Assembly (NCBI RefSeq): GCF_007859635.1
Contig: NZ_CP042306.1
Location: forward strand, 992,001-1,056,000
Direction: 5' to 3'
Length of the DNA stretch: 64,000 nt
From: Sphingomonas panacisoli
GTDB taxonomy: Bacteria > Pseudomonadota > Alphaproteobacteria > Sphingomonadales > Sphingomonadaceae
The position numbers and the translations under genes are program-made. Positions 1-64,000 of this stretch are shown in pieces (positions within the stretch are counted from its first letter, which is position 1; every line of letters begins with the position of its first letter). The notes beneath the pieces are model-generated. The model worked only from the letters and a program-made list of their open reading frames with translations. It ran no database searches and was not told where the DNA came from.

Positions 1-8
1 TCACGAAT

Positions 9-1304
9 CTATGAAGGCTTTTCCACTAAGGCGTTTGCAATCATCGCGCTCAGGGCTTCTTCTGCGGCGGCCTTTACGACACGATCGTCGGACAACAAGT
101 CACGCCGCATCCAGTTGGGGGCGCGCCTGACGACGTCGGCGATAATTCGCTCGGAGCTGGACATCATTGAGGTACGAGCAGGTTTCGAGGTTGTCGGCAA
201 CGTACCTATGTTTGCTGTTTTGACAGCTTGCCGATTGGGCCGGCGATCAAACTCATCGAAGAATCCGAGGCTTTGGGCGCGAAGGCGGCCGACATCCACT
301 CGAATGCCGGCCGCATCGTTCGCCAGGGTGTCGGGTGGTGAGCTACTTCGCGGTATCTGCTGATGGTAAAGCGCCACAATTTCCGACCGCGACAAGCTCG
401 GATTGCCGGCGACGTTTCCGACGACGCTGGCGAAGTTGAGCTTTCTCATGATCGCTTCGACACCGGGCGCGATCGCCTTGATGAAATAGTGCGAGTTCGG
501 GCTGCGGGTGAAATCGCGGTGCACTCGGCCGGCTCGGGCGCCGACCCGCTGGATCGCGAAATCGGCGAGTGCCGGTGTCGTGAATTCGAAATCCGGGTGC
601 CTGGTTTCAACAGGTCGGAGCTGCCGCGGCTCGGTGCGGCGTTCCCAAATCTGGAACAGTGCAGGCACGTTATACGGTTTGCCGCGGAAATGGAATGCGT
701 TGTCCGGCACCAGTTCTTCTCGAACCAGGTGAAAAAACCGATTGAGACGATTTTCGATCGACGCCTTTCGGAACGATCGCGGCACGATGAGCGCGATGAC
801 ATCGGCCTGGCGCGCCGCGTGGTTGAAGAACTTGACGGCCGTGCTGGCGTTTTTGCCAAACGGCGGGTTGCCGATGATGGCGCGCTGTCTGCTGCTTTTA
901 ACGTGGACCGTCAGGAAGTCGGCCTTGATGATGCCGGGGTATTTCGGTTCAACATCATAGGCGAGGCTGCCGGGGGGCAACAGTTTATAGAACGACCCCA
1001 TACCGGCGGACGGCTCAATCATCAGGTAACGAGCTGGATCAAAATGCTGTTTGAAGATCCGGTAGAAGTGTTTCGCGACGCCCGGGCGGGTGTAATATTG
1101 ATCGAGCCGGACATCCGACGGCCGATAGTCGGTTTTCGACTTTCGCTGACCGCGTTTACCGCCATTCTTGGCGACATTGGGTTGGACCTGGACGAGTGTT
1201 TCCGCCGACGGGAGAGCATCAGCTCGCGTCGATGCAGCGCGAACGACGGGGACATGGCGATAGACGTCGAACGTGCCGACGGGCAGCTTGGCTAACGAGA
1301 TCAT
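9..1304 (-). CDS. Adenine-type DNA methyltransferase (class I, SAM-dependent)
   Basis: 431 aa. The fold is visible from motif I EPSAGMGSF at about residues 97-105 (SAM binding) and motif IV NPPF at about 146-149, the catalytic (N/D)PP(F/Y) signature of N6-adenine and N4-cytosine methyltransferases. A YYTRP segment at about residue 70 resembles the start of such domains. The C-terminal 200 residues have no motif I recognise. The predicted reaction is transfer of a methyl group from SAM to an exocyclic base amine in DNA. No restriction endonuclease lies next to it inside the window, so it looks like an orphan methylase or an anti-restriction gene of the element. It stands alone, divergent from the next gene. 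Target sequence cannot be read from the protein. Confidence 0.8.
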   Translation of the reverse strand: MISLAKLPVGTFDVYRHVPVVRAASTRADALPSAETLVQVQPNVAKNGGKRGQRKSKTDYRPSDVRLDQYYTRPGVAKHFYRIFKQHFDPARYLMIEPSAGMGSFYKLLPPGSLAYDVEPKYPGIIKADFLTVHVKSSRQRAIIGNPPFGKNASTAVKFFNHAARQADVIALIVPRSFRKASIENRLNRFFHLVREELVPDNAFHFRGKPYNVPALFQIWERRTEPRQLRPVETRHPDFEFTTPALADFAIQRVGARAGRVHRDFTRSPNSHYFIKAIAPGVEAIMRKLNFASVVGNVAGNPSLSRSEIVALYHQQIPRSSSPPDTLANDAAGIRVDVGRLRAQSLGFFDEFDRRPNRQAVKTANIGTLPTTSKPARTSMMSSSERIIADVVRRAPNWMRRDLLSDDRVVKAAAEEALSAMIANALVEKPS

Positions 1305-1879
1305 GAGGAGACGTTCCTGTCAGTGAACGGCTCCCGGCGGCCGTTCAGGACAATCCCACCAGCCACTGGTGGAACTCGAGACGGTGCTCCTCTCGTCTCG
1401 ACACCGCGTACCGGGCGGCTAGCGACACACATCGATGAATTTCGACGACCGCCTCACCCTGCGCGACGCTCCGCGTGGATCGGGATTGGGCCGTGCGCCG
1501 TCAAACGACGCCTGTGTGCCTCTGCTCTATCAACTGTCCTACCGCATTCAGCAAGATCGGAGGCTGGTTAACGGCTGTACCGTTTCGATACAGTGACTTA
1601 GCTTGCCGCTTTCTCGTTCAATCGACCGCAGAAACGGACCGCTTCGGTCGCCGCCAAACGTCATCATTGTCGCCGCTGCGTGGAAAAGGGCTGCGGCCCA
1701 CCGCCCCGCTAAATAAAGGTCCCTTTGAGCGGACTGCGGAAAAGCGCGGCCGGTTGCAACCATCGCGGCAGGGCTGGGAACAGGGGACAGATTGAAATTG
1801 CAGTGAGGACTGGGAAGTAGAGGAAAAGAGTTGATATTCAGCTCTTGGCTTCCTGGTCCTTCTTGCAAGGAGGTCTGTG
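1305..1879. other. Intergenic region between divergent genes
   Basis: About 575 bases without a convincing gene. Short open frames exist on both strands but have no recognisable domain and no good ribosome site. It should hold the divergent promoters for the methyltransferase and the rightward gene at 1880. A short inverted repeat, CTGTA-9 nt-TACAG, lies near 1575-1593. The ribosome site AAGGAGG at 1867-1873 belongs to the next gene. Confidence 0.5.
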
Positions 1880-2641
1880 ATGCAATCACCTTTCGTGCCG
1901 ACCATCATTCAGTCGGTGGGGCTGGCATGCGTGCCGGTCGACGACATGCCGCCGAACACATCGCTCGCGCGAAAGCCGGTCGCGGCGGCGATCGTCACGA
2001 TCACTAGACGTGGTGATGGCCATCGCGACGCGGTCGTCAAATCCGTGTCGGACGCACGTGAACTCGAATGGCCGCTCCCGGTGTTGATTGATGACGCCTT
2101 AGTTGGTGGAGCGCCGACGATCATCGCGGACAGCGACCGCGACGTGCTGACCACCGAGGCAGCGTCGCGACGCTTCTTCGCTGAGCCAAAGCTCGGCGCG
2201 CTGGCGAAAGGGCAGGGGGTCATCGACCCTGCCGCCATGCTTGGCGAGCGGCACGATGAAGCGGCGCTGTGCCGAAGGCTCGGTATTCCCGCCAACCTCG
2301 TGCCGGATATGGACGTGGGCCGATGGTGGAACCGTAACGCGCCCGTTGCCGTCGAGGATGTCGCGCTGACGGCCGCTGTATCGCGGTTGGTATTATGGGC
2401 GCACTTCGCGTCGTTCCAGAGCGCCGAGCCCGATCCGTTTTTCGAGACGCTGTTGCCGTTGCGCGAACGGCTGATGGAACTGGAAGCTGATCATCCGGGG
2501 TTGAAGCCGTTTCTGGCGTCGCGACCGTTCCACCGCGCCGCATCGTTCGCGAGTTTCTATCGCGAGTATCGCGCCAAACGCGACGCCGGCGATACCGAAG
2601 CGAGGTGGGTGACGTTCGAGGACGGCCAGTCCTACGTCTGA
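1880..2641 (+). CDS. Hypothetical protein, possible divergent PolB-type 3'-5' exonuclease
   Basis: 253 aa from the ATG six bases after a strong AAGGAGG; a GTG three bases upstream is too close to that site. I do not recognise it firmly. The segment CRRLGIP followed by a D-rich stretch and a helical region with ED-x-ALTAAVSRL at about residues 130-165 resembles the end of predicted PolB-type 3'-5' exonuclease domains (pattern LGLPGK...DV.NT...R). The usual acidic residues of the first exonuclease motif are not clear, so it may be inactive or a different fold. It is followed by a strong hairpin and then by a gene with an intact DnaQ-like exonuclease domain, so a DNA-processing role is plausible but unproven. 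Confidence 0.55.
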   Translation: MQSPFVPTIIQSVGLACVPVDDMPPNTSLARKPVAAAIVTITRRGDGHRDAVVKSVSDARELEWPLPVLIDDALVGGAPTIIADSDRDVLTTEAASRRFFAEPKLGALAKGQGVIDPAAMLGERHDEAALCRRLGIPANLVPDMDVGRWWNRNAPVAVEDVALTAAVSRLVLWAHFASFQSAEPDPFFETLLPLRERLMELEADHPGLKPFLASRPFHRAASFASFYREYRAKRDAGDTEARWVTFEDGQSYV

Positions 2642-2666
2642 TTGCTGCCACTATCATCATGAACTT

Positions 2667-2698
2667 CGACAAGACCCCGCTTCGACGGGGTCTTGTCG
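2667..2698 (+). terminator. 13-bp perfect hairpin between two island genes
   Basis: CGACAAGACCCCG and its exact complement flank a 6-nt loop CTTCGA. Only a short T run (TTT) follows, so it could be an intrinsic terminator or an RNA-stabilising or attenuating structure. It lies 25 bases after the stop of the gene ending at 2641 and just ahead of the ribosome site of the next gene. Confidence 0.65.
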
Positions 2699-2716
2699 TT
2701 TCGAGGAGACGACATC

Positions 2717-3595
2717 GTGCCGCAATGGCTGTCGCCCGATACAGAAAGTGCTGCCGCCCTCCTGGAGGCGCATCCTGATTATCGTGTTCTAAGATCACTG
2801 CCGCCGCTCGACCTGCTGCCGCTCCCGGCGCCCGAGGGCCGGCTACGCACCGCCGCGATCATCGACACCGAGACCACGTCGCTCGATCCCGCAACCGGCA
2901 GCATCATCGAACTCGCCATCTGCGCGGTCACGTTCGATGGCCGCGGACGGATCGTCGGGATCGGTCCGGTCCATGATTGGCTGGAAGACCCCGGCCATCC
3001 GCTGCCGTCCGAAATCGTCAAGCTGACAGGACTGTGCGATCAGGACTTGTCCGGCCAGCGCATCGACGATGCCAGGGTGGTCGAGATGCTGTCGACCGCC
3101 GATCTGATCGTCGCGCACAATGCGAGATTCGACGCGACCTGGATCGAGCAACGCTATTCCAGCCTCGCCGGACAGGCCTGGTGTTGCTCGCTCACCGACG
3201 TGGATTGGCGAGGGCTAGGTTATGAAGGCCGCCAGCTCGGCGCCCTGCTCGGCGAGGCAGCCGGGTTCTTCAACGGCCGCCATCGTGCGGATTCGGATGT
3301 CGCGGCTTTGGTCGCGCTTCTGACGACGACGCTGTCGTCGGGGCGCACCGCGTGCAGCGAGATGATCCTGTCGGCGCAACGCCCGACCGTCCGGATCATC
3401 GCCGAGGGCGCGCGGTTCGAGGTGAAAGACCGGCTCAAGGCGCGGGCCTATAAGTGGGACCAGAATATCCGCCGCTGGGGGAAAGAGGTTACCAGCAATT
3501 CGGTCGACGAGGAGCGAGCTTGGCTCGCCGAGCAGGCCGGGTGCCGTAACCCGAGCATGCGCGACATCACATGGTATCAGCGCCACCGCGTCTGA
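2717..3595 (+). CDS. DnaQ-like 3'-5' exonuclease
   Basis: 292 aa if started at the GTG 2717, which follows AGGAG at 2702-2706; an in-frame TTG at 2693 would fall inside the upstream hairpin. The DEDD exonuclease motifs are complete: Exo I DTET at about residue 50, Exo II HNARFD at about 134 and Exo III HRADSD at about 188, the H-x4-D form of DEDDh enzymes. About 85 C-terminal residues form an extra domain, with VKDRLKARAYKWD and RRWGKEV. The family removes nucleotides from 3' ends of DNA or RNA; this one resembles stand-alone PolIII epsilon-like exonucleases of plasmids and islands. It is the second gene in a rightward series of unknown and relaxase-like genes, and a role in element maintenance or repair is inferred. 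Confidence 0.85.
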   Translation: MPQWLSPDTESAAALLEAHPDYRVLRSLPPLDLLPLPAPEGRLRTAAIIDTETTSLDPATGSIIELAICAVTFDGRGRIVGIGPVHDWLEDPGHPLPSEIVKLTGLCDQDLSGQRIDDARVVEMLSTADLIVAHNARFDATWIEQRYSSLAGQAWCCSLTDVDWRGLGYEGRQLGALLGEAAGFFNGRHRADSDVAALVALLTTTLSSGRTACSEMILSAQRPTVRIIAEGARFEVKDRLKARAYKWDQNIRRWGKEVTSNSVDEERAWLAEQAGCRNPSMRDITWYQRHRV

Positions 3596-3690
3596 TCCCC
3601 CCTCCACCATTCCAACCAATTTCACGAAATCTCGTGGGACCGCCCGCGCGGATCGCCGCCTTGTGCGGCATCACCCCCAAGGAGAAGTCT

Positions 3691-4317
3691 ATGTTCAGCC
3701 TGTATCACGACCGCCCGTTCAACGTCCGCTATGCCCTGCACCAGCACAGCGGACGGTACACGCCCGAGTTGCTGCGGACACATCGCACCGCGCGCGCCTC
3801 GTGGCTGTATATCCATCGTCAGCATGGCAGCGATCTGGTCGGCCCCACGCCCGACTGGTCGATCCGCGACGACCTGGTGGCAAGCGGTCGCTGCGCGCCC
3901 GCGCGCGCGAACCATCCTTCACTGGACGGTCTGGGATTGTGGGATCAGGCCGACACCCACGCCGCCCAAATCCGACCCGACGAACCGGTTTGCGCGCACG
4001 CGGTAGGGTCGCTCCCGATCGGTGCGGGCATCACCGGTTGGCGCAGCCTGATCGAAGGGTTCAGCGAAGATTATCTGACGTCTCAGGGCATGACCGTTGA
4101 TTGGGCGATCCATCAACGTGCTGCAGATGGTGATCGGCCGGAAATCCTGCCGCACTGCCACCTCCTGATCACGATGCGGGCGTTTGATGCGTCGCGGCCA
4201 GATCTTGGCCGCGTGCGCCAGAACTGGTTGCGCACCGATAAGGCGCGCAAGGCGCTCGCCGAGAAATGGTGGGCGTATAGCGGCATCACGCCGCGCATTT
4301 ACGCTATCGCGGCCTAG
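3691..4317 (+). CDS. MobA/MobL-like relaxase-domain protein, stand-alone
   Basis: 208 aa from ATG 3691, six bases after AAGGAG at 3679-3684; the frame is open further upstream but has no ribosome site. The middle and end match the MobA/MobL relaxase core: an LWDQAD helix, then GMTVDWAIHQ, then PHCHLLITMRAF, which is the paired-histidine metal site of HUH nucleases, then a W-rich end. Missing are the N-terminal tyrosine region (AAAYRSG type) and the long helicase half of TraA-type relaxases. It may therefore be a minimal or degenerate relaxase, or an HUH-like accessory protein. Relaxases nick at an origin of transfer; none was identified here. Family assignment rests on motif order and the conserved histidines. 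Confidence 0.65.
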   Translation: MFSLYHDRPFNVRYALHQHSGRYTPELLRTHRTARASWLYIHRQHGSDLVGPTPDWSIRDDLVASGRCAPARANHPSLDGLGLWDQADTHAAQIRPDEPVCAHAVGSLPIGAGITGWRSLIEGFSEDYLTSQGMTVDWAIHQRAADGDRPEILPHCHLLITMRAFDASRPDLGRVRQNWLRTDKARKALAEKWWAYSGITPRIYAIAA

Positions 4318-4331
4318 ATCGGACGGCAAAG

Positions 4332-4404
4332 GGGGCGACCTGGCCAGCCGAGTCGGCGCGCCAATGCACGGAACAAACCGGTACGAGCTGGAGCCGGTCG
4401 CCCC
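4332..4404. repeat. Long inverted repeat upstream of the 4464 gene
   Basis: GGGGCGACC at 4332-4340 is exactly complementary to GGTCGCCCC at 4396-4404, with a second inner pair CCAGC / GCTGG. The loop is about 40 nt. It lies between the relaxase-like gene and the next gene and could fold in RNA as a leader or 3' structure, or be a DNA site. No T tract follows. Confidence 0.5.
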
Positions 4405-4463
4405 TATAAGCTGGTAGTTCGGGCTCAATCCTGGACGTGAAACCTTAGTCCAGGAGAATTACC

Positions 4464-5831
4464 ATGGCCAATCCCAAGCCACTCAGCTCGTTGGAAGCCG
4501 AGTTTCGTCGTTGTTTGCGGCGGATCGATCCCGTGACCGATGCCGGTAACGGCCAGTCGCTGGCCGACGCCGCTGCAAGTCTGATCGCCGCCGACGCCAT
4601 GCAGGCCGAGGTGACCCCGGAAGCTGCGGCTCGGATACCGGACGCGGAATTGATGGCGGGGATGACGGCAATAGCGGATCTGCTGCGCGGAGGGGTGACC
4701 AAGGTCGTCGCGCTTCCGTTCGGCACCAAGGCGCGCTGGATCAATCACGGCCTCGTGACGGTCGGCGACCAGCGCTACGTCATGGTCGATATCTGGGGCG
4801 GCATGCACCGCGAGCATGAGGCGCCAGCGTCGCAAGTCGGCCCGAACCTCGAGATGTTTCTGGCCGAACTGAAGCATGAGACCGAAGGGCAAGCGTGTCG
4901 CGGGCTGGGCATGCCCGTGGTCATCACCGAAGAGGGCTCGGTTGACGCGTACTCGCTCCACTTTGCGCCGTGCGCTGCAGCTGGCGGGGCATCGCTTAAT
5001 GTGCCGATCGAGCGGCCGATCAACCAGCTGCCGCACGACGCCTTCGACCTGATCGTCAAGTTGATGGCTTATGCGATGGAAATCTTCTGGAGCCAGCGCT
5101 CGTCGCTTGCGCGGCGGGCGAGGTCGGCGAAAACGACGTTCGAAACCGAGGCGGCACTTGCCGGGACCGAAGCTGCCGGCCTGAACCTCGTCGATTTCTG
5201 GTCGAAGCCATTCGAGGTAGTGGACTTTACGGGCGAGACGATGCCCGAGCAGCTCACCCTGTATATCGGCCTCCAAACCTTTGACGCGGCGCTGCGTCCG
5301 GGCGTCGAACACTGGCTCATGCCTGGCAAGGCACAAGCGCGAGTGGCGATGCAAGAAGCGGTGCGGGCGCATGTCGGAAAAGCAAAGCGGCTGAAGCAAG
5401 CTGGCGCGCTATGTGTCGAAGGGTTGGCGGCCACCATCCTTGAGGCAGCACCCGGCGGGAGCATCCCCGTCCTGCGGCGCCTCTCGCAACGGATGGCGAC
5501 CGATGTCGTCTTGCCGATCTCACGGGGCCGCCAACTCGTGTCTCGCCTCTATTGGTCAAACGGGACGATCAAGGCTTGGCAGATAGCGCACGAACGCGTT
5601 CAGTTTCGTGACGAGGAGGTGACGCTCTGCGATCTTGCCATGCCCAATGCGATTGCAGATGGCCTCGTAGGTCGCCGGCTGGACGAGATCATTGATATGC
5701 CGATGCCATGCGCCGCCAGGTTTCGCTGGGTCGAGCGCCGTTCCGAAGGGGCCCTTGTCCTGCGGTTGCACGACGTGTTTCACGACATCGATTTTGCATC
5801 GGGAGAGATCGGGGAGGCGATACCGTTCTGA
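4464..5831 (+). CDS. Hypothetical island protein
   Basis: 455 aa, ATG preceded by AGGAGAATTACC. I recognise no domain. The protein is soluble-looking, without a signal peptide or membrane segment, and rich in acidic and aliphatic residues. The first 90 residues are helical, and there is a tryptophan-containing segment MVDIWGGMH near residue 110 and an RARSAKTTFETEAALAG helix near 215. It is the longest rightward gene of the island cargo, between the relaxase-like gene and a small membrane protein. Its function is unknown; association with element biology is inferred from position only. Confidence 0.6.
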   Translation: MANPKPLSSLEAEFRRCLRRIDPVTDAGNGQSLADAAASLIAADAMQAEVTPEAAARIPDAELMAGMTAIADLLRGGVTKVVALPFGTKARWINHGLVTVGDQRYVMVDIWGGMHREHEAPASQVGPNLEMFLAELKHETEGQACRGLGMPVVITEEGSVDAYSLHFAPCAAAGGASLNVPIERPINQLPHDAFDLIVKLMAYAMEIFWSQRSSLARRARSAKTTFETEAALAGTEAAGLNLVDFWSKPFEVVDFTGETMPEQLTLYIGLQTFDAALRPGVEHWLMPGKAQARVAMQEAVRAHVGKAKRLKQAGALCVEGLAATILEAAPGGSIPVLRRLSQRMATDVVLPISRGRQLVSRLYWSNGTIKAWQIAHERVQFRDEEVTLCDLAMPNAIADGLVGRRLDEIIDMPMPCAARFRWVERRSEGALVLRLHDVFHDIDFASGEIGEAIPF

Positions 5832-5901
5832 CGCGCGGCGGTGGCGAGAAGAAGTGTGAAGGTGGGCAGGAAGGGCAGACCATGTGTTGATAGGAAAAAA
5901 G

Positions 5902-6201
5902 ATGATTGTCGCTGCGCTCTCGATCGGTCTCATTTATGGCCTCGCACGATGGTTCCCGCGCATGCTCGTCGCCGTGGCCGCCACGTTCATCGCCGTCATG
6001 CTTGCCAAGAAGGCACAGCGTTTGACCCGCGCCATGCTCGCAAATCGGCCCTGCGATCTCGACTATGATCGCAAGCCGAGCCGCGCGCAGCGACGCCAGA
6101 TGCGCGCAAGCCTGCGGGTTGCGCTCAAGCAAACCGATTTACGAAGCTTGTTTCCAACGACGGTGGCTGGCGCGGAGCGATGGATCAGTCGAGCGCGCTG
6201 A
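5902..6201 (+). CDS. Small membrane protein, unknown function
   Basis: 99 aa from ATG 5902, six bases after AGGA; a GTG at 5884 is in frame but lacks a ribosome site. The N-terminal 40 residues contain two short hydrophobic stretches (AALSIGLIYGLA and MLVAVAATFIAVMLA) forming one or two membrane segments. The rest is basic and probably cytoplasmic (RKPSRAQRRQMRASLR). It ends convergently 24 bases from the gene on the other strand. I do not recognise a family. Confidence 0.5.
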   Translation: MIVAALSIGLIYGLARWFPRMLVAVAATFIAVMLAKKAQRLTRAMLANRPCDLDYDRKPSRAQRRQMRASLRVALKQTDLRSLFPTTVAGAERWISRAR

Positions 6202-6225
6202 TCCTCCATCATGATGCCAAGGATG

Positions 6226-6900
6226 TCACCGCGCCCACGGTAACCGGTACGCGGTCGATCCGGTTTCAACGATCAGCACGGAAGCGCTATTGGCCTGCTC
6301 GACCGCCGTCACGCGCCAGCCCGATCCGCGCAACGAGGCGTAGTCTACGACTTCCTCCACCAGCCGACCGACAAAGCCAATCGCCATCGTTTCTGGAATT
6401 GGACGGCCCAGCTCGATCCGTAGTAACCCGAAGCTGGTGTCGAACGTCACCGTCTTCAGCCGGACGCGGACCTCGATCGAATGGCCATTGATGCGGACTT
6501 TCGCGGAATCGTAATTTGACAGGTCGACACTGGTCCCGTGCATCAACTGCGTGTCCGGCCATGCTGGTCGCAAACCTGCGACGATATGGCGAAGAACATG
6601 CTTCCCCCACGACGACATGTTACATCGCGATGATAGCCGGGGTCGACGTGGCCACCCATAACCTGGCTCGATCGTTTCGATCACATCGTCGAGCTCCAGG
6701 CCATCGCTCGCCAGCAATGCGATTAGAAACTGAGATACCGACCGAACCGTCGCGCCGATCTCCTGCCGGAAAATTTCGCGCGCACGGTCGGCATAGCGCT
6801 TCTCGGCTGCTCCTATCTCGCGCCGCGCCTTACTGCGGGCCAATTGCATCCGCCGGGCGTCAACGGGCGAGGGCGAGTCGGGGCCTGCATCGCCGCTCAT
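6226..6900 (-). CDS. Unknown protein coupled to the kinase gene
   Basis: 224 aa. The ATG at 6900 overlaps the kinase stop codon as ATGA, so translation is probably coupled and this is the fourth gene of the vWA-phosphatase-kinase operon. No domain is recognisable. The N-terminal 80 residues are charged and helical (ARRMQLARSKARREIG, then EKRYADRAREIF), and the C-terminal half looks like a beta-rich fold (RINGHSIEVRVRLKTVTF, LLRIELG). There is no signal peptide or membrane segment. By position it is a candidate accessory factor, substrate or effector of the phosphorylation triad; this is inference from synteny alone. Confidence 0.6.
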   Translation of the reverse strand: MSGDAGPDSPSPVDARRMQLARSKARREIGAAEKRYADRAREIFRQEIGATVRSVSQFLIALLASDGLELDDVIETIEPGYGWPRRPRLSSRCNMSSWGKHVLRHIVAGLRPAWPDTQLMHGTSVDLSNYDSAKVRINGHSIEVRVRLKTVTFDTSFGLLRIELGRPIPETMAIGFVGRLVEEVVDYASLRGSGWRVTAVEQANSASVLIVETGSTAYRLPWAR

Positions 6901-8941
6901 GGCGTGCACTTCTTCCGGATAGTGCTCGTGCCATGGCATTTGGGATAGGCGCTGCAGCCCAATAACGGCACAGGCTTTCCGTTGACAGCTGGTCCCCAGC
7001 GCTTGACCATCGACGACCCGCAACGCGGACACGTCCTGGCCGCCCGCTTCTTTCCGGCCTTCCCTTTTTTAACTTTGGCGGGGGTTGGCGCGGGCAGCGT
7101 GCCCAGGAAAATGTTTGGCCGGGCACGGCCGGCGATTCCGAGATGCGCCAGATCCGCAGTTGCCTGATCGCGCGCCGCCAAGGCTGCTTCAACGTCCCGG
7201 TCGAGGAGCCACACCGCTTTTCGAACACGCGCAACCTTCGTCTCGAGGTCGGGAAGTAGGGACTGCGCTCGAAGTTCGAGCTGCCGCTCATGCTGCCGGA
7301 CCGCCGCTTCAGCGTTGGCAAACACTTTGTCCCGGTCCGCCGAACGTGCGGCGTGCTCCGCCCACACCGCGATTTCTTCGCGCCAGAACAGCAGCGATAC
7401 GATCCGCGCTTCGCCGACGCCGCCGATGGCGGTTAGGGCAGGGCGGGATATATCCGCCGCGCTCACAATCCCATGGGTGGCGAGGTGGGTGCGAAGAGCC
7501 GAACCGATACCGGGGACCTTTGCCTGGTTGATTGTTTCGCGCGCCATTATGCCTGTCGCCATCTTGGCGGTGATCCGTGCGGCCGTCCGTGCGACGACCG
7601 CCAATCTGGCAGTGCGGATGCGATCAATCTGATCGACATAGCCACGCAACTGGTCGATCAGCTTGGCGATATCCCAAATGCCGAGCCGCGAACGCCACTC
7701 GTCCAGCGCTCGGGTCGCCGCCAGTTGCGCGGCGTCGTTGCGCTCGATGAACTTCTGCATGACCCCTGACAGCAGTAGACCGGTTCTGCCCGCTACCGCG
7801 GCCAGCGCCTTTCTGGCCCCTTTGCTCGGCGGCATGTCCTGTCGCGACCACATCGGCATCATTGCTTCGCCTGCGTGACGCTTCGCATATTTGATCGCCT
7901 CGGAGACATCGTCGACAATCTTGGACCGTTGTACCGGCTGGCCAGGGTTAGTCGTCGTCACCCCACCCGGGAAAATCGGCCGCCCGGTCTCACGCTCGAT
8001 GCGGCACCACGGGCAAGACGCAGCCTCTTGCGGGAAGTAGTGATTTAGGATGCGCGGGCAGGGCGTCAGGCTCGTCGCGAAACCGCCAAGCGCGTTGACC
8101 CATTCGGCGGCGCTGGGTCTCGAACGCCCGCGGCCCGCAAATGCACGCTCGAACAGGATGCGGATCGAGCGTGGCAGATCATCCAGCCTTAGCGCGCCGG
8201 GGGGGGCGTCGCACCGACGGTCCGCAGGAGCGAATAGGCGAACCGGCCCTGGACGATCGCTTGCTCGAGTGGAACCGGCCGGCCACGCACGACACCGGCA
8301 TAGGGATGGCGACCCAGTGCCAGGAGCTGGAATAGGATGACGGCAAGCCCGAACGCGTCGTGATCGATTGTGCGATCGATCGCGCCGAATGGCATGCCCT
8401 GGATCTCGGGCGGCGTGAACTCGGGCATGCCGACGCGGCAACGGTGCATACCGATTTGAAAACTGTCGGCGTCGATCAACGTAACGGTGCCGTTCTGTGC
8501 AACGAGGAAGCCCGCGCTGTTGATATCGCCGATCACGACGCCGGCTGCGTGCACGTTTGCCACGATCCGCGCGACGTTGAGGGCGACGTGCACAATGAAC
8601 CGATAATCGGCTTTCGGAAAATGCTCGCGGCGGGACCCTGTAGCAATCAGTTCGTGGATCGGCTGGTGACCCATCACGCGCCGCATCGTAAAACCGGCGA
8701 ACCGTCCGTCGGCGGTTCGGACAATCTCGAGCGGGAAGGTTACGTTCGAACAAGCAGCGCCGAGACTGCGAGCGATGATGTCGCGGACCTTGGCCTCGCG
8801 TGCGGCATCGGGCGTGAGGTAGACCTTGGCCGCGCGTCCCGTGCCATCAGCAGCCGCGTAAATCTCGCCTTCGCCGCCGCGCCCGATGCGGTCCGCAATG
8901 GGAAAGTGAGTGCTACCGCACAGCAAGACCGGCGCTGTCAT
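6897..8941 (-). pseudogene. TerY-P/YegI-type protein kinase with HhH and zinc ribbon, frameshifted
   Basis: Coding in two frames joined at a C8 tract (G8 at 8199-8206 on the plus strand); one extra C would give a continuous protein of about 681 aa. The kinase part has GRGGEGEIY (ATP loop, about residues 20-28), AKVY lysine, GDIN catalytic loop and DADSF in place of DFG. After the break come the family's FAGRGRSRPS and CPWCRIE segments, a helical region, two helix-hairpin-helix motifs (VPGIGSALR and IGGVGEARI) and a topoisomerase-type C4 zinc ribbon (CPRC ... GCSAYPKC). This is the E. coli YegI architecture, a protein kinase tied to DNA binding. ATG 8941 was chosen over an upstream TTG. As written, the protein stops at the end of the kinase domain (8189), losing the DNA-binding half. 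Whether this is decay, slippage or assembly error is open. Confidence 0.85.
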
Positions 8942-9705
8942 CCGGCTTTTATCCAAATGCCGCGAGGATCAGGGTCTTGTCGTCGTCGGTGCGGGCGTTC
9001 ACGCCGTCCGAGATCGAGGAACGCTGCCAGCTTGCGTGACAGCGGTTGGTCGTGACCGATGATCACTCCCGCGGCCATCGTCCTGAAAAGCCCGTCGAAA
9101 CACGGCGGGTGAGCGGTGCGGCTTGCGAAATCTAGCGCCAGCCGTTCGAGACCGTCGGTCAGGAGCGCCAGGCGATCGATGTGAAGTTCGCCGGTAACGC
9201 CGATGCGCAGGCGCGGATTGGTGTCGGTGATGAAATAGGTGGTGGAAGCGTATTCACCATTATCGGGCCAACTCAGCTCGATGAGTGCCGCGTCGTCGAT
9301 AGCTCTGGCAATGATGGTTCCGTCGCCGATGTGCGCCGTAATGGAGCTTGTCCCGTCGCTGATCGCTAGCACCAGTGTCGTCGCGAAACTGCCCGGCGAG
9401 CAACCGAGGCGATCAGCCGCGACGATGATCATCAGCCGAACTTCTGCGACCCACAACTCGATCATAGCCGGGCTCGGCATGACGCCAGCCTTCGATATCC
9501 AGTCTTTGGCTCTGCTAGTCATGACACGCGCTGTGATCGCGGCGCCGTATCCGCCGAGCGCTGCGCTGCCGGCCCCGTCGCACGCGACCGCGATCAGGAA
9601 TCCGGGCGGCGCCGTCAGGACGCGCCATGCATCCTGACGGCGCTCACCCGCCTGTGCGTGGGCAGTGCCGCGTCGCGACGCGGCTACCCAGGTCCAGTTG
9701 GACAC
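8938..9705 (-). CDS. PP2C-family protein phosphatase (TerY-P/YegK type), altered C-terminus
   Basis: 255 aa from GTG 9705, four bases after the vWA stop. PP2C motifs are visible: RRQDAW near residue 23, ACDGAGSA near 41-48, SFATTLVLA near 105, HIGDGT near 122 and LTDGLER near 185. The last PP2C motif, which supplies a metal-binding Asp, is present in the wrong frame: beyond residue 230 the frame gives LGRRERPHRRR, while the next frame reads VNARTDDDKTLILAAFG and stops at 8949. A one-base insertion near 9004-9018 explains this. The reaction is Mg/Mn-dependent dephosphorylation of Ser/Thr, presumably opposing the adjacent kinase. As written, the stop overlaps the kinase ATG; in the repaired frame the gap is seven bases. 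Confidence 0.8.
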   Translation of the reverse strand: MSNWTWVAASRRGTAHAQAGERRQDAWRVLTAPPGFLIAVACDGAGSAALGGYGAAITARVMTSRAKDWISKAGVMPSPAMIELWVAEVRLMIIVAADRLGCSPGSFATTLVLAISDGTSSITAHIGDGTIIARAIDDAALIELSWPDNGEYASTTYFITDTNPRLRIGVTGELHIDRLALLTDGLERLALDFASRTAHPPCFDGLFRTMAAGVIIGHDQPLSRKLAAFLDLGRRERPHRRRQDPDPRGIWIKAG

Positions 9706-9709
9706 GTGC

Positions 9710-10419
9710 TTAGACGATCGACGCCCAGCCGGCGGGGCCGGCCGGATTGGTCAGGGTCACCGCCTGGCCGGTGGTCGAGCGCGACACCGCGGACAGCGAG
9801 CTCGACAGCCACCGGAACATCGCGCCGAATGCGAGCCCGCGCAGCATTACCGGGGCGCTGACGGAGATGTTCGCGAGGGTATTGGTATCCGCACTGTCTA
9901 CACCGACCGCGAAGAACGAGAAGCTCTTGCGCCGCTCGCCTTCCTGAACGCGGCGCGCGGCGCGCTCCCAACTGTCAGTCGGCGCCCCGTCAGTAACCAT
10001 GAAGATCATCGGCCGGTATGGCGTGATACCCGCACTGCGATACTGCCGCTGACGCGAGCTTACGAGATCGATAGCGACGTTGATCGCCTCGCCCATTGGG
10101 GTGCTACCTTTGGCCTTGAGAGGCTGCGGATAGAACGCCTTCGCCGATCCGAACTCGGCGAGGACGTTAACGCTGTCACCGAACGTGACTACGGCGATTT
10201 CGAGGCGTTTGGCTGCGAGGCTGTCTTCGCGAACGTCGTTCGCGAACTGCTGCAGGCCAGCGTTCAGCGCCGCGATCGCCTCGCCCTGCATCGAGCCGGA
10301 TATGTCGAGCAGCAACACGCAAGCGCAGCGCGGCTCGCAGTTGTCGGCGAACTCGACCAGATCGAACCCCCGGGGGCGAGATCGTCGCCGAACGGCACCT
10401 GTACATAATCGTCCATCAT
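9710..10419 (-). pseudogene. vWA-domain protein (TerY/YegL type), 5' frameshift
   Basis: The best start is ATG 10419, six bases after AGAGG. Its frame reads MMDDYVQVPFGDDLAPGG and then leaves the conserved frame at a C5G5 run (10367-10376). One added G restores FDLVEFADN, then EPRCACVLLLDISGSM, the characteristic YegL/TerY entry to the vWA domain, giving about 236 aa. DISGSM is the metal-ion adhesion site (D-x-S-x-S); MVTDGAPTD near residue 140 is its third part. It is the first gene of the four-gene operon. vWA proteins of this group are predicted scaffolds that link the kinase and phosphatase to targets. Without repair only the frame beginning at an internal GTG (10318) is expressed, which has no ribosome site. 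Confidence 0.8.
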
Positions 10420-10544
10420 TGCTTACCTCTTCATGGCGAGGCCATCTGCCGACACGGCAACGACGACCCCGCAGACTACGGATCGCAGAGTGTCGTGAGC
10501 CAACGGCGCACGGCCGATGATCTCCACTCAGCTATTTGAAGGGG

Positions 10545-10572
10545 CGTTTGCCGATGTCGATCTCGGCAAACG
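10545..10572 (-). terminator. Candidate hairpin downstream of the integrase gene
   Basis: CGTTTGCCGA and TCGGCAAACG form a perfect 10-bp stem with an 8-nt loop, about 140 bases after the integrase stop and 125 bases before the vWA start. No good T run follows on either strand. It may end the integrase transcript or separate it from the triad operon. The remaining bases between 10420 and 10708 should hold the triad promoter; no clear hexamers were picked. Confidence 0.4.
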
Positions 10573-10708
10573 TAAACGCGTCGCGTCAGGCGCGGTTATC
10601 ATCGACTCGGCCAACCAGGCGCTGCTGGATCGACAGGCGTCTCGACTCAGCGGACAAACATCCGCGTCATTCGTGTCTCGTACTAAAAGACTGATTACAA
10701 GTACTTCC

Positions 10709-12532
10709 TCAAGTGCGCGCAGCGCTCTCAATGGCATTCCAATCTATGAACCCCAGTTTGAGCCGCTTGATGTGACGGTGGAGGTTGGCGACAGCCCGGC
10801 CAAAACCGTACCCGCCACCGACGTCGGCCGGCGCATGGCCGGTCAACTGATCATGCACATCCTTTGGGATATCCGCGTCGCGGCACAAATCCTTGAACGT
10901 ATGGCGAAAGCTGTAGAACACGATCCGCGGATCCTTGCTCACCGCATGATCGATCACGCGGGCAGCGCGGCGGCTTGCTTCCTTGGTCTTGACCCCCAGC
11001 TTGTCGGCCTTGAGGTCACGAAAAAGCCGTACGGCACCACTGGCACGCTGCCGCTCCACATAATCCATGAACCCAAGTTCGATGAGCTTGGGATGAAGCG
11101 GCAGGACGCGGCGAGACCCTTCGGTCTTCACGCGGTTCTGCTCGGTCTCGACGTCGGGATCAACGTAGTCGGTGACGTCGATATAGGGGACGCGCTGTTC
11201 GGTCTTCACGTCCGTCAACAGCACTTGTCCCAGCTCTTCGATGCGACCGCCGGTCATTAGACCGAGCAGGAATAGCCAACGAAGCGTGATGTCGGAGACT
11301 GCTGATTTGCTTTGGGGAATCGACCACGGCTGCGCGAACAGCGGGTCTTTGAACAGCTTGGCTAACTCGTCCTTGGTAAACGGACGCCGATCGCCTTTCT
11401 TCGAATAGCCCTCGACCTTGATCCCCGCGGCCACGTTGGCCGGAATGTAGCGTTCCTGGAACGCGAATCCGAGCAGCGCCTGGATCGCGCCGAGATATTT
11501 CTTGATCGACGCCGGCATCACCCGGTCGAGATCATCGCGCCGCGAGTAGAGCGCGTGCTGATCAACGAACGCCAATTTGCGATGCGTCCGTGGCATGCTT
11601 TTGGGCATTTGCGCGACCGCATCGCGATACTCGAAGCAATCGTCCGCCGTGATCTCGCCAATCCCGATATCGCCGAGATAGCTCGTGAAGTCCGCGACTG
11701 CCTTGTCGGCGGCCGCCTGCATCTTCAGCGTCGGCTTGCGCTTGTCCTTCCATTCCGCGGCCAAGTCGCGAAGATTCATGTCGGGCCGGGCGCGCGACTT
11801 ATTCGGCCGACGTCGCAGCGATGCTTCCCGTGGGGTCTGCTCACGGATTTCTGGTGACGCCAACGCCGCGGCGATCGCGTCGGCAAGCGGCTCGTCGATA
11901 CCCGGCACGTTGCCTTCTGCAAGGCCGATCTGTCGCTTGAGCGCTGCAACTTGCTCGGCGAGCAGTGGACGCCACCGCCGACGCGGCGTGCGGCGCTGAT
12001 AGTCGAACCAACAATCGCCGGGCGCGCGGTGGCTGATCGCGATTTCCGCCTCTAACCTTGCGATCGTTTCGTCGGATAGTTCGTCGTCGGTGTCGCTGCC
12101 GGCGACCCGCTTGCGGTACGCGATCCAATCCTCAGGGGTCATCGACTGTGCCGTCGGCAGCCGTTCACCGGCTAGATCCTCGACCGCGTCATCGAGCTCG
12201 CGTAGAATGAATCCCACATCGAGACCGCCCGAAGCGAAGCCGGTGCCGGACCGGCGGGTGAGGTGGCGCTCCACGAGAGCCTGTGCTTCCTCGGGCGAAA
12301 GCGCGCCGCCGCCCTGTTTCTTGAGCGTCTCGCGAAACGCGGCGATCTTTTTCTCGAACTCGCCGTTCTCGATCGCCAGCCGCTTTTCGGCCTCGCGGCG
12401 GTCAGACGTCCTGAGCGTCACCTTGTAGAGCTCGCCACAGTTGAACAGCGGACGCAGCGCTTCCGGCACCTTGCGGCGGAGGTAGAAGATGCCGCTACGC
12501 GGGTCTTCCCACAGTCCCTTGATCCTCGTCAT
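10709..12532 (-). CDS. Tyrosine recombinase/integrase of the island
   Basis: 607 aa. Catalytic-domain landmarks are TGGRIEEL (first Arg, about residue 430), EGSRRVLPLH (lysine-hairpin region), YSFRHTF (second Arg, about 543), LTGHAP and GGGYGFG, with the nucleophile Tyr at about 576. The N-terminus YLRRKVPEALRP is typical of long phage-type integrases of alphaproteobacteria, with a core-binding SAM-like domain near residues 250-350. The enzyme cuts and rejoins DNA at attachment sites. It reads away from tRNA-Glu, whose 3' end lies 86 bases from its start, so excision and integration very probably use that tRNA end. The gene is intact. Confidence 0.92.
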   Translation of the reverse strand: MTRIKGLWEDPRSGIFYLRRKVPEALRPLFNCGELYKVTLRTSDRREAEKRLAIENGEFEKKIAAFRETLKKQGGGALSPEEAQALVERHLTRRSGTGFASGGLDVGFILRELDDAVEDLAGERLPTAQSMTPEDWIAYRKRVAGSDTDDELSDETIARLEAEIAISHRAPGDCWFDYQRRTPRRRWRPLLAEQVAALKRQIGLAEGNVPGIDEPLADAIAAALASPEIREQTPREASLRRRPNKSRARPDMNLRDLAAEWKDKRKPTLKMQAAADKAVADFTSYLGDIGIGEITADDCFEYRDAVAQMPKSMPRTHRKLAFVDQHALYSRRDDLDRVMPASIKKYLGAIQALLGFAFQERYIPANVAAGIKVEGYSKKGDRRPFTKDELAKLFKDPLFAQPWSIPQSKSAVSDITLRWLFLLGLMTGGRIEELGQVLLTDVKTEQRVPYIDVTDYVDPDVETEQNRVKTEGSRRVLPLHPKLIELGFMDYVERQRASGAVRLFRDLKADKLGVKTKEASRRAARVIDHAVSKDPRIVFYSFRHTFKDLCRDADIPKDVHDQLTGHAPADVGGGYGFGRAVANLHRHIKRLKLGFIDWNAIESAART

Positions 12533-12617
12533 TCCCTATCTCCGGTGTACCCGTTGGGTGTACTCGCCGAGACCTTAATGACAGGAAAACCGCATAATCC
12601 GCCAGTTTTGGCGTATC

Positions 12618-12640
12618 TGGTGACCCCTACGGGAATCGAA
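12618..12640. other. Probable attachment-site core (tRNA-Glu 3' end)
   Basis: The tRNA 3' half, from the T arm to the encoded CCA, is the usual crossover region for integrases placed like this one. No second copy of this sequence was found by eye in 1-12617, so the other attachment site must lie to the left of the window. Exact core length cannot be set without the partner. Confidence 0.45.
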
Positions 12641-12692
12641 CCCGTGTTTCAGCCGTGAGAGGGCCGCGTCCTAACCGCTAGACGAAGGGGCC
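12618..12692 (-). tRNA. tRNA-Glu (anticodon CTC)
   Basis: 75 nt including encoded CCA. The minus strand starts GGCCCCTTCGTCTAG, has the anticodon arm GCCCTCTCACGGC with CTC, and T arm GGGTTCGATTCCC, and ends AGGGGTCACCA. The acceptor stem is seven pairs with a G2-U71 wobble. The gene appears functional, so the element preserved or restored the 3' end on integration. The following 130 bases up to 12824 hold no gene. Confidence 0.95.
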
Positions 12693-12824
12693 GAAAAGCG
12701 GGAACGCGGCGCAGTAGGGCGGTGGGGGCGGAGCGTCAAGGCGATTGCGCGGCGGTAGTAGCCACCGGCGAATCACGGCCAACAAGTGACCGAGGCAGAA
12801 TGTTCACGAAGCTTTTTGATGCAT

Positions 12825-14759
12825 TCAGGAAATTCCCATCGACGACATTTCGAGGTTGTCGGTGCATTCGAGCATCGTCCAATCAACCACATTGCTGATC
12901 GGCGAGAACTCGGGAACCAAGGTCCGCACCAACGACCGAGCCTCGAGGACTTCGCCCGCTTCGATCATGTCGCGCAGACGATCCAGCTCCCGGCGTAACA
13001 CCGACCAAGGAAGGCAGTCTTCCGTCGCTTTCATGATACGGGGATGCGCGGTCGGCATTGGATTATCGCCGATGAGCAGTTCTTCGTACAGCTTTTCACC
13101 GGGCCGAAGTCCGATTACACTTATCTCGATGTCGCCGTCAGGCCGGGTTTCATCGCGCACGGTAAGTCCGGAAAGGTGGATCATGTTTCGCGCGAGGTCG
13201 CGAATCAAAATAGGGTCCCCCATATCGAGAACGAATACTTCGCCACCATGAGCCATACTGCTGGCCTGCAACACGAGTTGTACTGCTTCGGGTATGGTCA
13301 TGAAATAACGGGTGATCCCCGGATGCGTTATGGTCAGCGGCCCGCCTTGTTGGATCTGGCGGCTAAACAGCGGGACCACCGACCCACTGGATCCCAGCAC
13401 GTTCCCGAAGCGCACCATCGAAAAGCACGTGCTGTGCGGAGGGGTGGCGGTGCTCAATCCCTGTAGAACAAGCTCGGCGAGCCGCTTTGACGCACCCATA
13501 ACGTTGGTCGGCCGAACGGCCTTGTCGGTGCTGATCAGTACGAAATCTCGCACGTCGTGCTGAACGGCTAGCTCGGCGATCACCGCTGTACCGATTACAT
13601 TGTTACGCAGCCCCTCGAGCGGATTGTGCTCAACTAGCGGCACATGCTTGAAAGCGGCGGCATGGAATATCATCCGCGGTTTCCACGTGCGAATGATCGT
13701 GTCCATCCGCGTCGCATCCACAACGGAAGCCAACAACGGCACCAACCGGTCACCGCCGACCGGGGCAAGTTCCTCATTGATCGAATAGAGCGAATATTCG
13801 CTGGTTTCGACGAGCAGAAGCTTGGCCGGCTTCATCGCGATAATCTGTCTGCACAGCTCACATCCAATGGATCCGCCAGCGCCGGTCACCAAGATGACAT
13901 TGTCGGTAATGTCATCGAACAAGGTACCGACCTCCTGTTCAACCGGGCTGCGTTGCAGCAAGTCATTGATGGTCACTTCGCGGAAGTCGTTTACATGGAC
14001 GGTGCCGTGCGCAAGCTGAAGCATGTCCGGTACCTTGCGAACGCGCACTCCAATGGCCGTAAGTTCCTCGATGATCGCGGCGCGGCGCGCGCGACTGGCC
14101 GATGGAATGGCGAGCAAGACGTCGGTGACCCCCAGGCTTTTGACCTGACTTTCAACGTCGCGTGGCGAATAGACGCGAAATCGCCGCACCCTTCGTTGGT
14201 GTAGCGAGGCATCGTCGTCGATAAAGCCGACGATCTTCATCTTGTCGCTCGCCGCCATGACTTGAGCAAGGTGGCGGCCTGAAACTCCCGCACCATAGAT
14301 CAATACGCGGGCTTTGGCGGCGGTTCGTGTCCCGCCCAGGATCGGCTTGGTCAACAAGACGCTTGCGATTCCGCGCGATGCCGCGACCGCGATGAACATC
14401 AGGCCTGGTTGTATCAGTCCCACCGTGCGCGGAACCCAATCGAACCCGTAAGCGGTGATGAGCGCAAAATAGCCCAGCCCGTAAACTGCACAGGCGGTCG
14501 CGCTGGAAGCCACCGCATCGGCACCCGCATAGCGAAACACGACGCGGTACAGCCCAAACGCAGCGAAGACCGGAATTGCCAGCAAGATCGACAAAGCGAT
14601 TGCCAGCATCGGGCGTCCGTTCATCGGCATCCACACGCCAAGGCGCAGATAATAGGCTAGCCAGACCGTGATCGCGCACAAGGCAGCGTCGACACCAATT
14701 GCGATCGTTCTTTTCCACGGCCTCGGTAAGCCGAGCAAAGGATGTACAACCAACCGCAT
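12825..14759 (-). CDS. Membrane UDP-GlcNAc 4,6-dehydratase-like protein (CapD/FlaA1 family)
   Basis: 644 aa from ATG 14759, with GGAG 7 bases before; the frame extends to 14933 but without a better site. The N-terminal 150 residues carry about four membrane segments and a CoA-binding-like Rossmann region (LIYGAGVSGRHLAQVM). The C-terminal SDR domain has VTGAGGSIGCEL (NAD binding) and TDKAVRPTNVMGASKR, where Met replaces the SDR Tyr as in WbpM. The reaction is dehydration of UDP-GlcNAc to a 4-keto-6-deoxy sugar, the entry to UDP-QuiNAc, FucNAc or bacillosamine-type sugars. It is divergent from rfbC and begins the polysaccharide locus. Confidence 0.9.
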   Translation of the reverse strand: MRLVVHPLLGLPRPWKRTIAIGVDAALCAITVWLAYYLRLGVWMPMNGRPMLAIALSILLAIPVFAAFGLYRVVFRYAGADAVASSATACAVYGLGYFALITAYGFDWVPRTVGLIQPGLMFIAVAASRGIASVLLTKPILGGTRTAAKARVLIYGAGVSGRHLAQVMAASDKMKIVGFIDDDASLHQRRVRRFRVYSPRDVESQVKSLGVTDVLLAIPSASRARRAAIIEELTAIGVRVRKVPDMLQLAHGTVHVNDFREVTINDLLQRSPVEQEVGTLFDDITDNVILVTGAGGSIGCELCRQIIAMKPAKLLLVETSEYSLYSINEELAPVGGDRLVPLLASVVDATRMDTIIRTWKPRMIFHAAAFKHVPLVEHNPLEGLRNNVIGTAVIAELAVQHDVRDFVLISTDKAVRPTNVMGASKRLAELVLQGLSTATPPHSTCFSMVRFGNVLGSSGSVVPLFSRQIQQGGPLTITHPGITRYFMTIPEAVQLVLQASSMAHGGEVFVLDMGDPILIRDLARNMIHLSGLTVRDETRPDGDIEISVIGLRPGEKLYEELLIGDNPMPTAHPRIMKATEDCLPWSVLRRELDRLRDMIEAGEVLEARSLVRTLVPEFSPISNVVDWTMLECTDNLEMSSMGIS

Positions 14760-15002
14760 TAACGCACTCCACAAACGCTGGTAGCAGCCGCGATCCGTTC
14801 TCGCGGATATATTAAGTGCGTGCCCATTAATGAAAAACAGCGGCTTGAGATAGAGCCGGCGCTCACGCTCGGTAAGCTTCGAGCGAAAGCTTCGGCGGAA
14901 GGCGGCTGGAATGCCCTGGGGACGCGACTGCAACGCGAGCAGGCATAGAGGTGAAGAATCGATAATTGCTCGCGTTGTGCCCTGTCGTTAAGAGGCGTTC
15001 AA

Positions 15003-15569
15003 ATGCCCAATGTCAGTCTCCTGCACCCCCGCCGCTTTAGCGATTCTCGCGGCTGGTTCGCCGAAGTATATTCCGAGCCGGCCTTCGAAAAACTCGGCAT
15101 TGTCTGCCACTTCGTGCAAGACAATCATGCTCTTTCGATATCGCCTTTCACGCTACGTGGGCTGCATTTCCAGACACCGCCCCACGCCCAAGCCAAGCTC
15201 GTTCGTTGCGTCCGCGGACGTATCTTCGACGTTGCGGTCGACGTTCGACGCAACTCGCCTTCCTTCGGGCAGTGGGTTGGAGCGGAATTGTCGGCCGACA
15301 ACGGTGACCAGCTATTCGTTCCCGCGGGTTTTGCGCACGGCTATTTGACGTTGGAATCCAATTGCGAGGTCGCCTACAAGTGCTCTGCGGTGTATGCGCC
15401 GGAGCATGATGGCGGCATTCGATGGGACGATCCGACCATCGGTGTCGTTTGGCCCTTACCCAAGGGTATTCGACCGCAGCTCTCGGCCAAGGACGAAGCG
15501 CAGCCGTTGATCGCAGATTTCGTCAGTTCGTTCGACTATGATGGACATCCCCTAACGTCACTAAGCTGA
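15003..15569 (+). CDS. rfbC: dTDP-4-dehydrorhamnose 3,5-epimerase
   Basis: 188 aa cupin-fold enzyme. Diagnostic segments are [10 protein letters not shown] near residue 13, FVQDNHA near 38, LRGLHFQ near 51 with the catalytic His, [11 protein letters not shown] and [13 protein letters not shown]. It epimerises dTDP-4-keto-6-deoxyglucose at C3 and C5 in dTDP-L-rhamnose synthesis. It is the first of four rhamnose genes in order C-B-D-A, with 10 bases to rfbB. Confidence 0.95.
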
Positions 15570-15579
15570 AAGACCGACC

Positions 15580-16635
15580 ATGCGTATCCTCGTAACCGGT
15601 GGAGCGGGGTTCATCGGCTCTGCCCTAATTCGTCATCTGGTTGAACACACCGACCATAGCGTATTGAACTTCGACAAGCTGACTTATGCCGGCTCGCTTT
15701 CCACGGTAGCTGGAGTATCGTCGAGCGAGCGGTACGCGTTCGTCCGCGGCGACATTTGCGATGCAGCGGCTGTGCGATCCGCGATCGCCGATTTTCGTCC
15801 CGAAGTGATCACGCACTTGGCGGCAGAGAGTCATGTCGATCGCTCGATCGACGGCCCTGGCGCATTCGTGCAGACGAACATCGTAGGTACTTATACGATG
15901 CTTAGTGAGGCACGTGCTTATTGGTCGGCGCTGGATGATCCCACGAAGGAAGCATTCCGCTTTCATCATATTTCGACAGACGAAGTGTTTGGATCGCTCG
16001 GCGACGATGATTTGTTTACCGAGGACACGCCCTACGATCCGCGGTCACCTTATTCGGCCTCCAAAGCCGGATCGGACCATTTGGTTTCGGCTTGGGGACA
16101 TACGTTTGGGCTGCCGGTCCTGATCACCAATTGCTCGAACAATTACGGGCCTTATCACTTCCCGGAAAAACTCATCCCGTTGATGATCGTGAAGGCTCTC
16201 GGCGGTGAAGCCCTGCCCGTATACGGGCAGGGTGCCAACATACGTGATTGGCTGTTTGTCGAAGATCATGTTCGGGCTCTTCGAGCTGTATTCGAGCGCG
16301 GAGTTCCGGGGCGAACTTATAATATCGGCGGCAACTCGGAGCGTCGCAATATCGAAGTCGTCGAGACGCTCTGCGCTATTCTCGATGTCGAACGGCCTCG
16401 CGCGGACGGCAAATCTTATGCCTCGCAAATCACTTATGTGACCGATCGGCCGGGACACGATGCTCGCTATGCTATCGATGCTAGCCGGATTCGTGACGAG
16501 CTTGATTGGGCGCCCGCCGAATCGTTCGACAGCGGCATCAGAAAGACGGTGCGCTGGTACCTCGACAACGAGAATTGGTGGCGAGAAATCATTGATCAAC
16601 AAGCCGCCGCCAAACGACGTGGCCTAGCCGCGTGA
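15580..16635 (+). CDS. rfbB: dTDP-glucose 4,6-dehydratase
   Basis: 351 aa extended SDR. It has [10 protein letters not shown] at residues 7-16 for [21 protein letters not shown] near 133 and YSASKAGSD (Tyr-x3-Lys) near 157. It converts dTDP-glucose to dTDP-4-keto-6-deoxyglucose, the second step of the rhamnose pathway. Length matches the family. Its stop overlaps the GTG start of rfbD. Confidence 0.96.
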
Positions 16636-17519
16636 AACAGGTCCTGATTACGGGCGGCAATGGGCAGCTTGGTACCGAACTCAAGCGGTTCGCTTGGCCT
16701 GACGATTGGCAGCCGATGCTGATCGATATCGACGAGCTCGACCTGCGCGACCCGGACGCGATAGCGGCGATGGTTGCGTCGAATCGCTGGGCGGCTGTAA
16801 TAAATGCCGGCGCGTATACCGCTGTGGACCAAGCGGAGAGCAACGTCGTCCCAGCCTGGGAGGTCAACGCGCTCGCGCCCGCTGCCCTGGCATCGGCTTG
16901 TCAAGCTGCCGATATCCCGATCCTACACGTTTCGACCGATTATGTGTTCGACGGAGCGCGCGACGGTGCATGGGAGCCGGAAGATACGCCAGGACCGCTC
17001 TCGATCTACGGCGCCTCGAAGCTCGGCGGTGAAATAGCGGTGCGCACGTCCGCTACGCGTCATGTCATTGTACGAACCGCTTGGGTGGTGAGCGCGCACG
17101 GGAATAATTTCGTGAAGACGATGCTCAAGCTCGCGACGGATCGGGATCTGCTGAACGTCGTTGATGACCAACGCGGTGCCCCGACATCGGCGGTGGATCT
17201 GGCAGCGGCACTCGCTACGATCACGATGAGGCTGGTGGATGATGCCGACGCCCCTGTAGGGACATATCACTTCAGCAATTCGGGCGCCACAACGTGGGCG
17301 CGGTTTGCGCGCGAGATATTCGCGCAGAGTGCCGCTCGGGGCGGCCCGTCGGCAACGGTATCGGCTATCCGTACAATCGATTTTCCGACCGCGGCCGTCC
17401 GCCCTGCAAACTCGCTGCTGAGTCACGCGGCAATCTTGCGCGACTACAAAATCGCGCCGCGGCCTTGGCAGGATGCATTGGCCGAGATTCTCGACGAACT
17501 GATTGGAACGCCGCAATGA
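16632..17519 (+). CDS. rfbD: dTDP-4-dehydrorhamnose reductase
   Basis: 295 aa with GTG start in a GTGA overlap with rfbB. It has [10 protein letters not shown] at about residues 7-16, STDYVFDG near 100 and YGASKLGGE near 128. It reduces the 4-keto sugar to dTDP-L-rhamnose with NAD(P)H. Overlaps at both ends show a tightly coupled operon. Confidence 0.95.
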
Positions 17520-18385
17520 AAGGTATCATTCTTGCCGGGGGGTCGGGTACGCGACTGCACCCGGCAACGCTCGCCGTGAACAAGCAATTGCTGCCGGTCT
17601 ACGATAAGCCGATGATCTATTATCCGTTATCGGTGCTGATGATGGCTAAGATCCGAGATATCCTGATAGTATCGTCGCCGGAATTCATTGGAAATTATCG
17701 TAACTTGTTTGGCGATGGATCGGCATATGGCCTAACCATTTCCTATGCGGAGCAGCTGCGTCCGGATGGTTTGGCTCAGGCGTTCACCATCGGCCGCGAT
17801 TTTATCGGGGATGACTGCGTAGCGTTGGTGCTCGGCGACAACATTTTCTTCGGCGCCGGGCTGACCGACCTGTTGAACCGCGCCACCGCACGGACGAGTG
17901 GTGCGACGGTTTTTAGCTATCGTGTTGATGATCCTGAACGTTATGGCGTGGTCGAGCTCAACAATGGCGGCCGCGCGATAAGCCTGGAGGAAAAGCCGGC
18001 TGTACCCAAGTCAAATCACGCGGTGACCGGGTTGTATTTCTACGACAACCGCGTGGTGAATTATGCAGCCGACTTGAAGCCGTCGGCCCGAGGCGAATAC
18101 GAAATTACTGATTTGAATCGCCGGTACATGGAGGCTGGCGACTTGTTCGTCGAACAAATGGGCCGCGGATATGCCTGGCTCGATACCGGCACGCATGATT
18201 CATTGCTCGAAGCGAGCGAGTTCGTGCGTACGCTGCAGCACCGACAGGGTATCCAGATCGCATGCCTTGAAGAAATAGCCTTCCAGCAGGGGTTTATATC
18301 GGCCGACCGGGCACGCGCTGCTGGTGATCGGTTTGGAAAGACCGCTTACGGCAAAGCGATTTTGGCAGCTGTGGACGGCAACTGA
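17516..18385 (+). CDS. rfbA: Glucose-1-phosphate thymidylyltransferase
   Basis: 289 aa from the ATG that overlaps the rfbD stop (ATGA); the frame is open upstream but only inside rfbD. The nucleotidyltransferase signature GGSGTRLHP followed by [11 protein letters not shown] lies at residues 8-30, [10 protein letters not shown] near 105 and EEKP near 160. It makes dTDP-glucose from dTTP and glucose-1-phosphate and is usually feedback-inhibited by dTDP-rhamnose. It completes the rhamnose set. Confidence 0.96.
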
Positions 18386-18430
18386 GCAGGTCGTCGGCGA
18401 TTGCAGGCCCGAAAGGCGACGGAGTTAAAT

Positions 18431-19609
18431 ATGGCGAACATCGACAAAAGCGTTTGGCCGGATTTCTCTGAAGAGGAAGCCCAAGCGGTCGCAGACGTGG
18501 TCCGGTCCAATCGCGTCAATTATTGGACGGGAGAAGTTGGTCGCGCGTTCGAACGCGAGTTCGCCAACTGGGTCGGTACGCCATATGCCGTTGCACTGGC
18601 CAACGGCACATTGGCATTGGATCTTGCGTTGAAAGCTCTGAAGATCGGGGCAGGGGACGAAGTGATCGTCACGCCGCGGACGTTCATAGCGTCAATCTCT
18701 TGCGTGATAAATGCGGGCGCAGTCCCGGTGTTCGCCGACGTCGATCGCGATAGCGGTAACATCAGTGCGGCAACGATTGCGGAACATGTTACCGATCGTA
18801 CGCGGGCGATCATTCCGGTGCATTTGGGGGGATGGCCGTGCGACATGGACGCGATAATGGCGCTCGCGCGTACGCATGGTCTGGCGGTAATCGAAGACTG
18901 CGCGCAGGCTCACGGCGCCATGGTCGGCAATCGTCATGTCGGTAGCATCGGGCATATCGGCGCCTGGTCCTTCTGTCAGGACAAAATCATGACCACTGGC
19001 GGCGAGGGCGGGATGGTGACCACCCATGATGAAGCATTGTGGTCCGCGATGTGGTCATTCAAGGATCATGGAAAGAGCTGGGAAGCGATCTACGAGCGTG
19101 AGCATGCACCCGGCTTCCGATGGGTCCATGAGTCGTTTGGAACGAATTGGCGGATGCTGGAAATGCAGGCGGCAATCGGGCGCATCCAGATCGGCAGGAT
19201 GGAAGGATGGACGGCGCGGCGCACCGAAATCGCGTTGCGCTTGGCCGCAGCGCTGGCCCGCTATCCTCGTGTCGTGCGCGCACCATTGCCCGCGGCGGAA
19301 TTGCGTCACGCTTTCTATCGCTTTTACGGCTATGTTCGTCCCGAGGGCCTTGCCGAAGGCTGGTCACGCGACCGAATTGTCGCCGAATTGACCGAAGCTG
19401 GCGTACAGGTTCTGCATGGGACCTGTTCGGAGGTATATTTGGAGAAGGCGTTCGACGGGACAGCCTTCCGTCCTCAAACACGCTTGCCGATTGCGCGCGA
19501 ACTGGGTGAAACGAGTTTGATGTTCCTGACGCACCCGACGATGAGCGATGCTGAACTGAAAAATGCAGAAGAGGCTATCGATCGGATACTGCGCTCGGCC
19601 CCGCGATAA
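18431..19609 (+). CDS. DegT/DnrJ/EryC1-family sugar aminotransferase
   Basis: 392 aa from ATG 18431, six bases after GGAG at 18421. PLP-fold features are ALANGTLALDLAL near residue 57, VIVTPRTFIAS near 80, VIEDCAQAHGA near 155 and SFCQDKIMTTGGEGGM near 181-196, with the lysine that binds PLP in the CQDK segment. The family transfers an amino group from glutamate to a nucleotide-keto sugar. The partner here may be the 4-keto product of the CapD-like dehydratase or a 3-keto sugar for the acetamidino pathway. It lies after rfbA and is convergent with the acyltransferase gene. Confidence 0.9.
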   Translation: MANIDKSVWPDFSEEEAQAVADVVRSNRVNYWTGEVGRAFEREFANWVGTPYAVALANGTLALDLALKALKIGAGDEVIVTPRTFIASISCVINAGAVPVFADVDRDSGNISAATIAEHVTDRTRAIIPVHLGGWPCDMDAIMALARTHGLAVIEDCAQAHGAMVGNRHVGSIGHIGAWSFCQDKIMTTGGEGGMVTTHDEALWSAMWSFKDHGKSWEAIYEREHAPGFRWVHESFGTNWRMLEMQAAIGRIQIGRMEGWTARRTEIALRLAAALARYPRVVRAPLPAAELRHAFYRFYGYVRPEGLAEGWSRDRIVAELTEAGVQVLHGTCSEVYLEKAFDGTAFRPQTRLPIARELGETSLMFLTHPTMSDAELKNAEEAIDRILRSAPR

Positions 19610-19618
19610 TCATCGTCG

Positions 19619-20254
19619 TTATTCGCGCACTAACGGTCGTGCGGGATTACCGACGACCGTGGCGCCCGCTGGCACATCCTTGGTGACTACAGCACCCATC
19701 CCGACCACTGCGCCTCGGCCGATGCGCAACGGCGATCCCGGATTGCCCTGCTTCAGGATCGCGCCCGTGCCGATATATGCGTGATCATCGATATGAACGT
19801 TGCCATTGCATTTTACCCCGGGCGCGAAGGTCACAAAATCGCCGATCACACAATCGTGCGCGACGTAAGAATAAATGTTTGCGTGGAAATGCCGGCCGAT
19901 GCGGATGTCGCTCGTGAGATGTGTGTAGCCGCACAGCACCGAACCCTCGCCCAGCACTACATTGTCGAGCACGGTGCTGGTTGCTGATCGCACGTCCAGC
20001 ACCGAAATGCCGTTATCAGAACATTTTCGATCGAGTGCTTCACGAACGGTGGAATTGCCGATCGCGATTGCCACCCGCTTTTCGTCGTGTGTCATGTTCA
20101 AAAACTGGTCGAAAGATAGCACCGACACTCCATCCGCCGTACCATCATCGACAAAATACAGTTCGACCCCGGGTCCACCATATTGCGCGCGTACCAAAGG
20201 CATCAACTCGCGGCCGAATCCGCTAGCACCGTAAACCGCGATACTGCGTGTCAT
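19619..20254 (-). CDS. NeuD-like sugar O/N-acyltransferase
   Basis: 211 aa. An N-terminal Rossmann-like domain (VYGASGFGRELMPLV at residues 6-20) binds the sugar nucleotide, and a left-handed beta-helix follows from about residue 95 with hexapeptide repeats such as VVLGEG, IRIGRH, CVIGDF and LRIGRG. It ends with AVVGMGAVVTKDVPAGATV. This is the NeuD/PglD fold, acetyl-CoA-dependent acylation of an amino or hydroxy sugar. It probably acts after the DegT aminotransferase. The start overlaps the sugar transferase stop (ATGA). Confidence 0.88.
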   Translation of the reverse strand: MTRSIAVYGASGFGRELMPLVRAQYGGPGVELYFVDDGTADGVSVLSFDQFLNMTHDEKRVAIAIGNSTVREALDRKCSDNGISVLDVRSATSTVLDNVVLGEGSVLCGYTHLTSDIRIGRHFHANIYSYVAHDCVIGDFVTFAPGVKCNGNVHIDDHAYIGTGAILKQGNPGSPLRIGRGAVVGMGAVVTKDVPAGATVVGNPARPLVRE

Positions 20255-20856
20255 TGGCTTTCCTTATTGTTTGATCCCGTGAACGCCACCATCGTCGCCT
20301 CGCCATCAGCGGCGATACCGTCGCGCGCAATGACCTTGCGGACTGTTCGCCAAAGGATCCTGAGGTCCAGCGCGAACGTGCGGTGATCGACGTACCAGAT
20401 ATCGAGCGCGAACTTCGCATCCCAGTCGAGCGCATTGCGACCATTGACTTGCGCCCAGCCAGTCAGTCCGGGACGGACCGCGTGGCGCCGTGCCTGCTCT
20501 TTCGAATAAAGCGGCAAATATTGCATCAGCAACGGGCGTGGTCCCACCAAACTCATGTCGCCGCGAACTACGTTGAACAATTCCGGAAGCTCATCAAGGC
20601 TAGTCGAACGTAACGCTTTGCCGAATCGTGTCAGACGGGCGTGATCGGGTAGTGGCGTCCCGTCGGGATCGTTGGCGTCTAACATCGTCCGGAATTTGAT
20701 CATTTGAAATGGCCGCCCGTGCAGACCGGGGCGCTGTTGGCGAAACAACACAGGCCCACCCAACTTTACCCGCACGAGGATCGCGATCGCAGCGAGTACC
20801 GGACTAAGAAACAACAGGGTCGTGCAGGCGACCAACAAATCGAAAGCCCGTTTCAC
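20251..20856 (-). CDS. Initiating sugar-phosphate transferase (bacterial sugar transferase family)
   Basis: 201 aa from GTG 20856, about ten bases after GAGGG; longer starts up to 21093 exist but add only non-conserved sequence. It has one N-terminal membrane segment (FDLLVACTTLLFLSPVLAA), FRQQRPGLHG, MIKFRTM, STSLDELPELFNVVRGDMS, VGPRPLL and RPGLTGWAQVNGRN, the complete short WbaP/WcaJ/PglC-type catalytic domain. It moves a sugar phosphate from UDP-sugar to undecaprenyl phosphate, starting the repeat unit. Co-transcribed with the acyltransferase, as in pgl-type loci, it may use the acylated diamino or amino sugar. Confidence 0.9.
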   Translation of the reverse strand: MKRAFDLLVACTTLLFLSPVLAAIAILVRVKLGGPVLFRQQRPGLHGRPFQMIKFRTMLDANDPDGTPLPDHARLTRFGKALRSTSLDELPELFNVVRGDMSLVGPRPLLMQYLPLYSKEQARRHAVRPGLTGWAQVNGRNALDWDAKFALDIWYVDHRTFALDLRILWRTVRKVIARDGIAADGEATMVAFTGSNNKESQ

Positions 20857-21348
20857 GCAATCGCTACCCTCACTCCGTGCGCGCTCTGTAGGCCGACGCT
20901 CCGGCGCCGCCAAGGGGATGGAAGGCCGGGCATCTCCGGATAAATTGAGAATCCACCCGACGTTGCTGTGCGCGGAATCCAGCATCTTGGGCAAATCGCA
21001 AGGGGGATGGTGGCGCGTTCCGGGGTAGCCGACGCCGGCGCTTTGTGGCACGGCGCTGCGCAATTCCTCCAGGGCCAAAATATAATATGCCAATCAAAAC
21101 GATGTTGAATTCGGGTGGCGGAGTTGGTCGCCGGCGAGGGCTCTGGCCATCCGGCTGATAGCGCAGTGACTATGAAGCGCATCGAGTCTTCTGCCTAGTA
21201 TCGCGGAAACGCCGCGCGATTGCCGACTGAGCAGAGACTCAACAGGTCTGAGAGCGGGTGCGGTGTCGGCGCGATAAAGCGGCGATCGATCACATCGACA
21301 AAATGACTGCCCGGTACGGAGCCGGGCGCTGAGTGAGGGTGTAGGGTA
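20857..21348. other. Intergenic region between divergent sugar genes
   Basis: About 490 bases. Part may code for a longer N-terminus of the sugar transferase if an upstream start is used. No RNA gene or repeat was seen. It should hold divergent promoters for the sugar transferase operon and wecC. Confidence 0.5.
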
Positions 21349-22713
21349 ATGAGCATTGCAACGGTCTCGGTGATCGGTCTTGGCTATATTGGCCTTCCTA
21401 CCGCAGCGATTCTTGCATCGTCGGGCTGTCAGGTGATCGGGGTCGATATCAGCGAGCATGCCGTAGCAACGATCAATGACGGGCGAGCACACATTGTCGA
21501 GCCGGGGTTGGGCGCCCTCATCGCATCCACGGTGGGGCAAGGCGCGCTACGGGCCACGCTGATCGCCGAACCAGCCGATGCATTCATGATCGCTGTGCCG
21601 ACGCCTTTCAAAGGCGATCACGAGCCCGATCTGGCATATGTAAAGAGTGCCTGCGACACGATCGCGCCGGTGCTCAAGAAGGGCGACACGGTAATTTTGG
21701 AATCGACTTCGCCGGTTGGGGCGACGGAGCAGGTCGCGAAATGGCTCGCAGCCGCCCGTCCCGATCTCGTGATTCCGACCGCGCGGTCACAGGATGAATT
21801 CACGGATATAGCGATTGCTTATTGTCCGGAGCGGGTTTTGCCGGGCAATGTTTTGATCGAGTTGGTCAAAAACGATCGTGTAATCGGTGGATTGACCCCG
21901 GCCTGTTCGGAAGCGGCCAAACGAGTTTATGCCCTTTTCGTAAAGGGCGAGATCATCCTGACCGATGCCCGGACAGCCGAGATGTGTAAGCTGGCGGAGA
22001 ACAGTTTCCGCGACGTCAACATCGCATTCGCAAATGAGCTTTCAATCGTCTGCGACCGGCTCGATATTGATGTTTGGGAACTGATCGCACTCGCTAACAG
22101 GCATCCGCGGGTCGATATCCTCCAGCCAGGCCCAGGGGTTGGCGGACATTGTATTGCTGTCGATCCGTGGTTCATCGTCCATTCCAGCCGAGATCAAGCG
22201 CGCCTCATCCGCAAGGCGCGTGAAGTAAACGATGCGAAGCCCGACTGGGTTATCGACAAAGTCTGCGCGGCAGTTGACGAGGTCCGCGCCGCGCGTGGTA
22301 CGGACGAGAACGTACGCATCGCTTGCTTAGGTCTGGCATTCAAGCGCGACATCGATGATCTTCGCGAGAGCCCCGCACTGGCAATCTGCGAGCGGCTCGC
22401 GGATTTGCCTGGCTGTGATGTTATTGCCGTCGAGCCGAACATTGACGCTCTTCCCAAGCAGCTGGCGGGGCGAGTCGTTCTGGAAAATGTCGATGTCGCG
22501 ATCGGCGTCGCCGACGTCATTTTGTTGTTGGTTGATCACCATCAGTTTGGCGACGCGTACAGGCTGGTCGATACACGCGTACCGGTAATCGATACACGTG
22601 GTCTGTGGCGGGAACGCCGCGACGTTCGGCGAGAGAATGCCGCGGCGCACGAACCGGTCGATACCATGAAAATGGCGGTCGGCGACCTTGATCAATCGAT
22701 GGCCCGCCCATAA
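21349..22713 (+). CDS. wecC: UDP-N-acetyl-D-mannosamine dehydrogenase
   Basis: 454 aa. It has the NAD-binding GLGYIGLPTA at residues 10-19, AVPTPFKG near 83, STSPVGATEQ near 119, and the catalytic Cys in GPGVGGHCIAVDPWF near 265-279. The long form ending with a UDP-binding domain (GLAFKRDIDDLRESPA) fits WecC rather than UDP-glucose dehydrogenase. It oxidises UDP-ManNAc to UDP-ManNAcA. No wecB epimerase is in the window, so its substrate must come from elsewhere, or the enzyme may use UDP-GlcNAc as in WbpA. It stands alone rightward. Confidence 0.85.
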   Translation: MSIATVSVIGLGYIGLPTAAILASSGCQVIGVDISEHAVATINDGRAHIVEPGLGALIASTVGQGALRATLIAEPADAFMIAVPTPFKGDHEPDLAYVKSACDTIAPVLKKGDTVILESTSPVGATEQVAKWLAAARPDLVIPTARSQDEFTDIAIAYCPERVLPGNVLIELVKNDRVIGGLTPACSEAAKRVYALFVKGEIILTDARTAEMCKLAENSFRDVNIAFANELSIVCDRLDIDVWELIALANRHPRVDILQPGPGVGGHCIAVDPWFIVHSSRDQARLIRKAREVNDAKPDWVIDKVCAAVDEVRAARGTDENVRIACLGLAFKRDIDDLRESPALAICERLADLPGCDVIAVEPNIDALPKQLAGRVVLENVDVAIGVADVILLLVDHHQFGDAYRLVDTRVPVIDTRGLWRERRDVRRENAAAHEPVDTMKMAVGDLDQSMARP

Positions 22714-22860
22714 TAGGCCTGAAATGGAAGGCTCGGCTGGCCGCGAATGCCGCCGGACGTGATCGGCATAACAATCAAGGACATCATCCGACGGTTTTCG
22801 ACCAGACATGAAGCGTCTGGCAACCGAAAGACCTCCATAGTTCGCCAGATAGGACCGTAA

Positions 22861-23586
22861 ATGTCGCACGTTGCGCAGATTGATTTCGTTACGTTGGTCA
22901 GGAAGCACCTGCCGCAATTCTTCCATGGTGGAAGGGTCTTGGAAATCGGCAGTCTGGATATCAATGGCTCCGTACGTTCGCTGTTTGACACGCCTGATTA
23001 CGTCGGCGTCGATGTCGGCGAAGGCCCGGGCGTCGATAAGGTTTGCCAAGGACAGTTGGTAGACTTCCCGACAGCGTCTCTCGACACCGCAATCTCATGC
23101 GAATGTTTGGAGCACAACCCGTTCTGGGTGGAAACAGTATCCAACATGTTTCGGATGACCAAGCCTGGCGCGCTGGTCGTAATCAGCTGCGCGACCATTG
23201 GCCGCGCCGAGCATGGAACGACGCGAACGTCCGCCGACGATTCACCGTTATCGATCGGCATCGGTTGGGATTACTATAAGAATATTTCGATCGCAGAGTT
23301 CCGCGACACGTTCGCACTGAAATCGTGGTTCCACGACTACATCTTGATGGCGAACTGGCACAATTCCGATCTTTATTTCGTTGGGATCGCAAAGGGTGGC
23401 GACACGTCGGTCGCGCTGGAGCCGCTGCGCCAAGATTTGGCGAAGCGTTTTGGCCCGTCAGGCAGTTTCCGGGCAATGTCGGTGATGCTTGCCGGGTCGA
23501 CGCTCGGCGAAGCCGGGGTCAGCGTTCTGCGCGGCGGCTGGCGAATGATGTCACTCATCAAGCGCTCGAACAAGCAGCCGTCATAG
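22861..23586 (+). CDS. Class I SAM-dependent methyltransferase
   Basis: 241 aa. Motif I is VLEIGSLDINGS at residues 26-37, motif II VGVDVGEGPGVD near 48, then LDTAISCECLEHNPFW and MFRMTKPGALVVISC. The fold is clear but the substrate is not; in this locus O-methylation of a glycan residue or of a nucleotide sugar is likely. A CECLEHN segment is typical of ubiE/COQ5-like methylases in glycan loci. It ends convergently, overlapping the flippase by six bases, and starts 147 bases after wecC. Confidence 0.8.
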   Translation: MSHVAQIDFVTLVRKHLPQFFHGGRVLEIGSLDINGSVRSLFDTPDYVGVDVGEGPGVDKVCQGQLVDFPTASLDTAISCECLEHNPFWVETVSNMFRMTKPGALVVISCATIGRAEHGTTRTSADDSPLSIGIGWDYYKNISIAEFRDTFALKSWFHDYILMANWHNSDLYFVGIAKGGDTSVALEPLRQDLAKRFGPSGSFRAMSVMLAGSTLGEAGVSVLRGGWRMMSLIKRSNKQPS

Positions 23587-24852
23587 CGGGGCGCGTCCCA
23601 GAGACGTCGATTTGCGGCCGTAGCGCATCAAGGTTGCCAGCATCGTCGCAACCTCGGCGCTCGCGTAGCAGATCGCTGCGGCGTAAGCGCCGATCCAGTG
23701 AGCCAATACGAAGCAGAGCGCGCCGCTGACCGTGCCGGTAACTAAAATCACCGCAAGAAAATAAGCTCTGCCGCCAAGATAATTTAGCCCGATGCTGCCG
23801 AACATGTAGCTAGCGATCCCGAATACCACTGTCGGTGCCATGATGCTCAAGTAGCGCAGGATCTCATCGACGTTGTTGTACGGGATGACGATCAGGGCAT
23901 AATGCCGGATAACCAGGTAGGAAATGGTGAGCACCAGAAGGATCGACGCCACGACGCCGACCTGCGGCAGCGTGTGTCGGGAAATCTTGCGTGCAACGTG
24001 CCAGGTCGGCGTAACATCGGTCCTGATCGCGCGGATCGCCTTTGGAAAGAACAATTGGTTCAGAGGGCGTGCGATGGCCTGGAGGCTCTTCGTCAGTTTT
24101 TCGGCGACCGAATAGGCCGCAAGAGATTGCGCGGGGATGCCCACGATTCCCAAGATCAGCACATTCAAGTCGCGCTGTACGGATACCGCAATGTTGGCGA
24201 AGAATATCTCTTTGCCGTCGATCGCCATGGCGATCAGCGTTCCGCCCGAGATGCGATGGACGCGTAAACCTTCGTGTCGAATGGCGTAGCCGAACGATAT
24301 CAGGCCACCGATCAGATATGTCGTGCCCAGGATGCCGGGAACAAGAATGGCGTCGTCGGTCCCGTGGACGAGAAGCAATATCAGGCTCAGCGCTGCGATC
24401 CGGCTCAGCACCGTGAACACGGCCAAGGGAAAGTTGCGTTCGAACCCTTGGTAGACCCAGGCTGATTGAAAAACATAAGCGAGGGGAACGAACGTCCACA
24501 ACGTAATGATCGACCAGCTCTTGCCTAACGCCAGCACATAAAAGCCGATCGCCACGACTGCCGCCGCGAGGAACAGCAGCAACCTTATATATAAAACTCC
24601 GCTAAACAGATTATCGATGGCAACCCGGTCCCCGCTCTCCCTGAATCTCACGAGTTCGGAAACGCCGATTATCTCGAAGCTGAAGATAACGACCGCCAAA
24701 ACCAGTAGCGACAGCGCTTCGGCCAGCGCCAGATCGGCATAGATCGAAGCGCCGAGCGTGTGCAGCAGAAAGGGAAACATGATCAACGGGATCAAGGCGT
24801 TCGATCCCTGGATGCAGGTGAGCGACGCTAAATTCAGAAGGTCTTTTTTCAC
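23581..24852 (-). CDS. Wzx-type polysaccharide flippase
   Basis: 423 aa integral membrane protein with about 12 to 14 hydrophobic helices over its length (for example ALSLLVLAVVIFSFEIIGVS and LFLAAAVVAIGFYVLAL). It matches the polysaccharide transporter family in length and in the segment PLAYVFQSAWVYQGFERN near residue 118, typical of RfbX/Wzx proteins. It flips undecaprenyl-linked repeat units across the inner membrane. The presence of a separate Wzy-like gene supports a Wzx/Wzy pathway. Confidence 0.88.
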   Translation of the reverse strand: MKKDLLNLASLTCIQGSNALIPLIMFPFLLHTLGASIYADLALAEALSLLVLAVVIFSFEIIGVSELVRFRESGDRVAIDNLFSGVLYIRLLLFLAAAVVAIGFYVLALGKSWSIITLWTFVPLAYVFQSAWVYQGFERNFPLAVFTVLSRIAALSLILLLVHGTDDAILVPGILGTTYLIGGLISFGYAIRHEGLRVHRISGGTLIAMAIDGKEIFFANIAVSVQRDLNVLILGIVGIPAQSLAAYSVAEKLTKSLQAIARPLNQLFFPKAIRAIRTDVTPTWHVARKISRHTLPQVGVVASILLVLTISYLVIRHYALIVIPYNNVDEILRYLSIMAPTVVFGIASYMFGSIGLNYLGGRAYFLAVILVTGTVSGALCFVLAHWIGAYAAAICYASAEVATMLATLMRYGRKSTSLGRAPL

Positions 24853-25215
24853 GAAAATCCCAGGGGTTCTTCGGCGCGGGCGCCGGCGCTGACGGGAGGT
24901 TGCTGTTCGGCGCGGTCATCGACAACATGCAGCGGGGTCAGGCGGTACTACAGAGAGGCGCGAGCGTCTATCGCCCGTGATCGGCAGTCGGCTTGTGTCG
25001 TTCCAGCCGTCTTTCGATGTTTGATCAAAGGGATGCCTTGAGGCAACGAAGCCTCCGAAACGCGCTCGCACTCTTGATGGGGCCGGCTGGAACCGCCATG
25101 GGAGTCGCAGGAATCGCGAGGTGTGGCGTCGCCCCTGGCAAAATGCTCAGGCGCATTGAATTGAAATAAAGGCGTAACTTGGCCATTTGCACGGCTCAGT
25201 GCGTACCCCAGTAAG
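24853..25215. other. Intergenic region between divergent flippase and glycosyltransferase genes
   Basis: About 360 bases. CGTTCCAGCCG near 24998 and CGGCTGGAAC near 25086 form a widely spaced inverted pair, and GAGGC-AACGAA-GCCTC makes a small hairpin near 25040. The divergent promoters must lie here. No gene seen. Confidence 0.45.
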
Positions 25216-26088
25216 GTGTCTCAAATGAAATATGCGTATGTCTGTACCAACTACAACAACGCACATTTTACGATAGACGCGGTGCGGACGATCTCGGCCG
25301 CTTCGTTCCCACCTGCATTGATCGTGGTCGTTGACAATCAATCGGCCGCCGATGACGTGCAGAAGTTACAGACGTTGGCGGAAGCTTACCCGCAGGTCGA
25401 TCTCGTGCTCAACGCCGATAATGTCGGGTACTTTCCCGGGCTCAACATCGGGATCGATCGAGTGACGACGCTCGACCCCACGATCGACTGTATGATCGTC
25501 GGAAACAACGATCTGGAATTCCCGGTAGATCTGGGCGAGCGATTGGCTGAGGTCGTCGCCGACGCGACCGACCGTCCTGTCGTTTCGCCTTATATCGAAA
25601 CGCTCGACGGCATGCCGCAAAACCCGCACGTAATTTCCGGCATCAGTCGCCCGCGCGAACTGGTCTATGATCTGTACTACGCGAATTATCACTTGGCCCG
25701 GCTAATTAGAACGGTGTCCCGACTAACCCATCGCTTTATGGATCGAAGTGACGAACAAGGTTTCGCCAACCCGGGCTTCATCTATCAGGGGCACGGGTCC
25801 TGCTACATTTTGACACCAGCCTTTTTCACAAATTTCAAACACCTGTGGGCGCCGACTTTTATGATGGGCGAGGAGTATTTCCTCAGTAGGCAGCTCTCCG
25901 AGCGCGGCCACATGACTTACTATGATCCCCGTGTACGCATTCGCCATAGATGCAATGGGGCGATCGAGAACGTACCCGCGCGGAAAATGTGGGGGCTGGC
26001 TCGCGATGCCCATCGAGTCTATCGCCGCTACGTAAAGCCATGGCATCGGCAGGCGCATGGCGTGAATCGGAAAATCCCAAGTTTATGA
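25216..26088 (+). CDS. Family 2 glycosyltransferase
   Basis: 290 aa. GT-A features are IVVVDNQSAADDV near residue 34, LVLNADNVGYFPGLNIG near 61-77 and DCMIVGNNDLEFP near 92, where NND stands in place of DxD. C-terminal HGSCYILTPAFF and MMGEEYFLSRQ resemble rhamnosyltransferase-like members. It adds one sugar to the lipid-linked repeat on the cytoplasmic face; donor unknown. The next gene starts in an ATGA overlap with it. Confidence 0.88.
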   Translation: MSQMKYAYVCTNYNNAHFTIDAVRTISAASFPPALIVVVDNQSAADDVQKLQTLAEAYPQVDLVLNADNVGYFPGLNIGIDRVTTLDPTIDCMIVGNNDLEFPVDLGERLAEVVADATDRPVVSPYIETLDGMPQNPHVISGISRPRELVYDLYYANYHLARLIRTVSRLTHRFMDRSDEQGFANPGFIYQGHGSCYILTPAFFTNFKHLWAPTFMMGEEYFLSRQLSERGHMTYYDPRVRIRHRCNGAIENVPARKMWGLARDAHRVYRRYVKPWHRQAHGVNRKIPSL

Positions 26089-27218
26089 GAGAGTATCAAA
26101 TTTGCGCGAACTGCGTGATGGACACGTCAGACGCGCGGATCGTCTTCGATGAAAACGGTGTTTGCGACCACTGCCTCGGGTTCAAGAAGCATGTCGAGCC
26201 CAATTGGCATCCCGACGCGACCGGTGAGCGCATGTTCGAGGACGTCGTTCGCAAAATTAAGCAGGATGGCAAGAACCAGGAGTTCGATTGCATTTTGGGC
26301 ATGAGCGGTGGGCTAGATAGCTCATTCCTTTTGCACAAAGCGGTCAAAGATTTTGGTCTGCGTCCGCTCGTGTTCCACGTCGATGGCGGATGGAACAGTG
26401 ACATCGCAGTCAACAATATCGAAGTAATGGTGGATGGGCTCGGGCTGGAGTTGTACACCGAGGTGATCAACTGGAACGAAATGCGCGACTTTCAGCTGGC
26501 TTTCTTCAAGTCAGGGGTGCCGCATATCGATGTTCCACAAGATCATGCATTTGTGGCTACGCTTTATGATTTTGCAGACAAATACAAAATTAAATACATT
26601 TTAAATGGCGGAAATATATCAACCGAATGTGTCCGTAATCCGTTAGATTGGCTATGCTACGGCACCGATATGCGGCAACTGAATGACATAAAGCGGAAAT
26701 TCGGTACCGTCGAAATGAAGACCTATCCGTTCAGCAGTGTTCTGCGGCACAAGCTCTACTTGCGCTACATTCGAGGGGTGCAAGTCGTAAAGCCACTTGA
26801 TTGGTTGCCTTACACGAAAGAGCTTGCTCGAAAGACGCTCGTGGAAACCTACGGTTGGAAACCATATCCGCAGAAGCATTTTGAATCGCGCTTCACGCGA
26901 TTCTACGAAGGGTATTGGCTGCCCGAACGGTTTGGATTCGACACGCGTCGAGTGCAGTTTTCCAGTCTCATTCTGACCGGGCAGATGCAGCGGGCGGAAG
27001 CGCTCGAGGCATTGAGCCGACCGGCCTATGATCCCGAAACTATCGAACATGAATTCGATTACATTGCACGAAAGCTAGGGATCACGAGCGTCGAGTTGCG
27101 GGGCTATTTCGATATGCCGTTAAAATCGTTCCGCGACTACAAAAACCAGTATTGGATGTTCGAGCTCGGGGCGAAGGCTCTACAGGCGATCGGCGTTGAA
27201 AAGGCGGTCAAGAGATGA
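26085..27218 (+). CDS. N-acetyl sugar amidotransferase (WbpG/PseA-like)
   Basis: 377 aa from the ATG overlapping the glycosyltransferase stop; the reading frame is open 135 bases further upstream inside that gene. It has two Cys pairs at the N-terminus (CANCVMD near residue 7 and CDHCLG near 29) and an ATP-pyrophosphatase loop MSGGLDSSF near 78. This is the family that, with HisH- and HisF-like partners, turns an acetamido group into an acetamidino group on a nucleotide sugar. It forms a coupled trio with the next two genes. A stretch near 26575-26625 is much more AT-rich than its surroundings, suggesting transfer. Confidence 0.92.
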   Translation: MREYQICANCVMDTSDARIVFDENGVCDHCLGFKKHVEPNWHPDATGERMFEDVVRKIKQDGKNQEFDCILGMSGGLDSSFLLHKAVKDFGLRPLVFHVDGGWNSDIAVNNIEVMVDGLGLELYTEVINWNEMRDFQLAFFKSGVPHIDVPQDHAFVATLYDFADKYKIKYILNGGNISTECVRNPLDWLCYGTDMRQLNDIKRKFGTVEMKTYPFSSVLRHKLYLRYIRGVQVVKPLDWLPYTKELARKTLVETYGWKPYPQKHFESRFTRFYEGYWLPERFGFDTRRVQFSSLILTGQMQRAEALEALSRPAYDPETIEHEFDYIARKLGITSVELRGYFDMPLKSFRDYKNQYWMFELGAKALQAIGVEKAVKR

Positions 27219-27829
27219 TCGCGATCCTTGACTACGGCTTGGGTAACATCAAAGCATTCGCCAATATCTACCGGGAATTGAACGTACCGTTCACGATCGC
27301 GACAGACCGCGATACGCTGTTGGCGGCTGATCGGATTATCTTGCCGGGCGTTGGGCATTTTGACCATGCGATGCAGCGGCTGAACGGCTCCGGGATGCGC
27401 GACGCGCTGGACGAGGCCGTGATGGGGCAGCGCAAGCCGGTATTGGGAGTATGTGTCGGGATGCAGATGCTCGCCCGATCCAGCGAAGAGGGGGGAGAAT
27501 CGGGTCTCGGCTGGATCGACGGCGCCGTCGCGAGGATACGCTTTCCATCGGGGACAGGGCGCGGCTTGTTGCCCCATATGGGCTGGAGTTCGATATCGGT
27601 GAGCAGCGACGTGCAGCTGCTGCAGGGGTTGGATGAAGCGCTCGGCTTTTACTTCCTTCACAGCTACCGGTTCATCTGCGACGATCCTACCGACGTGATT
27701 GCTATGGCCGATTATGCCACGCCGTTTCACTGTGCGGTGCGTCGGGGCAATGTGTATGGCGTTCAATTCCACCCCGAGAAGAGCCATCATAATGGCGTTC
27801 GCCTCCTCAAGAATTTCGCAGAGGCCTGA
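27215..27829 (+). CDS. HisH-like glutamine amidotransferase of the acetamidino trio
   Basis: 204 aa. It has the triad glutaminase Cys in GVCVGMQML near residue 80 and FHPEKSHHNG near 185, with the His-Glu pair. The family releases ammonia from glutamine and passes it to a partner. It starts in an ATGA overlap with the amidotransferase gene, so it most likely supplies ammonia for amidine formation and not for histidine. Length and motifs are normal for HisH. Confidence 0.9.
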   Translation: MIAILDYGLGNIKAFANIYRELNVPFTIATDRDTLLAADRIILPGVGHFDHAMQRLNGSGMRDALDEAVMGQRKPVLGVCVGMQMLARSSEEGGESGLGWIDGAVARIRFPSGTGRGLLPHMGWSSISVSSDVQLLQGLDEALGFYFLHSYRFICDDPTDVIAMADYATPFHCAVRRGNVYGVQFHPEKSHHNGVRLLKNFAEA

Positions 27830-27832
27830 GCG

Positions 27833-28606
27833 ATGCCACGTGCCCGGATAATACCCAGCTTGCTGGTTCGCGATGGAGGTCTCGTCAAAACAAGGGCATT
27901 CGCCGACGAGAAATACGTAGGCGATCCCATCAACGCGGTGCGTATCTTCAATGAAAAGGAAGCCGACGAGCTCGTCGTAACCGATATCGACGCGACCGTG
28001 CAGCGTCGCGAACCCAACTATCAAATGATCGACAACCTGGCAGCCGAATGCCGCATGCCGTTGTGCTACGGAGGCGGCATAACCACAGTCGAGCAGGCAA
28101 AGCGGATCCTGGGCCTCGGCGTGGAAAAAGTCGCGGTCAGCGCGGCTGCAGTTGCTCGACCGGAGTTGATTGGCGAGATCGCTGCCCAGATCGGCAATCA
28201 AAGCGTCGTTGTCGTGCTCGACGTGCGCAAAAGGACGCTGGGTGGATATCGGACCTACACGCATAATGGCAGGATCGACGCCAAGGTTTCGCCGGTCGAT
28301 TTCGCCCGGAAAGCGGAGTCGCTTGGTGCTGGCGAGATCATCGTCAACGCAATCGATCACGATGGCATGATGAACGGCTACGACTTGAATATAGCCGCGC
28401 AAATCCGTGCCGCGACGACGTTGCCGTTGACGTTGCTCGGTGGTGCCGGCTCGCTGGCGCACATGCAGGAGGCGGTTCGCCGCTTGGGAACGATCGGCCT
28501 TGGTGCTGGCAGCTTCTTCGTCTTTAAGGGCCAGTATCGCGCGGTGTTGATAAGTTATCCCGGCACAAGCGAACGGAACGCGCTGCAGCAGGCGGTGCTT
28601 GCCTAG
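27833..28606 (+). CDS. HisF-like protein of the acetamidino trio
   Basis: 257 aa TIM barrel. The second catalytic Asp of HisF (LDVRKR near residue 127) is present, but residue 11, the essential Asp in the IIPCLDV motif of true HisF, is Leu here (IIPSLLV). GGGITTVEQAK, NAIDHDGMMNGYD and LLGGAGSLAHM are as in HisF. Loss of Asp11 is usual in HisF copies of O-antigen loci and argues against imidazole glycerol phosphate synthesis. It probably forms the ammonia channel with the HisH-like protein. It is three bases downstream of that gene. Confidence 0.9.
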   Translation: MPRARIIPSLLVRDGGLVKTRAFADEKYVGDPINAVRIFNEKEADELVVTDIDATVQRREPNYQMIDNLAAECRMPLCYGGGITTVEQAKRILGLGVEKVAVSAAAVARPELIGEIAAQIGNQSVVVVLDVRKRTLGGYRTYTHNGRIDAKVSPVDFARKAESLGAGEIIVNAIDHDGMMNGYDLNIAAQIRAATTLPLTLLGGAGSLAHMQEAVRRLGTIGLGAGSFFVFKGQYRAVLISYPGTSERNALQQAVLA

Positions 28607-28659
28607 CGATGTAGGTGGTCTGTGGACACAGATAGCCGACCTCAAATTTGCGAGATTTT

Positions 28660-30792
28660 ATGAAACAGATCGTCCAGCAACTCGACAGCGGGGTGACCTC
28701 GATCATCGAAGCACCGGCGCCTAACGTGACAAGCGGCACCGTGCTCATTCGCACGACGCATAGTCTGATCTCTGCAGGGACCGAACGGATGCTTGTCGGA
28801 TTCGGCAAGGCATCGTTGTTGACCAAAGCGCGACAGCAGCCAGAACGGGTGAAGGACGTGCTGGGCAAAATCCGCACCGACGGGCTGTTGGCGACGGTGG
28901 ATGCGGTGCGATCCAAGCTAGGTCAGCCGCTGCCTCTGGGTTATTGCAATGTTGGCGAGGTGATCGCCGTGGGCAGTTCTGTGACGGGACTGAAACCCGG
29001 TGATCGGGTCGTTTCCAACGGTCCGCACGCCGATATCGTGCGCGTTCCGAGCAACCTTTGCGCGAAAATCCCGGACGGCGTCGATGATGAAGCTGCCGTC
29101 TTCGTGGTTGTGGCTAGCATCGGTTTGCAAGGCATTCGGCTAGCGGAACCGACCTTGGGCGAATCGTTCGTCGTTACCGGCGCGGGCCTGATCGGGCTTT
29201 TGACGATACAGTTGTTGCGCGCCCAGGGGTGTCGCGTGCTGGCGATCGATTTCGATGATGCGAAGCTGGAGTTGGCGCGCGGCTTCGGTGCCGAGATTTG
29301 CAACCCGGCAAACGGTCAGGATCCGATTGCGGCCGGATTGGGTTTTAGCCGCGGCCGTGGCGTCGATGGTGTGATCATCACAGCATCCACCAAGTCGAAT
29401 GATCCGGTAACGCAAGCCGCACAGATGTGCCGCAAGCGTGGACGTATTGTTCTGGTCGGCGTGACCGGACTGACGCTAAACCGGGCCGATTTCTATGAAA
29501 AGGAACTCAGCTTCCAGGTGTCATGCTCGTACGGGCCGGGGCGGTACGATCCTGAATATGAGGAGGGCGGCCGGGATTATCCCCTGGGGTTTGTTCGATG
29601 GACCGAAAAACGCAACTTCGAGGCTATCCTCGATCTCATCGATAGTGGAGACCTGGAAGTATCGGCACTGGTGACGCGCCGCTTCGCGTTCGAGCAAGCG
29701 GAAAGTGCTTATGCCGCGTTGACTGAAGACAACGGTGCGCTTGGCTTGGTGCTGAACTACGGCTCGCCGCTCGACGCGCGAATGACGACGACGACGCGCT
29801 ACCCCGGCGCGATATTCACGCCTGGGTTGTCAAGCGTAGCGGTGATCGGGGCGGGCAACTATGCTTCGCGCGTTCTGATTCCCGCCTTCAAGAAAGCCGG
29901 GGCGCAACTCGATACAGTGGTTACGTCCGGCGGTTTGAGCAGCGCGATAGCCGGCAAGCGCGACGGCTTCGCCGCCGCGACTACTGATCTGACCAGCGTC
30001 ATGGATAACGCTCAGGTCAATACGGTGGTGATCGCAACGCGGCACGACAGTCACGCCAAGCTCGTCGCCGACGCACTCGTCCATGGAAAACACGTCTTCG
30101 TCGAGAAACCGCTGGCGATCGATCGCGACGGATTGGCATGCGTAGAGCGCGCTTTTGCCACGGCGCATGCCGACGGCGCAGGGCCGCAATTGATGGTCGG
30201 TTTCAATCGTCGCTTCGCACCCCAAGTAGTAAAGATGAAATCGTTGCTGGCTCAGGTCGCCGAGCCCAAAAGCTTTGTCATGGTCATGAATGCCGGTGCG
30301 ATCCCCGCAAAGCATTGGACGCAAGATCTGGCGATCGGCGGCGGTCGCATCATCGGCGAAGCATGCCACTTCATCGATCTAATGCGCTTTCTTGCGGGAT
30401 CGCCGATCGTCGCAGTGTCGGCGCGACGGATGGGCGACACGTCACGAGTGGAAGTCGTTGAAGACAAAGCGTCAATCACATTAGCATTCGAGGACGGGTC
30501 GTTCGGCACGATCATGTATCTCGCCAACGGTGCTGCTACTTTTCCCAAGGAGCGTATTGAGGTCTTCACCGCCGGGCGTGTGCTGCAGATTGACAATTTT
30601 CGTCGCTTGAGTGGGTTCGGCTGGCCAGGATTTCGATCGATGCGGCAGTTCAGGCAAGACAAGGGGCAAGCGGCCGCGGCGTCAGCGTTCATTGCCGCGG
30701 TGGAATCGGGCGAGCCGGCGATTCCTACCGCCGAGATATTCGAGGTGGCGCGGGCGACTCTTGATGTGGCAGATATCCTGCGGCGGCAATGA
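28660..30792 (+). CDS. Two-domain oxidoreductase (MDR dehydrogenase + Gfo/Idh/MocA)
   Basis: 710 aa from ATG 28660. Residues 1-370 are a zinc-type medium-chain dehydrogenase fold without the usual catalytic zinc cluster visible (GYCNVGEVIAVGSSV, then VTGAGLIGLLTIQL for NAD). Residues 390-710 are a Gfo/Idh/MocA domain (VAVIGAGNYASRVLIPAFK, VIATRHDSHAKLV, FVEKPLAID). This fusion occurs in exopolysaccharide loci next to heparinase-like genes, as here, where the heparinase gene starts in an ATGA overlap. It may oxidise a sugar or sugar nucleotide; the substrate is unknown. Its start follows a 53-base gap after the HisF-like gene. Confidence 0.85.
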   Translation: MKQIVQQLDSGVTSIIEAPAPNVTSGTVLIRTTHSLISAGTERMLVGFGKASLLTKARQQPERVKDVLGKIRTDGLLATVDAVRSKLGQPLPLGYCNVGEVIAVGSSVTGLKPGDRVVSNGPHADIVRVPSNLCAKIPDGVDDEAAVFVVVASIGLQGIRLAEPTLGESFVVTGAGLIGLLTIQLLRAQGCRVLAIDFDDAKLELARGFGAEICNPANGQDPIAAGLGFSRGRGVDGVIITASTKSNDPVTQAAQMCRKRGRIVLVGVTGLTLNRADFYEKELSFQVSCSYGPGRYDPEYEEGGRDYPLGFVRWTEKRNFEAILDLIDSGDLEVSALVTRRFAFEQAESAYAALTEDNGALGLVLNYGSPLDARMTTTTRYPGAIFTPGLSSVAVIGAGNYASRVLIPAFKKAGAQLDTVVTSGGLSSAIAGKRDGFAAATTDLTSVMDNAQVNTVVIATRHDSHAKLVADALVHGKHVFVEKPLAIDRDGLACVERAFATAHADGAGPQLMVGFNRRFAPQVVKMKSLLAQVAEPKSFVMVMNAGAIPAKHWTQDLAIGGGRIIGEACHFIDLMRFLAGSPIVAVSARRMGDTSRVEVVEDKASITLAFEDGSFGTIMYLANGAATFPKERIEVFTAGRVLQIDNFRRLSGFGWPGFRSMRQFRQDKGQAAAASAFIAAVESGEPAIPTAEIFEVARATLDVADILRRQ

Positions 30793-32618
30793 GGCGCTGG
30801 GCTGTCAGGCTGCGGGCGTTGATCGGGCTTGGCCCGATCAACGTTCTGCGCGTGTTGGGCTACAGGCTAGGCCTACGGCTTGGTGTGCATCCGGCGCAAC
30901 GCATCGAAGCCAGCATCCCAGAGGGTCTGTTCTTCGAACGCTCGGGCAAGATCGATCCGGTCGATGCGGCAATATCGGCACATTGGGATACGGATGCCAT
31001 GTTGTTCGGCGCGCATCGTATCGCAATCGACGCTGAATCTCCGGCATGGACCGCAGATCCCCTTTCGGGAGAGGAGCATCCTGGATCGGCGCAGCCATGG
31101 TGGCGGATCGCGGATTTCGCCAATGGCGACATCAAGAGAATCTGGGAGTTGTCGCGTTTCGACTGGGCGATGACCTATGCGCAGCGCGCCCGCAATGGCG
31201 ATGCGACGTCGTTTGATCGGTTGAATACGTGGATCGCGCACTGGGCGGATAGCAATCCACCGTACCTCGGCCCAAACTGGAAATGCGCGCAGGAAGCCTC
31301 AATCCGCGTGCTGCACCTATCTATCGCCGCGATAGTGCTAGGGCAGGAAAACGAGATGGCGCCCCCCATGCGTGCCATGATTGAGGCGCATGTTCGGCGG
31401 ATCATGCCGACGCTGTCTTACGCTCAGGCACAAGACAATAATCATGCGACCAGCGAAGCGGCGGCAATCTTCGTCGCTGGCGCTTGGGCAACGCTAGCGG
31501 GCGATGCAGATGCCGTCGCGTTAACGCAAAAGGGTCGGCAACTCCTTGAGCGGCACGTGGCCCGTCTGTTCGGGGGAGATGGCAGCTTCAGCCAATATTC
31601 GGTGAATTATCACCGCGTTGCGCTCGATACGCTGGCGATTGCTGAACTATGGAGGCGACGAGCGGATTTGCCGCCGTTTAGCGAGACGTTTCAAGCGCGC
31701 GCAGCCGCGGCGGCGGATTGGCTGCGCATGATGGTGGACCCCGCGAGCGGAGATGCGCCCAATCTCGGCGCTAATGATGGGGCCAATCTTCTGCCTTTGA
31801 CCGGCGCGCCATACCGAGATTATCGACCGTCGGTGCAGTTGGCGACGTGCCTGTTTCGCGGCTTGTGCGCTTACCCGCCTGGCGCGTGGGATGATGTTCT
31901 TATTTGGTTGGATGTCGCGACGAGCGATAACGTCGCCGAACTGCCGGAAGTGGCTGTCTTCGATGATGGCGGCTACGCCGTGCTACGGCGCGGATCGGCA
32001 ATGGCGCTGCTCCGTTATCCGCGCTTCCGCTTTCGACCGAGCCATGCCGACGCAATGCACGTGGATTTGCACGTCGCGGGCTGCAATCTCCTGCGCGATG
32101 GCGGAACATACTCCTACAATGTCGATGACAAGTGGATCGACTATTTCAGCGGCATTGAATCTCATAATTCGGTGCAGTTCGATGATCGGCCGCAAATGCC
32201 CCGACTATCGCGCTTTCTGCTCGGTGACTGGCTGAAGACTGACGATTGCAGGCTGATCGACGAGAAAGACTCGGGGATCGTTGGCTTTTGTGCATCCTAT
32301 CGCCACCGGTCTGGTTGGACTCATCGACGCGAAATGCGGTTAGGCAACTGTCTGCGCGTTACCGACGTCTGTAGCGGCTTCACCAAGCACGCAACGTTGC
32401 GCTGGCGACTGGCGCCTGGGGATTGGACCCTGCGCGACGGCGTTGTTACGAACGGACGGGACCGTCTTTCGGTGTGCGCCGATGTTCCGATTTCCTCCAT
32501 CCGACTGGTAGTGGGGTGTGAGTCGCGCAACTATTTGGAAAAGACCGAACTCCCGGTCTTGGAGGTGGTCATCACTGAACCAGGGCGCATGATCAGCGAG
32601 TATCGATGGGCAGGATGA
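30789..32618 (+). CDS. Heparinase II/III-family protein
   Basis: 609 aa. The N-terminal alpha/alpha toroid includes NWKCAQEASIRVLHLS near residue 158 and QDNNHATSEAAAI near 214. The C-terminal beta domain has FRPSHADAMHVDLHVAG near 415 and the YFSGIESHNSVQFDDR segment, typical of heparinase II/III-like lyases. No clear signal peptide, so the location is uncertain. Such genes in polymer loci may cleave or modify uronic-acid-containing chains; a role with UDP-ManNAcA-derived residues is possible but speculative. It is coupled at both ends to neighbours. Confidence 0.85.
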   Translation: MRRWAVRLRALIGLGPINVLRVLGYRLGLRLGVHPAQRIEASIPEGLFFERSGKIDPVDAAISAHWDTDAMLFGAHRIAIDAESPAWTADPLSGEEHPGSAQPWWRIADFANGDIKRIWELSRFDWAMTYAQRARNGDATSFDRLNTWIAHWADSNPPYLGPNWKCAQEASIRVLHLSIAAIVLGQENEMAPPMRAMIEAHVRRIMPTLSYAQAQDNNHATSEAAAIFVAGAWATLAGDADAVALTQKGRQLLERHVARLFGGDGSFSQYSVNYHRVALDTLAIAELWRRRADLPPFSETFQARAAAAADWLRMMVDPASGDAPNLGANDGANLLPLTGAPYRDYRPSVQLATCLFRGLCAYPPGAWDDVLIWLDVATSDNVAELPEVAVFDDGGYAVLRRGSAMALLRYPRFRFRPSHADAMHVDLHVAGCNLLRDGGTYSYNVDDKWIDYFSGIESHNSVQFDDRPQMPRLSRFLLGDWLKTDDCRLIDEKDSGIVGFCASYRHRSGWTHRREMRLGNCLRVTDVCSGFTKHATLRWRLAPGDWTLRDGVVTNGRDRLSVCADVPISSIRLVVGCESRNYLEKTELPVLEVVITEPGRMISEYRWAG

Positions 32619-33868
32619 GGCTACTTTACATCCATCAACATTTTGCCACGCCGCAAGGATCGGTCGGGATCCGGTCATACCAGATGGCGCGCGGAATGAT
32701 TCAGCGCGGCCACGCGGTGACGATGGTGTGTGGGCGAGGCATCGACGGACAAAGCGGCCTTTCCGGTTCGTTCGCACATGGCATACGGCGTGGCGTCGTG
32801 GATGGCATCGACGTGATCGAGGTCGATCTCAGCTATTCCAACGCGGATGGTTTCTTGAAGCGCGTCGGAACGTTCTTATCGTTCATGTGGCGCACTGTTC
32901 GGCTAGTTTTTACCGAGCGGTACGACGTTTTGTTCGCATCGACGACACCGCTGACTGTTGGACTTCCCGGAATTATCGGACGGTGGATTCGTCGCAAGCC
33001 GTTCGTCTTTGAAGTGCGCGATCTGTGGCCCGAACTGCCGCGAGCCATGGGCGTGATACGCAATCCGCTGATCTTGTGGGCGATGAGTGCGTTGGAATGG
33101 GCGAGCTACCGTTCGGCGCATAGGCTGATCGGATTGTCGCCGGGTATCGTTGACGGCATAGCGCGTCGCGGCGTGCCGAGGCGGCGCATCGCGCTGATCC
33201 CCAACGGGTGCGATCTGGATATATTCTCCGCGCCGGGCGCTCCTTGGCAGCCAGAAGGCGTTCGCGATGAAAGCCTATTAGCGATATTTGCGGGTGCGCA
33301 CGGCCTCGCCAACGGATTGGATAGCGTAATTGATGCCGCCGAGATACTTCAGCGGCGCGAACGGAATGACATTCAATTCGTCCTGATCGGCAACGGCATG
33401 CTCAAGCCGGCCCTGAAAGCGCGAGCAGAGCGCGAGAAGATGAGCAATGTGATCTTCTTGGATGCGGTGAAAAAGACCGAGTTGGTCGGTTTGCTTCGGC
33501 GTGCCGACGTTGGGCTTCAAATCTTGGCCAACATACCTGCTTTTTATTATGGAACATCCCCGAACAAATTCTTCGATTACATCGCCATCGGGTTGCCGGT
33601 GCTCAATAACTACCCGGGTTGGCTCGCGGAAATGATCACTGAGGCCGACTGCGGCATAGCCGTTCCCCCCGATGATGCAGAGGCATTCGCCGACGCGCTG
33701 TGCGCGTTTGCCGACGATCGCGAGCGCACGGCGGAACAAGGACGCAACGCCCGGGCTCTAGCGGAAAATCGCTTCGCGCGACGGGCGCTGGTGGATGCCT
33801 GGGCAGATTGGGTCGAAGGCGTGATCGATTCAAAGCGAGGTCCGGGCACCGAAATCGAGATCCGTTGA
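32615..33868 (+). CDS. Family 4 glycosyltransferase (WbuB-like)
   Basis: 417 aa from the ATG that overlaps the heparinase stop. The N-terminal MRLLYIHQHF and GSVGIRSYQMAR open a GT-B domain. EVRDLWPELPRAMG near residue 133 and IPNGCDLDIF near 197 are WbuB/WcaI-type motifs. The C-terminal donor site has AFYYGTSPNKFFDYIAIGLPV, with the E/D-x7-E region replaced by SPNKFFDY. It transfers a sugar, often an N-acetyl-fucosamine type, to the lipid-linked chain. Confidence 0.9.
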   Translation: MRLLYIHQHFATPQGSVGIRSYQMARGMIQRGHAVTMVCGRGIDGQSGLSGSFAHGIRRGVVDGIDVIEVDLSYSNADGFLKRVGTFLSFMWRTVRLVFTERYDVLFASTTPLTVGLPGIIGRWIRRKPFVFEVRDLWPELPRAMGVIRNPLILWAMSALEWASYRSAHRLIGLSPGIVDGIARRGVPRRRIALIPNGCDLDIFSAPGAPWQPEGVRDESLLAIFAGAHGLANGLDSVIDAAEILQRRERNDIQFVLIGNGMLKPALKARAEREKMSNVIFLDAVKKTELVGLLRRADVGLQILANIPAFYYGTSPNKFFDYIAIGLPVLNNYPGWLAEMITEADCGIAVPPDDAEAFADALCAFADDRERTAEQGRNARALAENRFARRALVDAWADWVEGVIDSKRGPGTEIEIR

Positions 33869-33870
33869 TT

Positions 33871-35484
33871 ATGCCCCCGACGCCTCATCTATTCGACCGG
33901 CGTCAGGTCTTGACCGGGCTCGCGATCGGCCCGCTGATGACGACGACTGCGTGTCACGCGGCGACGCCCGTCGATCGTGTGTCATTGCTCGACTATCTGC
34001 CTAGTGCGGAGCACGGGCGATTGCGCGACGGGACAAGCGTATTCGACTGCACGCCAGCATTGAACCGCGCTGTCCAGGATTGCGCTGCGGTGGGCAAGGT
34101 GTTGTTTCTACCTGGCGGAATTTACACCGTAAGACCGACGCACCAATTGCGGCACGATGGTGAGCGAGCCTTTGCGTGCCTCGCTGCCATAAAGTTGGTC
34201 GATGGTATGCGGATACTGGGTGAGGCCACGACGATCATTCGAATGGTTTCCGGTTATTCGAGCGACGATCGGCCTTGCGCAATGGCGATGTTCGGCACCG
34301 ATGAACAGCTTTCCAACGTCGCATTCGACGGATTGACGTTGGACATGAACGGTGATGGAAATCCGATAAGCCCGGCGCGCGCACGCGGCATATTCAACCG
34401 CTTTCCCCAAGCGCACATCTTCGTGTCGGGCAAGCCGGGCGGGCCTGCTGCGCGGATCGACAATGTACGACTCGACGACGTGACGTTTACCGGAAGCAAT
34501 GGCGTTTCGTGTGTCGTCATGGCGCAGACGGACAATCCGACGACTCGATTGGGGAATGGGTGGCAGCTCAATCGATGCACCTTCACGGAAAACGGAATGG
34601 ATACCGATGACCACTCATCAGTATACGGTTATGCGGACGATGTTTTCGTCCGCGATTGCCGCTTTGCCAATGCTCGACCCTTCACGACCACGGGCGTCAA
34701 TACGGGTTATGAGGTACACGGATCGAACCACGTCATCTCAGGTTGCACGTTCGTAAATGCGCTAAGGGGCATCTGGGTAGCGAACAACTACACTGCGCCG
34801 GTCACGGCCACGCGCATCGAACGAAACGATTTCCGCACGTTGTATTATGGTGTCGATTTCTTTCGCGATCGTGCGGAAGCTCAGGACATCTCCGACACGG
34901 TAATCGCGGAAAACCGATTCGAATTCGACGATGTTGCCAGCACCTCGATTTTGCGCCCCGACTTCAAGGCAGCGGTGCAGATCGCGTCCGACTTCAGTCA
35001 GCATGGCGTAGCGATCCGAAATAACGTCGTAAACAAGATCGGCACGGTCATCCCCTCGGCTTTTTTGGTTGTGACCGGCGGCGGCCTGGGGGATACTCGG
35101 CATGACAATATCACCGCGGCGGGTAATAGCGGTAAGGGTTTGACCCTTGGCAGTTTCGTGCGGACGTCGCCCCGTTCAGGACTTGGCCGCTTAACCATCA
35201 TCGATAACGATTGGGAGAATTTGACGCCCGCGGGCGCGATTGCAGTCGCGGCTGGCGACGCCGTCGAGCAAACCGGCACATTGCAGCCGATCCGTTCCTT
35301 GACGTTGGGCGGGGGCAGCGTCATCGACAGGCGACGCGTTCCTCGTACGATGAATGCGATTTTTATCAATGGCTACGTACAACGGCTTAATCTTTCCCCG
35401 ATCCGCACAGCGGGGCTGACCGGCAAGATATACGCGCGGGGAAGCGGGGCTCAGGTGACCGTTAACGTTGGCGTCAAGTTCTAG
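33871..35484 (+). CDS. Exported right-handed beta-helix protein
   Basis: 537 aa from ATG 33871; the frame is open further upstream but inside the glycosyltransferase gene. The signal region is DRRQVLTGLAIG then TTACHA, a twin-arginine-like export signal with a possible lipobox cysteine near residue 28. After a pectate-lyase-like entry (FDCTPALNRAVQDCAAVGKVLFLPGGIY) come repeated beta-helix coils from about 110 to 450 (NVRLDDVTF, GWQLNRCTF, DVFVRDCRF, HVISGCTF, ATRIERNDF). It may be a polysaccharide lyase or epimerase acting on the secreted polymer, or a structural partner of export. No catalytic residues assigned. Confidence 0.8.
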   Translation: MPPTPHLFDRRQVLTGLAIGPLMTTTACHAATPVDRVSLLDYLPSAEHGRLRDGTSVFDCTPALNRAVQDCAAVGKVLFLPGGIYTVRPTHQLRHDGERAFACLAAIKLVDGMRILGEATTIIRMVSGYSSDDRPCAMAMFGTDEQLSNVAFDGLTLDMNGDGNPISPARARGIFNRFPQAHIFVSGKPGGPAARIDNVRLDDVTFTGSNGVSCVVMAQTDNPTTRLGNGWQLNRCTFTENGMDTDDHSSVYGYADDVFVRDCRFANARPFTTTGVNTGYEVHGSNHVISGCTFVNALRGIWVANNYTAPVTATRIERNDFRTLYYGVDFFRDRAEAQDISDTVIAENRFEFDDVASTSILRPDFKAAVQIASDFSQHGVAIRNNVVNKIGTVIPSAFLVVTGGGLGDTRHDNITAAGNSGKGLTLGSFVRTSPRSGLGRLTIIDNDWENLTPAGAIAVAAGDAVEQTGTLQPIRSLTLGGGSVIDRRRVPRTMNAIFINGYVQRLNLSPIRTAGLTGKIYARGSGAQVTVNVGVKF

Positions 35485-35567
35485 CTACGACATTGATAGC
35501 GTGCAGCGAAATCGATAAGCGCAGGGCGGTCGCTCCGGCGCCCCGTTAATACAAGGTATCATGTAGT

Positions 35568-36917
35568 TTGACGTTCGAAGATGGATTGGAAAAGCTGCTC
35601 AGCGCCATGCTGAGTATGTGCATTCTGCTGCAAGCCTATCAAGTGCGTCGCACCGTTGGGACGTGGCTTTTTCCCGCTTGCCTGTATGGTTTGTTCTGGT
35701 TTTTGATGACCTTCGTTCCGATCGTGGTGTTGCCCTTGGTGCCAACGCCGGCGTTCGGCGTGTTCTTGATCCTGCTGATGGCGGTTGCCTTCTCGTTCGG
35801 CAGTCTAAGTGTGGATTGGCACGCGGCGGCTCGACTGGCGGCCCGGCCAACTATCGCGCGAATGTACGATCATTATCCGATACGATTGAGTCTGTTGTTG
35901 TCGATGGCAATGGCGATCGTGTGTCTTCTGGTAAATTCTCGAATACAAGGCATCTCGTTCGATCGCATGTTTACGTTCGACGCTGCGGTCGAATACACCG
36001 AAAACCGATATAGTGGCGACTTGATCAGCAACATCTTCCTCCAGATGGCAACAGTATTATCTTATGTGTCCGCAGCGTTGGCAGGATTAGTGTTCGGTGG
36101 TGTCACCGGATGGCGACGTGCTTGGATCTTGTTCTTGGGATTGGCGCCATCAGTTTTCGTGTTGTTAACGCAAAGCGCCAAGGGCGCATTCGTACTGTCA
36201 ATCGCGATCTTGTATGGCGGTGTGTTGGCACGCCGGATCAACGAACGCCAGTTCACCATATTGGCGCCCGGCACCCTGCGCCGTATCGGCATGTATAGTT
36301 TGATCCTTTTTCCGTTGATTGCGCTGTCTTTCGTAGGCCGCGGCGCGCTGGATAGGCAATCTCTATCACAGGTCACGGATAGCCTTTTGCGGTATTTCGC
36401 AAGCTATACTTCCGCACACCTTTATGCATTTTGCGATTGGGCTAACTTTTATGGTGGGCTGCCTGCGTCGCAGATGTTCCCCTATGAAAAAAACACCAAC
36501 GGATTTTACACGCTGATGGCGGTGTTCAAGCTGTTTGGCGACAACCGACCTGTCCCCCCTGGGACATTCGACGAGTATTTTCAGTACGGATATTATGTTC
36601 AATCTAACGTTTACACCATGTATCGGGGGTTGATTACTGACTTTGGTGTGGTTGGTGGCATGGTGTTCATGACGGCTTCTGGTGTGCTCGTTCATCAAAT
36701 ATATGCCTCGATGATCCGAAGAATCTATCCGTCAATTGCTACTGGCGCATTTCTAGTGTTCATTGCAGCAACATATTCGTCCGCGTATATCAGCGTATTT
36801 CAGTACAATAGTATATTCGTATTTGGGCTTATCATGGTGTTCATTTTGGCGGTGAACCGCGCCAGCGTGCCTGTGGGAGCGAGCCAGATTGGCAACGTCG
36901 CAGGGAACTCTGTTTAG
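35568..36917 (+). CDS. Wzy-like repeat-unit polymerase
   Basis: 449 aa integral membrane protein with about ten hydrophobic helices and a large periplasmic loop containing FYTLMAVFKLFGDNRPVP. The start is a TTG at 35568; no ATG with a convincing ribosome site was found before the first helix, so the N-terminus is uncertain. This is the O-antigen or oligosaccharide polymerase shape, with low sequence identity expected. With the flippase it gives a Wzx/Wzy system. No wza, wzb or wzc is present, so export genes are elsewhere. It ends the polysaccharide cluster. Confidence 0.82.
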   Translation: MTFEDGLEKLLSAMLSMCILLQAYQVRRTVGTWLFPACLYGLFWFLMTFVPIVVLPLVPTPAFGVFLILLMAVAFSFGSLSVDWHAAARLAARPTIARMYDHYPIRLSLLLSMAMAIVCLLVNSRIQGISFDRMFTFDAAVEYTENRYSGDLISNIFLQMATVLSYVSAALAGLVFGGVTGWRRAWILFLGLAPSVFVLLTQSAKGAFVLSIAILYGGVLARRINERQFTILAPGTLRRIGMYSLILFPLIALSFVGRGALDRQSLSQVTDSLLRYFASYTSAHLYAFCDWANFYGGLPASQMFPYEKNTNGFYTLMAVFKLFGDNRPVPPGTFDEYFQYGYYVQSNVYTMYRGLITDFGVVGGMVFMTASGVLVHQIYASMIRRIYPSIATGAFLVFIAATYSSAYISVFQYNSIFVFGLIMVFILAVNRASVPVGASQIGNVAGNSV

Positions 36918-37037
36918 CTTCCTACGGGAGAGCCTTGCGGCCGCGTGCGGCGTGTCGAGGAATGTCTTCGAGCTGCGAAGCTCCTCTCCTTGATGATCGC
37001 GACCGATCGTTAACCATTATTCGCTACCACAGATCGC

Positions 37038-38309
37038 ATGGTTAGGTGGTTGAAAGGGCTCGGGACTGTCGTCGCGGCAGCGTTGGTTGCGTCGCCGATC
37101 GTGGCGCACGCGCAAAGCGCGATCGAGCTGTTCACGCCTGAAACCGTCGCCGTGGCGGGCGACATCCGCGTGATCGGGGTCGATGGCGAGCCGAGTTGGC
37201 TTGATCGCGGCTTCGGCAAGACGCGGTTCGACACCGATGCCGCCAATCGCAATTTCCGGATCGAACCGCAGGCGGTCGAGGGCGATGTGATCTGGACGCC
37301 GCGCTTCTCCTGGTCGCTCGGCGGCACGGTCGTCGCGACCGCGCAGCAGGGCCAGGACCACGCCGTCGATCTGTCCGAAGCGTTCCTGACCTACAAACCG
37401 TTGCTTGGCGGCGGGACCAAGTTGGCGGTGCGCGGCGGGCTGTTCTGGCCACCGGTCAGCCTCGAACATGCCGGCCCCGAATGGCGCGTGCGCGACACGA
37501 TCACGCCGTCCGCGATTAATTCGTGGATCGGCGACGAGGTGAAGGTCGCCGGCCTCGAGGCGCAAGTAACGCGGCCGGTCGGTAGCGGACGGCTGAGCGC
37601 GACGCTCGCGGTGTTCGGTCTGAACGATACCGCCGGGACTTTGCTCGCATTCCGCGGCTGGGCGCTGCACGATCAGAAGGCGGTGGCATTCGGGCTGCAG
37701 CCGTTGCCGCCGCTCAACGCGTTCTTCGTGCCGTACGTCCAGGCGACGAAGACGCGGCCGGTGATCGAACTCGATAACCGGCCCGGGTTCTACGGCAAAC
37801 TCGATTGGGCGCCGACCGCGTGGCTCGATGTGCAAGCGTTTCACTACGACAATCGCGGCAATCCCGAAGCGGTAACGCCGACGTTGCAATGGGGCTGGCG
37901 GACCAGGTTCGACAATCTCGGCGCGGTGCTCTCGTTCGGCGACTGGCGAGTCAAAGCGCAGGGCATGGCCGGCAAGACGCTGATGGGGTTTCCGGAAAAC
38001 GGGCGGCTATGGGTCGATACCAGCTTCCGCTCAGGCTACGTCATGGCGACGCGCAATTTCGCCAAGGGATCGGTGTCAGTACGCGGCGAAGCGTTCGGCA
38101 CCACCAGCATCGGGTCGGAGCTTGGCCGGGCTTGGTCCGAAAAGGGCTGGGCGCTAACGGCGGCGGGACGGCGCGACATCGGCAAGAATCTGTCGGTGCT
38201 TATCGAGGCGCTGCACGTCGACAGCCGCAAGGATGCGCGAGCCTCAGTCGGCCTTTCGCCGGACCAGGATCAGACGCTCGTCCAGTTCGCGTTGCGCGTT
38301 CATCTATGA
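37038..38309 (+). CDS. Outer-membrane beta-barrel protein, porin-like
   Basis: 423 aa with a Sec signal ending AHAQ near residue 29. The mature part is a series of amphipathic strands with aromatic belts (LSEAFLTYKPLL, DWAPTAWLDVQAFHYD, VSVRGEAFGTT) and a C-terminal QFALRVHL strand ending in hydrophobics, as in barrel proteins. It could be a porin or a specialised channel. It is the first of three genes with a cupredoxin-like protein and a c-di-GMP enzyme; the shared orientation and short gaps suggest one operon. Confidence 0.75.
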   Translation: MVRWLKGLGTVVAAALVASPIVAHAQSAIELFTPETVAVAGDIRVIGVDGEPSWLDRGFGKTRFDTDAANRNFRIEPQAVEGDVIWTPRFSWSLGGTVVATAQQGQDHAVDLSEAFLTYKPLLGGGTKLAVRGGLFWPPVSLEHAGPEWRVRDTITPSAINSWIGDEVKVAGLEAQVTRPVGSGRLSATLAVFGLNDTAGTLLAFRGWALHDQKAVAFGLQPLPPLNAFFVPYVQATKTRPVIELDNRPGFYGKLDWAPTAWLDVQAFHYDNRGNPEAVTPTLQWGWRTRFDNLGAVLSFGDWRVKAQGMAGKTLMGFPENGRLWVDTSFRSGYVMATRNFAKGSVSVRGEAFGTTSIGSELGRAWSEKGWALTAAGRRDIGKNLSVLIEALHVDSRKDARASVGLSPDQDQTLVQFALRVHL

Positions 38310-38347
38310 AGGGAATATTTACGCTAGGCGCTTAGAATTGCGTCGTT

Positions 38348-38971
38348 ATGCGTATCTTTGCCCTGTCGTTCGTGCTGTTGCTCGGCGCAGCCCCGATGCC
38401 GCCGTCGGCCGGGGTGAGCGTCGCCGTGCGTGGGCCGAACGGCCAGCCGATCGCGAACGCCGTGGTCACGATCCGCCTCGTCGGCCGCCCGACTCCGGCC
38501 GCGCGCGTCGGTAGCGGCTATGCGGTCCGTCAGCAGAACATCCAGTTCAACCCGTTCCTGCTGGTCGTGCCGGTCAACGCCGACGTGTCGTTCCCGAACT
38601 TCGATCAGGTGCGGCACCAGGTCTATTCCTTCTCGCCAGCCAAGCGTTTCGAACTCAAGCTGTACGCCCGCGAACAGAACCGCACGGTGCGGTTCGATCG
38701 CGCCGGGCCGGTGTCGCTGGGGTGCAACATCCACGACCAGATGACCGCATTCATCTATGTCACGGACAGCGCCTATACCGCGAAGACCGACGCGTCGGGC
38801 AACGTCAGCCTGGCCGGGGTTCCGCAGGGCGCGATTTCGATCAGCGTGTGGCATCCCTATCTGCGCGCGCCGGGCAATCAGGTTTCGCGCCAGATCAACC
38901 TGGGCGGCGGCGCGCGGGAGAGCTTTACGGTCGCGCTGCGCATGCCCCCGGCAACGTCGTCGTCCTATTGA
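38348..38971 (+). CDS. Cupredoxin-like / methylamine-utilisation-type periplasmic protein
   Basis: 207 aa with a Sec signal peptide (MRIFALSFVLLLGAAPM). The middle has a cupredoxin-like core: PVNADVSFPNFDQVRHQVYSF near residue 78 and CNIHDQMTAFIYV near 128, where H, C, H and M form a type 1 copper-like set. It is followed by a carboxypeptidase-regulatory-like beta domain (DASGNVSLAGVPQG). The family is seen in operons with GGDEF/EAL proteins. It is tightly linked to the next gene: its TGA overlaps the ATG of the c-di-GMP protein by one base. Confidence 0.78.
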   Translation: MRIFALSFVLLLGAAPMPPSAGVSVAVRGPNGQPIANAVVTIRLVGRPTPAARVGSGYAVRQQNIQFNPFLLVVPVNADVSFPNFDQVRHQVYSFSPAKRFELKLYAREQNRTVRFDRAGPVSLGCNIHDQMTAFIYVTDSAYTAKTDASGNVSLAGVPQGAISISVWHPYLRAPGNQVSRQINLGGGARESFTVALRMPPATSSSY

Positions 38972-41313
38972 TGGTCGTCCGGCTGCTCAATTTCCGCAAA
39001 CTGCGCACGCGTCTCGCCGCGCTGTACATCGCGCTGTTCGCGGCGGCGATGCTCGGTATGTCGCTGACGTTGCTCGCGGTCGCCGAGCGCAGTTCGACCG
39101 ATCAGGTGCGGCGAGAGCTCGCGGCGAGCGGCACGGTGTTCGACCGGTTGTGGAGCCAGCGCGCGGCCCAACTCGGCGGCGCGGCGGGGCTGGTCGCGCG
39201 CGATTTCGGATTTCGCGCGGCGGTCGCGACGGGGGACAAGGCGACGATCGTATCTGCCCTCGACAACCTCAAGCGCCGGATGGGTGTGCCGGTCGCATTC
39301 GTCGTCGGCGTCGACGGTCGCGTGACGGGACTCGACCGCCCCCAACTAGCGGAGCAGGCCGCTGGACTGTGGAACGCGCTCGACGGCGGGCAGATGTCCG
39401 GCGTCGTCGATCTCGGGGGCAGCGCGCGGCACGTCATTGCCGCGCCGATCATGGCGCCGCAACTGACCGGCTGGGTGGTGTTCGCGACCGACCTCGACAT
39501 GAAGGAGATGCAGGGGCTGCAGCGGCTGTCGGCGATCCCGATCCAGGCCGCGGTGTTCCAGCGCCGCGCCGACGGGCGATGGGTCGATCCGTCGGACAGC
39601 GAGGCCGGTGCGCTGTCGGGCTTCATCGATCGCGCGGTCACCGATCGCTCGGTCTCGGACGTCACGACACCGAACGGCACCGCATTAGCCTTGGTCAAGC
39701 CGCTGCCGGTGATGACGGGCGCGCCGCAAGCGGTCCTGTTGCTGCGCTATCCGCTCGACAAGGCGTTGGCTGGATATCATCGGCTGCAGCTCGCGATCCT
39801 GCTGTCGGGTTTGGTCGGGCTGCTGTGCATCGTTTGGGCGACGATCCGCATGGCGCGGTCGATCACGCGACCCGTCACGTTGCTCGACGCCGCCGCGGCG
39901 CGGCTCGCGGCCGGGCTCGAAGCGTCGGTGCCGGTAGAGGGTAACGACGAACTGGCGCGGCTGGCCGACAGCTTCAACCGCATGGCGACCGACATCGCCG
40001 AACGCGAGCGGCGCATCACGCATCTGGCGTTCAACGACACACTGACCGGGCTGCCCAATCGCGCGCACTTCCTCGAACATCTCGAGCACGAACTGAAGCT
40101 TGCCGAGCGCAACGGCGAGGCCGTCTCGGTGATGATCCTCGACCTCGACGACTTCAAATCGGTCAACGACACGCTCGGCCACCCGGTCGGCGACGAAGTG
40201 CTGCGGCGCGTCGGCGAACGCGTCGATGCCGATCTCGCGCAGAGTTTCGTCGCGCGGCTGGGCGGCGACGAGTTCGTCATCGTCACGCGGCAGGGCGCCG
40301 ACGGCGAACCGCTCGAACGCCTGGCCAAGCGCGCCGGCGAGGCGGCCGCCCAGCACATTCAGCTCGAAGGTCACGATGTCACCCAGGCCGCGAGTATCGG
40401 GATCGCGATCTCGCCGGCCGACGGCGCCGATGCGCGCTCGTTGCTCAAGCATGCCGACCTGGCGCTCTATCGTGCGAAGGAGCTCGGCCGCGGCATGTTC
40501 TGCTTCTTCGAGGAGGCGCTCAATTCGCGCGCGCAGGAACGGCGTCGGATGGAAAGTGATCTGCGCACCGCGCTCCACGAGGGTCAGTTCGAACTCTATT
40601 TCCAGCCCTTGTTCGACCTCGACGCCAACCGTGTCGGCTCGTTCGAGGCATTGTTGCGCTGGCACCACCCCGAACGCGGGATGGTGTCACCCGTCGAGTT
40701 CATCCCGACCGCGGAGGATACCGGGCTGATCGTCGAGATCGGCGCCTGGGTGCTGCGCGAGGCGTGTGCGCAGGCAGCGGCGTGGCCTGAGCATGTGCGG
40801 ATCGCGGTCAACGTCTCGTCGGTGCAGTTTCGCCGGCCAGGCCTTAACGAAACCGTGCTGCAGGCTCTCGCGGCAAGTGGGCTGGAACCGTCGCGGCTCG
40901 AACTAGAGATCACCGAATCGATCTTCCTCGAAGGGTTGGATACGACGACGCGGCTATTGCACGGCCTGCGCTCGCTTGGCGTACGCATCGCGCTCGACGA
41001 TTTCGGGACCGGCTATTCGTCGCTCAGCTATCTGCAGAGCTTCCCGTTCGACAAGATCAAGATCGATCGCTCGTTCATCCAAGACTTGCTGACGCGTCCT
41101 GGCGCGGTGGCGATCGTGCGGGCGATCACCGACCTGGCGCGCGCGCTGGGGATGGAGACGACGGCGGAAGGGGTCGAGGAAAACGACCAACTCGCCGAAC
41201 TGCGCAAGCATGGCTGTTCGTCGGTACAGGGCTATCTGTTCAGCCGGCCGATCGACGCGGTGGCGGTGCGCGACCTTCTCGCCGACGAAGCGGCAAGCAG
41301 CGCCGCCGCCTGA
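38971..41313 (+). CDS. Membrane GGDEF-EAL c-di-GMP protein
   Basis: 780 aa. It has two membrane segments (near residues 14-35 and 275-300) around a periplasmic sensor domain, then HAMP-like DSFNRMATDIAERE, a GGDEF domain with intact LGGDEFVIV and no RxxD inhibitory site before it, and an EAL domain with FEALLRW, DDFGTGYSSL and KIDRSFI. Both domains look catalytically complete, so it may make or break c-di-GMP. ATG 38971 overlaps the previous stop. With the barrel and cupredoxin genes it may sense a periplasmic redox or metal signal. Confidence 0.92.
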   Translation: MVVRLLNFRKLRTRLAALYIALFAAAMLGMSLTLLAVAERSSTDQVRRELAASGTVFDRLWSQRAAQLGGAAGLVARDFGFRAAVATGDKATIVSALDNLKRRMGVPVAFVVGVDGRVTGLDRPQLAEQAAGLWNALDGGQMSGVVDLGGSARHVIAAPIMAPQLTGWVVFATDLDMKEMQGLQRLSAIPIQAAVFQRRADGRWVDPSDSEAGALSGFIDRAVTDRSVSDVTTPNGTALALVKPLPVMTGAPQAVLLLRYPLDKALAGYHRLQLAILLSGLVGLLCIVWATIRMARSITRPVTLLDAAAARLAAGLEASVPVEGNDELARLADSFNRMATDIAERERRITHLAFNDTLTGLPNRAHFLEHLEHELKLAERNGEAVSVMILDLDDFKSVNDTLGHPVGDEVLRRVGERVDADLAQSFVARLGGDEFVIVTRQGADGEPLERLAKRAGEAAAQHIQLEGHDVTQAASIGIAISPADGADARSLLKHADLALYRAKELGRGMFCFFEEALNSRAQERRRMESDLRTALHEGQFELYFQPLFDLDANRVGSFEALLRWHHPERGMVSPVEFIPTAEDTGLIVEIGAWVLREACAQAAAWPEHVRIAVNVSSVQFRRPGLNETVLQALAASGLEPSRLELEITESIFLEGLDTTTRLLHGLRSLGVRIALDDFGTGYSSLSYLQSFPFDKIKIDRSFIQDLLTRPGAVAIVRAITDLARALGMETTAEGVEENDQLAELRKHGCSSVQGYLFSRPIDAVAVRDLLADEAASSAAA

Positions 41314-41421
41314 CGCGATGAAACGCGGAACTGAACAGGTTGACGCGCGTCTAACCGTTCCTGGGGCGTAACCGTTCGCGATCGCGACGGGTTCGCGCCA
41401 AAGAAACAGGAAGGAATTGCC

Positions 41422-41568
41422 ATGCTTTGGACGATCGTCGTCATCCTGCTCGTACTCTGGGCGCTGGGCTTTGCCGTTCATGTCGGCGGCGGCCTTATCC
41501 ACCTTTTGCTCGTGATCGCGCTGATCGTGGTCGTCGTGCGCCTGATCCAGGGTCGTCGCGTCGTCTAG
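41422..41568 (+). CDS. Small membrane protein, lmo0937 family
   Basis: 48 aa, ATG preceded by AGGAA. Almost entirely hydrophobic: LWTIVVILLVLWALGFAV then a Gly-rich turn and IHLLLVIALIVVVVRLI, two membrane helices ending with RRVV. This is the short lmo0937-type membrane protein of many bacteria, often stress-induced; its function is not known. A strong terminator follows directly. Confidence 0.85.
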   Translation: MLWTIVVILLVLWALGFAVHVGGGLIHLLLVIALIVVVVRLIQGRRVV

Positions 41569-41577
41569 GGATAGTCT

Positions 41578-41606
41578 ATCGGGGCGGCGTTTAGCGCCGC
41601 CCCGAT
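41578..41606. terminator. 12-bp terminator hairpin after the small membrane gene
   Basis: ATCGGGGCGGCG and its complement flank a 5-nt loop TTTAG. The stem is GC-rich but the following bases are only weakly T-rich. It most likely ends the lmo0937-type gene transcript. Confidence 0.7.
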
Positions 41607-41756
41607 CACAAGTTCGCTGTATTCGCGCTGTCCAGCGTTAGCCGCTTGCCTTGTGGGCGCGGCACAAACCTTCGAAAAATCAGAACAATAGATCGCCCAC
41701 TTAAAACGGTGCGCAATCCGAGATAGCACGCGTCCCGAAATCTCATTCACTATATG

Positions 41757-41762
41757 TATAAT
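41757..41762 (+). promoter_or_regulatory. Candidate -10 box upstream of the TonB receptor
   Basis: A perfect TATAAT lies about 85 bases before the TonB receptor start in a locally AT-rich stretch. The position 17 bases further upstream holds only CCCGAA, which is a poor -35, so this is a weak call. Confidence 0.35.
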
Positions 41763-41845
41763 TAGTATTGATCGAACCGCGATTTTGACGCACCTTGCCG
41801 GGCAGCAGCGCCGAAGAGCGCCGGGAATTGGCAGGGAGAGGTTCG

Positions 41846-44122
41846 ATGAAAGGATCAGCATTGTGGCTTGGCGCGTCGTTGGCGGCGTTGGCCTGGGCTG
41901 CACCCGCGACGGCGCAGGACGCCGCACCGCAAACCACCGCGAGCGACACGGCGACGACCGATGACGTCGAAGGCGACATCATCATCACCGCGACGCGCCG
42001 CGACGAAAACTTGATGACCTCACCGATCTCGGCATCGGTGCTGTCGGGCACCGATCTCGGCAATAAGGGCGTGACCAACGTCGATGCGCTGCAATTCGCG
42101 ATGCCGTCCGTGGTCGTGAACAATTTCGGCCAAGGCAACGATTTCAACGTCCGCGGCATCGGCAAGGCCGAGCACAACACGCAGACCACGACCGGTGTCA
42201 TCACCTATCGCGACGGTGTGCCGACCTTCCCGGGCTATTTCCAGATGGAGCCCTATTACGACGTCGCCAACATCCAGGTGCTGCGCGGGCCGCAGGGCAC
42301 GATCGTCGGCCAGAACGCGACCGGCGGCGCGGTGTTCGTCAACACCAACGATCCGATCATCAATGGCGGCATGCGCGGCTACGTCAACGCGAATTACGGC
42401 AATTACAACGACTTCGGTTTCCAAGGTGCGGTCAACATCCCGATCAGCAACACCTTTGCGATGCGCGTCGCCGGCTTCGCGCAGCGCCGGGACAGCTTCT
42501 TCAAGATCCGCGGCGCCGGCGGCACGGCGTATCCCTACGACAACGGCAAGATGGGCTATCTGGCGGGCCGCGTCAGCTTCCTGTGGAAGCCGACCGAAAA
42601 CTTTTCCGCACTTTGGAAGACCGATCTCGATTTTCTCGATTCGGGCGCGTATCCGGCGTCGCCCTTCTACCAGCACAGCAGCTTCTACCCGACGTACAAG
42701 CGCGATCTGTACAATATCGAATTGAACGCGCCGCAGGACGCGCGCGACAAATTCGTCCGCTCTGTTCTGAAGCTCGAATACGACACGTCGAGCGGCATCA
42801 AGTTCCGCTCGGTGTCCGGGTATCAGACCGGTAACACGATGTATCGCGCCGACCTGGACGGCACGGCGTCGAACTTCGGCGACCCGACGACGATCGTGCT
42901 GCCGACCAATCCGACCGGCACGATCAAGAACTATTCGTTCTACGACAACGTGAACGAGACGCAGTTCAGCCAGGAATTCAACATCATCTCCCCGGACAAC
43001 AAGCGCTTCACGTGGCTGATCGGCGGGTTCGGGATGTGGAACACCTATTACTTCCCCAAACCGTTCAGCAATTTCACGATCAACGCCTGCTATCCGTTCA
43101 CGACGATCGCGGCGTGCCTCTATCAGCTCGCGGGCCGCAATCCGGAGCGTAACCTGGCGGCGTTCGGCCAGGTCGGGTTCCAGATCACCCCGAACCTGAA
43201 GATCGAACTCGGCGGTCGCTACACCGCCAGCCGATCGACCAACTATGTCAACGTCCTGCAATATGGTCTGGCGATCAACCAGGTGCAGAAGGTGTCGTCG
43301 GACAATTTCTCGTACAAGGCGTCGCTCGGCTGGAAGGTCAGCAACGACCAGTATCTGTACGGCTTCGTCGCGACCGGGTTCCGGCCGGGCGGCCTCAACG
43401 TGCCGGTCAGCGCCGCGACGATCCAGCCGTTCAAGCCCGAACGCATCACGTCGTACGAAGCAGGCTGGAAGGCGAATTGGGCGGGCGGCCATGTCCGTAC
43501 GACGATCACCGGCTTCTACAACGACTATAAGGATTTCCAGGTCATCATCGGGTACCCGACCTTCCCGACGTTCGGCATCGAATTGAACGTGCCGAACTCG
43601 ACGAAGATCTACGGTGGCGAAGGTGAGATCGACGTCAGCGTCGGCGGCTTCAAGTTCGGCGCCGGCGTCAACGTGCTGCACACCGAGCTGGGCCAGTTCT
43701 ACGCGAGCGACCCGCGTGCGCCGGCGACCGGCGCGTGCGACCCGCTGAAGGGCGGGGCGGCCGCGGCGACGAACTGCATCAACCTGAAGGGGCGGCGGCA
43801 GACCTACGCGCCGAACCTGACGTTCAACTTCAGCGCCGAATACACTCTCAAGCTGCCGGGCGGCGACACCATCACGCCGCGCGCCAATTTCGGTTATGTC
43901 GGCAACCAGTGGGCGACGCTGTTCGAAAATCCGGCCCGCGGCGACCGGCTCGACGCGCGCAAGATCCTGAACGCGCAGCTCGCCTATACGCACGGAACGC
44001 TGACGGTCACGGCTTACGCCACCAACCTGACCGACCAGCATTACGTCGCGGCGCTCAATAGCGGGCTCTATTTCGCCGGTGCGCCACGCCAGTACGGGCT
44101 CAAGGTGCTCAAGGTGTTCTGA
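41846..44122 (+). CDS. TonB-dependent outer-membrane receptor
   Basis: 758 aa from ATG 41846. Sec signal ends ATAQDA near residue 26. The TonB box region is EGDIIITATRRDEN near 48; the plug has GTDLGNKGVTNVDALQFAMPSV and VLRGPQGTIVGQNATGGAVF; the barrel ends with RQYGLKVLKVF. Length is typical of sphingomonad receptors for aromatic or complex substrates rather than siderophores. Its neighbours, a CoA ligase, TetR, MFS carrier and carboxylesterase, suggest uptake and breakdown of an ester-like aromatic or acid, but the ligand cannot be read from sequence. Confidence 0.93.
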   Translation: MKGSALWLGASLAALAWAAPATAQDAAPQTTASDTATTDDVEGDIIITATRRDENLMTSPISASVLSGTDLGNKGVTNVDALQFAMPSVVVNNFGQGNDFNVRGIGKAEHNTQTTTGVITYRDGVPTFPGYFQMEPYYDVANIQVLRGPQGTIVGQNATGGAVFVNTNDPIINGGMRGYVNANYGNYNDFGFQGAVNIPISNTFAMRVAGFAQRRDSFFKIRGAGGTAYPYDNGKMGYLAGRVSFLWKPTENFSALWKTDLDFLDSGAYPASPFYQHSSFYPTYKRDLYNIELNAPQDARDKFVRSVLKLEYDTSSGIKFRSVSGYQTGNTMYRADLDGTASNFGDPTTIVLPTNPTGTIKNYSFYDNVNETQFSQEFNIISPDNKRFTWLIGGFGMWNTYYFPKPFSNFTINACYPFTTIAACLYQLAGRNPERNLAAFGQVGFQITPNLKIELGGRYTASRSTNYVNVLQYGLAINQVQKVSSDNFSYKASLGWKVSNDQYLYGFVATGFRPGGLNVPVSAATIQPFKPERITSYEAGWKANWAGGHVRTTITGFYNDYKDFQVIIGYPTFPTFGIELNVPNSTKIYGGEGEIDVSVGGFKFGAGVNVLHTELGQFYASDPRAPATGACDPLKGGAAAATNCINLKGRRQTYAPNLTFNFSAEYTLKLPGGDTITPRANFGYVGNQWATLFENPARGDRLDARKILNAQLAYTHGTLTVTAYATNLTDQHYVAALNSGLYFAGAPRQYGLKVLKVF

Positions 44123-44129
44123 TCCAATC

Positions 44130-44163
44130 GGCCGCCGCCTTTGCCGGCGGCGGCCCAGTTTTT
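44130..44163 (+). terminator. Intrinsic terminator of the TonB receptor gene
   Basis: A 10-bp stem GGCCGCCGCC / GGCGGCGGCC with a 6-nt loop TTTGCC is followed by CAG and T5. It is eight bases after the receptor stop, so the downstream ligase gene is probably transcribed from its own start or by read-through. Confidence 0.85.
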
Positions 44164-44185
44164 CCTCGCACGTATTGAAGGCGGC

Positions 44186-45793
44186 ATGCAGCGTTACAGC
44201 CTGACCATCGACAAGTTCCTCGATCATGCCGCCAAGTGGTTCGCCGATGCCGACGTCGTCGAGGCAGACGGCGGGCGCGTGATCCGGCGCGACGGCTATG
44301 CCGCGATGCGGGAGCGCGCCAACCGCCTGTCGGGTGCGCTGCTGGCGCTCGGTTTGAAACAGGGCGATCGCGTCGGAACGCTCGCGTGGAATACGCAGGA
44401 GCATTTCGAAGCCTATTACGCGACGATGGGGGTGGGGCTGGTGTGCCACACGCTCAACCCGCGGCTGACCGTCGCCCACCTCGCCGCGATCATCGGCGAG
44501 GCGGGCGACCGTGTGCTGGTCGCCGCCGCCAACCTCGCGCCGCTGCTCGCCGAGTTGCTGCCGCACTGTCCGGTGATCGAGCATGTCGTGCTGATCGACG
44601 AGGGCGCCGACATCGCCGCAATCGGGCTCGACGTCGCGCCGCGCATCTGGACCTATGCGGCGCTCGTCGCGAAGCATGGGGCGCCGGCCGCGTGGGGCGA
44701 TTTCGACGAGGAGGCGCCCGCGGGGCTATGTTACACATCGGGGACGACGGGGCGGCCCAAGGGCGTCGTCTACACCCACCGATCGAACTACCTCCAGACG
44801 CTGCGCTCTAATCAGGCCGACGCGATTGCGATCACCAGCCGCGATACCGTGTTGCTCGGCGTCCCCATGTTCCACGCCAATGCCTGGGGCCTGCCGTTCG
44901 TCGCGGCGGCGGCGGGCGCGCGGCTGATCCTGCCGGGGCGCCTCACCGACGGCGCGAGCCTGGCCAAGCTGATGCGCGACGAGCGCGTGACGGTGGCGGT
45001 CGGTGTGCAGACGCTGTGGCTCGGCGTGGTCGATACTCTCGACGCGACCGGCGGCGACCTGCCCGACCTGAAGCGTGTCGTGATCGGCGGTTCGAGCTGC
45101 CCGGAGGCGCTGATCAAGCGCTTCGAGGAACGGCTTGGCGCGCATGTCCAGACCAGTTGGGGAATGACCGAGTTGTCGCCGATGGGCACGATCGCGCCGC
45201 CCGATCTGCCCGCCTCCGCCGAACAGGCATCCGGCCGCCCGCCGATGGGGATCGACCTGAAGCTGACCGATGCCGAAGGACGGACGCTGCCGCAGCAGCG
45301 CGGGGTCGAGGGTTGCCTCAAGGTCAAGGGGGCGAGCGTGGTCGATCGTTATTACGGCGCGGATGCCGACGCGCTCGACGACGAAGGCTATTTCGACACC
45401 GGCGACCTCGCGGTGATCGACGACGCCGGCAACCTCACGATCGCCGGCCGGTCGAAGGATTTGATCAAGTCGGGCGGCGAATGGATCAATCCGAATGAGA
45501 TCGAGACGATCGTCGGCACCGATCCGGCGGTCGGGCTGGTCGCGGTGATCGGGCGCGACGACCCCAAATGGGGCGAGCGCCCGGTGCTGATGGTCGAGCC
45601 GCGCAAGGATCGCCGCATCGACCCCGCCGCATTGCGCACCAGTCTTCGCGGGCGGATCGCCGATTGGTGGCTGCCCGACGAGGTGGTCGTGGTGCCCGCC
45701 ATGCCACTTGCCGCCTCGGGAAAGATTGACAAGAATCGGCTCCGTGCGGATTACGCGAGCGGCAGGTACAGCGCCGATCAAGTCGGCCGGTAA
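44186..45793 (+). CDS. AMP-dependent acyl-CoA ligase
   Basis: 535 aa from ATG 44186, after AAGGCGG. Adenylation motifs are CYTSGTTGRPKGVVYTH near residue 185, SWGMTELSP near 325, YFDTGDLAVID near 405 and the C-terminal ASGKIDKNRL with the catalytic Lys near 520. This is the fatty-acid or aromatic acid CoA ligase class; it activates a carboxylic acid with ATP and CoA. The substrate is likely the acid released by the nearby carboxylesterase, or imported by the TonB/MFS pair; this is inference. Confidence 0.92.
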   Translation: MQRYSLTIDKFLDHAAKWFADADVVEADGGRVIRRDGYAAMRERANRLSGALLALGLKQGDRVGTLAWNTQEHFEAYYATMGVGLVCHTLNPRLTVAHLAAIIGEAGDRVLVAAANLAPLLAELLPHCPVIEHVVLIDEGADIAAIGLDVAPRIWTYAALVAKHGAPAAWGDFDEEAPAGLCYTSGTTGRPKGVVYTHRSNYLQTLRSNQADAIAITSRDTVLLGVPMFHANAWGLPFVAAAAGARLILPGRLTDGASLAKLMRDERVTVAVGVQTLWLGVVDTLDATGGDLPDLKRVVIGGSSCPEALIKRFEERLGAHVQTSWGMTELSPMGTIAPPDLPASAEQASGRPPMGIDLKLTDAEGRTLPQQRGVEGCLKVKGASVVDRYYGADADALDDEGYFDTGDLAVIDDAGNLTIAGRSKDLIKSGGEWINPNEIETIVGTDPAVGLVAVIGRDDPKWGERPVLMVEPRKDRRIDPAALRTSLRGRIADWWLPDEVVVVPAMPLAASGKIDKNRLRADYASGRYSADQVGR

Positions 45794-45800
45794 CGGAGCG

Positions 45801-46511
45801 ATGCGGTCAGTGGCGCTGAAGAAGGAAGACACCGGCGCGGCGCCCGCGAAAAAGCCTGTCCAAGGCGAAAAGCGCAGCAAGGCGCAGCAGCGCGCAGAGC
45901 GGCTCGAGCAGATTCTCGACACCGCCGAATATCTGTTTTCGCAGAACGGTTTCCACGGCGTCGCGTTGCGCGACATCGCGAAGAGCGTCGGGATTCATAC
46001 GACGCTGATGCACTATTATTTCGAGGACAAGCGCGCTTTGTTCGAAGCGGTCTTCGCGCGGCGGGCGCCGGAGACGATCGGGCGGCGCATGGTCGCGCTC
46101 GAGCAATATGAGAAGGAGGCCGGGGCCAACCCGACCGTCGAAGGTGCGCTGCATGCGTTTCTCGACACCGATCTCGATCTGTATCGCGAAGGCGGAGAGG
46201 CGTGGATGAATTCGGCCACCTTCTCGGCGCGGATCAGCAACACGCCCGAGGGCGCCGAATTGATGGACCAATATTACGACCCGGTCGTGTTGCGGCTGGT
46301 CGGCATCCTGCGTCGCGCGCTGCCCGATTTCACCGACGAGGATATCTTTTGGGGATATCATTTCGTGACGGGCGCACTGATGAACACGCTCGCGCGGACG
46401 GGGCGGATCGACAAATTATCGGGCGGCGTGTGTCACTCCGACGATTTCCTGGCGGTGAAGGCGCGGATGGCCAAGTTCATGGCCGCCGGCTTCCACGCGC
46501 TGAAGGACTAG
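45801..46511 (+). CDS. TetR-family transcriptional regulator
   Basis: 236 aa from ATG 45801, seven bases after the ligase stop. N-terminal basic tail, then the TetR helix-turn-helix at about residues 30-80 (ILDTAEYLFSQNGFHGVALRDIAKSVGIHTTLMHYYF). A long C-terminal ligand domain follows. It likely represses the CoA ligase/TonB block or the opposite-strand MFS-esterase operon; no operator could be assigned. It ends 10 bases before the convergent carboxylesterase gene, with a small hairpin TAGGG-TTCGGG-CCCTA at the junction. Confidence 0.9.
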   Translation: MRSVALKKEDTGAAPAKKPVQGEKRSKAQQRAERLEQILDTAEYLFSQNGFHGVALRDIAKSVGIHTTLMHYYFEDKRALFEAVFARRAPETIGRRMVALEQYEKEAGANPTVEGALHAFLDTDLDLYREGGEAWMNSATFSARISNTPEGAELMDQYYDPVVLRLVGILRRALPDFTDEDIFWGYHFVTGALMNTLARTGRIDKLSGGVCHSDDFLAVKARMAKFMAAGFHALKD

Positions 46512-46521
46512 GGTTCGGGCC

Positions 46522-48156
46522 CTAACCGCAGCCCGGTGTCGCCGCGGCCATCGCCGGTGCCGCCAAGCCGAAGTTCCAGTGCCAGGGGATTTTCCCGTTT
46601 GCCGCCCGGCGACAGACGATCCGCTCGTTGAGCGCGTACATGCCGGGGAACAGGTTGGCGTTCGGCTTCGGCGTATCGGCGAGCAACATGTAGTTGCCGG
46701 CCTTGACGTCGTAAGCTGGCCAGACCGGCGCGTTCGCGGCTTGCGGCCGGCCGGTGCGGACGAAGCTGGCCCAATAGTCCGCCATGGCGTCGGCCATCGC
46801 CGCCTCGCCGGGCGTCGCCGGAATTGCCGGCCACAGCGGCCCCGTGCGATCGGTATTGTCGAACACGTACGGCAATTCGCTCGCGTGGAAACCGTGCAGC
46901 CCCGCAGCATCCTCGGCCGGATAGCTGTGGTCCCACAAATACAAATACGACGGCTGACCCAACGCAGCCTGCTTCGACACCAGCCGCTGCGCCGTCCAGC
47001 CGTAGAGCGCGTCGCGCGTCGCGGCGAGGATGCTCTCCTTCATATCGGTCGATGGGTAGAGCCGCAGGAATTCGCTCGCGAGGTCGCCGTAGCGCTCGCG
47101 GATCGCCGCTTCGTACTTGGCGGCGTTACCCGGCACCTTGGGCGCGAGGATCATCAGCGAGCGAATCTCGCCGCTGTTGAACCCGGCGAGCAGCGGCACC
47201 GGCGCCTGCTTGCCCTTGTCGAAGGTTGCGACGAGTTGCTCGGGGACCAGCTTGCCGTCGACCGTGATCCACGGCGCGTAGCCGAGCTTGGTCGCGGCCA
47301 GCGACAATTCGTCGGGTTTCATCCCGCGCAACGTCGCGATGTCGGGCGCCTGTAGTCCGCCCGCCAGCAACGTGCCGGCCGCCTCCGCCGCGATCTGATC
47401 GCCGCGCGCGGTCTTCAATTCGGGCATCGACACCATGTACGCGCTCTCGGCGATCGCCTTGGCGAACAGACCGCGCGCATAAGGCGACGCCATCAGGTAC
47501 ATGACGCTGAGGCCACCAGCCGATTCCCCGGCGATCGTGACGTTGCCCGCGTCGCCGCCGAACGCGGCGATGTTGCGCTTGACCCAGGTCAGCGCGGCGA
47601 TCTGGTCGAGCAGGCCATAATTGCCCGACACGTGTTGCGGCGATTCCGCGCTGAGCGCGGGGTGCGCGAGGAAACCCAGCACGCCAAGCCGGTAGTTGAT
47701 CGACACGACGATGATGCCGCGCTCTGCCAGCTTCTTGCCGTCATAGAGCGGCTCGCGGCTCGACCCGCCCGACAGCGCGCCGCCATGAATCCACACGAAC
47801 ACCGGCGCCTTGGCGGCATTGGCCGGCGTCCAGATGTTGAGCGTCAGACAATCCTCGCTGGTCGGCAGCGGCGCGGCGGGCGAATAGACCGAGACGGGCT
47901 TGGGCGACTGGAGCTGAATACACGCCGGGCCGTAATCGCTCGCGTCGCGCGTGCCGGACCAGCGGGGTAGCGGCTGCGTGGGACGCCAGCGCAGTGGCCC
48001 GATCGGCGGCTGGGCATAAGGAATGCCCTTGAATACGCGGATATTCCCGTCGGTGGTGCCCGCCACGGCACCGGCGGAGGATGTGACCACCGGCTTGTCC
48101 GCGGCGGCGATGCTCAGCGATGCGACGCCGAGCAGGGCAATCAGGCGAGCGATCAT
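46522..48156 (-). CDS. Exported type B carboxylesterase
   Basis: 544 aa. Sec signal (LIALLGVASLSIAAA). Alpha/beta-hydrolase features are IWTPANAAKAPVFVWIHGGALSGG near residue 115, the nucleophile elbow GESAGG near 213 and GFHASELPYVF near 423 with the catalytic His. It hydrolyses carboxylic esters in the periplasm. The ATG overlaps the stop of the MFS gene, so the two are one operon. Confidence 0.93.
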   Translation of the reverse strand: MIARLIALLGVASLSIAAADKPVVTSSAGAVAGTTDGNIRVFKGIPYAQPPIGPLRWRPTQPLPRWSGTRDASDYGPACIQLQSPKPVSVYSPAAPLPTSEDCLTLNIWTPANAAKAPVFVWIHGGALSGGSSREPLYDGKKLAERGIIVVSINYRLGVLGFLAHPALSAESPQHVSGNYGLLDQIAALTWVKRNIAAFGGDAGNVTIAGESAGGLSVMYLMASPYARGLFAKAIAESAYMVSMPELKTARGDQIAAEAAGTLLAGGLQAPDIATLRGMKPDELSLAATKLGYAPWITVDGKLVPEQLVATFDKGKQAPVPLLAGFNSGEIRSLMILAPKVPGNAAKYEAAIRERYGDLASEFLRLYPSTDMKESILAATRDALYGWTAQRLVSKQAALGQPSYLYLWDHSYPAEDAAGLHGFHASELPYVFDNTDRTGPLWPAIPATPGEAAMADAMADYWASFVRTGRPQAANAPVWPAYDVKAGNYMLLADTPKPNANLFPGMYALNERIVCRRAANGKIPWHWNFGLAAPAMAAATPGCG

Positions 48157-49457
48157 CCGGCGATACTCCTTCGACGGCGCAACAGGCTGGCGAGCCAGGC
48201 GAACAGCAGGATAGCGAGCAGATAGAATGGCGTCAGCGTGTACAGCGCCGACTGCAGCGAATGTGCGTCCCCCTGCGCGGCAAAATGGCTACTGATCCAG
48301 CCTACCCAGGTCGGTCCGAGACCCAGCCCGATGAAGTTCATGAACAGCAGCAACAGTGCGCTCGCGAGCACGCGCTGGTCGGGCCGGACTTCTTCCTGCA
48401 CCAGCGCCACCGCCGACGAGAGGTAGAAGTAGTTGAAGAAATTGACTCCCGTCAGGAAGCACAAGGCCAGCGGCCAGGATGGCGCCCAGACGAAGCCGAG
48501 ATAGAGCGGGATCGCGACGGCGAGCGACATCGCGGGGACGCTCGCATAGGCCGATTTCGACACGCTCGCGCGCCGGTCGATCACGCGTCCGGACGCCAGC
48601 ATGCCTAGGCCCATGCCGATCAGAATGACCAGCGCGTACCAGATTGCGATTTGGCCGAGCGACATGCCCTTCTCGCGGCCCAGAAAAAGCGCGGCGAAGT
48701 TGCCGAGGCCGTAGGTGATGAACTGCGTGGCGCCGCTGCCCAGCGCCATCAGCATCAGGATCGGGTTGGTCACGAACATGCGCACGGTCGGCCAGAACGG
48801 TGCCTTGGCGGCGGCGTCATGGTTCGCGTCGTAGCGGCCGCGCGGCGGCTCGCTGATCAGCAGACGGACGATGATCGCGGCGACTACGCCGATTGCGCCG
48901 ATCGTGATGAACGCCCAGCGCCAGTTGAACGCGGCGGCGATCGATGCGCCGAACGCGACGCCCAAGGCGGCGCCGATCACCGGCCCCAGATTGTAGATGC
49001 CGAACGCGAAGCCGCGTCGACCGGGCGGGATCGTGTCGGTTATGATCGCGTAGGACGGTGGCACACCGCCGGCCTCGCCGAACCCCACGGTCATGCGCGC
49101 GATGGCGAGCTGCGGATAATTGGCGGCGAACCCGCACGCCATCGTCGCCCCGCTCCAGATCGCGCAGGCGAGCACCAGCACGTTGACGCGGTTGGTGCGG
49201 TCGGCGAGCCAGCCGACCGGCACCGCGATCAGGCAATAGAACAACGCGAAATACAGCCCGCCGAGCCGCCCGAGCGCGGCGTCGTCGATCTGCAGCGATT
49301 CCTGGATCGGCTTGGCCAACGTGCCGAGCAGCGAACGGTCGAGAAAGTTGAGGACGTAGACCGCGCACAGCGTGATCAAAACGGTCCGCGCACCCTTCGG
49401 CAGCGGGGCGGTCGATCCGCCGATATCGATGCCCGCAGGCCCAGCTTGCGCAGTCAT
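48153..49457 (-). CDS. MFS transporter
   Basis: 434 aa with 12 membrane helices and the MFS loop signature GWLADRTNR near residue 83, plus GFGEAGGVPPSYAI near 125 and PPGRRGFAFGIYNLG, as in the sphingosine-1-phosphate/spinster-like and aromatic acid symporter group common in sphingomonads. Probably a proton-driven carrier for an organic acid. First gene of a two-gene operon with the esterase. Confidence 0.9.
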   Translation of the reverse strand: MTAQAGPAGIDIGGSTAPLPKGARTVLITLCAVYVLNFLDRSLLGTLAKPIQESLQIDDAALGRLGGLYFALFYCLIAVPVGWLADRTNRVNVLVLACAIWSGATMACGFAANYPQLAIARMTVGFGEAGGVPPSYAIITDTIPPGRRGFAFGIYNLGPVIGAALGVAFGASIAAAFNWRWAFITIGAIGVVAAIIVRLLISEPPRGRYDANHDAAAKAPFWPTVRMFVTNPILMLMALGSGATQFITYGLGNFAALFLGREKGMSLGQIAIWYALVILIGMGLGMLASGRVIDRRASVSKSAYASVPAMSLAVAIPLYLGFVWAPSWPLALCFLTGVNFFNYFYLSSAVALVQEEVRPDQRVLASALLLLFMNFIGLGLGPTWVGWISSHFAAQGDAHSLQSALYTLTPFYLLAILLFAWLASLLRRRRSIAG

Positions 49458-49774
49458 TCCAGCGATCCTCCCACGCGCCGGATTCTGTGCCGACGTCAGG
49501 CGCTTACCATCGTCAGAATGGGGACAATGTCAACACTCACTATAACGAGGATGAATATCTGAGGTCCAAGGTCATACAAGCCCGACGCGGCTTAACAAGA
49601 AGCGTTTTCCTACAAGGTTTCCGCCATGATATAAGCGAGCCGCTCTTTGACTATCTGAATATTCAGGCGCGCTTTGTCCAACTCCGGGCGAAGGTTCGGA
49701 AATTCGCGCGTCAGCCAGGAATCGCCTGCGCCAGCCACCTCGCTAGTGTAACCCAAGTGTAACCTTAGCCGTTC
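49458..49774. other. Intergenic region with AT-rich patches
   Basis: 317 bases, lower in GC than the surroundings. It holds a perfect 12-bp palindrome CTGAATATTCAG at 49655-49666 and a tandem pair of GTGTAACC near 49745-49763. The region should contain the MFS promoter and the 3' end of the DAHP synthase transcript. A short frame at 49487-49762 has no recognisable product. Confidence 0.45.
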
Positions 49775-51364
49775 CTAAACCGCTTCGGCCCGCCGCTGGC
49801 GCAGTTCGTCGTTGAGCATCTCGGCCAGCAGGAACGCCAGTTCCAGGCTCTGCCCGGCGTTCAAGCGCGGGTCGCAATGCGTGTGGTAGCGGTCGGCGAG
49901 ATTCTGCTCGGTCACATCGACGGCGCCGCCGGTGCATTCGGTGACGTTCTGTCCGGTCATTTCGGCATGGATGCCGCCGGCGAACGTCCCCTCCGCGCGA
50001 TGCACCGCGAAGAAACCGCGGACTTCGCCCAGGATGCGGTCGAACGGGCGCGTCTTGTACCCAGCCGCCGCGACGGTGTTGCCGTGCATCGGGTCGCAGC
50101 TCCACACCACCGGATGACCCTCGCGTTTCACCGCGCGGACCAGCTTGGGCAGGCCGGCTTCGATCTTGTCGTGGCCGTAGCGCGTGATCAGCGTCATGCG
50201 GCCGGGGATGCGGCCGGGGTTGAGCGTGTCGAGCAGCCGCAGCAGCATGTCGGGCTCCAGGCTCGGGCCGCATTTCAGCCCGATCGGATTGCCGATCCCG
50301 CGCAGGAACTCGACATGCGCCGATCCGTCGAACCGTGTGCGGTCGCCGATCCACAGCATGTGCGCGGACGTGTCGTACCAGTCGCCTGTCAGGCTGTCCT
50401 GCCGGGTCAGCGCTTGCTCGTAGGGGAGCAGCAGCGCTTCGTGGCTGGTGTAGAAGGTGGTCTGCGACAGTTGCGGGACGGTGTCGGGGCTGATCCCGCA
50501 CGCCTCCATGAAGTCGAGCGCTTCGCCGATGCGGTCGGCGGTTTCCTCGTACTTCTTCGCCCATGGGCTGCTGCCCAAGAAGTCGTGCGTCCAGCGGTGG
50601 ACCTGGTGGAGATTGGCGTAGCCGCCCTGGGCGAAGGCGCGGAGCAGGTTGAGCGTCGCCGCACTCTGGCTGTACCCCTGCACCATCCGCTGCGGGTCGG
50701 GCGTGCGGCCCTCCGGCGTGAAGGCGATGTCGTTGACGTTGTCGCCGCGGTACGAGGGGAGCTCGACGCCGTCGATCGTCTCGGTATCGGCGCTGCGCGG
50801 CTTGGCGAACTGGCCCGCCATGCGCCCGACCTTCACCACGGGCAGCTTGGAGGCATAGGTCAAGACGACCGCCATCTGAAGGATGACGCGGAACGTGTCG
50901 CGGATGTTGTTGGGATGGAATTCGGCGAAGCTTTCGGCGCAGTCGCCACCCTGGAGCAGGAACGCCTCGCCCGCCGCGACGCGCGCGAGGTCGGCGGTCA
51001 GGTTGCGCGCTTCGCCGGCGAAGACGAGGGGCGGGTATGAATGAAGCTGCGCCGTTGCCGCGTCGAGTGCAGCGGCGTCGGGGTAGGTGGGGAGTTGGCG
51101 CGCTTCGTGGCTCTTCCAGCTGTGGGGAGCCCATTCAGACCTTGCAGCGCCCGACACCGGCGCCACCACATACCAATCGGCGTGATGCGCGATGCCGTTC
51201 GCCGCGATCTGGTTGAGCACCTTAGCGGACGCGCGCTTGCCGTCCTCCTCCCAGCCCTGCACCGTGCTGCCGGCGGTTTCGTACCACGCGCCGAACGCAG
51301 CGCGGGTAAGGGAGCGTTCCTCGCGGAAACGGCGGATTTTGGTGCCTGCCAGTGTCGTCGTCAT
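49775..51364 (-). CDS. Class II DAHP synthase with N-terminal HTH extension
   Basis: 529 aa, about 70 residues longer than usual for the class II enzyme. Residues 1-65 look like an Xre-type helix-turn-helix ([16 protein letters not shown], then [14 protein letters not shown]). The enzyme part begins near residue 78 ([20 protein letters not shown]) and has [63 protein letters not shown] and [15 protein letters not shown]. It condenses phosphoenolpyruvate and erythrose-4-phosphate in the shikimate pathway. An in-frame GTG near residue 69 could be the true enzyme start if the HTH is a separate overlapping gene. Fusion or read-through is unresolved. Confidence 0.88.
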
Positions 51365-51444
51365 CCCGCGCCGTTACCCTGATGGGGTAAATGATGCAAC
51401 CGACTTCTTGCGTCGGCGCGGGACGGTTTTCTCTTTCGGGTAAA

Positions 51445-52872
51445 TCAGCCGTTCGCGACCCAATTGCCATGGAACCCCGGCGGCACGCGGTGGGGGATAC
51501 GGATGCTCGCGACGGGCGCGCCTTCGAAGTCCTGCGCGTCGATGATCGCGAGGTCGGTGGTCTCGTTGGGCAAGTCGATCACCAGCCCGACCAGCCAGCC
51601 GTCACCCTCGGGCGCGTCGTCGCTACGCGGCACGAACACGAACTCGCCGGGATAACGGCCGGGGCCGAAATCGTGCGTCTGCTTCGTCCCCTCGGCCAGA
51701 TCGTGGCGATAGAGCTTGGTGTCGCCGATCGCGAAATCACCCTCGGGCAGCCCCATCGTATAGGCGTAGTGATACGGCTGGCCAAAGAAGCGTTCGTCGG
51801 GACGCGGGAATTCCTGCGGCGTCGCATCGATCGTCTTGCGCTCGACGGTCTTCGCGATCGGATCGATGATCCAGCGCTCCAGGCCGAGCGACTTGCCCGA
51901 CGGCCCGCCGGTCAGTTCCGCGAACATCGTGTCGTAGACGCAGGCGTCGAGCACGACCCGGCCGTCCGCCACGTCGAACGCGTTGGCGACGTGGAAGATG
52001 TAGACTTGCGGACAATCTACCCAGACCACGTCGTCCGCACCGCCGTTACGAGGCAGTAGGCCGATACGCGCCTGATGTTCCGGATTCCAGCGATAGGGGA
52101 ACGAGTGCCCGCCGATCAGCGCCTTCATCGAAAAAGTAACGGGCAAATCGAGGATCAGCGCATACCGCGCGGTAATCGCACAATCGTGGATCGACGGCCC
52201 GTGCTTGACCGGGATCGCGACCTCGCGCGTCACCTTGCCGCTCGCGTCGATCACGACATGGCGGATTTGGTCGGGAACGGTCGCTTCGTAGCAGATCGCG
52301 TGGTTCTCGCCGGTCGCCGGATCGAGATGCGGATGCGCGGTGAAGCTGCCCATCAGCGTGTCGTCGAACGGATTGTAGGTTTGCTCGTCGAGCGTGTCGG
52401 ACAGTTCGACCGGGTACGACCCCGCCTCGACCAAAGCCCAGGTCCGCCCGCCGATGCCGAGCACATTGGTGTTGACCGTGTCGAACCCGCCATGACGCGG
52501 ACCGGGGGCGTGCGGCATGCCGGTCTCCGCCTCGACCCGCTTCGACCGGATCCAGCGGTTGCGGTACCACAACGCCTGGCCGTCCTTCAGCGCGATGACG
52601 TGGACCATGCCGTCGCCGGTGAACCAATGATAGCCCTTCGCCTCGGGCGCGGCAGGATTGGGGCCGATGCGCAGATAGCGGCCGTCGAGCTCGTCGGGGA
52701 TCGTGCCGGTAACGGGCAGATCCTCCAGCGTCAGCTCGGCGGCCATCGGCTTGTGAATGCCGGTCAGGAACGGATGGTCGGTCTCCGGCATGCGCTTGCG
52801 ATTGAACTCGGCGACGACGCCGATCCCCTTGGTAACGGTGCCGCGGATTGCATTTTCGATGACACTGGCCAT
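51445..52872 (-). CDS. Carotenoid cleavage oxygenase family protein
   Basis: 475 aa. Iron-binding histidines of the RPE65/CCD fold are in [16 protein letters not shown] near residue 155-168, [14 protein letters not shown] near 227, the [11 protein letters not shown] segment near 288 and the C-terminal VPPGFHGNW. Family members use oxygen to split a double bond in carotenoids, stilbenes or lignin-derived compounds; sphingomonad lignostilbene dioxygenases belong here. Substrate not assignable. Divergent from a TetR gene 70 bases away, which probably controls it. Confidence 0.9.
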
Positions 52873-52891
52873 GACTGGTCTCCGACTCGAA

Positions 52892-52906
52892 GTTTATGGC
52901 GTAAAC
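52892..52906. promoter_or_regulatory. Candidate TetR operator between divergent genes
   Basis: The inverted repeat GTTTA-TGGCG-TAAAC lies in the 70-base gap between the carotenoid oxygenase and TetR genes. The spot, symmetry and lack of other repeats make it a reasonable operator for the adjacent repressor. No footprint or second copy supports it. Confidence 0.4.
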
Positions 52907-52942
52907 ATACGATCTATGATAACAGTGTCAACATGAAAGATT

Positions 52943-53527
52943 CTGAAGGCGACCAAATCCTATCATCATGGCGATTTGCGCGCGGCGTTGATCGCCGAGG
53001 GGCTGCGCATGCTCGAGGAGCGAGAGGATGCCGATCTGTCGCTACGTGAGATCGCGCGGTCGGTCGGGGTCAGCGCGACGGCGGTATATCGGCACTTCCC
53101 CGACAAGGAGGCGTTACGCGCCGCCCTGGCCTCGGCCGCCTACGATCGAATGGGGGAAGCGCAGCGTGCCGCGGCGTCGGCCTATGAGGACGTGCTCGAC
53201 CAGTTCCAGGCAACCGGGCGGACCTATGTCCGCTTCGCGCTCGATCATCCCGCGCTATTCCGCCTGATGTCGTCGATGGGTCCGCACGACGATTTGTTCG
53301 CGCTCGACGACGGGGAGGACGACGACGCCAGCAAGTTGCTGCGCGATTACGCGTTCAGGCTGGCGGGCGAAGGCGCGAGCATCGACACGGTGCGGGCGAT
53401 CGCCATGCGCTCCTGGGCGCTGGTCCACGGACTCGCAGTGCTGATGCTCCAGGGCTACGTCCCGCGCGACGAAGCGCTGATCGACGCGGTGGTCGATACG
53501 CGTGCGCTGGGGATGAACCGCTCTTAG
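52943..53527 (+). CDS. TetR-family regulator with non-standard or shifted start
   Basis: The conserved N-terminus ATKSYHHGDLRAALI is open only from a CTG codon at 52943. The nearest ATG (52933) is one base out of frame and the first standard in-frame start is a TTG at 52976, which would remove YHHGD. Helix-turn-helix LSLREIARSVGVSATAVYRHF is at about residues 30-50, with a normal C-terminal domain (LIDAVVDTRALGMN). About 194 aa from CTG. It probably represses the divergent carotenoid oxygenase. The start needs checking: true CTG, or a one-base insertion in CAAATCC. Confidence 0.8.
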   Translation: MKATKSYHHGDLRAALIAEGLRMLEEREDADLSLREIARSVGVSATAVYRHFPDKEALRAALASAAYDRMGEAQRAAASAYEDVLDQFQATGRTYVRFALDHPALFRLMSSMGPHDDLFALDDGEDDDASKLLRDYAFRLAGEGASIDTVRAIAMRSWALVHGLAVLMLQGYVPRDEALIDAVVDTRALGMNRS

Positions 53528-54459
53528 TATCCTGCGTCGAGATCGACGACATTCTCCATCGCCCGCCCGTTCACGAACGCGTCGATGTTGCGCAGGAACA
53601 AGGCGGCGGCGCGGGGAAACATCTTGGTCTGGCTGCGGCCCGACAGATGCATGGTGACCATGCAATTGGGCGCCGACCAGAGCGGGTGATCGGGTGGCAG
53701 CGGCTCGGGATTGGTGGGATCGAGGAACGCGCCGGCGATCTTGCGGCCATTGAGCGCATCGAGGAGCGCCGCTTCGTCGATCATGTCGCCGCGCGCGATG
53801 TTGATCAGCCACGCGCTCGGCTTCATCGCGGCGAGTTCGGCGGCGCCGATCATCGCCTTCGTCGCGTCCGTGGAGGGGGCGGCGAGGATAACCCAGTCGA
53901 ACTCGCCGAGCTTCGCTTGCCACTGATCCGGCATCAGCGTGCCGTTGCGGCCCGATCGAGTCACGCCGGTCACCGCGACGCCGAACGCCACCAGACGCTC
54001 GCCGATCAGCTTCCCGATCGCGCCCATGCCGACGATCAGCGCTTTGGTCTCGAACAGTTCTACTTTGCCCGGCGCATCCTTCGGCCATTCGTGGCGGTCC
54101 TGCGCGCGGACAACTTCGTCGAACCGCTTGGCCGCGGCGAGCACGCCCAGCACGGCATATTCGGCGACCGCCAGCGCGTTGATGCCGACGCCGTTGGTCA
54201 GGATGGTGCCGCGTTGCTTCAGCACGTCGAGCGGGAAGGCGTCGAGTCCGGCATAGATGGTCGACACCCATTTCAGCCGCTCGCCGTGGCGGATCGCCTC
54301 GGCGGTCAGTTCGGTCGGCTGCATATCGACCCAGGCGATATCGGCGTCGGCGATCATCGCATTGGCTTCGGCCGGGGAGGCGAACCAGGCTGCCTCGACG
54401 CCGGCGGGCAGTTGCGGCTCGAGCAACGGGCGGGCGAGCGCGGGCAGGACGGCCTTCAT
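53524..54459 (-). CDS. D-isomer specific 2-hydroxyacid dehydrogenase
   Basis: 311 aa from ATG 54459 in an ATGA overlap with the TM2 gene. NAD site VGMGAIGKLIGERL near residue 140, catalytic Arg in NIARGDMIDEAAL near 225, Glu region FLDPTNPEPLPPDHPLW near 252 and His in MVTMHLSGRSQ near 275. It reduces 2-keto acids or oxidises D-2-hydroxy acids with NAD(P); substrate unknown. It overlaps the convergent TetR gene by four bases. Confidence 0.9.
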   Translation of the reverse strand: MKAVLPALARPLLEPQLPAGVEAAWFASPAEANAMIADADIAWVDMQPTELTAEAIRHGERLKWVSTIYAGLDAFPLDVLKQRGTILTNGVGINALAVAEYAVLGVLAAAKRFDEVVRAQDRHEWPKDAPGKVELFETKALIVGMGAIGKLIGERLVAFGVAVTGVTRSGRNGTLMPDQWQAKLGEFDWVILAAPSTDATKAMIGAAELAAMKPSAWLINIARGDMIDEAALLDALNGRKIAGAFLDPTNPEPLPPDHPLWSAPNCMVTMHLSGRSQTKMFPRAAALFLRNIDAFVNGRAMENVVDLDAGY

Positions 54460-54890
54460 GCCTGCTGATACCGCGCGGCGAACTCGGCGTCGGACATCAC
54501 CAGGAATCGGATAAAATCGACGAACGCCCACAACGCGCTGACGAACGCGCCGACCAAGGTGCAGGTCAGCACCAGCATCATGATGCCGGTGCCGGTCCGC
54601 CCGAGATAGAAACGATGTACGCCGAACACGCCGACGAAGAATGCCAGCAACGCGGCGGTCAATTTGTTGCGGTCGCTGCGCGGGGCCTTGGGCGTGGCGC
54701 TGTAGGTGCCCGGCTGGCGATAGATGCGCCGCGCCTGGCGCCCCTCCGCTTCGAAATCGATCTGCGCGCCGATCGACGGCCCGACGCGGTCGGCCCAATC
54801 GTCGGGCCGGAACACGTAGCGCTGGCCGTCCTCGCCCGAAATCTGCCCATCGCCGGTCGCAACATCGACCCCGAGCACCTGTCCGCGCAT
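54456..54890 (-). CDS. TM2-domain membrane protein
   Basis: 144 aa. The N-terminal 65 residues form an OB-like or SH3-like beta domain (GQVLGVDVATGDGQISGEDG). The TM2 domain follows: KLTAALLAFFVGVFGVHRFYLGR, a Gly-rich turn, then MMLVLTCTLVG and ALWAFVDFIRFL. Function unknown for bacterial members. It ends with an ATGA overlap to the dehydrogenase and starts 18 bases after the cysS stop, so the three are probably one operon. Confidence 0.85.
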   Translation of the reverse strand: MRGQVLGVDVATGDGQISGEDGQRYVFRPDDWADRVGPSIGAQIDFEAEGRQARRIYRQPGTYSATPKAPRSDRNKLTAALLAFFVGVFGVHRFYLGRTGTGIMMLVLTCTLVGAFVSALWAFVDFIRFLVMSDAEFAARYQQA

Positions 54891-54908
54891 CTCACTCCCC
54901 GAATCGGC

Positions 54909-56339
54909 TTACAGCGTCGGCTTCCAATCCCATCCCAGCGGGTCGCCGTCCATTACTTCGACGCCCGCGGCCGCCAGTTCGTCGCGGATCGCGTCGGAGC
55001 GGGCGAAGTCCTTGGCGGCGCGCGCCTCGCGACGGTCGGCTAGGCGGGCGGCGATATCGGCTTCGGTCAAGGTCGCGGTTGCCGGCCGAACGCGGAGGTC
55101 CTCGCGTTTCAGGTTGGCAAGGCGCAACCCCAACACCGCATCGAAATCGCCCAGCGCGGCCAGGCGATCGGTGGGCGATACCTTTTTGTCGGCCAGCATC
55201 TCGTCGAGCGCGACCAGCGCCTTCGCCGTGTTGAGATCGTCGGTCACGGCCTCGTCGAGCCGCTCGCGATACGCGGCGGGCGATGCGGCCGACGGCGCGG
55301 CGGGTCGGTCGCGAAGCTGCGCGACGGTGATCGCCAGCCGCTTCAACCGCACCGACGCGGCGGCCAGATTGTCCCAGGTGAATTCGAGCTCGCTGCGGTA
55401 ATGCGCCTGCAGGCACATCATCCGGTACGCCAGCGGGTGGAAGCCCGCGTCGATCAACACCTGCAGCCGCAGGAATTCGCCGGTCGATTTCGACATCTTG
55501 CCGCCGCGTTCGACCAGGAAATTGTTGTGCATCCAGATCCGCGCGCCGCTGTCCGCACAGCCGCAGAACGCCTGGTTCTGCGCGATCTCGTTGGGATGAT
55601 GAACCTCGCGATGGTCGATCCCGCCGGTATGGATGTCGAAGGGATGGCCGAGATGCTGCAGGCTCATCACCGAGCATTCGAGGTGCCAGCCGGGCGCGCC
55701 TTTGCCCCACGGCGAGTCCCATTCCATCTGGCGCTGTTCGCCCGGCGGCGACTTGCGCCATATCGCGAAGTCCTGCGGATGGCGCTTGCCGGACACCGGA
55801 TCGATCCGGCTTTCGCCCTCGTCGGTCGCCGATCGCGCGAGCGCGCCGTAATTCGGCACCTTCGACGTGTCGAAATACAGTCCGCCCTCGATCTCGTAGC
55901 AATCGGCTTCGATGCGCTTGGCGAAGTCGATCATCTGCGGGATGTGGTCGGTGGCGACGGTCCATTCGGCGGGGGGCTCGATATTGAGCCGCGCTACGTC
56001 CGCCTTGAACGCGTCGGTATAGTGCGCGGCAATGTCCCATATCGACTTGGCCTGCGCCGCCGCGGCCTTTTCCATCTTGTCGTCGCCCGCGTCGGCGTCG
56101 CTGGTCAGGTGGCCGACATCGGTGATGTTGATGATGTGCTTGGTGGGATAGCCATTCCAGCGCAGCACGCGGCCCAGCGTATCGGCGAACAGGAACGCGC
56201 GCATGTTGCCGATATGCTGGTAGTTATAAACGGTCGGCCCGCAGGTGTAGACGCGCACCAACGCCGGATCGATCGGCGCGAAGGCTTCGAGCGAGCGGGT
56301 GAGACTGTTGTAGAGCGTAAGCGGTGCGCCGGTAGACAT
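54909..56339 (-). CDS. cysS: Cysteinyl-tRNA synthetase
   Basis: 476 aa from ATG 56339; an upstream in-frame ATG lacks support. Class I signatures: zinc ligand Cys in YTCGPTVYN near residue 28, HIGN (HIGH box) near 38, GWHLECSVM near 217, GIDHREVHHPNEIAQ and KMSKS near 276. It charges tRNA-Cys with cysteine in the cytoplasm. Normal length. Confidence 0.97.
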   Translation of the reverse strand: MSTGAPLTLYNSLTRSLEAFAPIDPALVRVYTCGPTVYNYQHIGNMRAFLFADTLGRVLRWNGYPTKHIINITDVGHLTSDADAGDDKMEKAAAAQAKSIWDIAAHYTDAFKADVARLNIEPPAEWTVATDHIPQMIDFAKRIEADCYEIEGGLYFDTSKVPNYGALARSATDEGESRIDPVSGKRHPQDFAIWRKSPPGEQRQMEWDSPWGKGAPGWHLECSVMSLQHLGHPFDIHTGGIDHREVHHPNEIAQNQAFCGCADSGARIWMHNNFLVERGGKMSKSTGEFLRLQVLIDAGFHPLAYRMMCLQAHYRSELEFTWDNLAAASVRLKRLAITVAQLRDRPAAPSAASPAAYRERLDEAVTDDLNTAKALVALDEMLADKKVSPTDRLAALGDFDAVLGLRLANLKREDLRVRPATATLTEADIAARLADRREARAAKDFARSDAIRDELAAAGVEVMDGDPLGWDWKPTL

Positions 56340-56379
56340 GCCGCGCGGCTTAGCCACGCCGCTCCACCGACGCAAACCA

Positions 56380-57306
56380 CTAGCGCGCGATGCCGATGAT
56401 GGCGCTCGCGACCAGCCCGCTCGCGACGCTTCCGGTTATGGTCGGCGTTTGCTGTGCGAGTTGCGCCGCGGTGTTGTCGCCGAAGACGTTGTCCGAAGAC
56501 AGGCTGATCGCGGCGAAGTTCGACTTGCTCGACGGATAGAGCGTCGTGTCGGCGAACACCGTGTTGCACGTCGCCGCCGGCATCGCGAGCTGCGACGTCA
56601 GCACGGCGAAGCGCCCACCGGTCGCGTTGGCGAGCGTCGAGAAGATCTCGAAATGCATGTGCGGCCAGCGTCCCGAATAGGCGGCGGGGAAGATCGTCGT
56701 GAAGGTAACCTGTCCGTTCGCGTCGGTGACCTGGACGCCGCGCAGATACGTCTCGTTCGCCGCACCGCTGTACAGCGAATAGGCCCCGCTGCGGTCGCAA
56801 TGCCACAGATACACGGCAAAGCCTGACAGTGGCGCGCACGACGCGTTGACGTTGACCAAGGTCAGCGTGATCGTCAGCTGCACGCCGGTCGCGACGGTGG
56901 TGCTTGAAATGAAGCTCGGGCGGATGTCGCTGCGGACGATGCCGCTCGCGGTCAGCACGTTCGAGGTTGAGCCCGACGAGGTGTTGGTACCATCGGCGGG
57001 GTAAGGGCCGCCGGTCTCGGTCGGATCGGCGATGCAGCCGGTTGCACCGGTCGCGGTGGGAGTTGGCGTCGGTGTAGGCGTCGCGGTTGCCGTGGCGGTC
57101 GGCGTCGGGGTGGGTGTCGGCGTCGATGTGCCGGTCACGACAGCGACACCAGACGAGCCCCCCGACCCGCCGCATGCCGTCACCAGCGCGGCGGTGCCCG
57201 CACCGGCGAACCATTGGAGCGCGCGGCGGCGAGCGACGAGCGCCTCCATCCGCTCCAGGTCTTCGGCCAGGCTGTGGCCGTGATCGTCGTGATCGTGGGC
57301 GTGCAT
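56380..57306 (-). CDS. Exported intradiol-dioxygenase-like protein with Thr-Pro linker
   Basis: 308 aa from ATG 57306, seven bases after AGGAGG. N-terminus is His/Asp-rich (HAHDHDDHGH), then RRRALQWFAGAGTAALVTACGG, a twin-arginine-like signal with a lipobox Cys near residue 45. A low-complexity run of TP/TA repeats (about 62-85) links to a dioxygenase-like beta-sandwich with ETGGPYPADG, YLWHCDRSGAYSLY and WPHMHFEIF, carrying the Tyr/His iron ligands of intradiol ring-cleavage enzymes. Likely a surface- or periplasm-anchored catechol-type dioxygenase homologue; substrate unknown. Confidence 0.85.
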   Translation of the reverse strand: MHAHDHDDHGHSLAEDLERMEALVARRRALQWFAGAGTAALVTACGGSGGSSGVAVVTGTSTPTPTPTPTATATATPTPTPTPTATGATGCIADPTETGGPYPADGTNTSSGSTSNVLTASGIVRSDIRPSFISSTTVATGVQLTITLTLVNVNASCAPLSGFAVYLWHCDRSGAYSLYSGAANETYLRGVQVTDANGQVTFTTIFPAAYSGRWPHMHFEIFSTLANATGGRFAVLTSQLAMPAATCNTVFADTTLYPSSKSNFAAISLSSDNVFGDNTAAQLAQQTPTITGSVASGLVASAIIGIAR

Positions 57307-57391
57307 CGCATTTCCTCCTCGAATGCGGAGGGAATGCAGCGCGGTTCGCACGATCGTATGTCGGCACGTCGCGCGTTTGTTACGGATTATG

Positions 57392-58677
57392 TCAGTCGAC
57401 CGGCAGCGTAATGGTCGCCCGTGCGCCGCCTTCGGGCCGGTTGGTCAGGATCGCATCGCCGCCATGACGCCGCGCGATCGATCTGACGATGGCGAGCCCG
57501 AGCCCCGTGCCCCCGGTATCCCGATTCCGCGACGGATCCCCGCGCACGAAGGGTTCGAACAGGCGTTCGGCCTGGGCCGGGTCGATGCCCGGTCCGCTAT
57601 CGTCGATCGTCACGCGGACGATGCCATCTGCCATGCTCCAGCCGAGCGCGGCACCGTCGCCATAGCGGATCGCGTTTTCGATCAGGTTGGCGAACAATCG
57701 CCGCAACGCCGCCGGGTCGCCGCGCACGACGGCGCGTGGGCCGGGCACGATCGTTACGTGACCACCCGCTACCGCCATGTCCTCGACCAGACTGTCGAGC
57801 AGGCTGCCCAGATCGACGCGCGCGTCGGTCCGCACGCTCATATCGTCCCGCGCGAAGCCGATCGCCGCGCCGATCATCGCGCGCATCTCGTCGATATCGG
57901 CGGCGGCGCGCGCGGGCGTCGTCGGGCAATTGCTCGACCCAGAAGGCGAGGCGTGACAGCGGCGTGCCGAGGTCGTGCGCGATCGCCGCCAGCATCGCGG
58001 TGCGCCCTTCGGCATGGCTGGCGAGGCGACCGTGCATCGCCTTCAACGCGTCCCCCAACTCCGCCACCTCGCGCGGCGCGTTCGCCGGCAGGTCGTCGAG
58101 CGGCGCGCCGGCGGTCGCCCGGGTCGCCGTCGCGGCCAACTCGCGCAATGGTCGCGAGATTGCGCGCGTGATGACCCAGCCCATCGCCGACAACACTACC
58201 AGCAAGATCGCCATCGTCAGGATCGTCGCCCAATGCCAGTGGCTGAGAAAGGCGGGCGGCGGGGTGAAGGCGATCCGCCACGTCCCGTTGAGCCGCGCTC
58301 CCGCGACGAACGGCGCGGCCAGGCCGTCGGGCGGTGCCTCGCGGCCGAGGTCGCGATAGACCACCGCGTCGCCGTCCGGCACGCCGAGTTCGAATGCGAG
58401 TAGATGCGAGAAGGCCGGGTCGCGCTGCTCGCGGGGGGTGGGGGCTGGGCGCGGTCGCGCTGGTCACGACGCGCAACTGCCATTCCGCCATCGTCGTGGG
58501 CGCCTTGCCGCCCCGCAGCAAGGCGGCGATCGACGCGACCGGCTGCGGCGCGGGTTTGGGCGGCGGGCCCGAAAAGGTCACCGCGAACAACGCGATCGTC
58601 GCCACCGCGACCGACGTGATAACGAGCGCGAGGATCGACCAGACGATCGAGCGGCGGGACCTAGCGGCGGTCGACAT
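57392..58677 (-). pseudogene. Sensor histidine kinase with two frame breaks
   Basis: Three frames in series give one histidine kinase of about 427 aa if two single bases are removed. Part 1 (from ATG 58677): basic N-terminus and membrane segment IVWSILALVITSVAVATIALFAV. Part 2: GDAVVYRDLGREAPP, a second membrane helix (ILTMAILLVVLSAMGWVIT), HAMP and the H-box AIAHDLGTPLSRL. Part 3: IDEMRAMIGAAIGFA, N-box LFANLIENAIRYG, DSGPGIDP and GGTGLGLAIV. Breaks are at the C6 run near 58433-58444 and in the GC dinucleotide run near 57901-57915. The ATG overlaps the response-regulator stop by 17 bases, so the pair is a two-component system. The family's EnvZ-like form is usual. Assembly error is the simplest explanation. 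Confidence 0.82.
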
Positions 58678-59401
58678 CGGCACCGAACAGATAGCCTTCG
58701 TTGCGGACGGTGCGGATCAAGTCGTCGTCGCCGGCGCGTTGCAGCTTGCGGCGCAGCCGGCTGACCTGGACGTCGATCGCGCGATCGAAATGCTCGGTAT
58801 TCACGCCGCGCGACAGGTCGAGCAACTGGTCTCGGGAGAGAATGCGTCGTGGCCGCTCGACGAACACGAGGAGCAAGCGAAACTCACCATCCGACAGGTT
58901 GATGATGACGCCGTCCGGATCGGCCAGTTCGCGCGCGAGCGGATCGAGCTTCCACCCTGCGAACCGATAAAGCGTCCGCCCGTCGCGCGGCTTCGCCTCG
59001 CCGATATTGCCGGCGTTTCTACGCAGGACCGACCGCACGCGCGCGAGTAGCTCGCGCGGGTTGGCGGGCTTTGCGAGATAATCGTCGGCACCCATTTCCA
59101 GGCCGACCACCTTGTCGATTTCGGTTCCGACCACCGACACGATGATCACCGGCGGCGCGGTTGCGGGTTCGAGGCTGCGTAGGATGGTGAGGCCGTCCTC
59201 GCCCGGCATCATGACGTCGAGCACGATCAGGTCGTAGTCGTTCGCCGCCATCGCCTCGCGCATCGCGGCGCCGTCGGCGGCGGTATCGACGACATAGCCA
59301 TGCCCGACCAGGAACGCGGCGGTCAGCTCGCGAATGCCGGGGTCGTCATCGACGATGAGGAGGCGGGTGGTCAGGTCCACGGTGGCGGCGGCTTGCAACA
59401 T
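58661..59401 (-). CDS. OmpR-family response regulator
   Basis: 246 aa from ATG 59401; a GTG seven codons in is also possible. Receiver domain: LLIVDDDPGIREL with phospho-acceptor Asp in LIVLDVMMPGEDG near residue 65, VSVVGTEID and DYLAKPANPREL with the conserved Lys. Winged-helix effector: INLSDGEFRLLLVF, ILSRDQLLDLSRG and VQVSRLRRKLQ. It acts as a DNA-binding transcription factor phosphorylated by the adjacent sensor kinase. Confidence 0.93.
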   Translation of the reverse strand: MLQAAATVDLTTRLLIVDDDPGIRELTAAFLVGHGYVVDTAADGAAMREAMAANDYDLIVLDVMMPGEDGLTILRSLEPATAPPVIIVSVVGTEIDKVVGLEMGADDYLAKPANPRELLARVRSVLRRNAGNIGEAKPRDGRTLYRFAGWKLDPLARELADPDGVIINLSDGEFRLLLVFVERPRRILSRDQLLDLSRGVNTEHFDRAIDVQVSRLRRKLQRAGDDDLIRTVRNEGYLFGADVDRR

Positions 59402-59581
59402 CCCGACTGGGTGAGCGGGAAGCGTATCCGCCGCATTGCACCGCTGCAACAATTGCTCGTTTGCCGGGCATTGTGGATTCCGGGCAACACCGACCAAGTC
59501 GGTGGAAAATCGGATTGATGCGGATTTGATCCATGTTTAACGCGCTCGGTCATAAACTATCGCAACCGTTCCACGGACGTT

Positions 59582-59746
59582 ATGATCAAGAGAATTATTG
59601 GCCTGCCGAACTGCATGAAGGGCCGCCACGTACGCAGCGAGAAGCACATCACGCCCGACGGCGACACCTATGTCAGCCGCTGTGCGCATTGCGGCGTCAA
59701 ACTGCGCCGCCAGGCCAAGCGTGTCTGGATCGTCGATCGCGCCTGA
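59582..59746 (+). CDS. Small CxxC-containing conserved protein
   Basis: 54 aa, starts MIKRIIGLPNCMKGRHVRSE and contains RCAHCG, so two or three cysteines (one in LPNC, two as CAHC) might bind zinc. Basic C-terminus (KLRRQAKRVWIVDRA). No family name is recalled, but the layout is typical of short conserved proteins of sphingomonads. It lies 111 bases before rpsU and is divergent from the response regulator. No clear ribosome site was found before the ATG, so the start is provisional. Confidence 0.6.
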   Translation: MIKRIIGLPNCMKGRHVRSEKHITPDGDTYVSRCAHCGVKLRRQAKRVWIVDRA

Positions 59747-59856
59747 GCCGGCCGGCGCTTGCCTTTGTAGCTGTGGTTTGTTAGGGGCCCCGCTCTTGCG
59801 GCGCTGACCCTGTCTGCGGCCGCGATACTCATTTCGATTCGGAGTTGACGGGTTTT

Positions 59857-60063
59857 ATGCAAATCATCGTGCGCGATAACAATGTCGATCAGGCGCTTCG
59901 GGCTCTCAAGAAGAAGCTCCAGCGCGAGGGCGTGTATCGTGAGATGAAGCTGCGCCGTCACTACGAGAAGCCCAGCGAGAAGCGCGCCCGCGAGCGCGCT
60001 GCCGCCGTCCGCCGCGCTCGCAAGCTCGAGCGCAAGCGGATGGAGCGCGACGGGGTCAAGTAA
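59857..60063 (+). CDS. rpsU: 30S ribosomal protein S21
   Basis: 68 aa from ATG 59857; an upstream in-frame start adds MTGF only. The sequence [20 protein letters not shown] then [20 protein letters not shown] is the typical bS21 start, with a basic helical tail. It binds the small ribosomal subunit and aids initiation. It is followed 99 bases later by an FKBP gene. Confidence 0.96.
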
Positions 60064-60162
60064 GACCGCTGCGTTCAGGGGCTTGCCGACCGCGAGCCCC
60101 CCATCTACCGACAGCGTGTCCCGGCCGCCTGTCAGCGGCCCATCCCGTCGAGGCTGCTTTTC

Positions 60163-60780
60163 ATGACCGTGACCGCCGTTCCGCTCCAGCCCGTCAAGCG
60201 CAGCTACCTTACCTGGCTGTGGATCGGAATTGTCATACTGGTCGTTGCGGCCTTTTTGCTCGCGCGGCAGGGTGACGATTATTGGGCGAGGTCGCAGCGC
60301 GGCTGGTTCGGGACCGATTCGGCGATCAAGACCACCGCGTCGGGGCTGCAATATAAGGTGCTGACCCCCGGTACAGGTCCGCACCCGACCGATTCGGACG
60401 TCGCGCTGATCAACTACGAGGGCAAGCTCCGCTCGGGCGTTACCTTCGATAAGTCGCAGCAGCCGACACCAATGCCGATCGCCAAGGTCGTGCCCGGCTT
60501 CTCAGAAGGCCTGAAGCTGATGAGCAAGGGCGCAAAGTACCGCTTCTGGATCCCCGCCAAGCTTGCCTATGGCGAGAAGGGCGGCGGGCCAATCCCGCCC
60601 AACGCGCAGCTCGCGTTCGACGTCGAACTGATCGAATTCCTGCCGCAAGCGGTGCTGGATCAGTACCAGCAGCAGATGATGATGGGCGGCGGCGGTGCCG
60701 GTGGTCCTCCGGGCGGCGCCCCGGGCGGCGCCCCGGGCGGTGGTGCGCCGGGCGGCGCTGCTCCTCCGCCGGGAATGTAA
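60163..60780 (+). CDS. Membrane-anchored FKBP-type peptidyl-prolyl isomerase
   Basis: 205 aa. One N-terminal membrane helix (LWIGIVILVVAAFLLA), then an FKBP domain from about residue 55 to 160: SGLQYKVLTPGTGPHP, GVTFDKS, VVPGFSEGLKLMSKG, LAYGEKGGG and LAFDVELIEFLP. The C-terminal 35 residues are Gly/Pro-rich repeats (GGAPGGAPGG). It probably folds exported proteins in the periplasm. A strong terminator follows. Confidence 0.93.
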   Translation: MTVTAVPLQPVKRSYLTWLWIGIVILVVAAFLLARQGDDYWARSQRGWFGTDSAIKTTASGLQYKVLTPGTGPHPTDSDVALINYEGKLRSGVTFDKSQQPTPMPIAKVVPGFSEGLKLMSKGAKYRFWIPAKLAYGEKGGGPIPPNAQLAFDVELIEFLPQAVLDQYQQQMMMGGGGAGGPPGGAPGGAPGGGAPGGAAPPPGM

Positions 60781-60795
60781 TCAGCGATTTAAAGG

Positions 60796-60820
60796 GGCCG
60801 GGGTAACACCCGGCCTTTTT
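60796..60820 (+). terminator. Intrinsic terminator of the FKBP gene
   Basis: A 7-bp stem GGCCGGG / CCCGGCC with a 6-nt loop is followed by T5. The rest of the gap up to 61046 has no gene or repeat that I can see. Confidence 0.88.
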
Positions 60821-61046
60821 CTTGGCTTGTTTCGCCTGTGCCAACTCGCGCTAGCTATCCGTCCTCGCAGTCGGCGATATCCTCGGTTCGACATGTGAGG
60901 TGGTGGGAAGCGGTGCCGGTCAGCATGAGACTAGCGAAGAACGGCGCGTCTGCGACTTGTGTCTGAGCGTCGGCTCTGGCGGTCGGCGATTACCGACCAA
61001 ACCTTTTGTGCCGGTAGAGTCGCGCCCGCACTCCACCTGAAAAAGC

Positions 61047-61073
61047 AAAAAAAATGGCGGCACGAGGCCGCCA
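61047..61073 (-). terminator. Intrinsic terminator of the small exported-protein gene
   Basis: On the minus strand a 7-bp stem TGGCGGC / GCCGCCA with loop CTCGT is followed by T8. It lies 24 bases after the stop of the gene at 61097-61333. Confidence 0.9.
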
Positions 61074-61096
61074 CTTTCTTCAAGCTGTGGCTTGAA

Positions 61097-61333
61097 TTAC
61101 TTGCTCTTCGAATCGCTCGAAGCGGCGACGATGCCACCGACGATCGCGAGAACCGCAACGACGGCGACAACCGCGCCGGCGCCGCCGAACTTGTTGGTGC
61201 CCTTGGCCGGAGCCGAAGCACGAACCGACTTGCTCACCGACAGCGACGCTGCGGGGTTAACCGGAGCAGCCAGCGCGGGGGCAGCGGTCATCGAAATGGC
61301 GGCAACTGCAGCGGCCAATTTACCCAGACGCAT
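61097..61333 (-). CDS. Small exported protein with C-terminal membrane segment
   Basis: 78 aa from the ATG giving MRLGKLAAAV. Signal peptide to about residue 22 (AAPALAA), a short Ser/Ala-rich linker, then FGGAGAVVAVVAVLAIVGGIVAA as a membrane helix and a polar tail SSDSKSK. Small proteins of this shape are common in sphingomonads; no function is known to me. It has its own strong terminator. Confidence 0.75.
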   Translation of the reverse strand: MRLGKLAAAVAAISMTAAPALAAPVNPAASLSVSKSVRASAPAKGTNKFGGAGAVVAVVAVLAIVGGIVAASSDSKSK

Positions 61334-61497
61334 GAAATACTCCCTTGTTTTGTAATTGCCCAAGCCGCCTATCATCGCCGCTTGGCGGTGGCAACCCCTT
61401 GTCCGGCTTCACGTTCACCAAACATTTGCGATGTTGCCGCGGTGCCACAACGTCTTTTCAATGCGTTAATACTTTCGGCGCTGCCGACCCCGAAGAA

Positions 61498-62264
61498 TCA
61501 AGGCATCTGCGTCTGCAGCACCCAGCGATCGGCGCCCTCGAGGCCCAGCGCGGTGAGTTTCCCCGTGACATAGGCGCCAGTATCGATCCCGATCCGGTTG
61601 GAGCGCTCGTCAATGTCTTCCAGGATCGTATGGCCATGGACAACGAACGCTTCGAACGTGCCTTCGTAGTCGAGGAACGGCTCGCGGATCCACCGCATGT
61701 CCTTCTGGCGCTGCTCGGCGATCGCGACGTTCGGTCGGATGCCGGCATGAACGAAGGCATAGTCGCCGGCGACGATCACATCCTCGAAGCCTGCGATGAA
61801 ATCGGTATGCTCGGCCGGCACGATCTCGGTCAGCCGTTCCGCCAGTTCGGCATAATCCAGCCGCTCATATTCTTCCTGGCTGATGCCATAGCTGATCATC
61901 GTCTCCCGCCCGCCGATCCGACAGCAGAAACGCAAAGCGGGCAAGTCGCCGCGCACCGCGGCCAGGAACACTTCCTCGTGATTGCCCATCAGCACACGGA
62001 CATCGACATCGCTCGCCGCCAGCTTGCGCACGCGTTCGACGACGCCTGCCGAATCGGGACCGCGATCGACCAGGTCGCCCAGGAAGATGAGCGTGGTCGC
62101 CAAGGGGGGCGAGCGGCATTGTCGGCGCCGATCTGCATCAGCAAATCGTCGAGCAGGTCGAGTCGACCATGGATATCGCCGATCGCATAGACGCGCTGGC
62201 CCGACGGCATTTCGGGAGCCGCGATCGGCTCGGCGGCCCGGCGCTTGAAAAACTTGGCGATCAT
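61498..62264 (-). pseudogene. Serine/threonine-type metallophosphatase, frameshifted
   Basis: Two frames joined at a C6 run (62104-62109 on the plus strand) give a protein of about 255 aa if one C is added. Start ATG 62264: MIAKFFKRRAAEPI, then the metal motif GDIHGRLDLLDDLL. After the break: GDLVDRGPDSAGVVERV, LMGNHEEVF and HAGIRPNV, the full calcineurin-type set (GDxHG, GDxVDRG, GNHE). It hydrolyses phosphoesters, in the family of bacterial PrpA/PrpB-like phosphatases. As written the N-terminal 54 residues are separated from the rest. Confidence 0.85.
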
Positions 62265-62348
62265 CGTTCGACTATCGGGGGAAAGGCGACTGCATAGAAA
62301 CCGCGTCCGCATCTGGCAAGGCACGCGGCGGTTCGCTACGAGAGGCCG

Positions 62349-63332
62349 GTGAAACTGTTTGTTCTGGCCGCGCTTGCGGCAATTGCGTCGACTCCCGCCG
62401 ACAGCCCCAACGACGCGTTCTTCGGCGTATTGCGCAACGCCGACACGCGGCTAGCGACGATCGCGGAGCGGCTGACCATCGCCAACGTCGAACTGTGCGA
62501 TCAGCGGCAGCCGGCGCTCGGCATGGTGCTGCACAGCCTGCGCCAGTATCGCGAATCGGACTGGCCGACGGTGAAGCGCGTGTTCGGTTTTCGCGCGCCG
62601 GTGGCGGTGGAAGGGGTGATCGATGGAGGCGCGGCGCAAGGGGCGGGGGTCGCCGCCAACGACGCGGTCCTCGCGATCGGCGACCATCCGCTGCCAAGCG
62701 CCGTCGCGGACGGATCGAAGCCTGCGAGTACGGACCGCGATCGCGCCCTCGCGCTGATCGACTCGACGCCATCGGATCGGCCGCTGGCGATCACCTTCGA
62801 CCATGACGGCCAGACCGTGCGCCGCGAACTCGCGCCGCGCGTCGCGTGCAAATCGCGGTTCGAAATCGTCATCGGCAACGGCTACGATGCCCAGGCCGAC
62901 GGCACCATTGTCCAGCTCGGCGAGAAGTTCTTCGAAGGTATGTCCGACGAGGAAATCGCCGTCGTCGTTGCGCATGAGTTCGCGCACAACATCCTGCGCC
63001 ACCGCGCGCGCCTCGATGCGGCGGGCATATCGCGGGGCATCGCGGCGGAGTTCGGGCGCAACGCGCGATTGATCCGCGAGACCGAGGATCAGGCGGACGA
63101 ACTCAGCGTCTATCTGCTGGCGAACGCCGGCTACGATCCGCTGGCGCCTGGGCGCTTCTGGCGCAAGTGGGGTGGCAAGATCGGAACGGAAGGGATTTTC
63201 CGCAGCCGAACGCATGCGTCGGGGAAAAGCCGCGCAAAAGCGATGGACGTGGTCGCGAAGACGGCTAAACCTAGTGCCGATCAGCCCATCATTCCCGCTA
63301 TGTTGTCCGCACGCAGCCAGCCACTTCGTTGA
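62349..63332 (+). CDS. PDZ-M48-like metallopeptidase
   Basis: 327 aa from GTG 62349. Short signal-like N-terminus (KLFVLAALAAIASTPA). A PDZ-like region lies near residues 75-160 (VEGVIDGGAAQGAGVAANDAVLAIG). The zinc site is VVAHEFAHNILRHRA near residue 215 (HExxH) with third ligand Glu in ETEDQADELS near 245, as in M48. Probably a periplasmic protease or chaperone-like peptidase. Divergent from the metallophosphatase gene. Confidence 0.87.
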   Translation: MKLFVLAALAAIASTPADSPNDAFFGVLRNADTRLATIAERLTIANVELCDQRQPALGMVLHSLRQYRESDWPTVKRVFGFRAPVAVEGVIDGGAAQGAGVAANDAVLAIGDHPLPSAVADGSKPASTDRDRALALIDSTPSDRPLAITFDHDGQTVRRELAPRVACKSRFEIVIGNGYDAQADGTIVQLGEKFFEGMSDEEIAVVVAHEFAHNILRHRARLDAAGISRGIAAEFGRNARLIRETEDQADELSVYLLANAGYDPLAPGRFWRKWGGKIGTEGIFRSRTHASGKSRAKAMDVVAKTAKPSADQPIIPAMLSARSQPLR

Positions 63333-63382
63333 AATCCGAATGGCCTCTTTTCGCCGCAAATCGATCTGTGTAACGCGTCGAT

Positions 63383-64000
63383 ATGGCTCTCCCTAAAATC
63401 GACATCGGCCTGACGCGTAGCGAGCGGCTGCCCGCTATATTGCTCGTCATTTTGTTTGTGGCGCTTTGTGCAGCAGGCGGCGCATCGCGAGACGATGTAT
63501 TGGCGCAAGCGGTAATCCGCGGATTTGCCGTCATGGCGATGTTCGTACAAGTCGTGGCGGGCCGTGCGCCCGAATTGAGCCGCTACCGCGCCTGTTCATG
63601 GTTGCTGGGCGCGATGGTAGCCGTGGCGGCGCTGCAACTCGTTCCATTGCCCCCTCAGATTTGGACGGCGTTGCCGGGCAGAGGCCTTATCGCGTCGTCG
63701 CCGCTTGGCGGGGAAGGCTGGCGGCCGATGAATCTGGTACCCGATGCGGGGTGGAATTCGCTTTTTTCTCTGCTGGTACCGCTTAGCGTCCTTGTGTTGT
63801 TGTCGTCACTCGAAAACAGGACGGTCAGACGAGTTCAATATTTGTTGATCGCGGTGGTTCTGTTCAGTGCGCTTCTCGCGCTTCTTCAAGCCGCTGGCAG
63901 CGCGCCCGAAAATCCGCTCATCAACGGATCGACGGATGACTATGGCGGTATGTTCGCCAATCGAAACCACCAAGCAGTATTTCTGGCCATAGGCATCGTC
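63383..64000 (+). CDS. O-antigen-ligase-like membrane protein, partial
   Basis: At least 206 aa from ATG 63383; the window ends inside it. Hydrophobic helices include LPAILLVILFVALCAAGG and LLIAVVLFSALLALLQAAG, followed by MFANRNHQAVFLA, the segment typical of the O-antigen ligase/polymerase (Wzy_C) family. This may be a glycan polymerase or ligase of a second surface-polymer locus to the right. The start is the first ATG after the peptidase gene. Confidence 0.8.
   Translation, partial: MALPKIDIGLTRSERLPAILLVILFVALCAAGGASRDDVLAQAVIRGFAVMAMFVQVVAGRAPELSRYRACSWLLGAMVAVAALQLVPLPPQIWTALPGRGLIASSPLGGEGWRPMNLVPDAGWNSLFSLLVPLSVLVLLSSLENRTVRRVQYLLIAVVLFSALLALLQAAGSAPENPLINGSTDDYGGMFANRNHQAVFLAIGIV

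What the first reader, a model, noticed from the sequence alone, without database searches (positions are those of the whole stretch)
6226..10419. vWA / PP2C / kinase-HhH-zinc-ribbon operon (TerY-P type) on a tRNA-Glu island
Directly visible: a DISGSM vWA protein, a PP2C phosphatase and a protein kinase whose C-terminus has HhH motifs and a topoisomerase-type zinc ribbon, in one operon. This matches the TerY-P triad known from comparative genomics and the E. coli yegL-yegK-yegI set; TerY-P has been listed among candidate antiphage systems in published defence screens (from memory). Finding it with a DNA methyltransferase, an exonuclease and an integrase makes it a good defence- or DNA-processing candidate. 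Its function in this element is inference.
Basis: partly seen in the sequence, partly recalled or inferred. Interest (0 to 1): 0.75.

Follow-up and report, generated by a model that had tools for sequence, protein, structure and literature searches.

The report
Broken kinase–phosphatase–vWA operon on island
A mobile island in a Sphingomonas chromosome carries a four-gene operon for a protein kinase with DNA-binding-type domains, its phosphatase, a metal-binding partner and an unknown protein; it is a variant of a known signalling module of unclear purpose, and in this genome three of its four genes read as broken.

Summary
On the minus strand, 10419 to 6226, lie a vWA gene, a PP2C gene, a kinase gene with HhH region and topoisomerase-type zinc ribbon, and a fourth gene (g4) whose ATG overlaps the kinase stop. 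The triad is of the E. coli YegL-PphC(YegK)-YegI type (55, 32, 37% identity). Of 80 kinase loci from other genomes, 76 have all three genes, 74 in the same order. PADLOC's TerY model hits ours only marginally, and K-12 YegL no better, so "TerY-P antiphage system" is an analogy, not a membership. Against an 88% identical, intact island in S. echinoides, the window copy has one frame-breaking indel in each triad gene and no clear one in eight other island genes: decay or assembly error. The Sphingomonas clade lacks YegI's hydrophobic linker, so its kinase is probably cytosolic. g4 belongs to a Sphingomonas family usually found without the triad; its predicted fold matched nothing convincing. Most likely the intact operon is a nucleic-acid-triggered phosphorylation switch carried as defence-like cargo; no result here shows that function. 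A variant of a known module, of moderate interest.

The parts
9710..10419 (-). vWA gene (YegL/TerY-like). Double ATG at 10419-10414, stop 9712-9710; frame break near 10366, about 17 codons in.
   Evidence: PF00092 2.9e-13; 55% identity of the S. echinoides copy to YegL; indel; start and stop codons
8938..9705 (-). PP2C phosphatase gene (PphC/YegK-like). GTG start; frame break near 9013, so the C-terminal DDDKT stretch lies out of frame.
   Evidence: PF13672 6.7e-36; 32% identity of the S. echinoides copy to PphC; indel; frames
6897..8941 (-). Protein kinase with HhH region and C-terminal C4 zinc ribbon (YegI-like, no hydrophobic linker). Frame break near 8204 in G8.
6226..6900 (-). g4: fourth gene of the operon, 224 aa, unknown family; ATG overlaps the kinase stop (ATGA). 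Stop included.
   Evidence: 12 homologues; 39 of 295 genus genomes; no profile hit better than Pfam E 0.26; start and stop; model pLDDT 84.3
5884..6201 (+). 105-aa ORF, collinear in S. echinoides (104 aa there)
4464..5831 (+). 455-aa protein without a family hit, 92% DNA identity with the S. echinoides copy
3691..4317 (+). MobA/MobL-domain protein (ORF open from 3571; ATG after AAGGAG at 3691)
   Evidence: PF03389 42.2 bits, above cut-off 26.7; MobQ model 45.1 bits, far below its cut-off 200
2693..3595 (+). 3'-5' exonuclease (DnaQ-like), NF006615
   Evidence: 251 bits, above cut-off 207; PF00929 1.2e-14
1877..2641 (+). 254-aa protein without a family hit
9..1304 (-). DNA-methyltransferase-like protein, 431 aa
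   Evidence: phrog_5172 (unknown function) 9.8e-70 and phrog_799 (DNA methyltransferase) 3.3e-13; no Pfam or NCBIfam hit at 0.01
10709..12532 (-). tyrosine integrase, 607 aa, with N-terminal DUF6538
   Evidence: PF20172 45.9 bits; phrog_1 integrase 2.3e-33
12618..12692 (-). tRNA-Glu (CTC), right-hand edge of the island
   Evidence: homology with S. echinoides ends at its 5' end, where that genome has tRNA-Glu (TTC)

Best explanation
This is the cargo operon of an integrative, probably mobilizable, element of Sphingomonas: a YegL-PphC-YegI-type phosphorylation switch plus a fourth protein. Shown here: gene identities, order, conservation, an island shared between divergent species, and the frame breaks. 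Inferred for intact copies: the HhH + zinc-ribbon tail lets the probably cytosolic kinase engage DNA or RNA; the PP2C enzyme keeps the kinase and its targets dephosphorylated in normal cells; the vWA protein, through its metal-dependent (MIDAS) site, links kinase and phosphatase or recruits the substrate. Foreign or damaged nucleic acid would tip the balance toward phosphorylation of host, element or phage targets and slow invader replication. g4 would be a partner adopted from the element's own gene pool and made with the kinase by translational coupling. In the window genome the printed sequence predicts truncated or altered vWA, PP2C and kinase products, so this copy is either decaying or mis-assembled.
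For: Gene identity. Kinase residues kept in the window pieces: the GRGGEG loop, the AAK lysine, GDIN and the DAD aspartates, conserved columns of A2, where the four zinc-ribbon cysteines are invariant too. Triad order 74 of 80. Island 88% identical to S. echinoides over 12.7 kb, against a longest match of 72% over 3.8 kb for a 19-kb chromosomal query, at a different tRNA-Glu gene. Integrase and relaxase domain. g4 co-directional with ATGA overlap; 6 of 12 g4 homologues share a longest-contig length with a kinase homologue, and a seventh, P0001, is the S. echinoides copy beside its triad. From papers (passages only): PphC dephosphorylates YegI and YegI autophosphorylates (PMC13232886); a TerY-P system protects PAO1 against phage with most cells surviving (PMC10889362); the zinc ribbon is proposed to bind nucleic acid by analogy with the OB-fold (PMC11090510); COG4245 and COG4248 genes are listed near restriction genes in a P. 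aeruginosa gene table and in a figure legend on a gut metagenome locus (PMC5467263, PMC3861447).
Against: No result here shows defence, DNA binding or phosphorylation. PADLOC's TerY model hits only marginally and its PP2C search is empty; the kinase hits are to PD-T4-6 kinase models. The passage I could read on E. coli YegI calls it membrane-bound and says that no condition promoting yegI and pphC expression has been defined. All three triad genes are frame-broken in this genome. g4 does not track the triad: 0 of 20 fetched regions of 19 genomes show a triad gene, and only 5 genus genomes have both g4 (39 of 295) and a kinase at E<=1e-30 (28 of 295), where chance alone would give 3.7. Relatives of the kinase are rare in phages: 1 of 50,697 records and 1 viral contig locus.
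Confidence: 0.45

Rival explanations
1. The triad is a stress-response switch (DNA damage, metal or envelope stress), not a defence system: mobile-borne accessory physiology like the chromosomal E. coli yegLKI set.
For: The closest studied relatives that I found are E. coli YegL/PphC/YegI. The TerY-P literature proposes metal-sensing phosphorylation switches (PMC11090510 passages). The 80 fetched loci include contigs of cyanobacteria, acidobacteria and rhizobia, far from any Sphingomonas island.
Against: Carriage on an integrase/relaxase island and on plasmids (19 plasmid records, 12 of them predicted conjugative), patchy presence (28 of 295 genus genomes at E<=1e-30) and loss of the hydrophobic linker fit mobile nucleic-acid-linked cargo better.
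Confidence: 0.3
2. The operon serves the element itself: phosphorylation controls its integrase, relaxase or exonuclease, coupling excision or transfer to DNA state, with g4 as an element-maintenance factor.
For: g4 belongs to a family found in Sphingomonas regions with a DnaQ-like exonuclease, often with a tRNA gene in the region. A mob-like gene lies beside g4 in L139. The exonuclease lies divergent from a triad in S. parapaucimobilis.
Against: The triad occurs far outside such elements, and the 20 g4 regions fetched from other genomes lack it. No excision or transfer data. No control was made for how often tRNA genes fall in such regions by chance.
Confidence: 0.15
3. In this genome the triad is simply decaying: the three frame breaks are real and the operon is dead cargo (independent of what intact copies do).
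For: The uncompensated frame-breaking indels in coding sequence of the island relative to S. echinoides are one per triad gene; the eight other genes show none beyond a compensating pair in the relaxase gene and single-base gaps at the stop of the 455-aa gene and in the first codon of the 105-aa ORF. The genome is 99.87% complete, which argues against a high genome-wide indel error rate. 10 of 10 Sphingomonas kinase loci inspected have a long open frame across the kinase.
Against: Two of the three sit in a G8 or C5G5 run, typical of long-read errors. A histidine kinase at 57392-58382 is also frame-split, so breaks exist elsewhere. Under random placement all three falling in the triad has a chance of about 3% (my arithmetic from lengths), which is not decisive.
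Confidence: 0.5

Closest known systems
E. coli K-12 YegL - PphC (YegK) - YegI
   Same: Homologous vWA (55% identity), PP2C (32%) and kinase (37% in the kinase domain, 29% over 96 residues of the C-terminal part) to the S. echinoides copies; yegL and pphC are adjacent in the same order, with yegI after the oppositely oriented yegJ.
   Different: YegI shows no C-terminal zinc ribbon and has a strong hydrophobic stretch (KD19 2.27 at residue 393) that the window clade lacks. The K-12 region read has no further gene in a g4 position and its triad ORFs are open.
TerY-P antiphage system (Gao 2020, recalled and via PMC11090510; P. aeruginosa versions in PMC10889362)
   Same: vWA + PP2C + kinase composition; kinase with a C-terminal domain thought to bind nucleic acid (PMC11090510 passages).
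   Different: PADLOC TerY matches ours at only E 0.0069 over a short stretch, and no PADLOC model hits the PP2C. The stand-alone system's kinase is described with a C-terminal OB-fold (PMC11090510); ours has HhH + zinc ribbon.
TerY-P modules of Type II/III-A CoCoNuT systems
   Same: Kinase fused to a C-terminal zinc ribbon, with PP2C and TerY-like vWA (PMC11090510).
   Different: No McrB/McrC, helicase or HEPN hit among the island ORFs scanned with Pfam.
Triad clusters on Sphingobium/Sphingomonas plasmids (pBSY17_2; S. panacis DCY99; S. parapaucimobilis YK209)
   Same: vWA, PP2C and zinc-ribbon kinase in the same order.
   Different: Different neighbours (on pBSY17_2: ATP-binding protein, DNA repair exonuclease, AbiE pair, integrase, GIY-YIG); no g4 hit in the fetched regions.

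Membership tests
YegL-PphC-YegI type triad | vWA protein with MIDAS residues, homologous to YegL | tested here: met
YegL-PphC-YegI type triad | PP2C phosphatase homologous to PphC | tested here: met
   PF13672 6.7e-36; 32% identity, 6e-31 for the S. echinoides copy. In the window the last metal-site stretch is out of frame.
YegL-PphC-YegI type triad | Kinase with C-terminal HhH region homologous to YegI | tested here: met
   3e-61 over the kinase domain and 1e-6 over residues 471-562; Pfam HHH_5 itself only 0.018
YegL-PphC-YegI type triad | Conserved co-directional vWA-PP2C-kinase order | tested here: met
   74 of 80 loci; 4 lack a gene (in 3 of these the first match begins within 150 bases of the contig end) and 2 have another arrangement. 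The loci were found through the kinase.
YegL-PphC-YegI type triad | Hydrophobic (membrane) stretch after the kinase domain, as in YegI | tested here: not met
   Window linker KD19 maximum 1.04; the 19 scored relatives P0013, P0014 and P0016-P0032 at most 1.55; YegI 2.27. Not a requirement for homology; marks a variant.
YegL-PphC-YegI type triad | Intact reading frames in this copy | tested here: not met
   One frame-breaking indel in each triad gene
TerY-P antiphage system (PADLOC/Gao 2020) | Clear match to PADLOC's TerY profile and partner models | tested here: not met
   TerY 13.9 bits, E 0.0069, 45 of 277 positions; PP2C none; kinase PD-T4-6 models best at 1.7e-9. The own-genome search with the TerY profile rang in no control either, so that call alone is inconclusive.
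TerY-P antiphage system (PADLOC/Gao 2020) | Kinase with C-terminal OB-fold | tested here: inconclusive
   Sequence profiles show a zinc ribbon, no OB family; the kinase was not folded
TerY-P antiphage system (PADLOC/Gao 2020) | Protects against phage | not testable with these tools
   needs a plating assay
CoCoNuT-associated TerY-P | Adjacent CnuB/C (McrBC-like), CnuH and CnuE | tested here: not met
   Pfam scans of the main ORFs from 9 to 14933 gave none
Integrative mobilizable element | Integrase at a tRNA gene | tested here: met
   same arrangement in S. echinoides
Integrative mobilizable element | Relaxase gene | tested here: met
   PF03389 above cut-off; short protein, activity unknown
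Integrative mobilizable element | Direct repeat of the tRNA 3' end at the other edge | tested here: inconclusive
   None found in 40 kb to the left; the only other genomic match to the 21-base end is at 2342487 with 2 mismatches

The most novel reading that the evidence does not exclude
A cytosolic, zinc-ribbon subclade of the YegI kinase has been recruited with its phosphatase and vWA partner into a family of Sphingomonas islands and coupled with an element-borne protein of a possibly new fold (g4). Together they would form a four-protein, nucleic-acid-triggered phosphorylation defence, or element-guarding system, that the defence library used here misses. Loss of the triad while g4 and the rest of the element stay intact in the window would then reflect a cost of running the switch.
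Probability: 0.13. Interest if true: 0.65.

Novelty: new variant of a known kind. Interest (0 to 1): 0.38.

Why it matters
YegL/PphC/YegI-type triads keep their gene order across distant bacteria and are not recognised by the defence profile library used here, yet in the passage I could read no condition that promotes yegI and pphC expression in E. coli has been defined. A soluble, mobile, compact version with open frames in a type strain (S. echinoides ATCC 14820) would make the question of what these triads do directly testable.

Tried and rejected
Programmed frameshifting as the reason for the three breaks: rejected, because the S. echinoides genes and the kinases inspected in other Sphingomonas have uninterrupted frames and the three contexts differ.

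"Stops inside" in other Sphingomonas kinases as a sign of common decay: not supported. In one search, seven matches at E<=1e-120, in seven genomes (G324, G327, G342, G366, G417, G466, G569), are listed with stops. The loci held for three of these (L163, L165, L166) have long open frames, which fits a match running past the gene end; the other four were not inspected. Among L160-L169, 10 of 10 have a long open frame across the kinase; two of them (L163, L169) end without the zinc ribbon.

g4 as an obligate partner of the triad: not supported outside the close clade. Besides the counts in the Against line, in G425 and G324 a kinase lies on the same contig as g4 but about 11-15 and 23 kb away, outside the stretch fetched for G425; none was fetched for G324.

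Left edge of the island: homology with S. echinoides and 3P27F8 stops at -14 and 17 of the window; no attachment repeat found.

A home-made gene finder with frameshift states gave 12, 6 or 2 frameshift calls in 104 kb by penalty. It missed two of the three triad breaks, and several of its calls look like overlapping or adjacent genes, so it was not used as a count.

Search for the flanking 702-aa gene in the genus gave only distant matches (68% identity or less for the two longest), so no empty site was looked for further.

Three of 80 loci were dropped from the hydrophobicity count (frame too short or running off the contig).

Paper searches naming TerY-P, YegI/YegK/YegL, PphC, COG4248/COG4245 and Sphingomonas were made; (TerY-P with Sphingomonas) listed no paper. 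The two primary papers on YegI and PphC are not held. Of the papers cited I saw passages only.


Full report
What is there. On the minus strand of the window, from 10419 down to 6226, lie four genes in a row: vWA, PP2C, kinase and a fourth, here called g4. The vWA gene starts at a double ATG (10419-10414) and stops at 9710. The PP2C ORF runs 9705-8938. The kinase ATG is 8941-8939, its TGA is 6899-6897, and g4 starts at 6900, so stop and start overlap as ATGA. Pfam places vWA (2.9e-13), PP2C (6.7e-36), kinase (3.3e-5) and zinc ribbon (9.5e-6); the HhH hit is weak (0.018), and the kinase, zinc-ribbon and HhH scores lie below Pfam's cut-offs. g4 has no hit better than E 0.26 in Pfam and none in NCBIfam, PADLOC or PHROGs.

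Family placement. Against E. coli K-12 (region read), the intact S. echinoides copies are 55% identical to YegL, 32% to PphC, and 37% to YegI over the kinase domain, plus 29% over 96 residues of the C-terminal part that carries the HhH region. In the alignment of 16 kinases with long open frames the glycine loop, the lysine, the GDIN aspartate, the DxD aspartates and four zinc-ribbon cysteines are invariant; the window pieces retain them. Of 80 loci fetched through the kinase from a collection of one genome per species (the best 80 of 455 that encode a relative), 76 have all three genes and 74 have them co-directional in the order vWA-PP2C-kinase. In three of the four with a gene missing, the first match begins within 150 bases of the contig end. 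Since the loci were picked by the kinase, this measures company kept by that kinase, not by vWA or PP2C in general.

Not the catalogued TerY-P. PADLOC's TerY profile gives the window vWA 13.9 bits (E 0.0069) over a short stretch, no model hits the PP2C, and the kinase hits mainly PD-T4-6 kinase models, best 1.7e-9. E. coli YegL and PphC behave the same, and YegI hits PD-T4-6 and MkoA models weakly. In the eLife CoCoNuT paper (passages read), TerY-P means vWA + PP2C + kinase with a C-terminal zinc ribbon, and stand-alone antiphage versions carry an OB-fold instead (PMC11090510). In P. aeruginosa PAO1 a TerY-P system protected cells, most of which survived infection (PMC10889362, passages). These are analogies for the present set. 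Two further papers list COG4245 and COG4248 genes among or near restriction genes (a gene table, PMC5467263, and a figure legend, PMC3861447; passages).

A soluble subclade. 72 of 77 kinases from the 80 loci (three dropped as too short or cut) have a hydrophobic 19-residue stretch (mean Kyte-Doolittle 1.6 or more) after the kinase domain; E. coli YegI has one at residue 393. That simple scan also counts hydrophobic HhH helices (for example L018), so the linker between the CxWC motif and the HhH was scored alone. All 19 proteins P0013, P0014 and P0016-P0032 score 1.55 or less, and the window 1.04. Among the remaining 10 scored (P0033-P0043 without P0040) values run 1.59-2.46; P0040 has 0.76 over a short linker; P0015 and P0044 could not be scored. 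The window's kinase is therefore probably cytosolic, unlike YegI, which the literature describes as membrane-bound (PMC13232886 passage).

The island. The window aligns collinearly with S. echinoides ATCC 14820 from 17 to 12693 at 88% identity, extending to -14 in the own genome. Homology ends at the 5' end of the tRNA-Glu gene in both; the window tRNA has anticodon CTC, the S. echinoides one TTC. A 19-kb chromosomal stretch of the window finds as its longest match in S. echinoides 72% over 3.8 kb, so the island was very probably transferred rather than inherited. It carries a 607-aa integrase, a MobA/MobL-domain protein, a DnaQ-like 3'-5' exonuclease above its NCBIfam cut-off, a DNA-methyltransferase-like protein, and 455-, 254- and 105-aa proteins without a trusted family hit. 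No direct repeat of the tRNA end was found to the left, so the left edge is unresolved. Sphingomonas sp. 3P27F8 has a related island; within the 22 kb fetched there is no match to this integrase or the 455-aa gene.

Frame breaks. Relative to S. echinoides, gaps fall mostly in spacers. Inside coding genes, the uncompensated frame-breaking ones are one in vWA (near 10366), one in PP2C (near 9013) and one in the kinase (near 8204). The eight other genes have none beyond a compensating pair in the relaxase gene and single-base gaps at the stop of the 455-aa gene and in the first codon of the 105-aa ORF. The lengths give about a 3% chance that three random breaks all fall in the triad (own arithmetic). 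The genome is 99.87% complete, which speaks against pervasive indel errors. On the other side, two of the breaks sit in a G8 or C5G5 run, and a histidine kinase at 57392-58382 is also split. Whether the operon is dead or mis-assembled is open.

g4. Twelve homologues were found. Six share a longest-contig length with a kinase homologue, and a seventh, P0001, is the S. echinoides copy beside its triad. The family occurs in 39 of 295 genus genomes at E<=0.001. Twenty regions fetched from 19 genomes show no triad gene (two of these regions are under 5 kb). Five genus genomes have both g4 and a kinase at E<=1e-30 (own, G324, G327, G425, G466), against 3.7 expected from 39 and 28 of 295; in G324 and G425 the two lie 11-23 kb apart. 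Of 16 triad-less loci compared, 9 have the exonuclease nearby; 9 of 18 scanned loci hold a tRNA gene and one a tmRNA, without a control for chance. g4 is therefore first of all a marker of Sphingomonas islands, adopted into the triad operon in one clade. The better of two models (pLDDT 84.3) has a long N-terminal helix and a strand-rich C-terminal half, and matches nothing convincingly.

How it most likely works. In E. coli the phosphatase dephosphorylates the kinase, and the kinase autophosphorylates (PMC13232886 passage citing the primary papers, which I could not read). From that and the anatomy I infer a switch: phosphatase keeps it off, nucleic acid at the HhH/zinc-ribbon tail turns it on, vWA organises it with a metal ion, targets unknown. 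That this serves defence is inferred from mobile carriage (also 19 plasmid records, 12 predicted conjugative), patchiness (28 of 295 genomes) and the TerY-P analogy; I hold it at a little under even odds. Against it, kinase relatives are rare in phage collections (1 of 50,697 phage records; one viral-contig locus), and no functional result exists here. Stress response and element control remain live rivals.

Noticed in passing
window 57392-58382, - strand: A sensor histidine kinase is split between two frames: HAMP and HisKA in one ORF, HATPase in the other. A frameshift or sequencing error outside the island.
   Followed up: partly
Looks like a backbone of a Sphingomonas island family.
   Followed up: partly
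L017, L044: S. echinoides (G327) and Sphingomonas sp. 3P27F8 (G466) each hold three YegI-type kinase loci; the kinase frame in L044 reaches 987 aa.
   Followed up: no
L117 (Sphingobium pBSY17_2, 64146-78699 of the record): The plasmid triad sits behind an AbiEi/AbiEii pair, a DNA repair exonuclease, an 887-aa protein and an ATP-binding protein, and before an integrase and a GIY-YIG protein; the part from the large protein to the triad recurs on a S. panacis plasmid (L013).
   Followed up: partly
window 12600-12613, - strand: Just inside the island next to the tRNA end, the palindrome-like CGCCAAAACTGGCG is shared by both islands; possibly part of the attachment or integrase-binding site.
   Followed up: no
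window 4464-5831: A 455-aa protein without a family hit, the best conserved gene of the island (92% DNA identity with S. echinoides); no match in the 22 kb fetched from 3P27F8.
   Followed up: no
L130 12469-17903 (genome 984469-989903): A 1536-aa GAF/PAS hybrid histidine kinase and a LytTR response regulator lie just left of the island.
   Followed up: no
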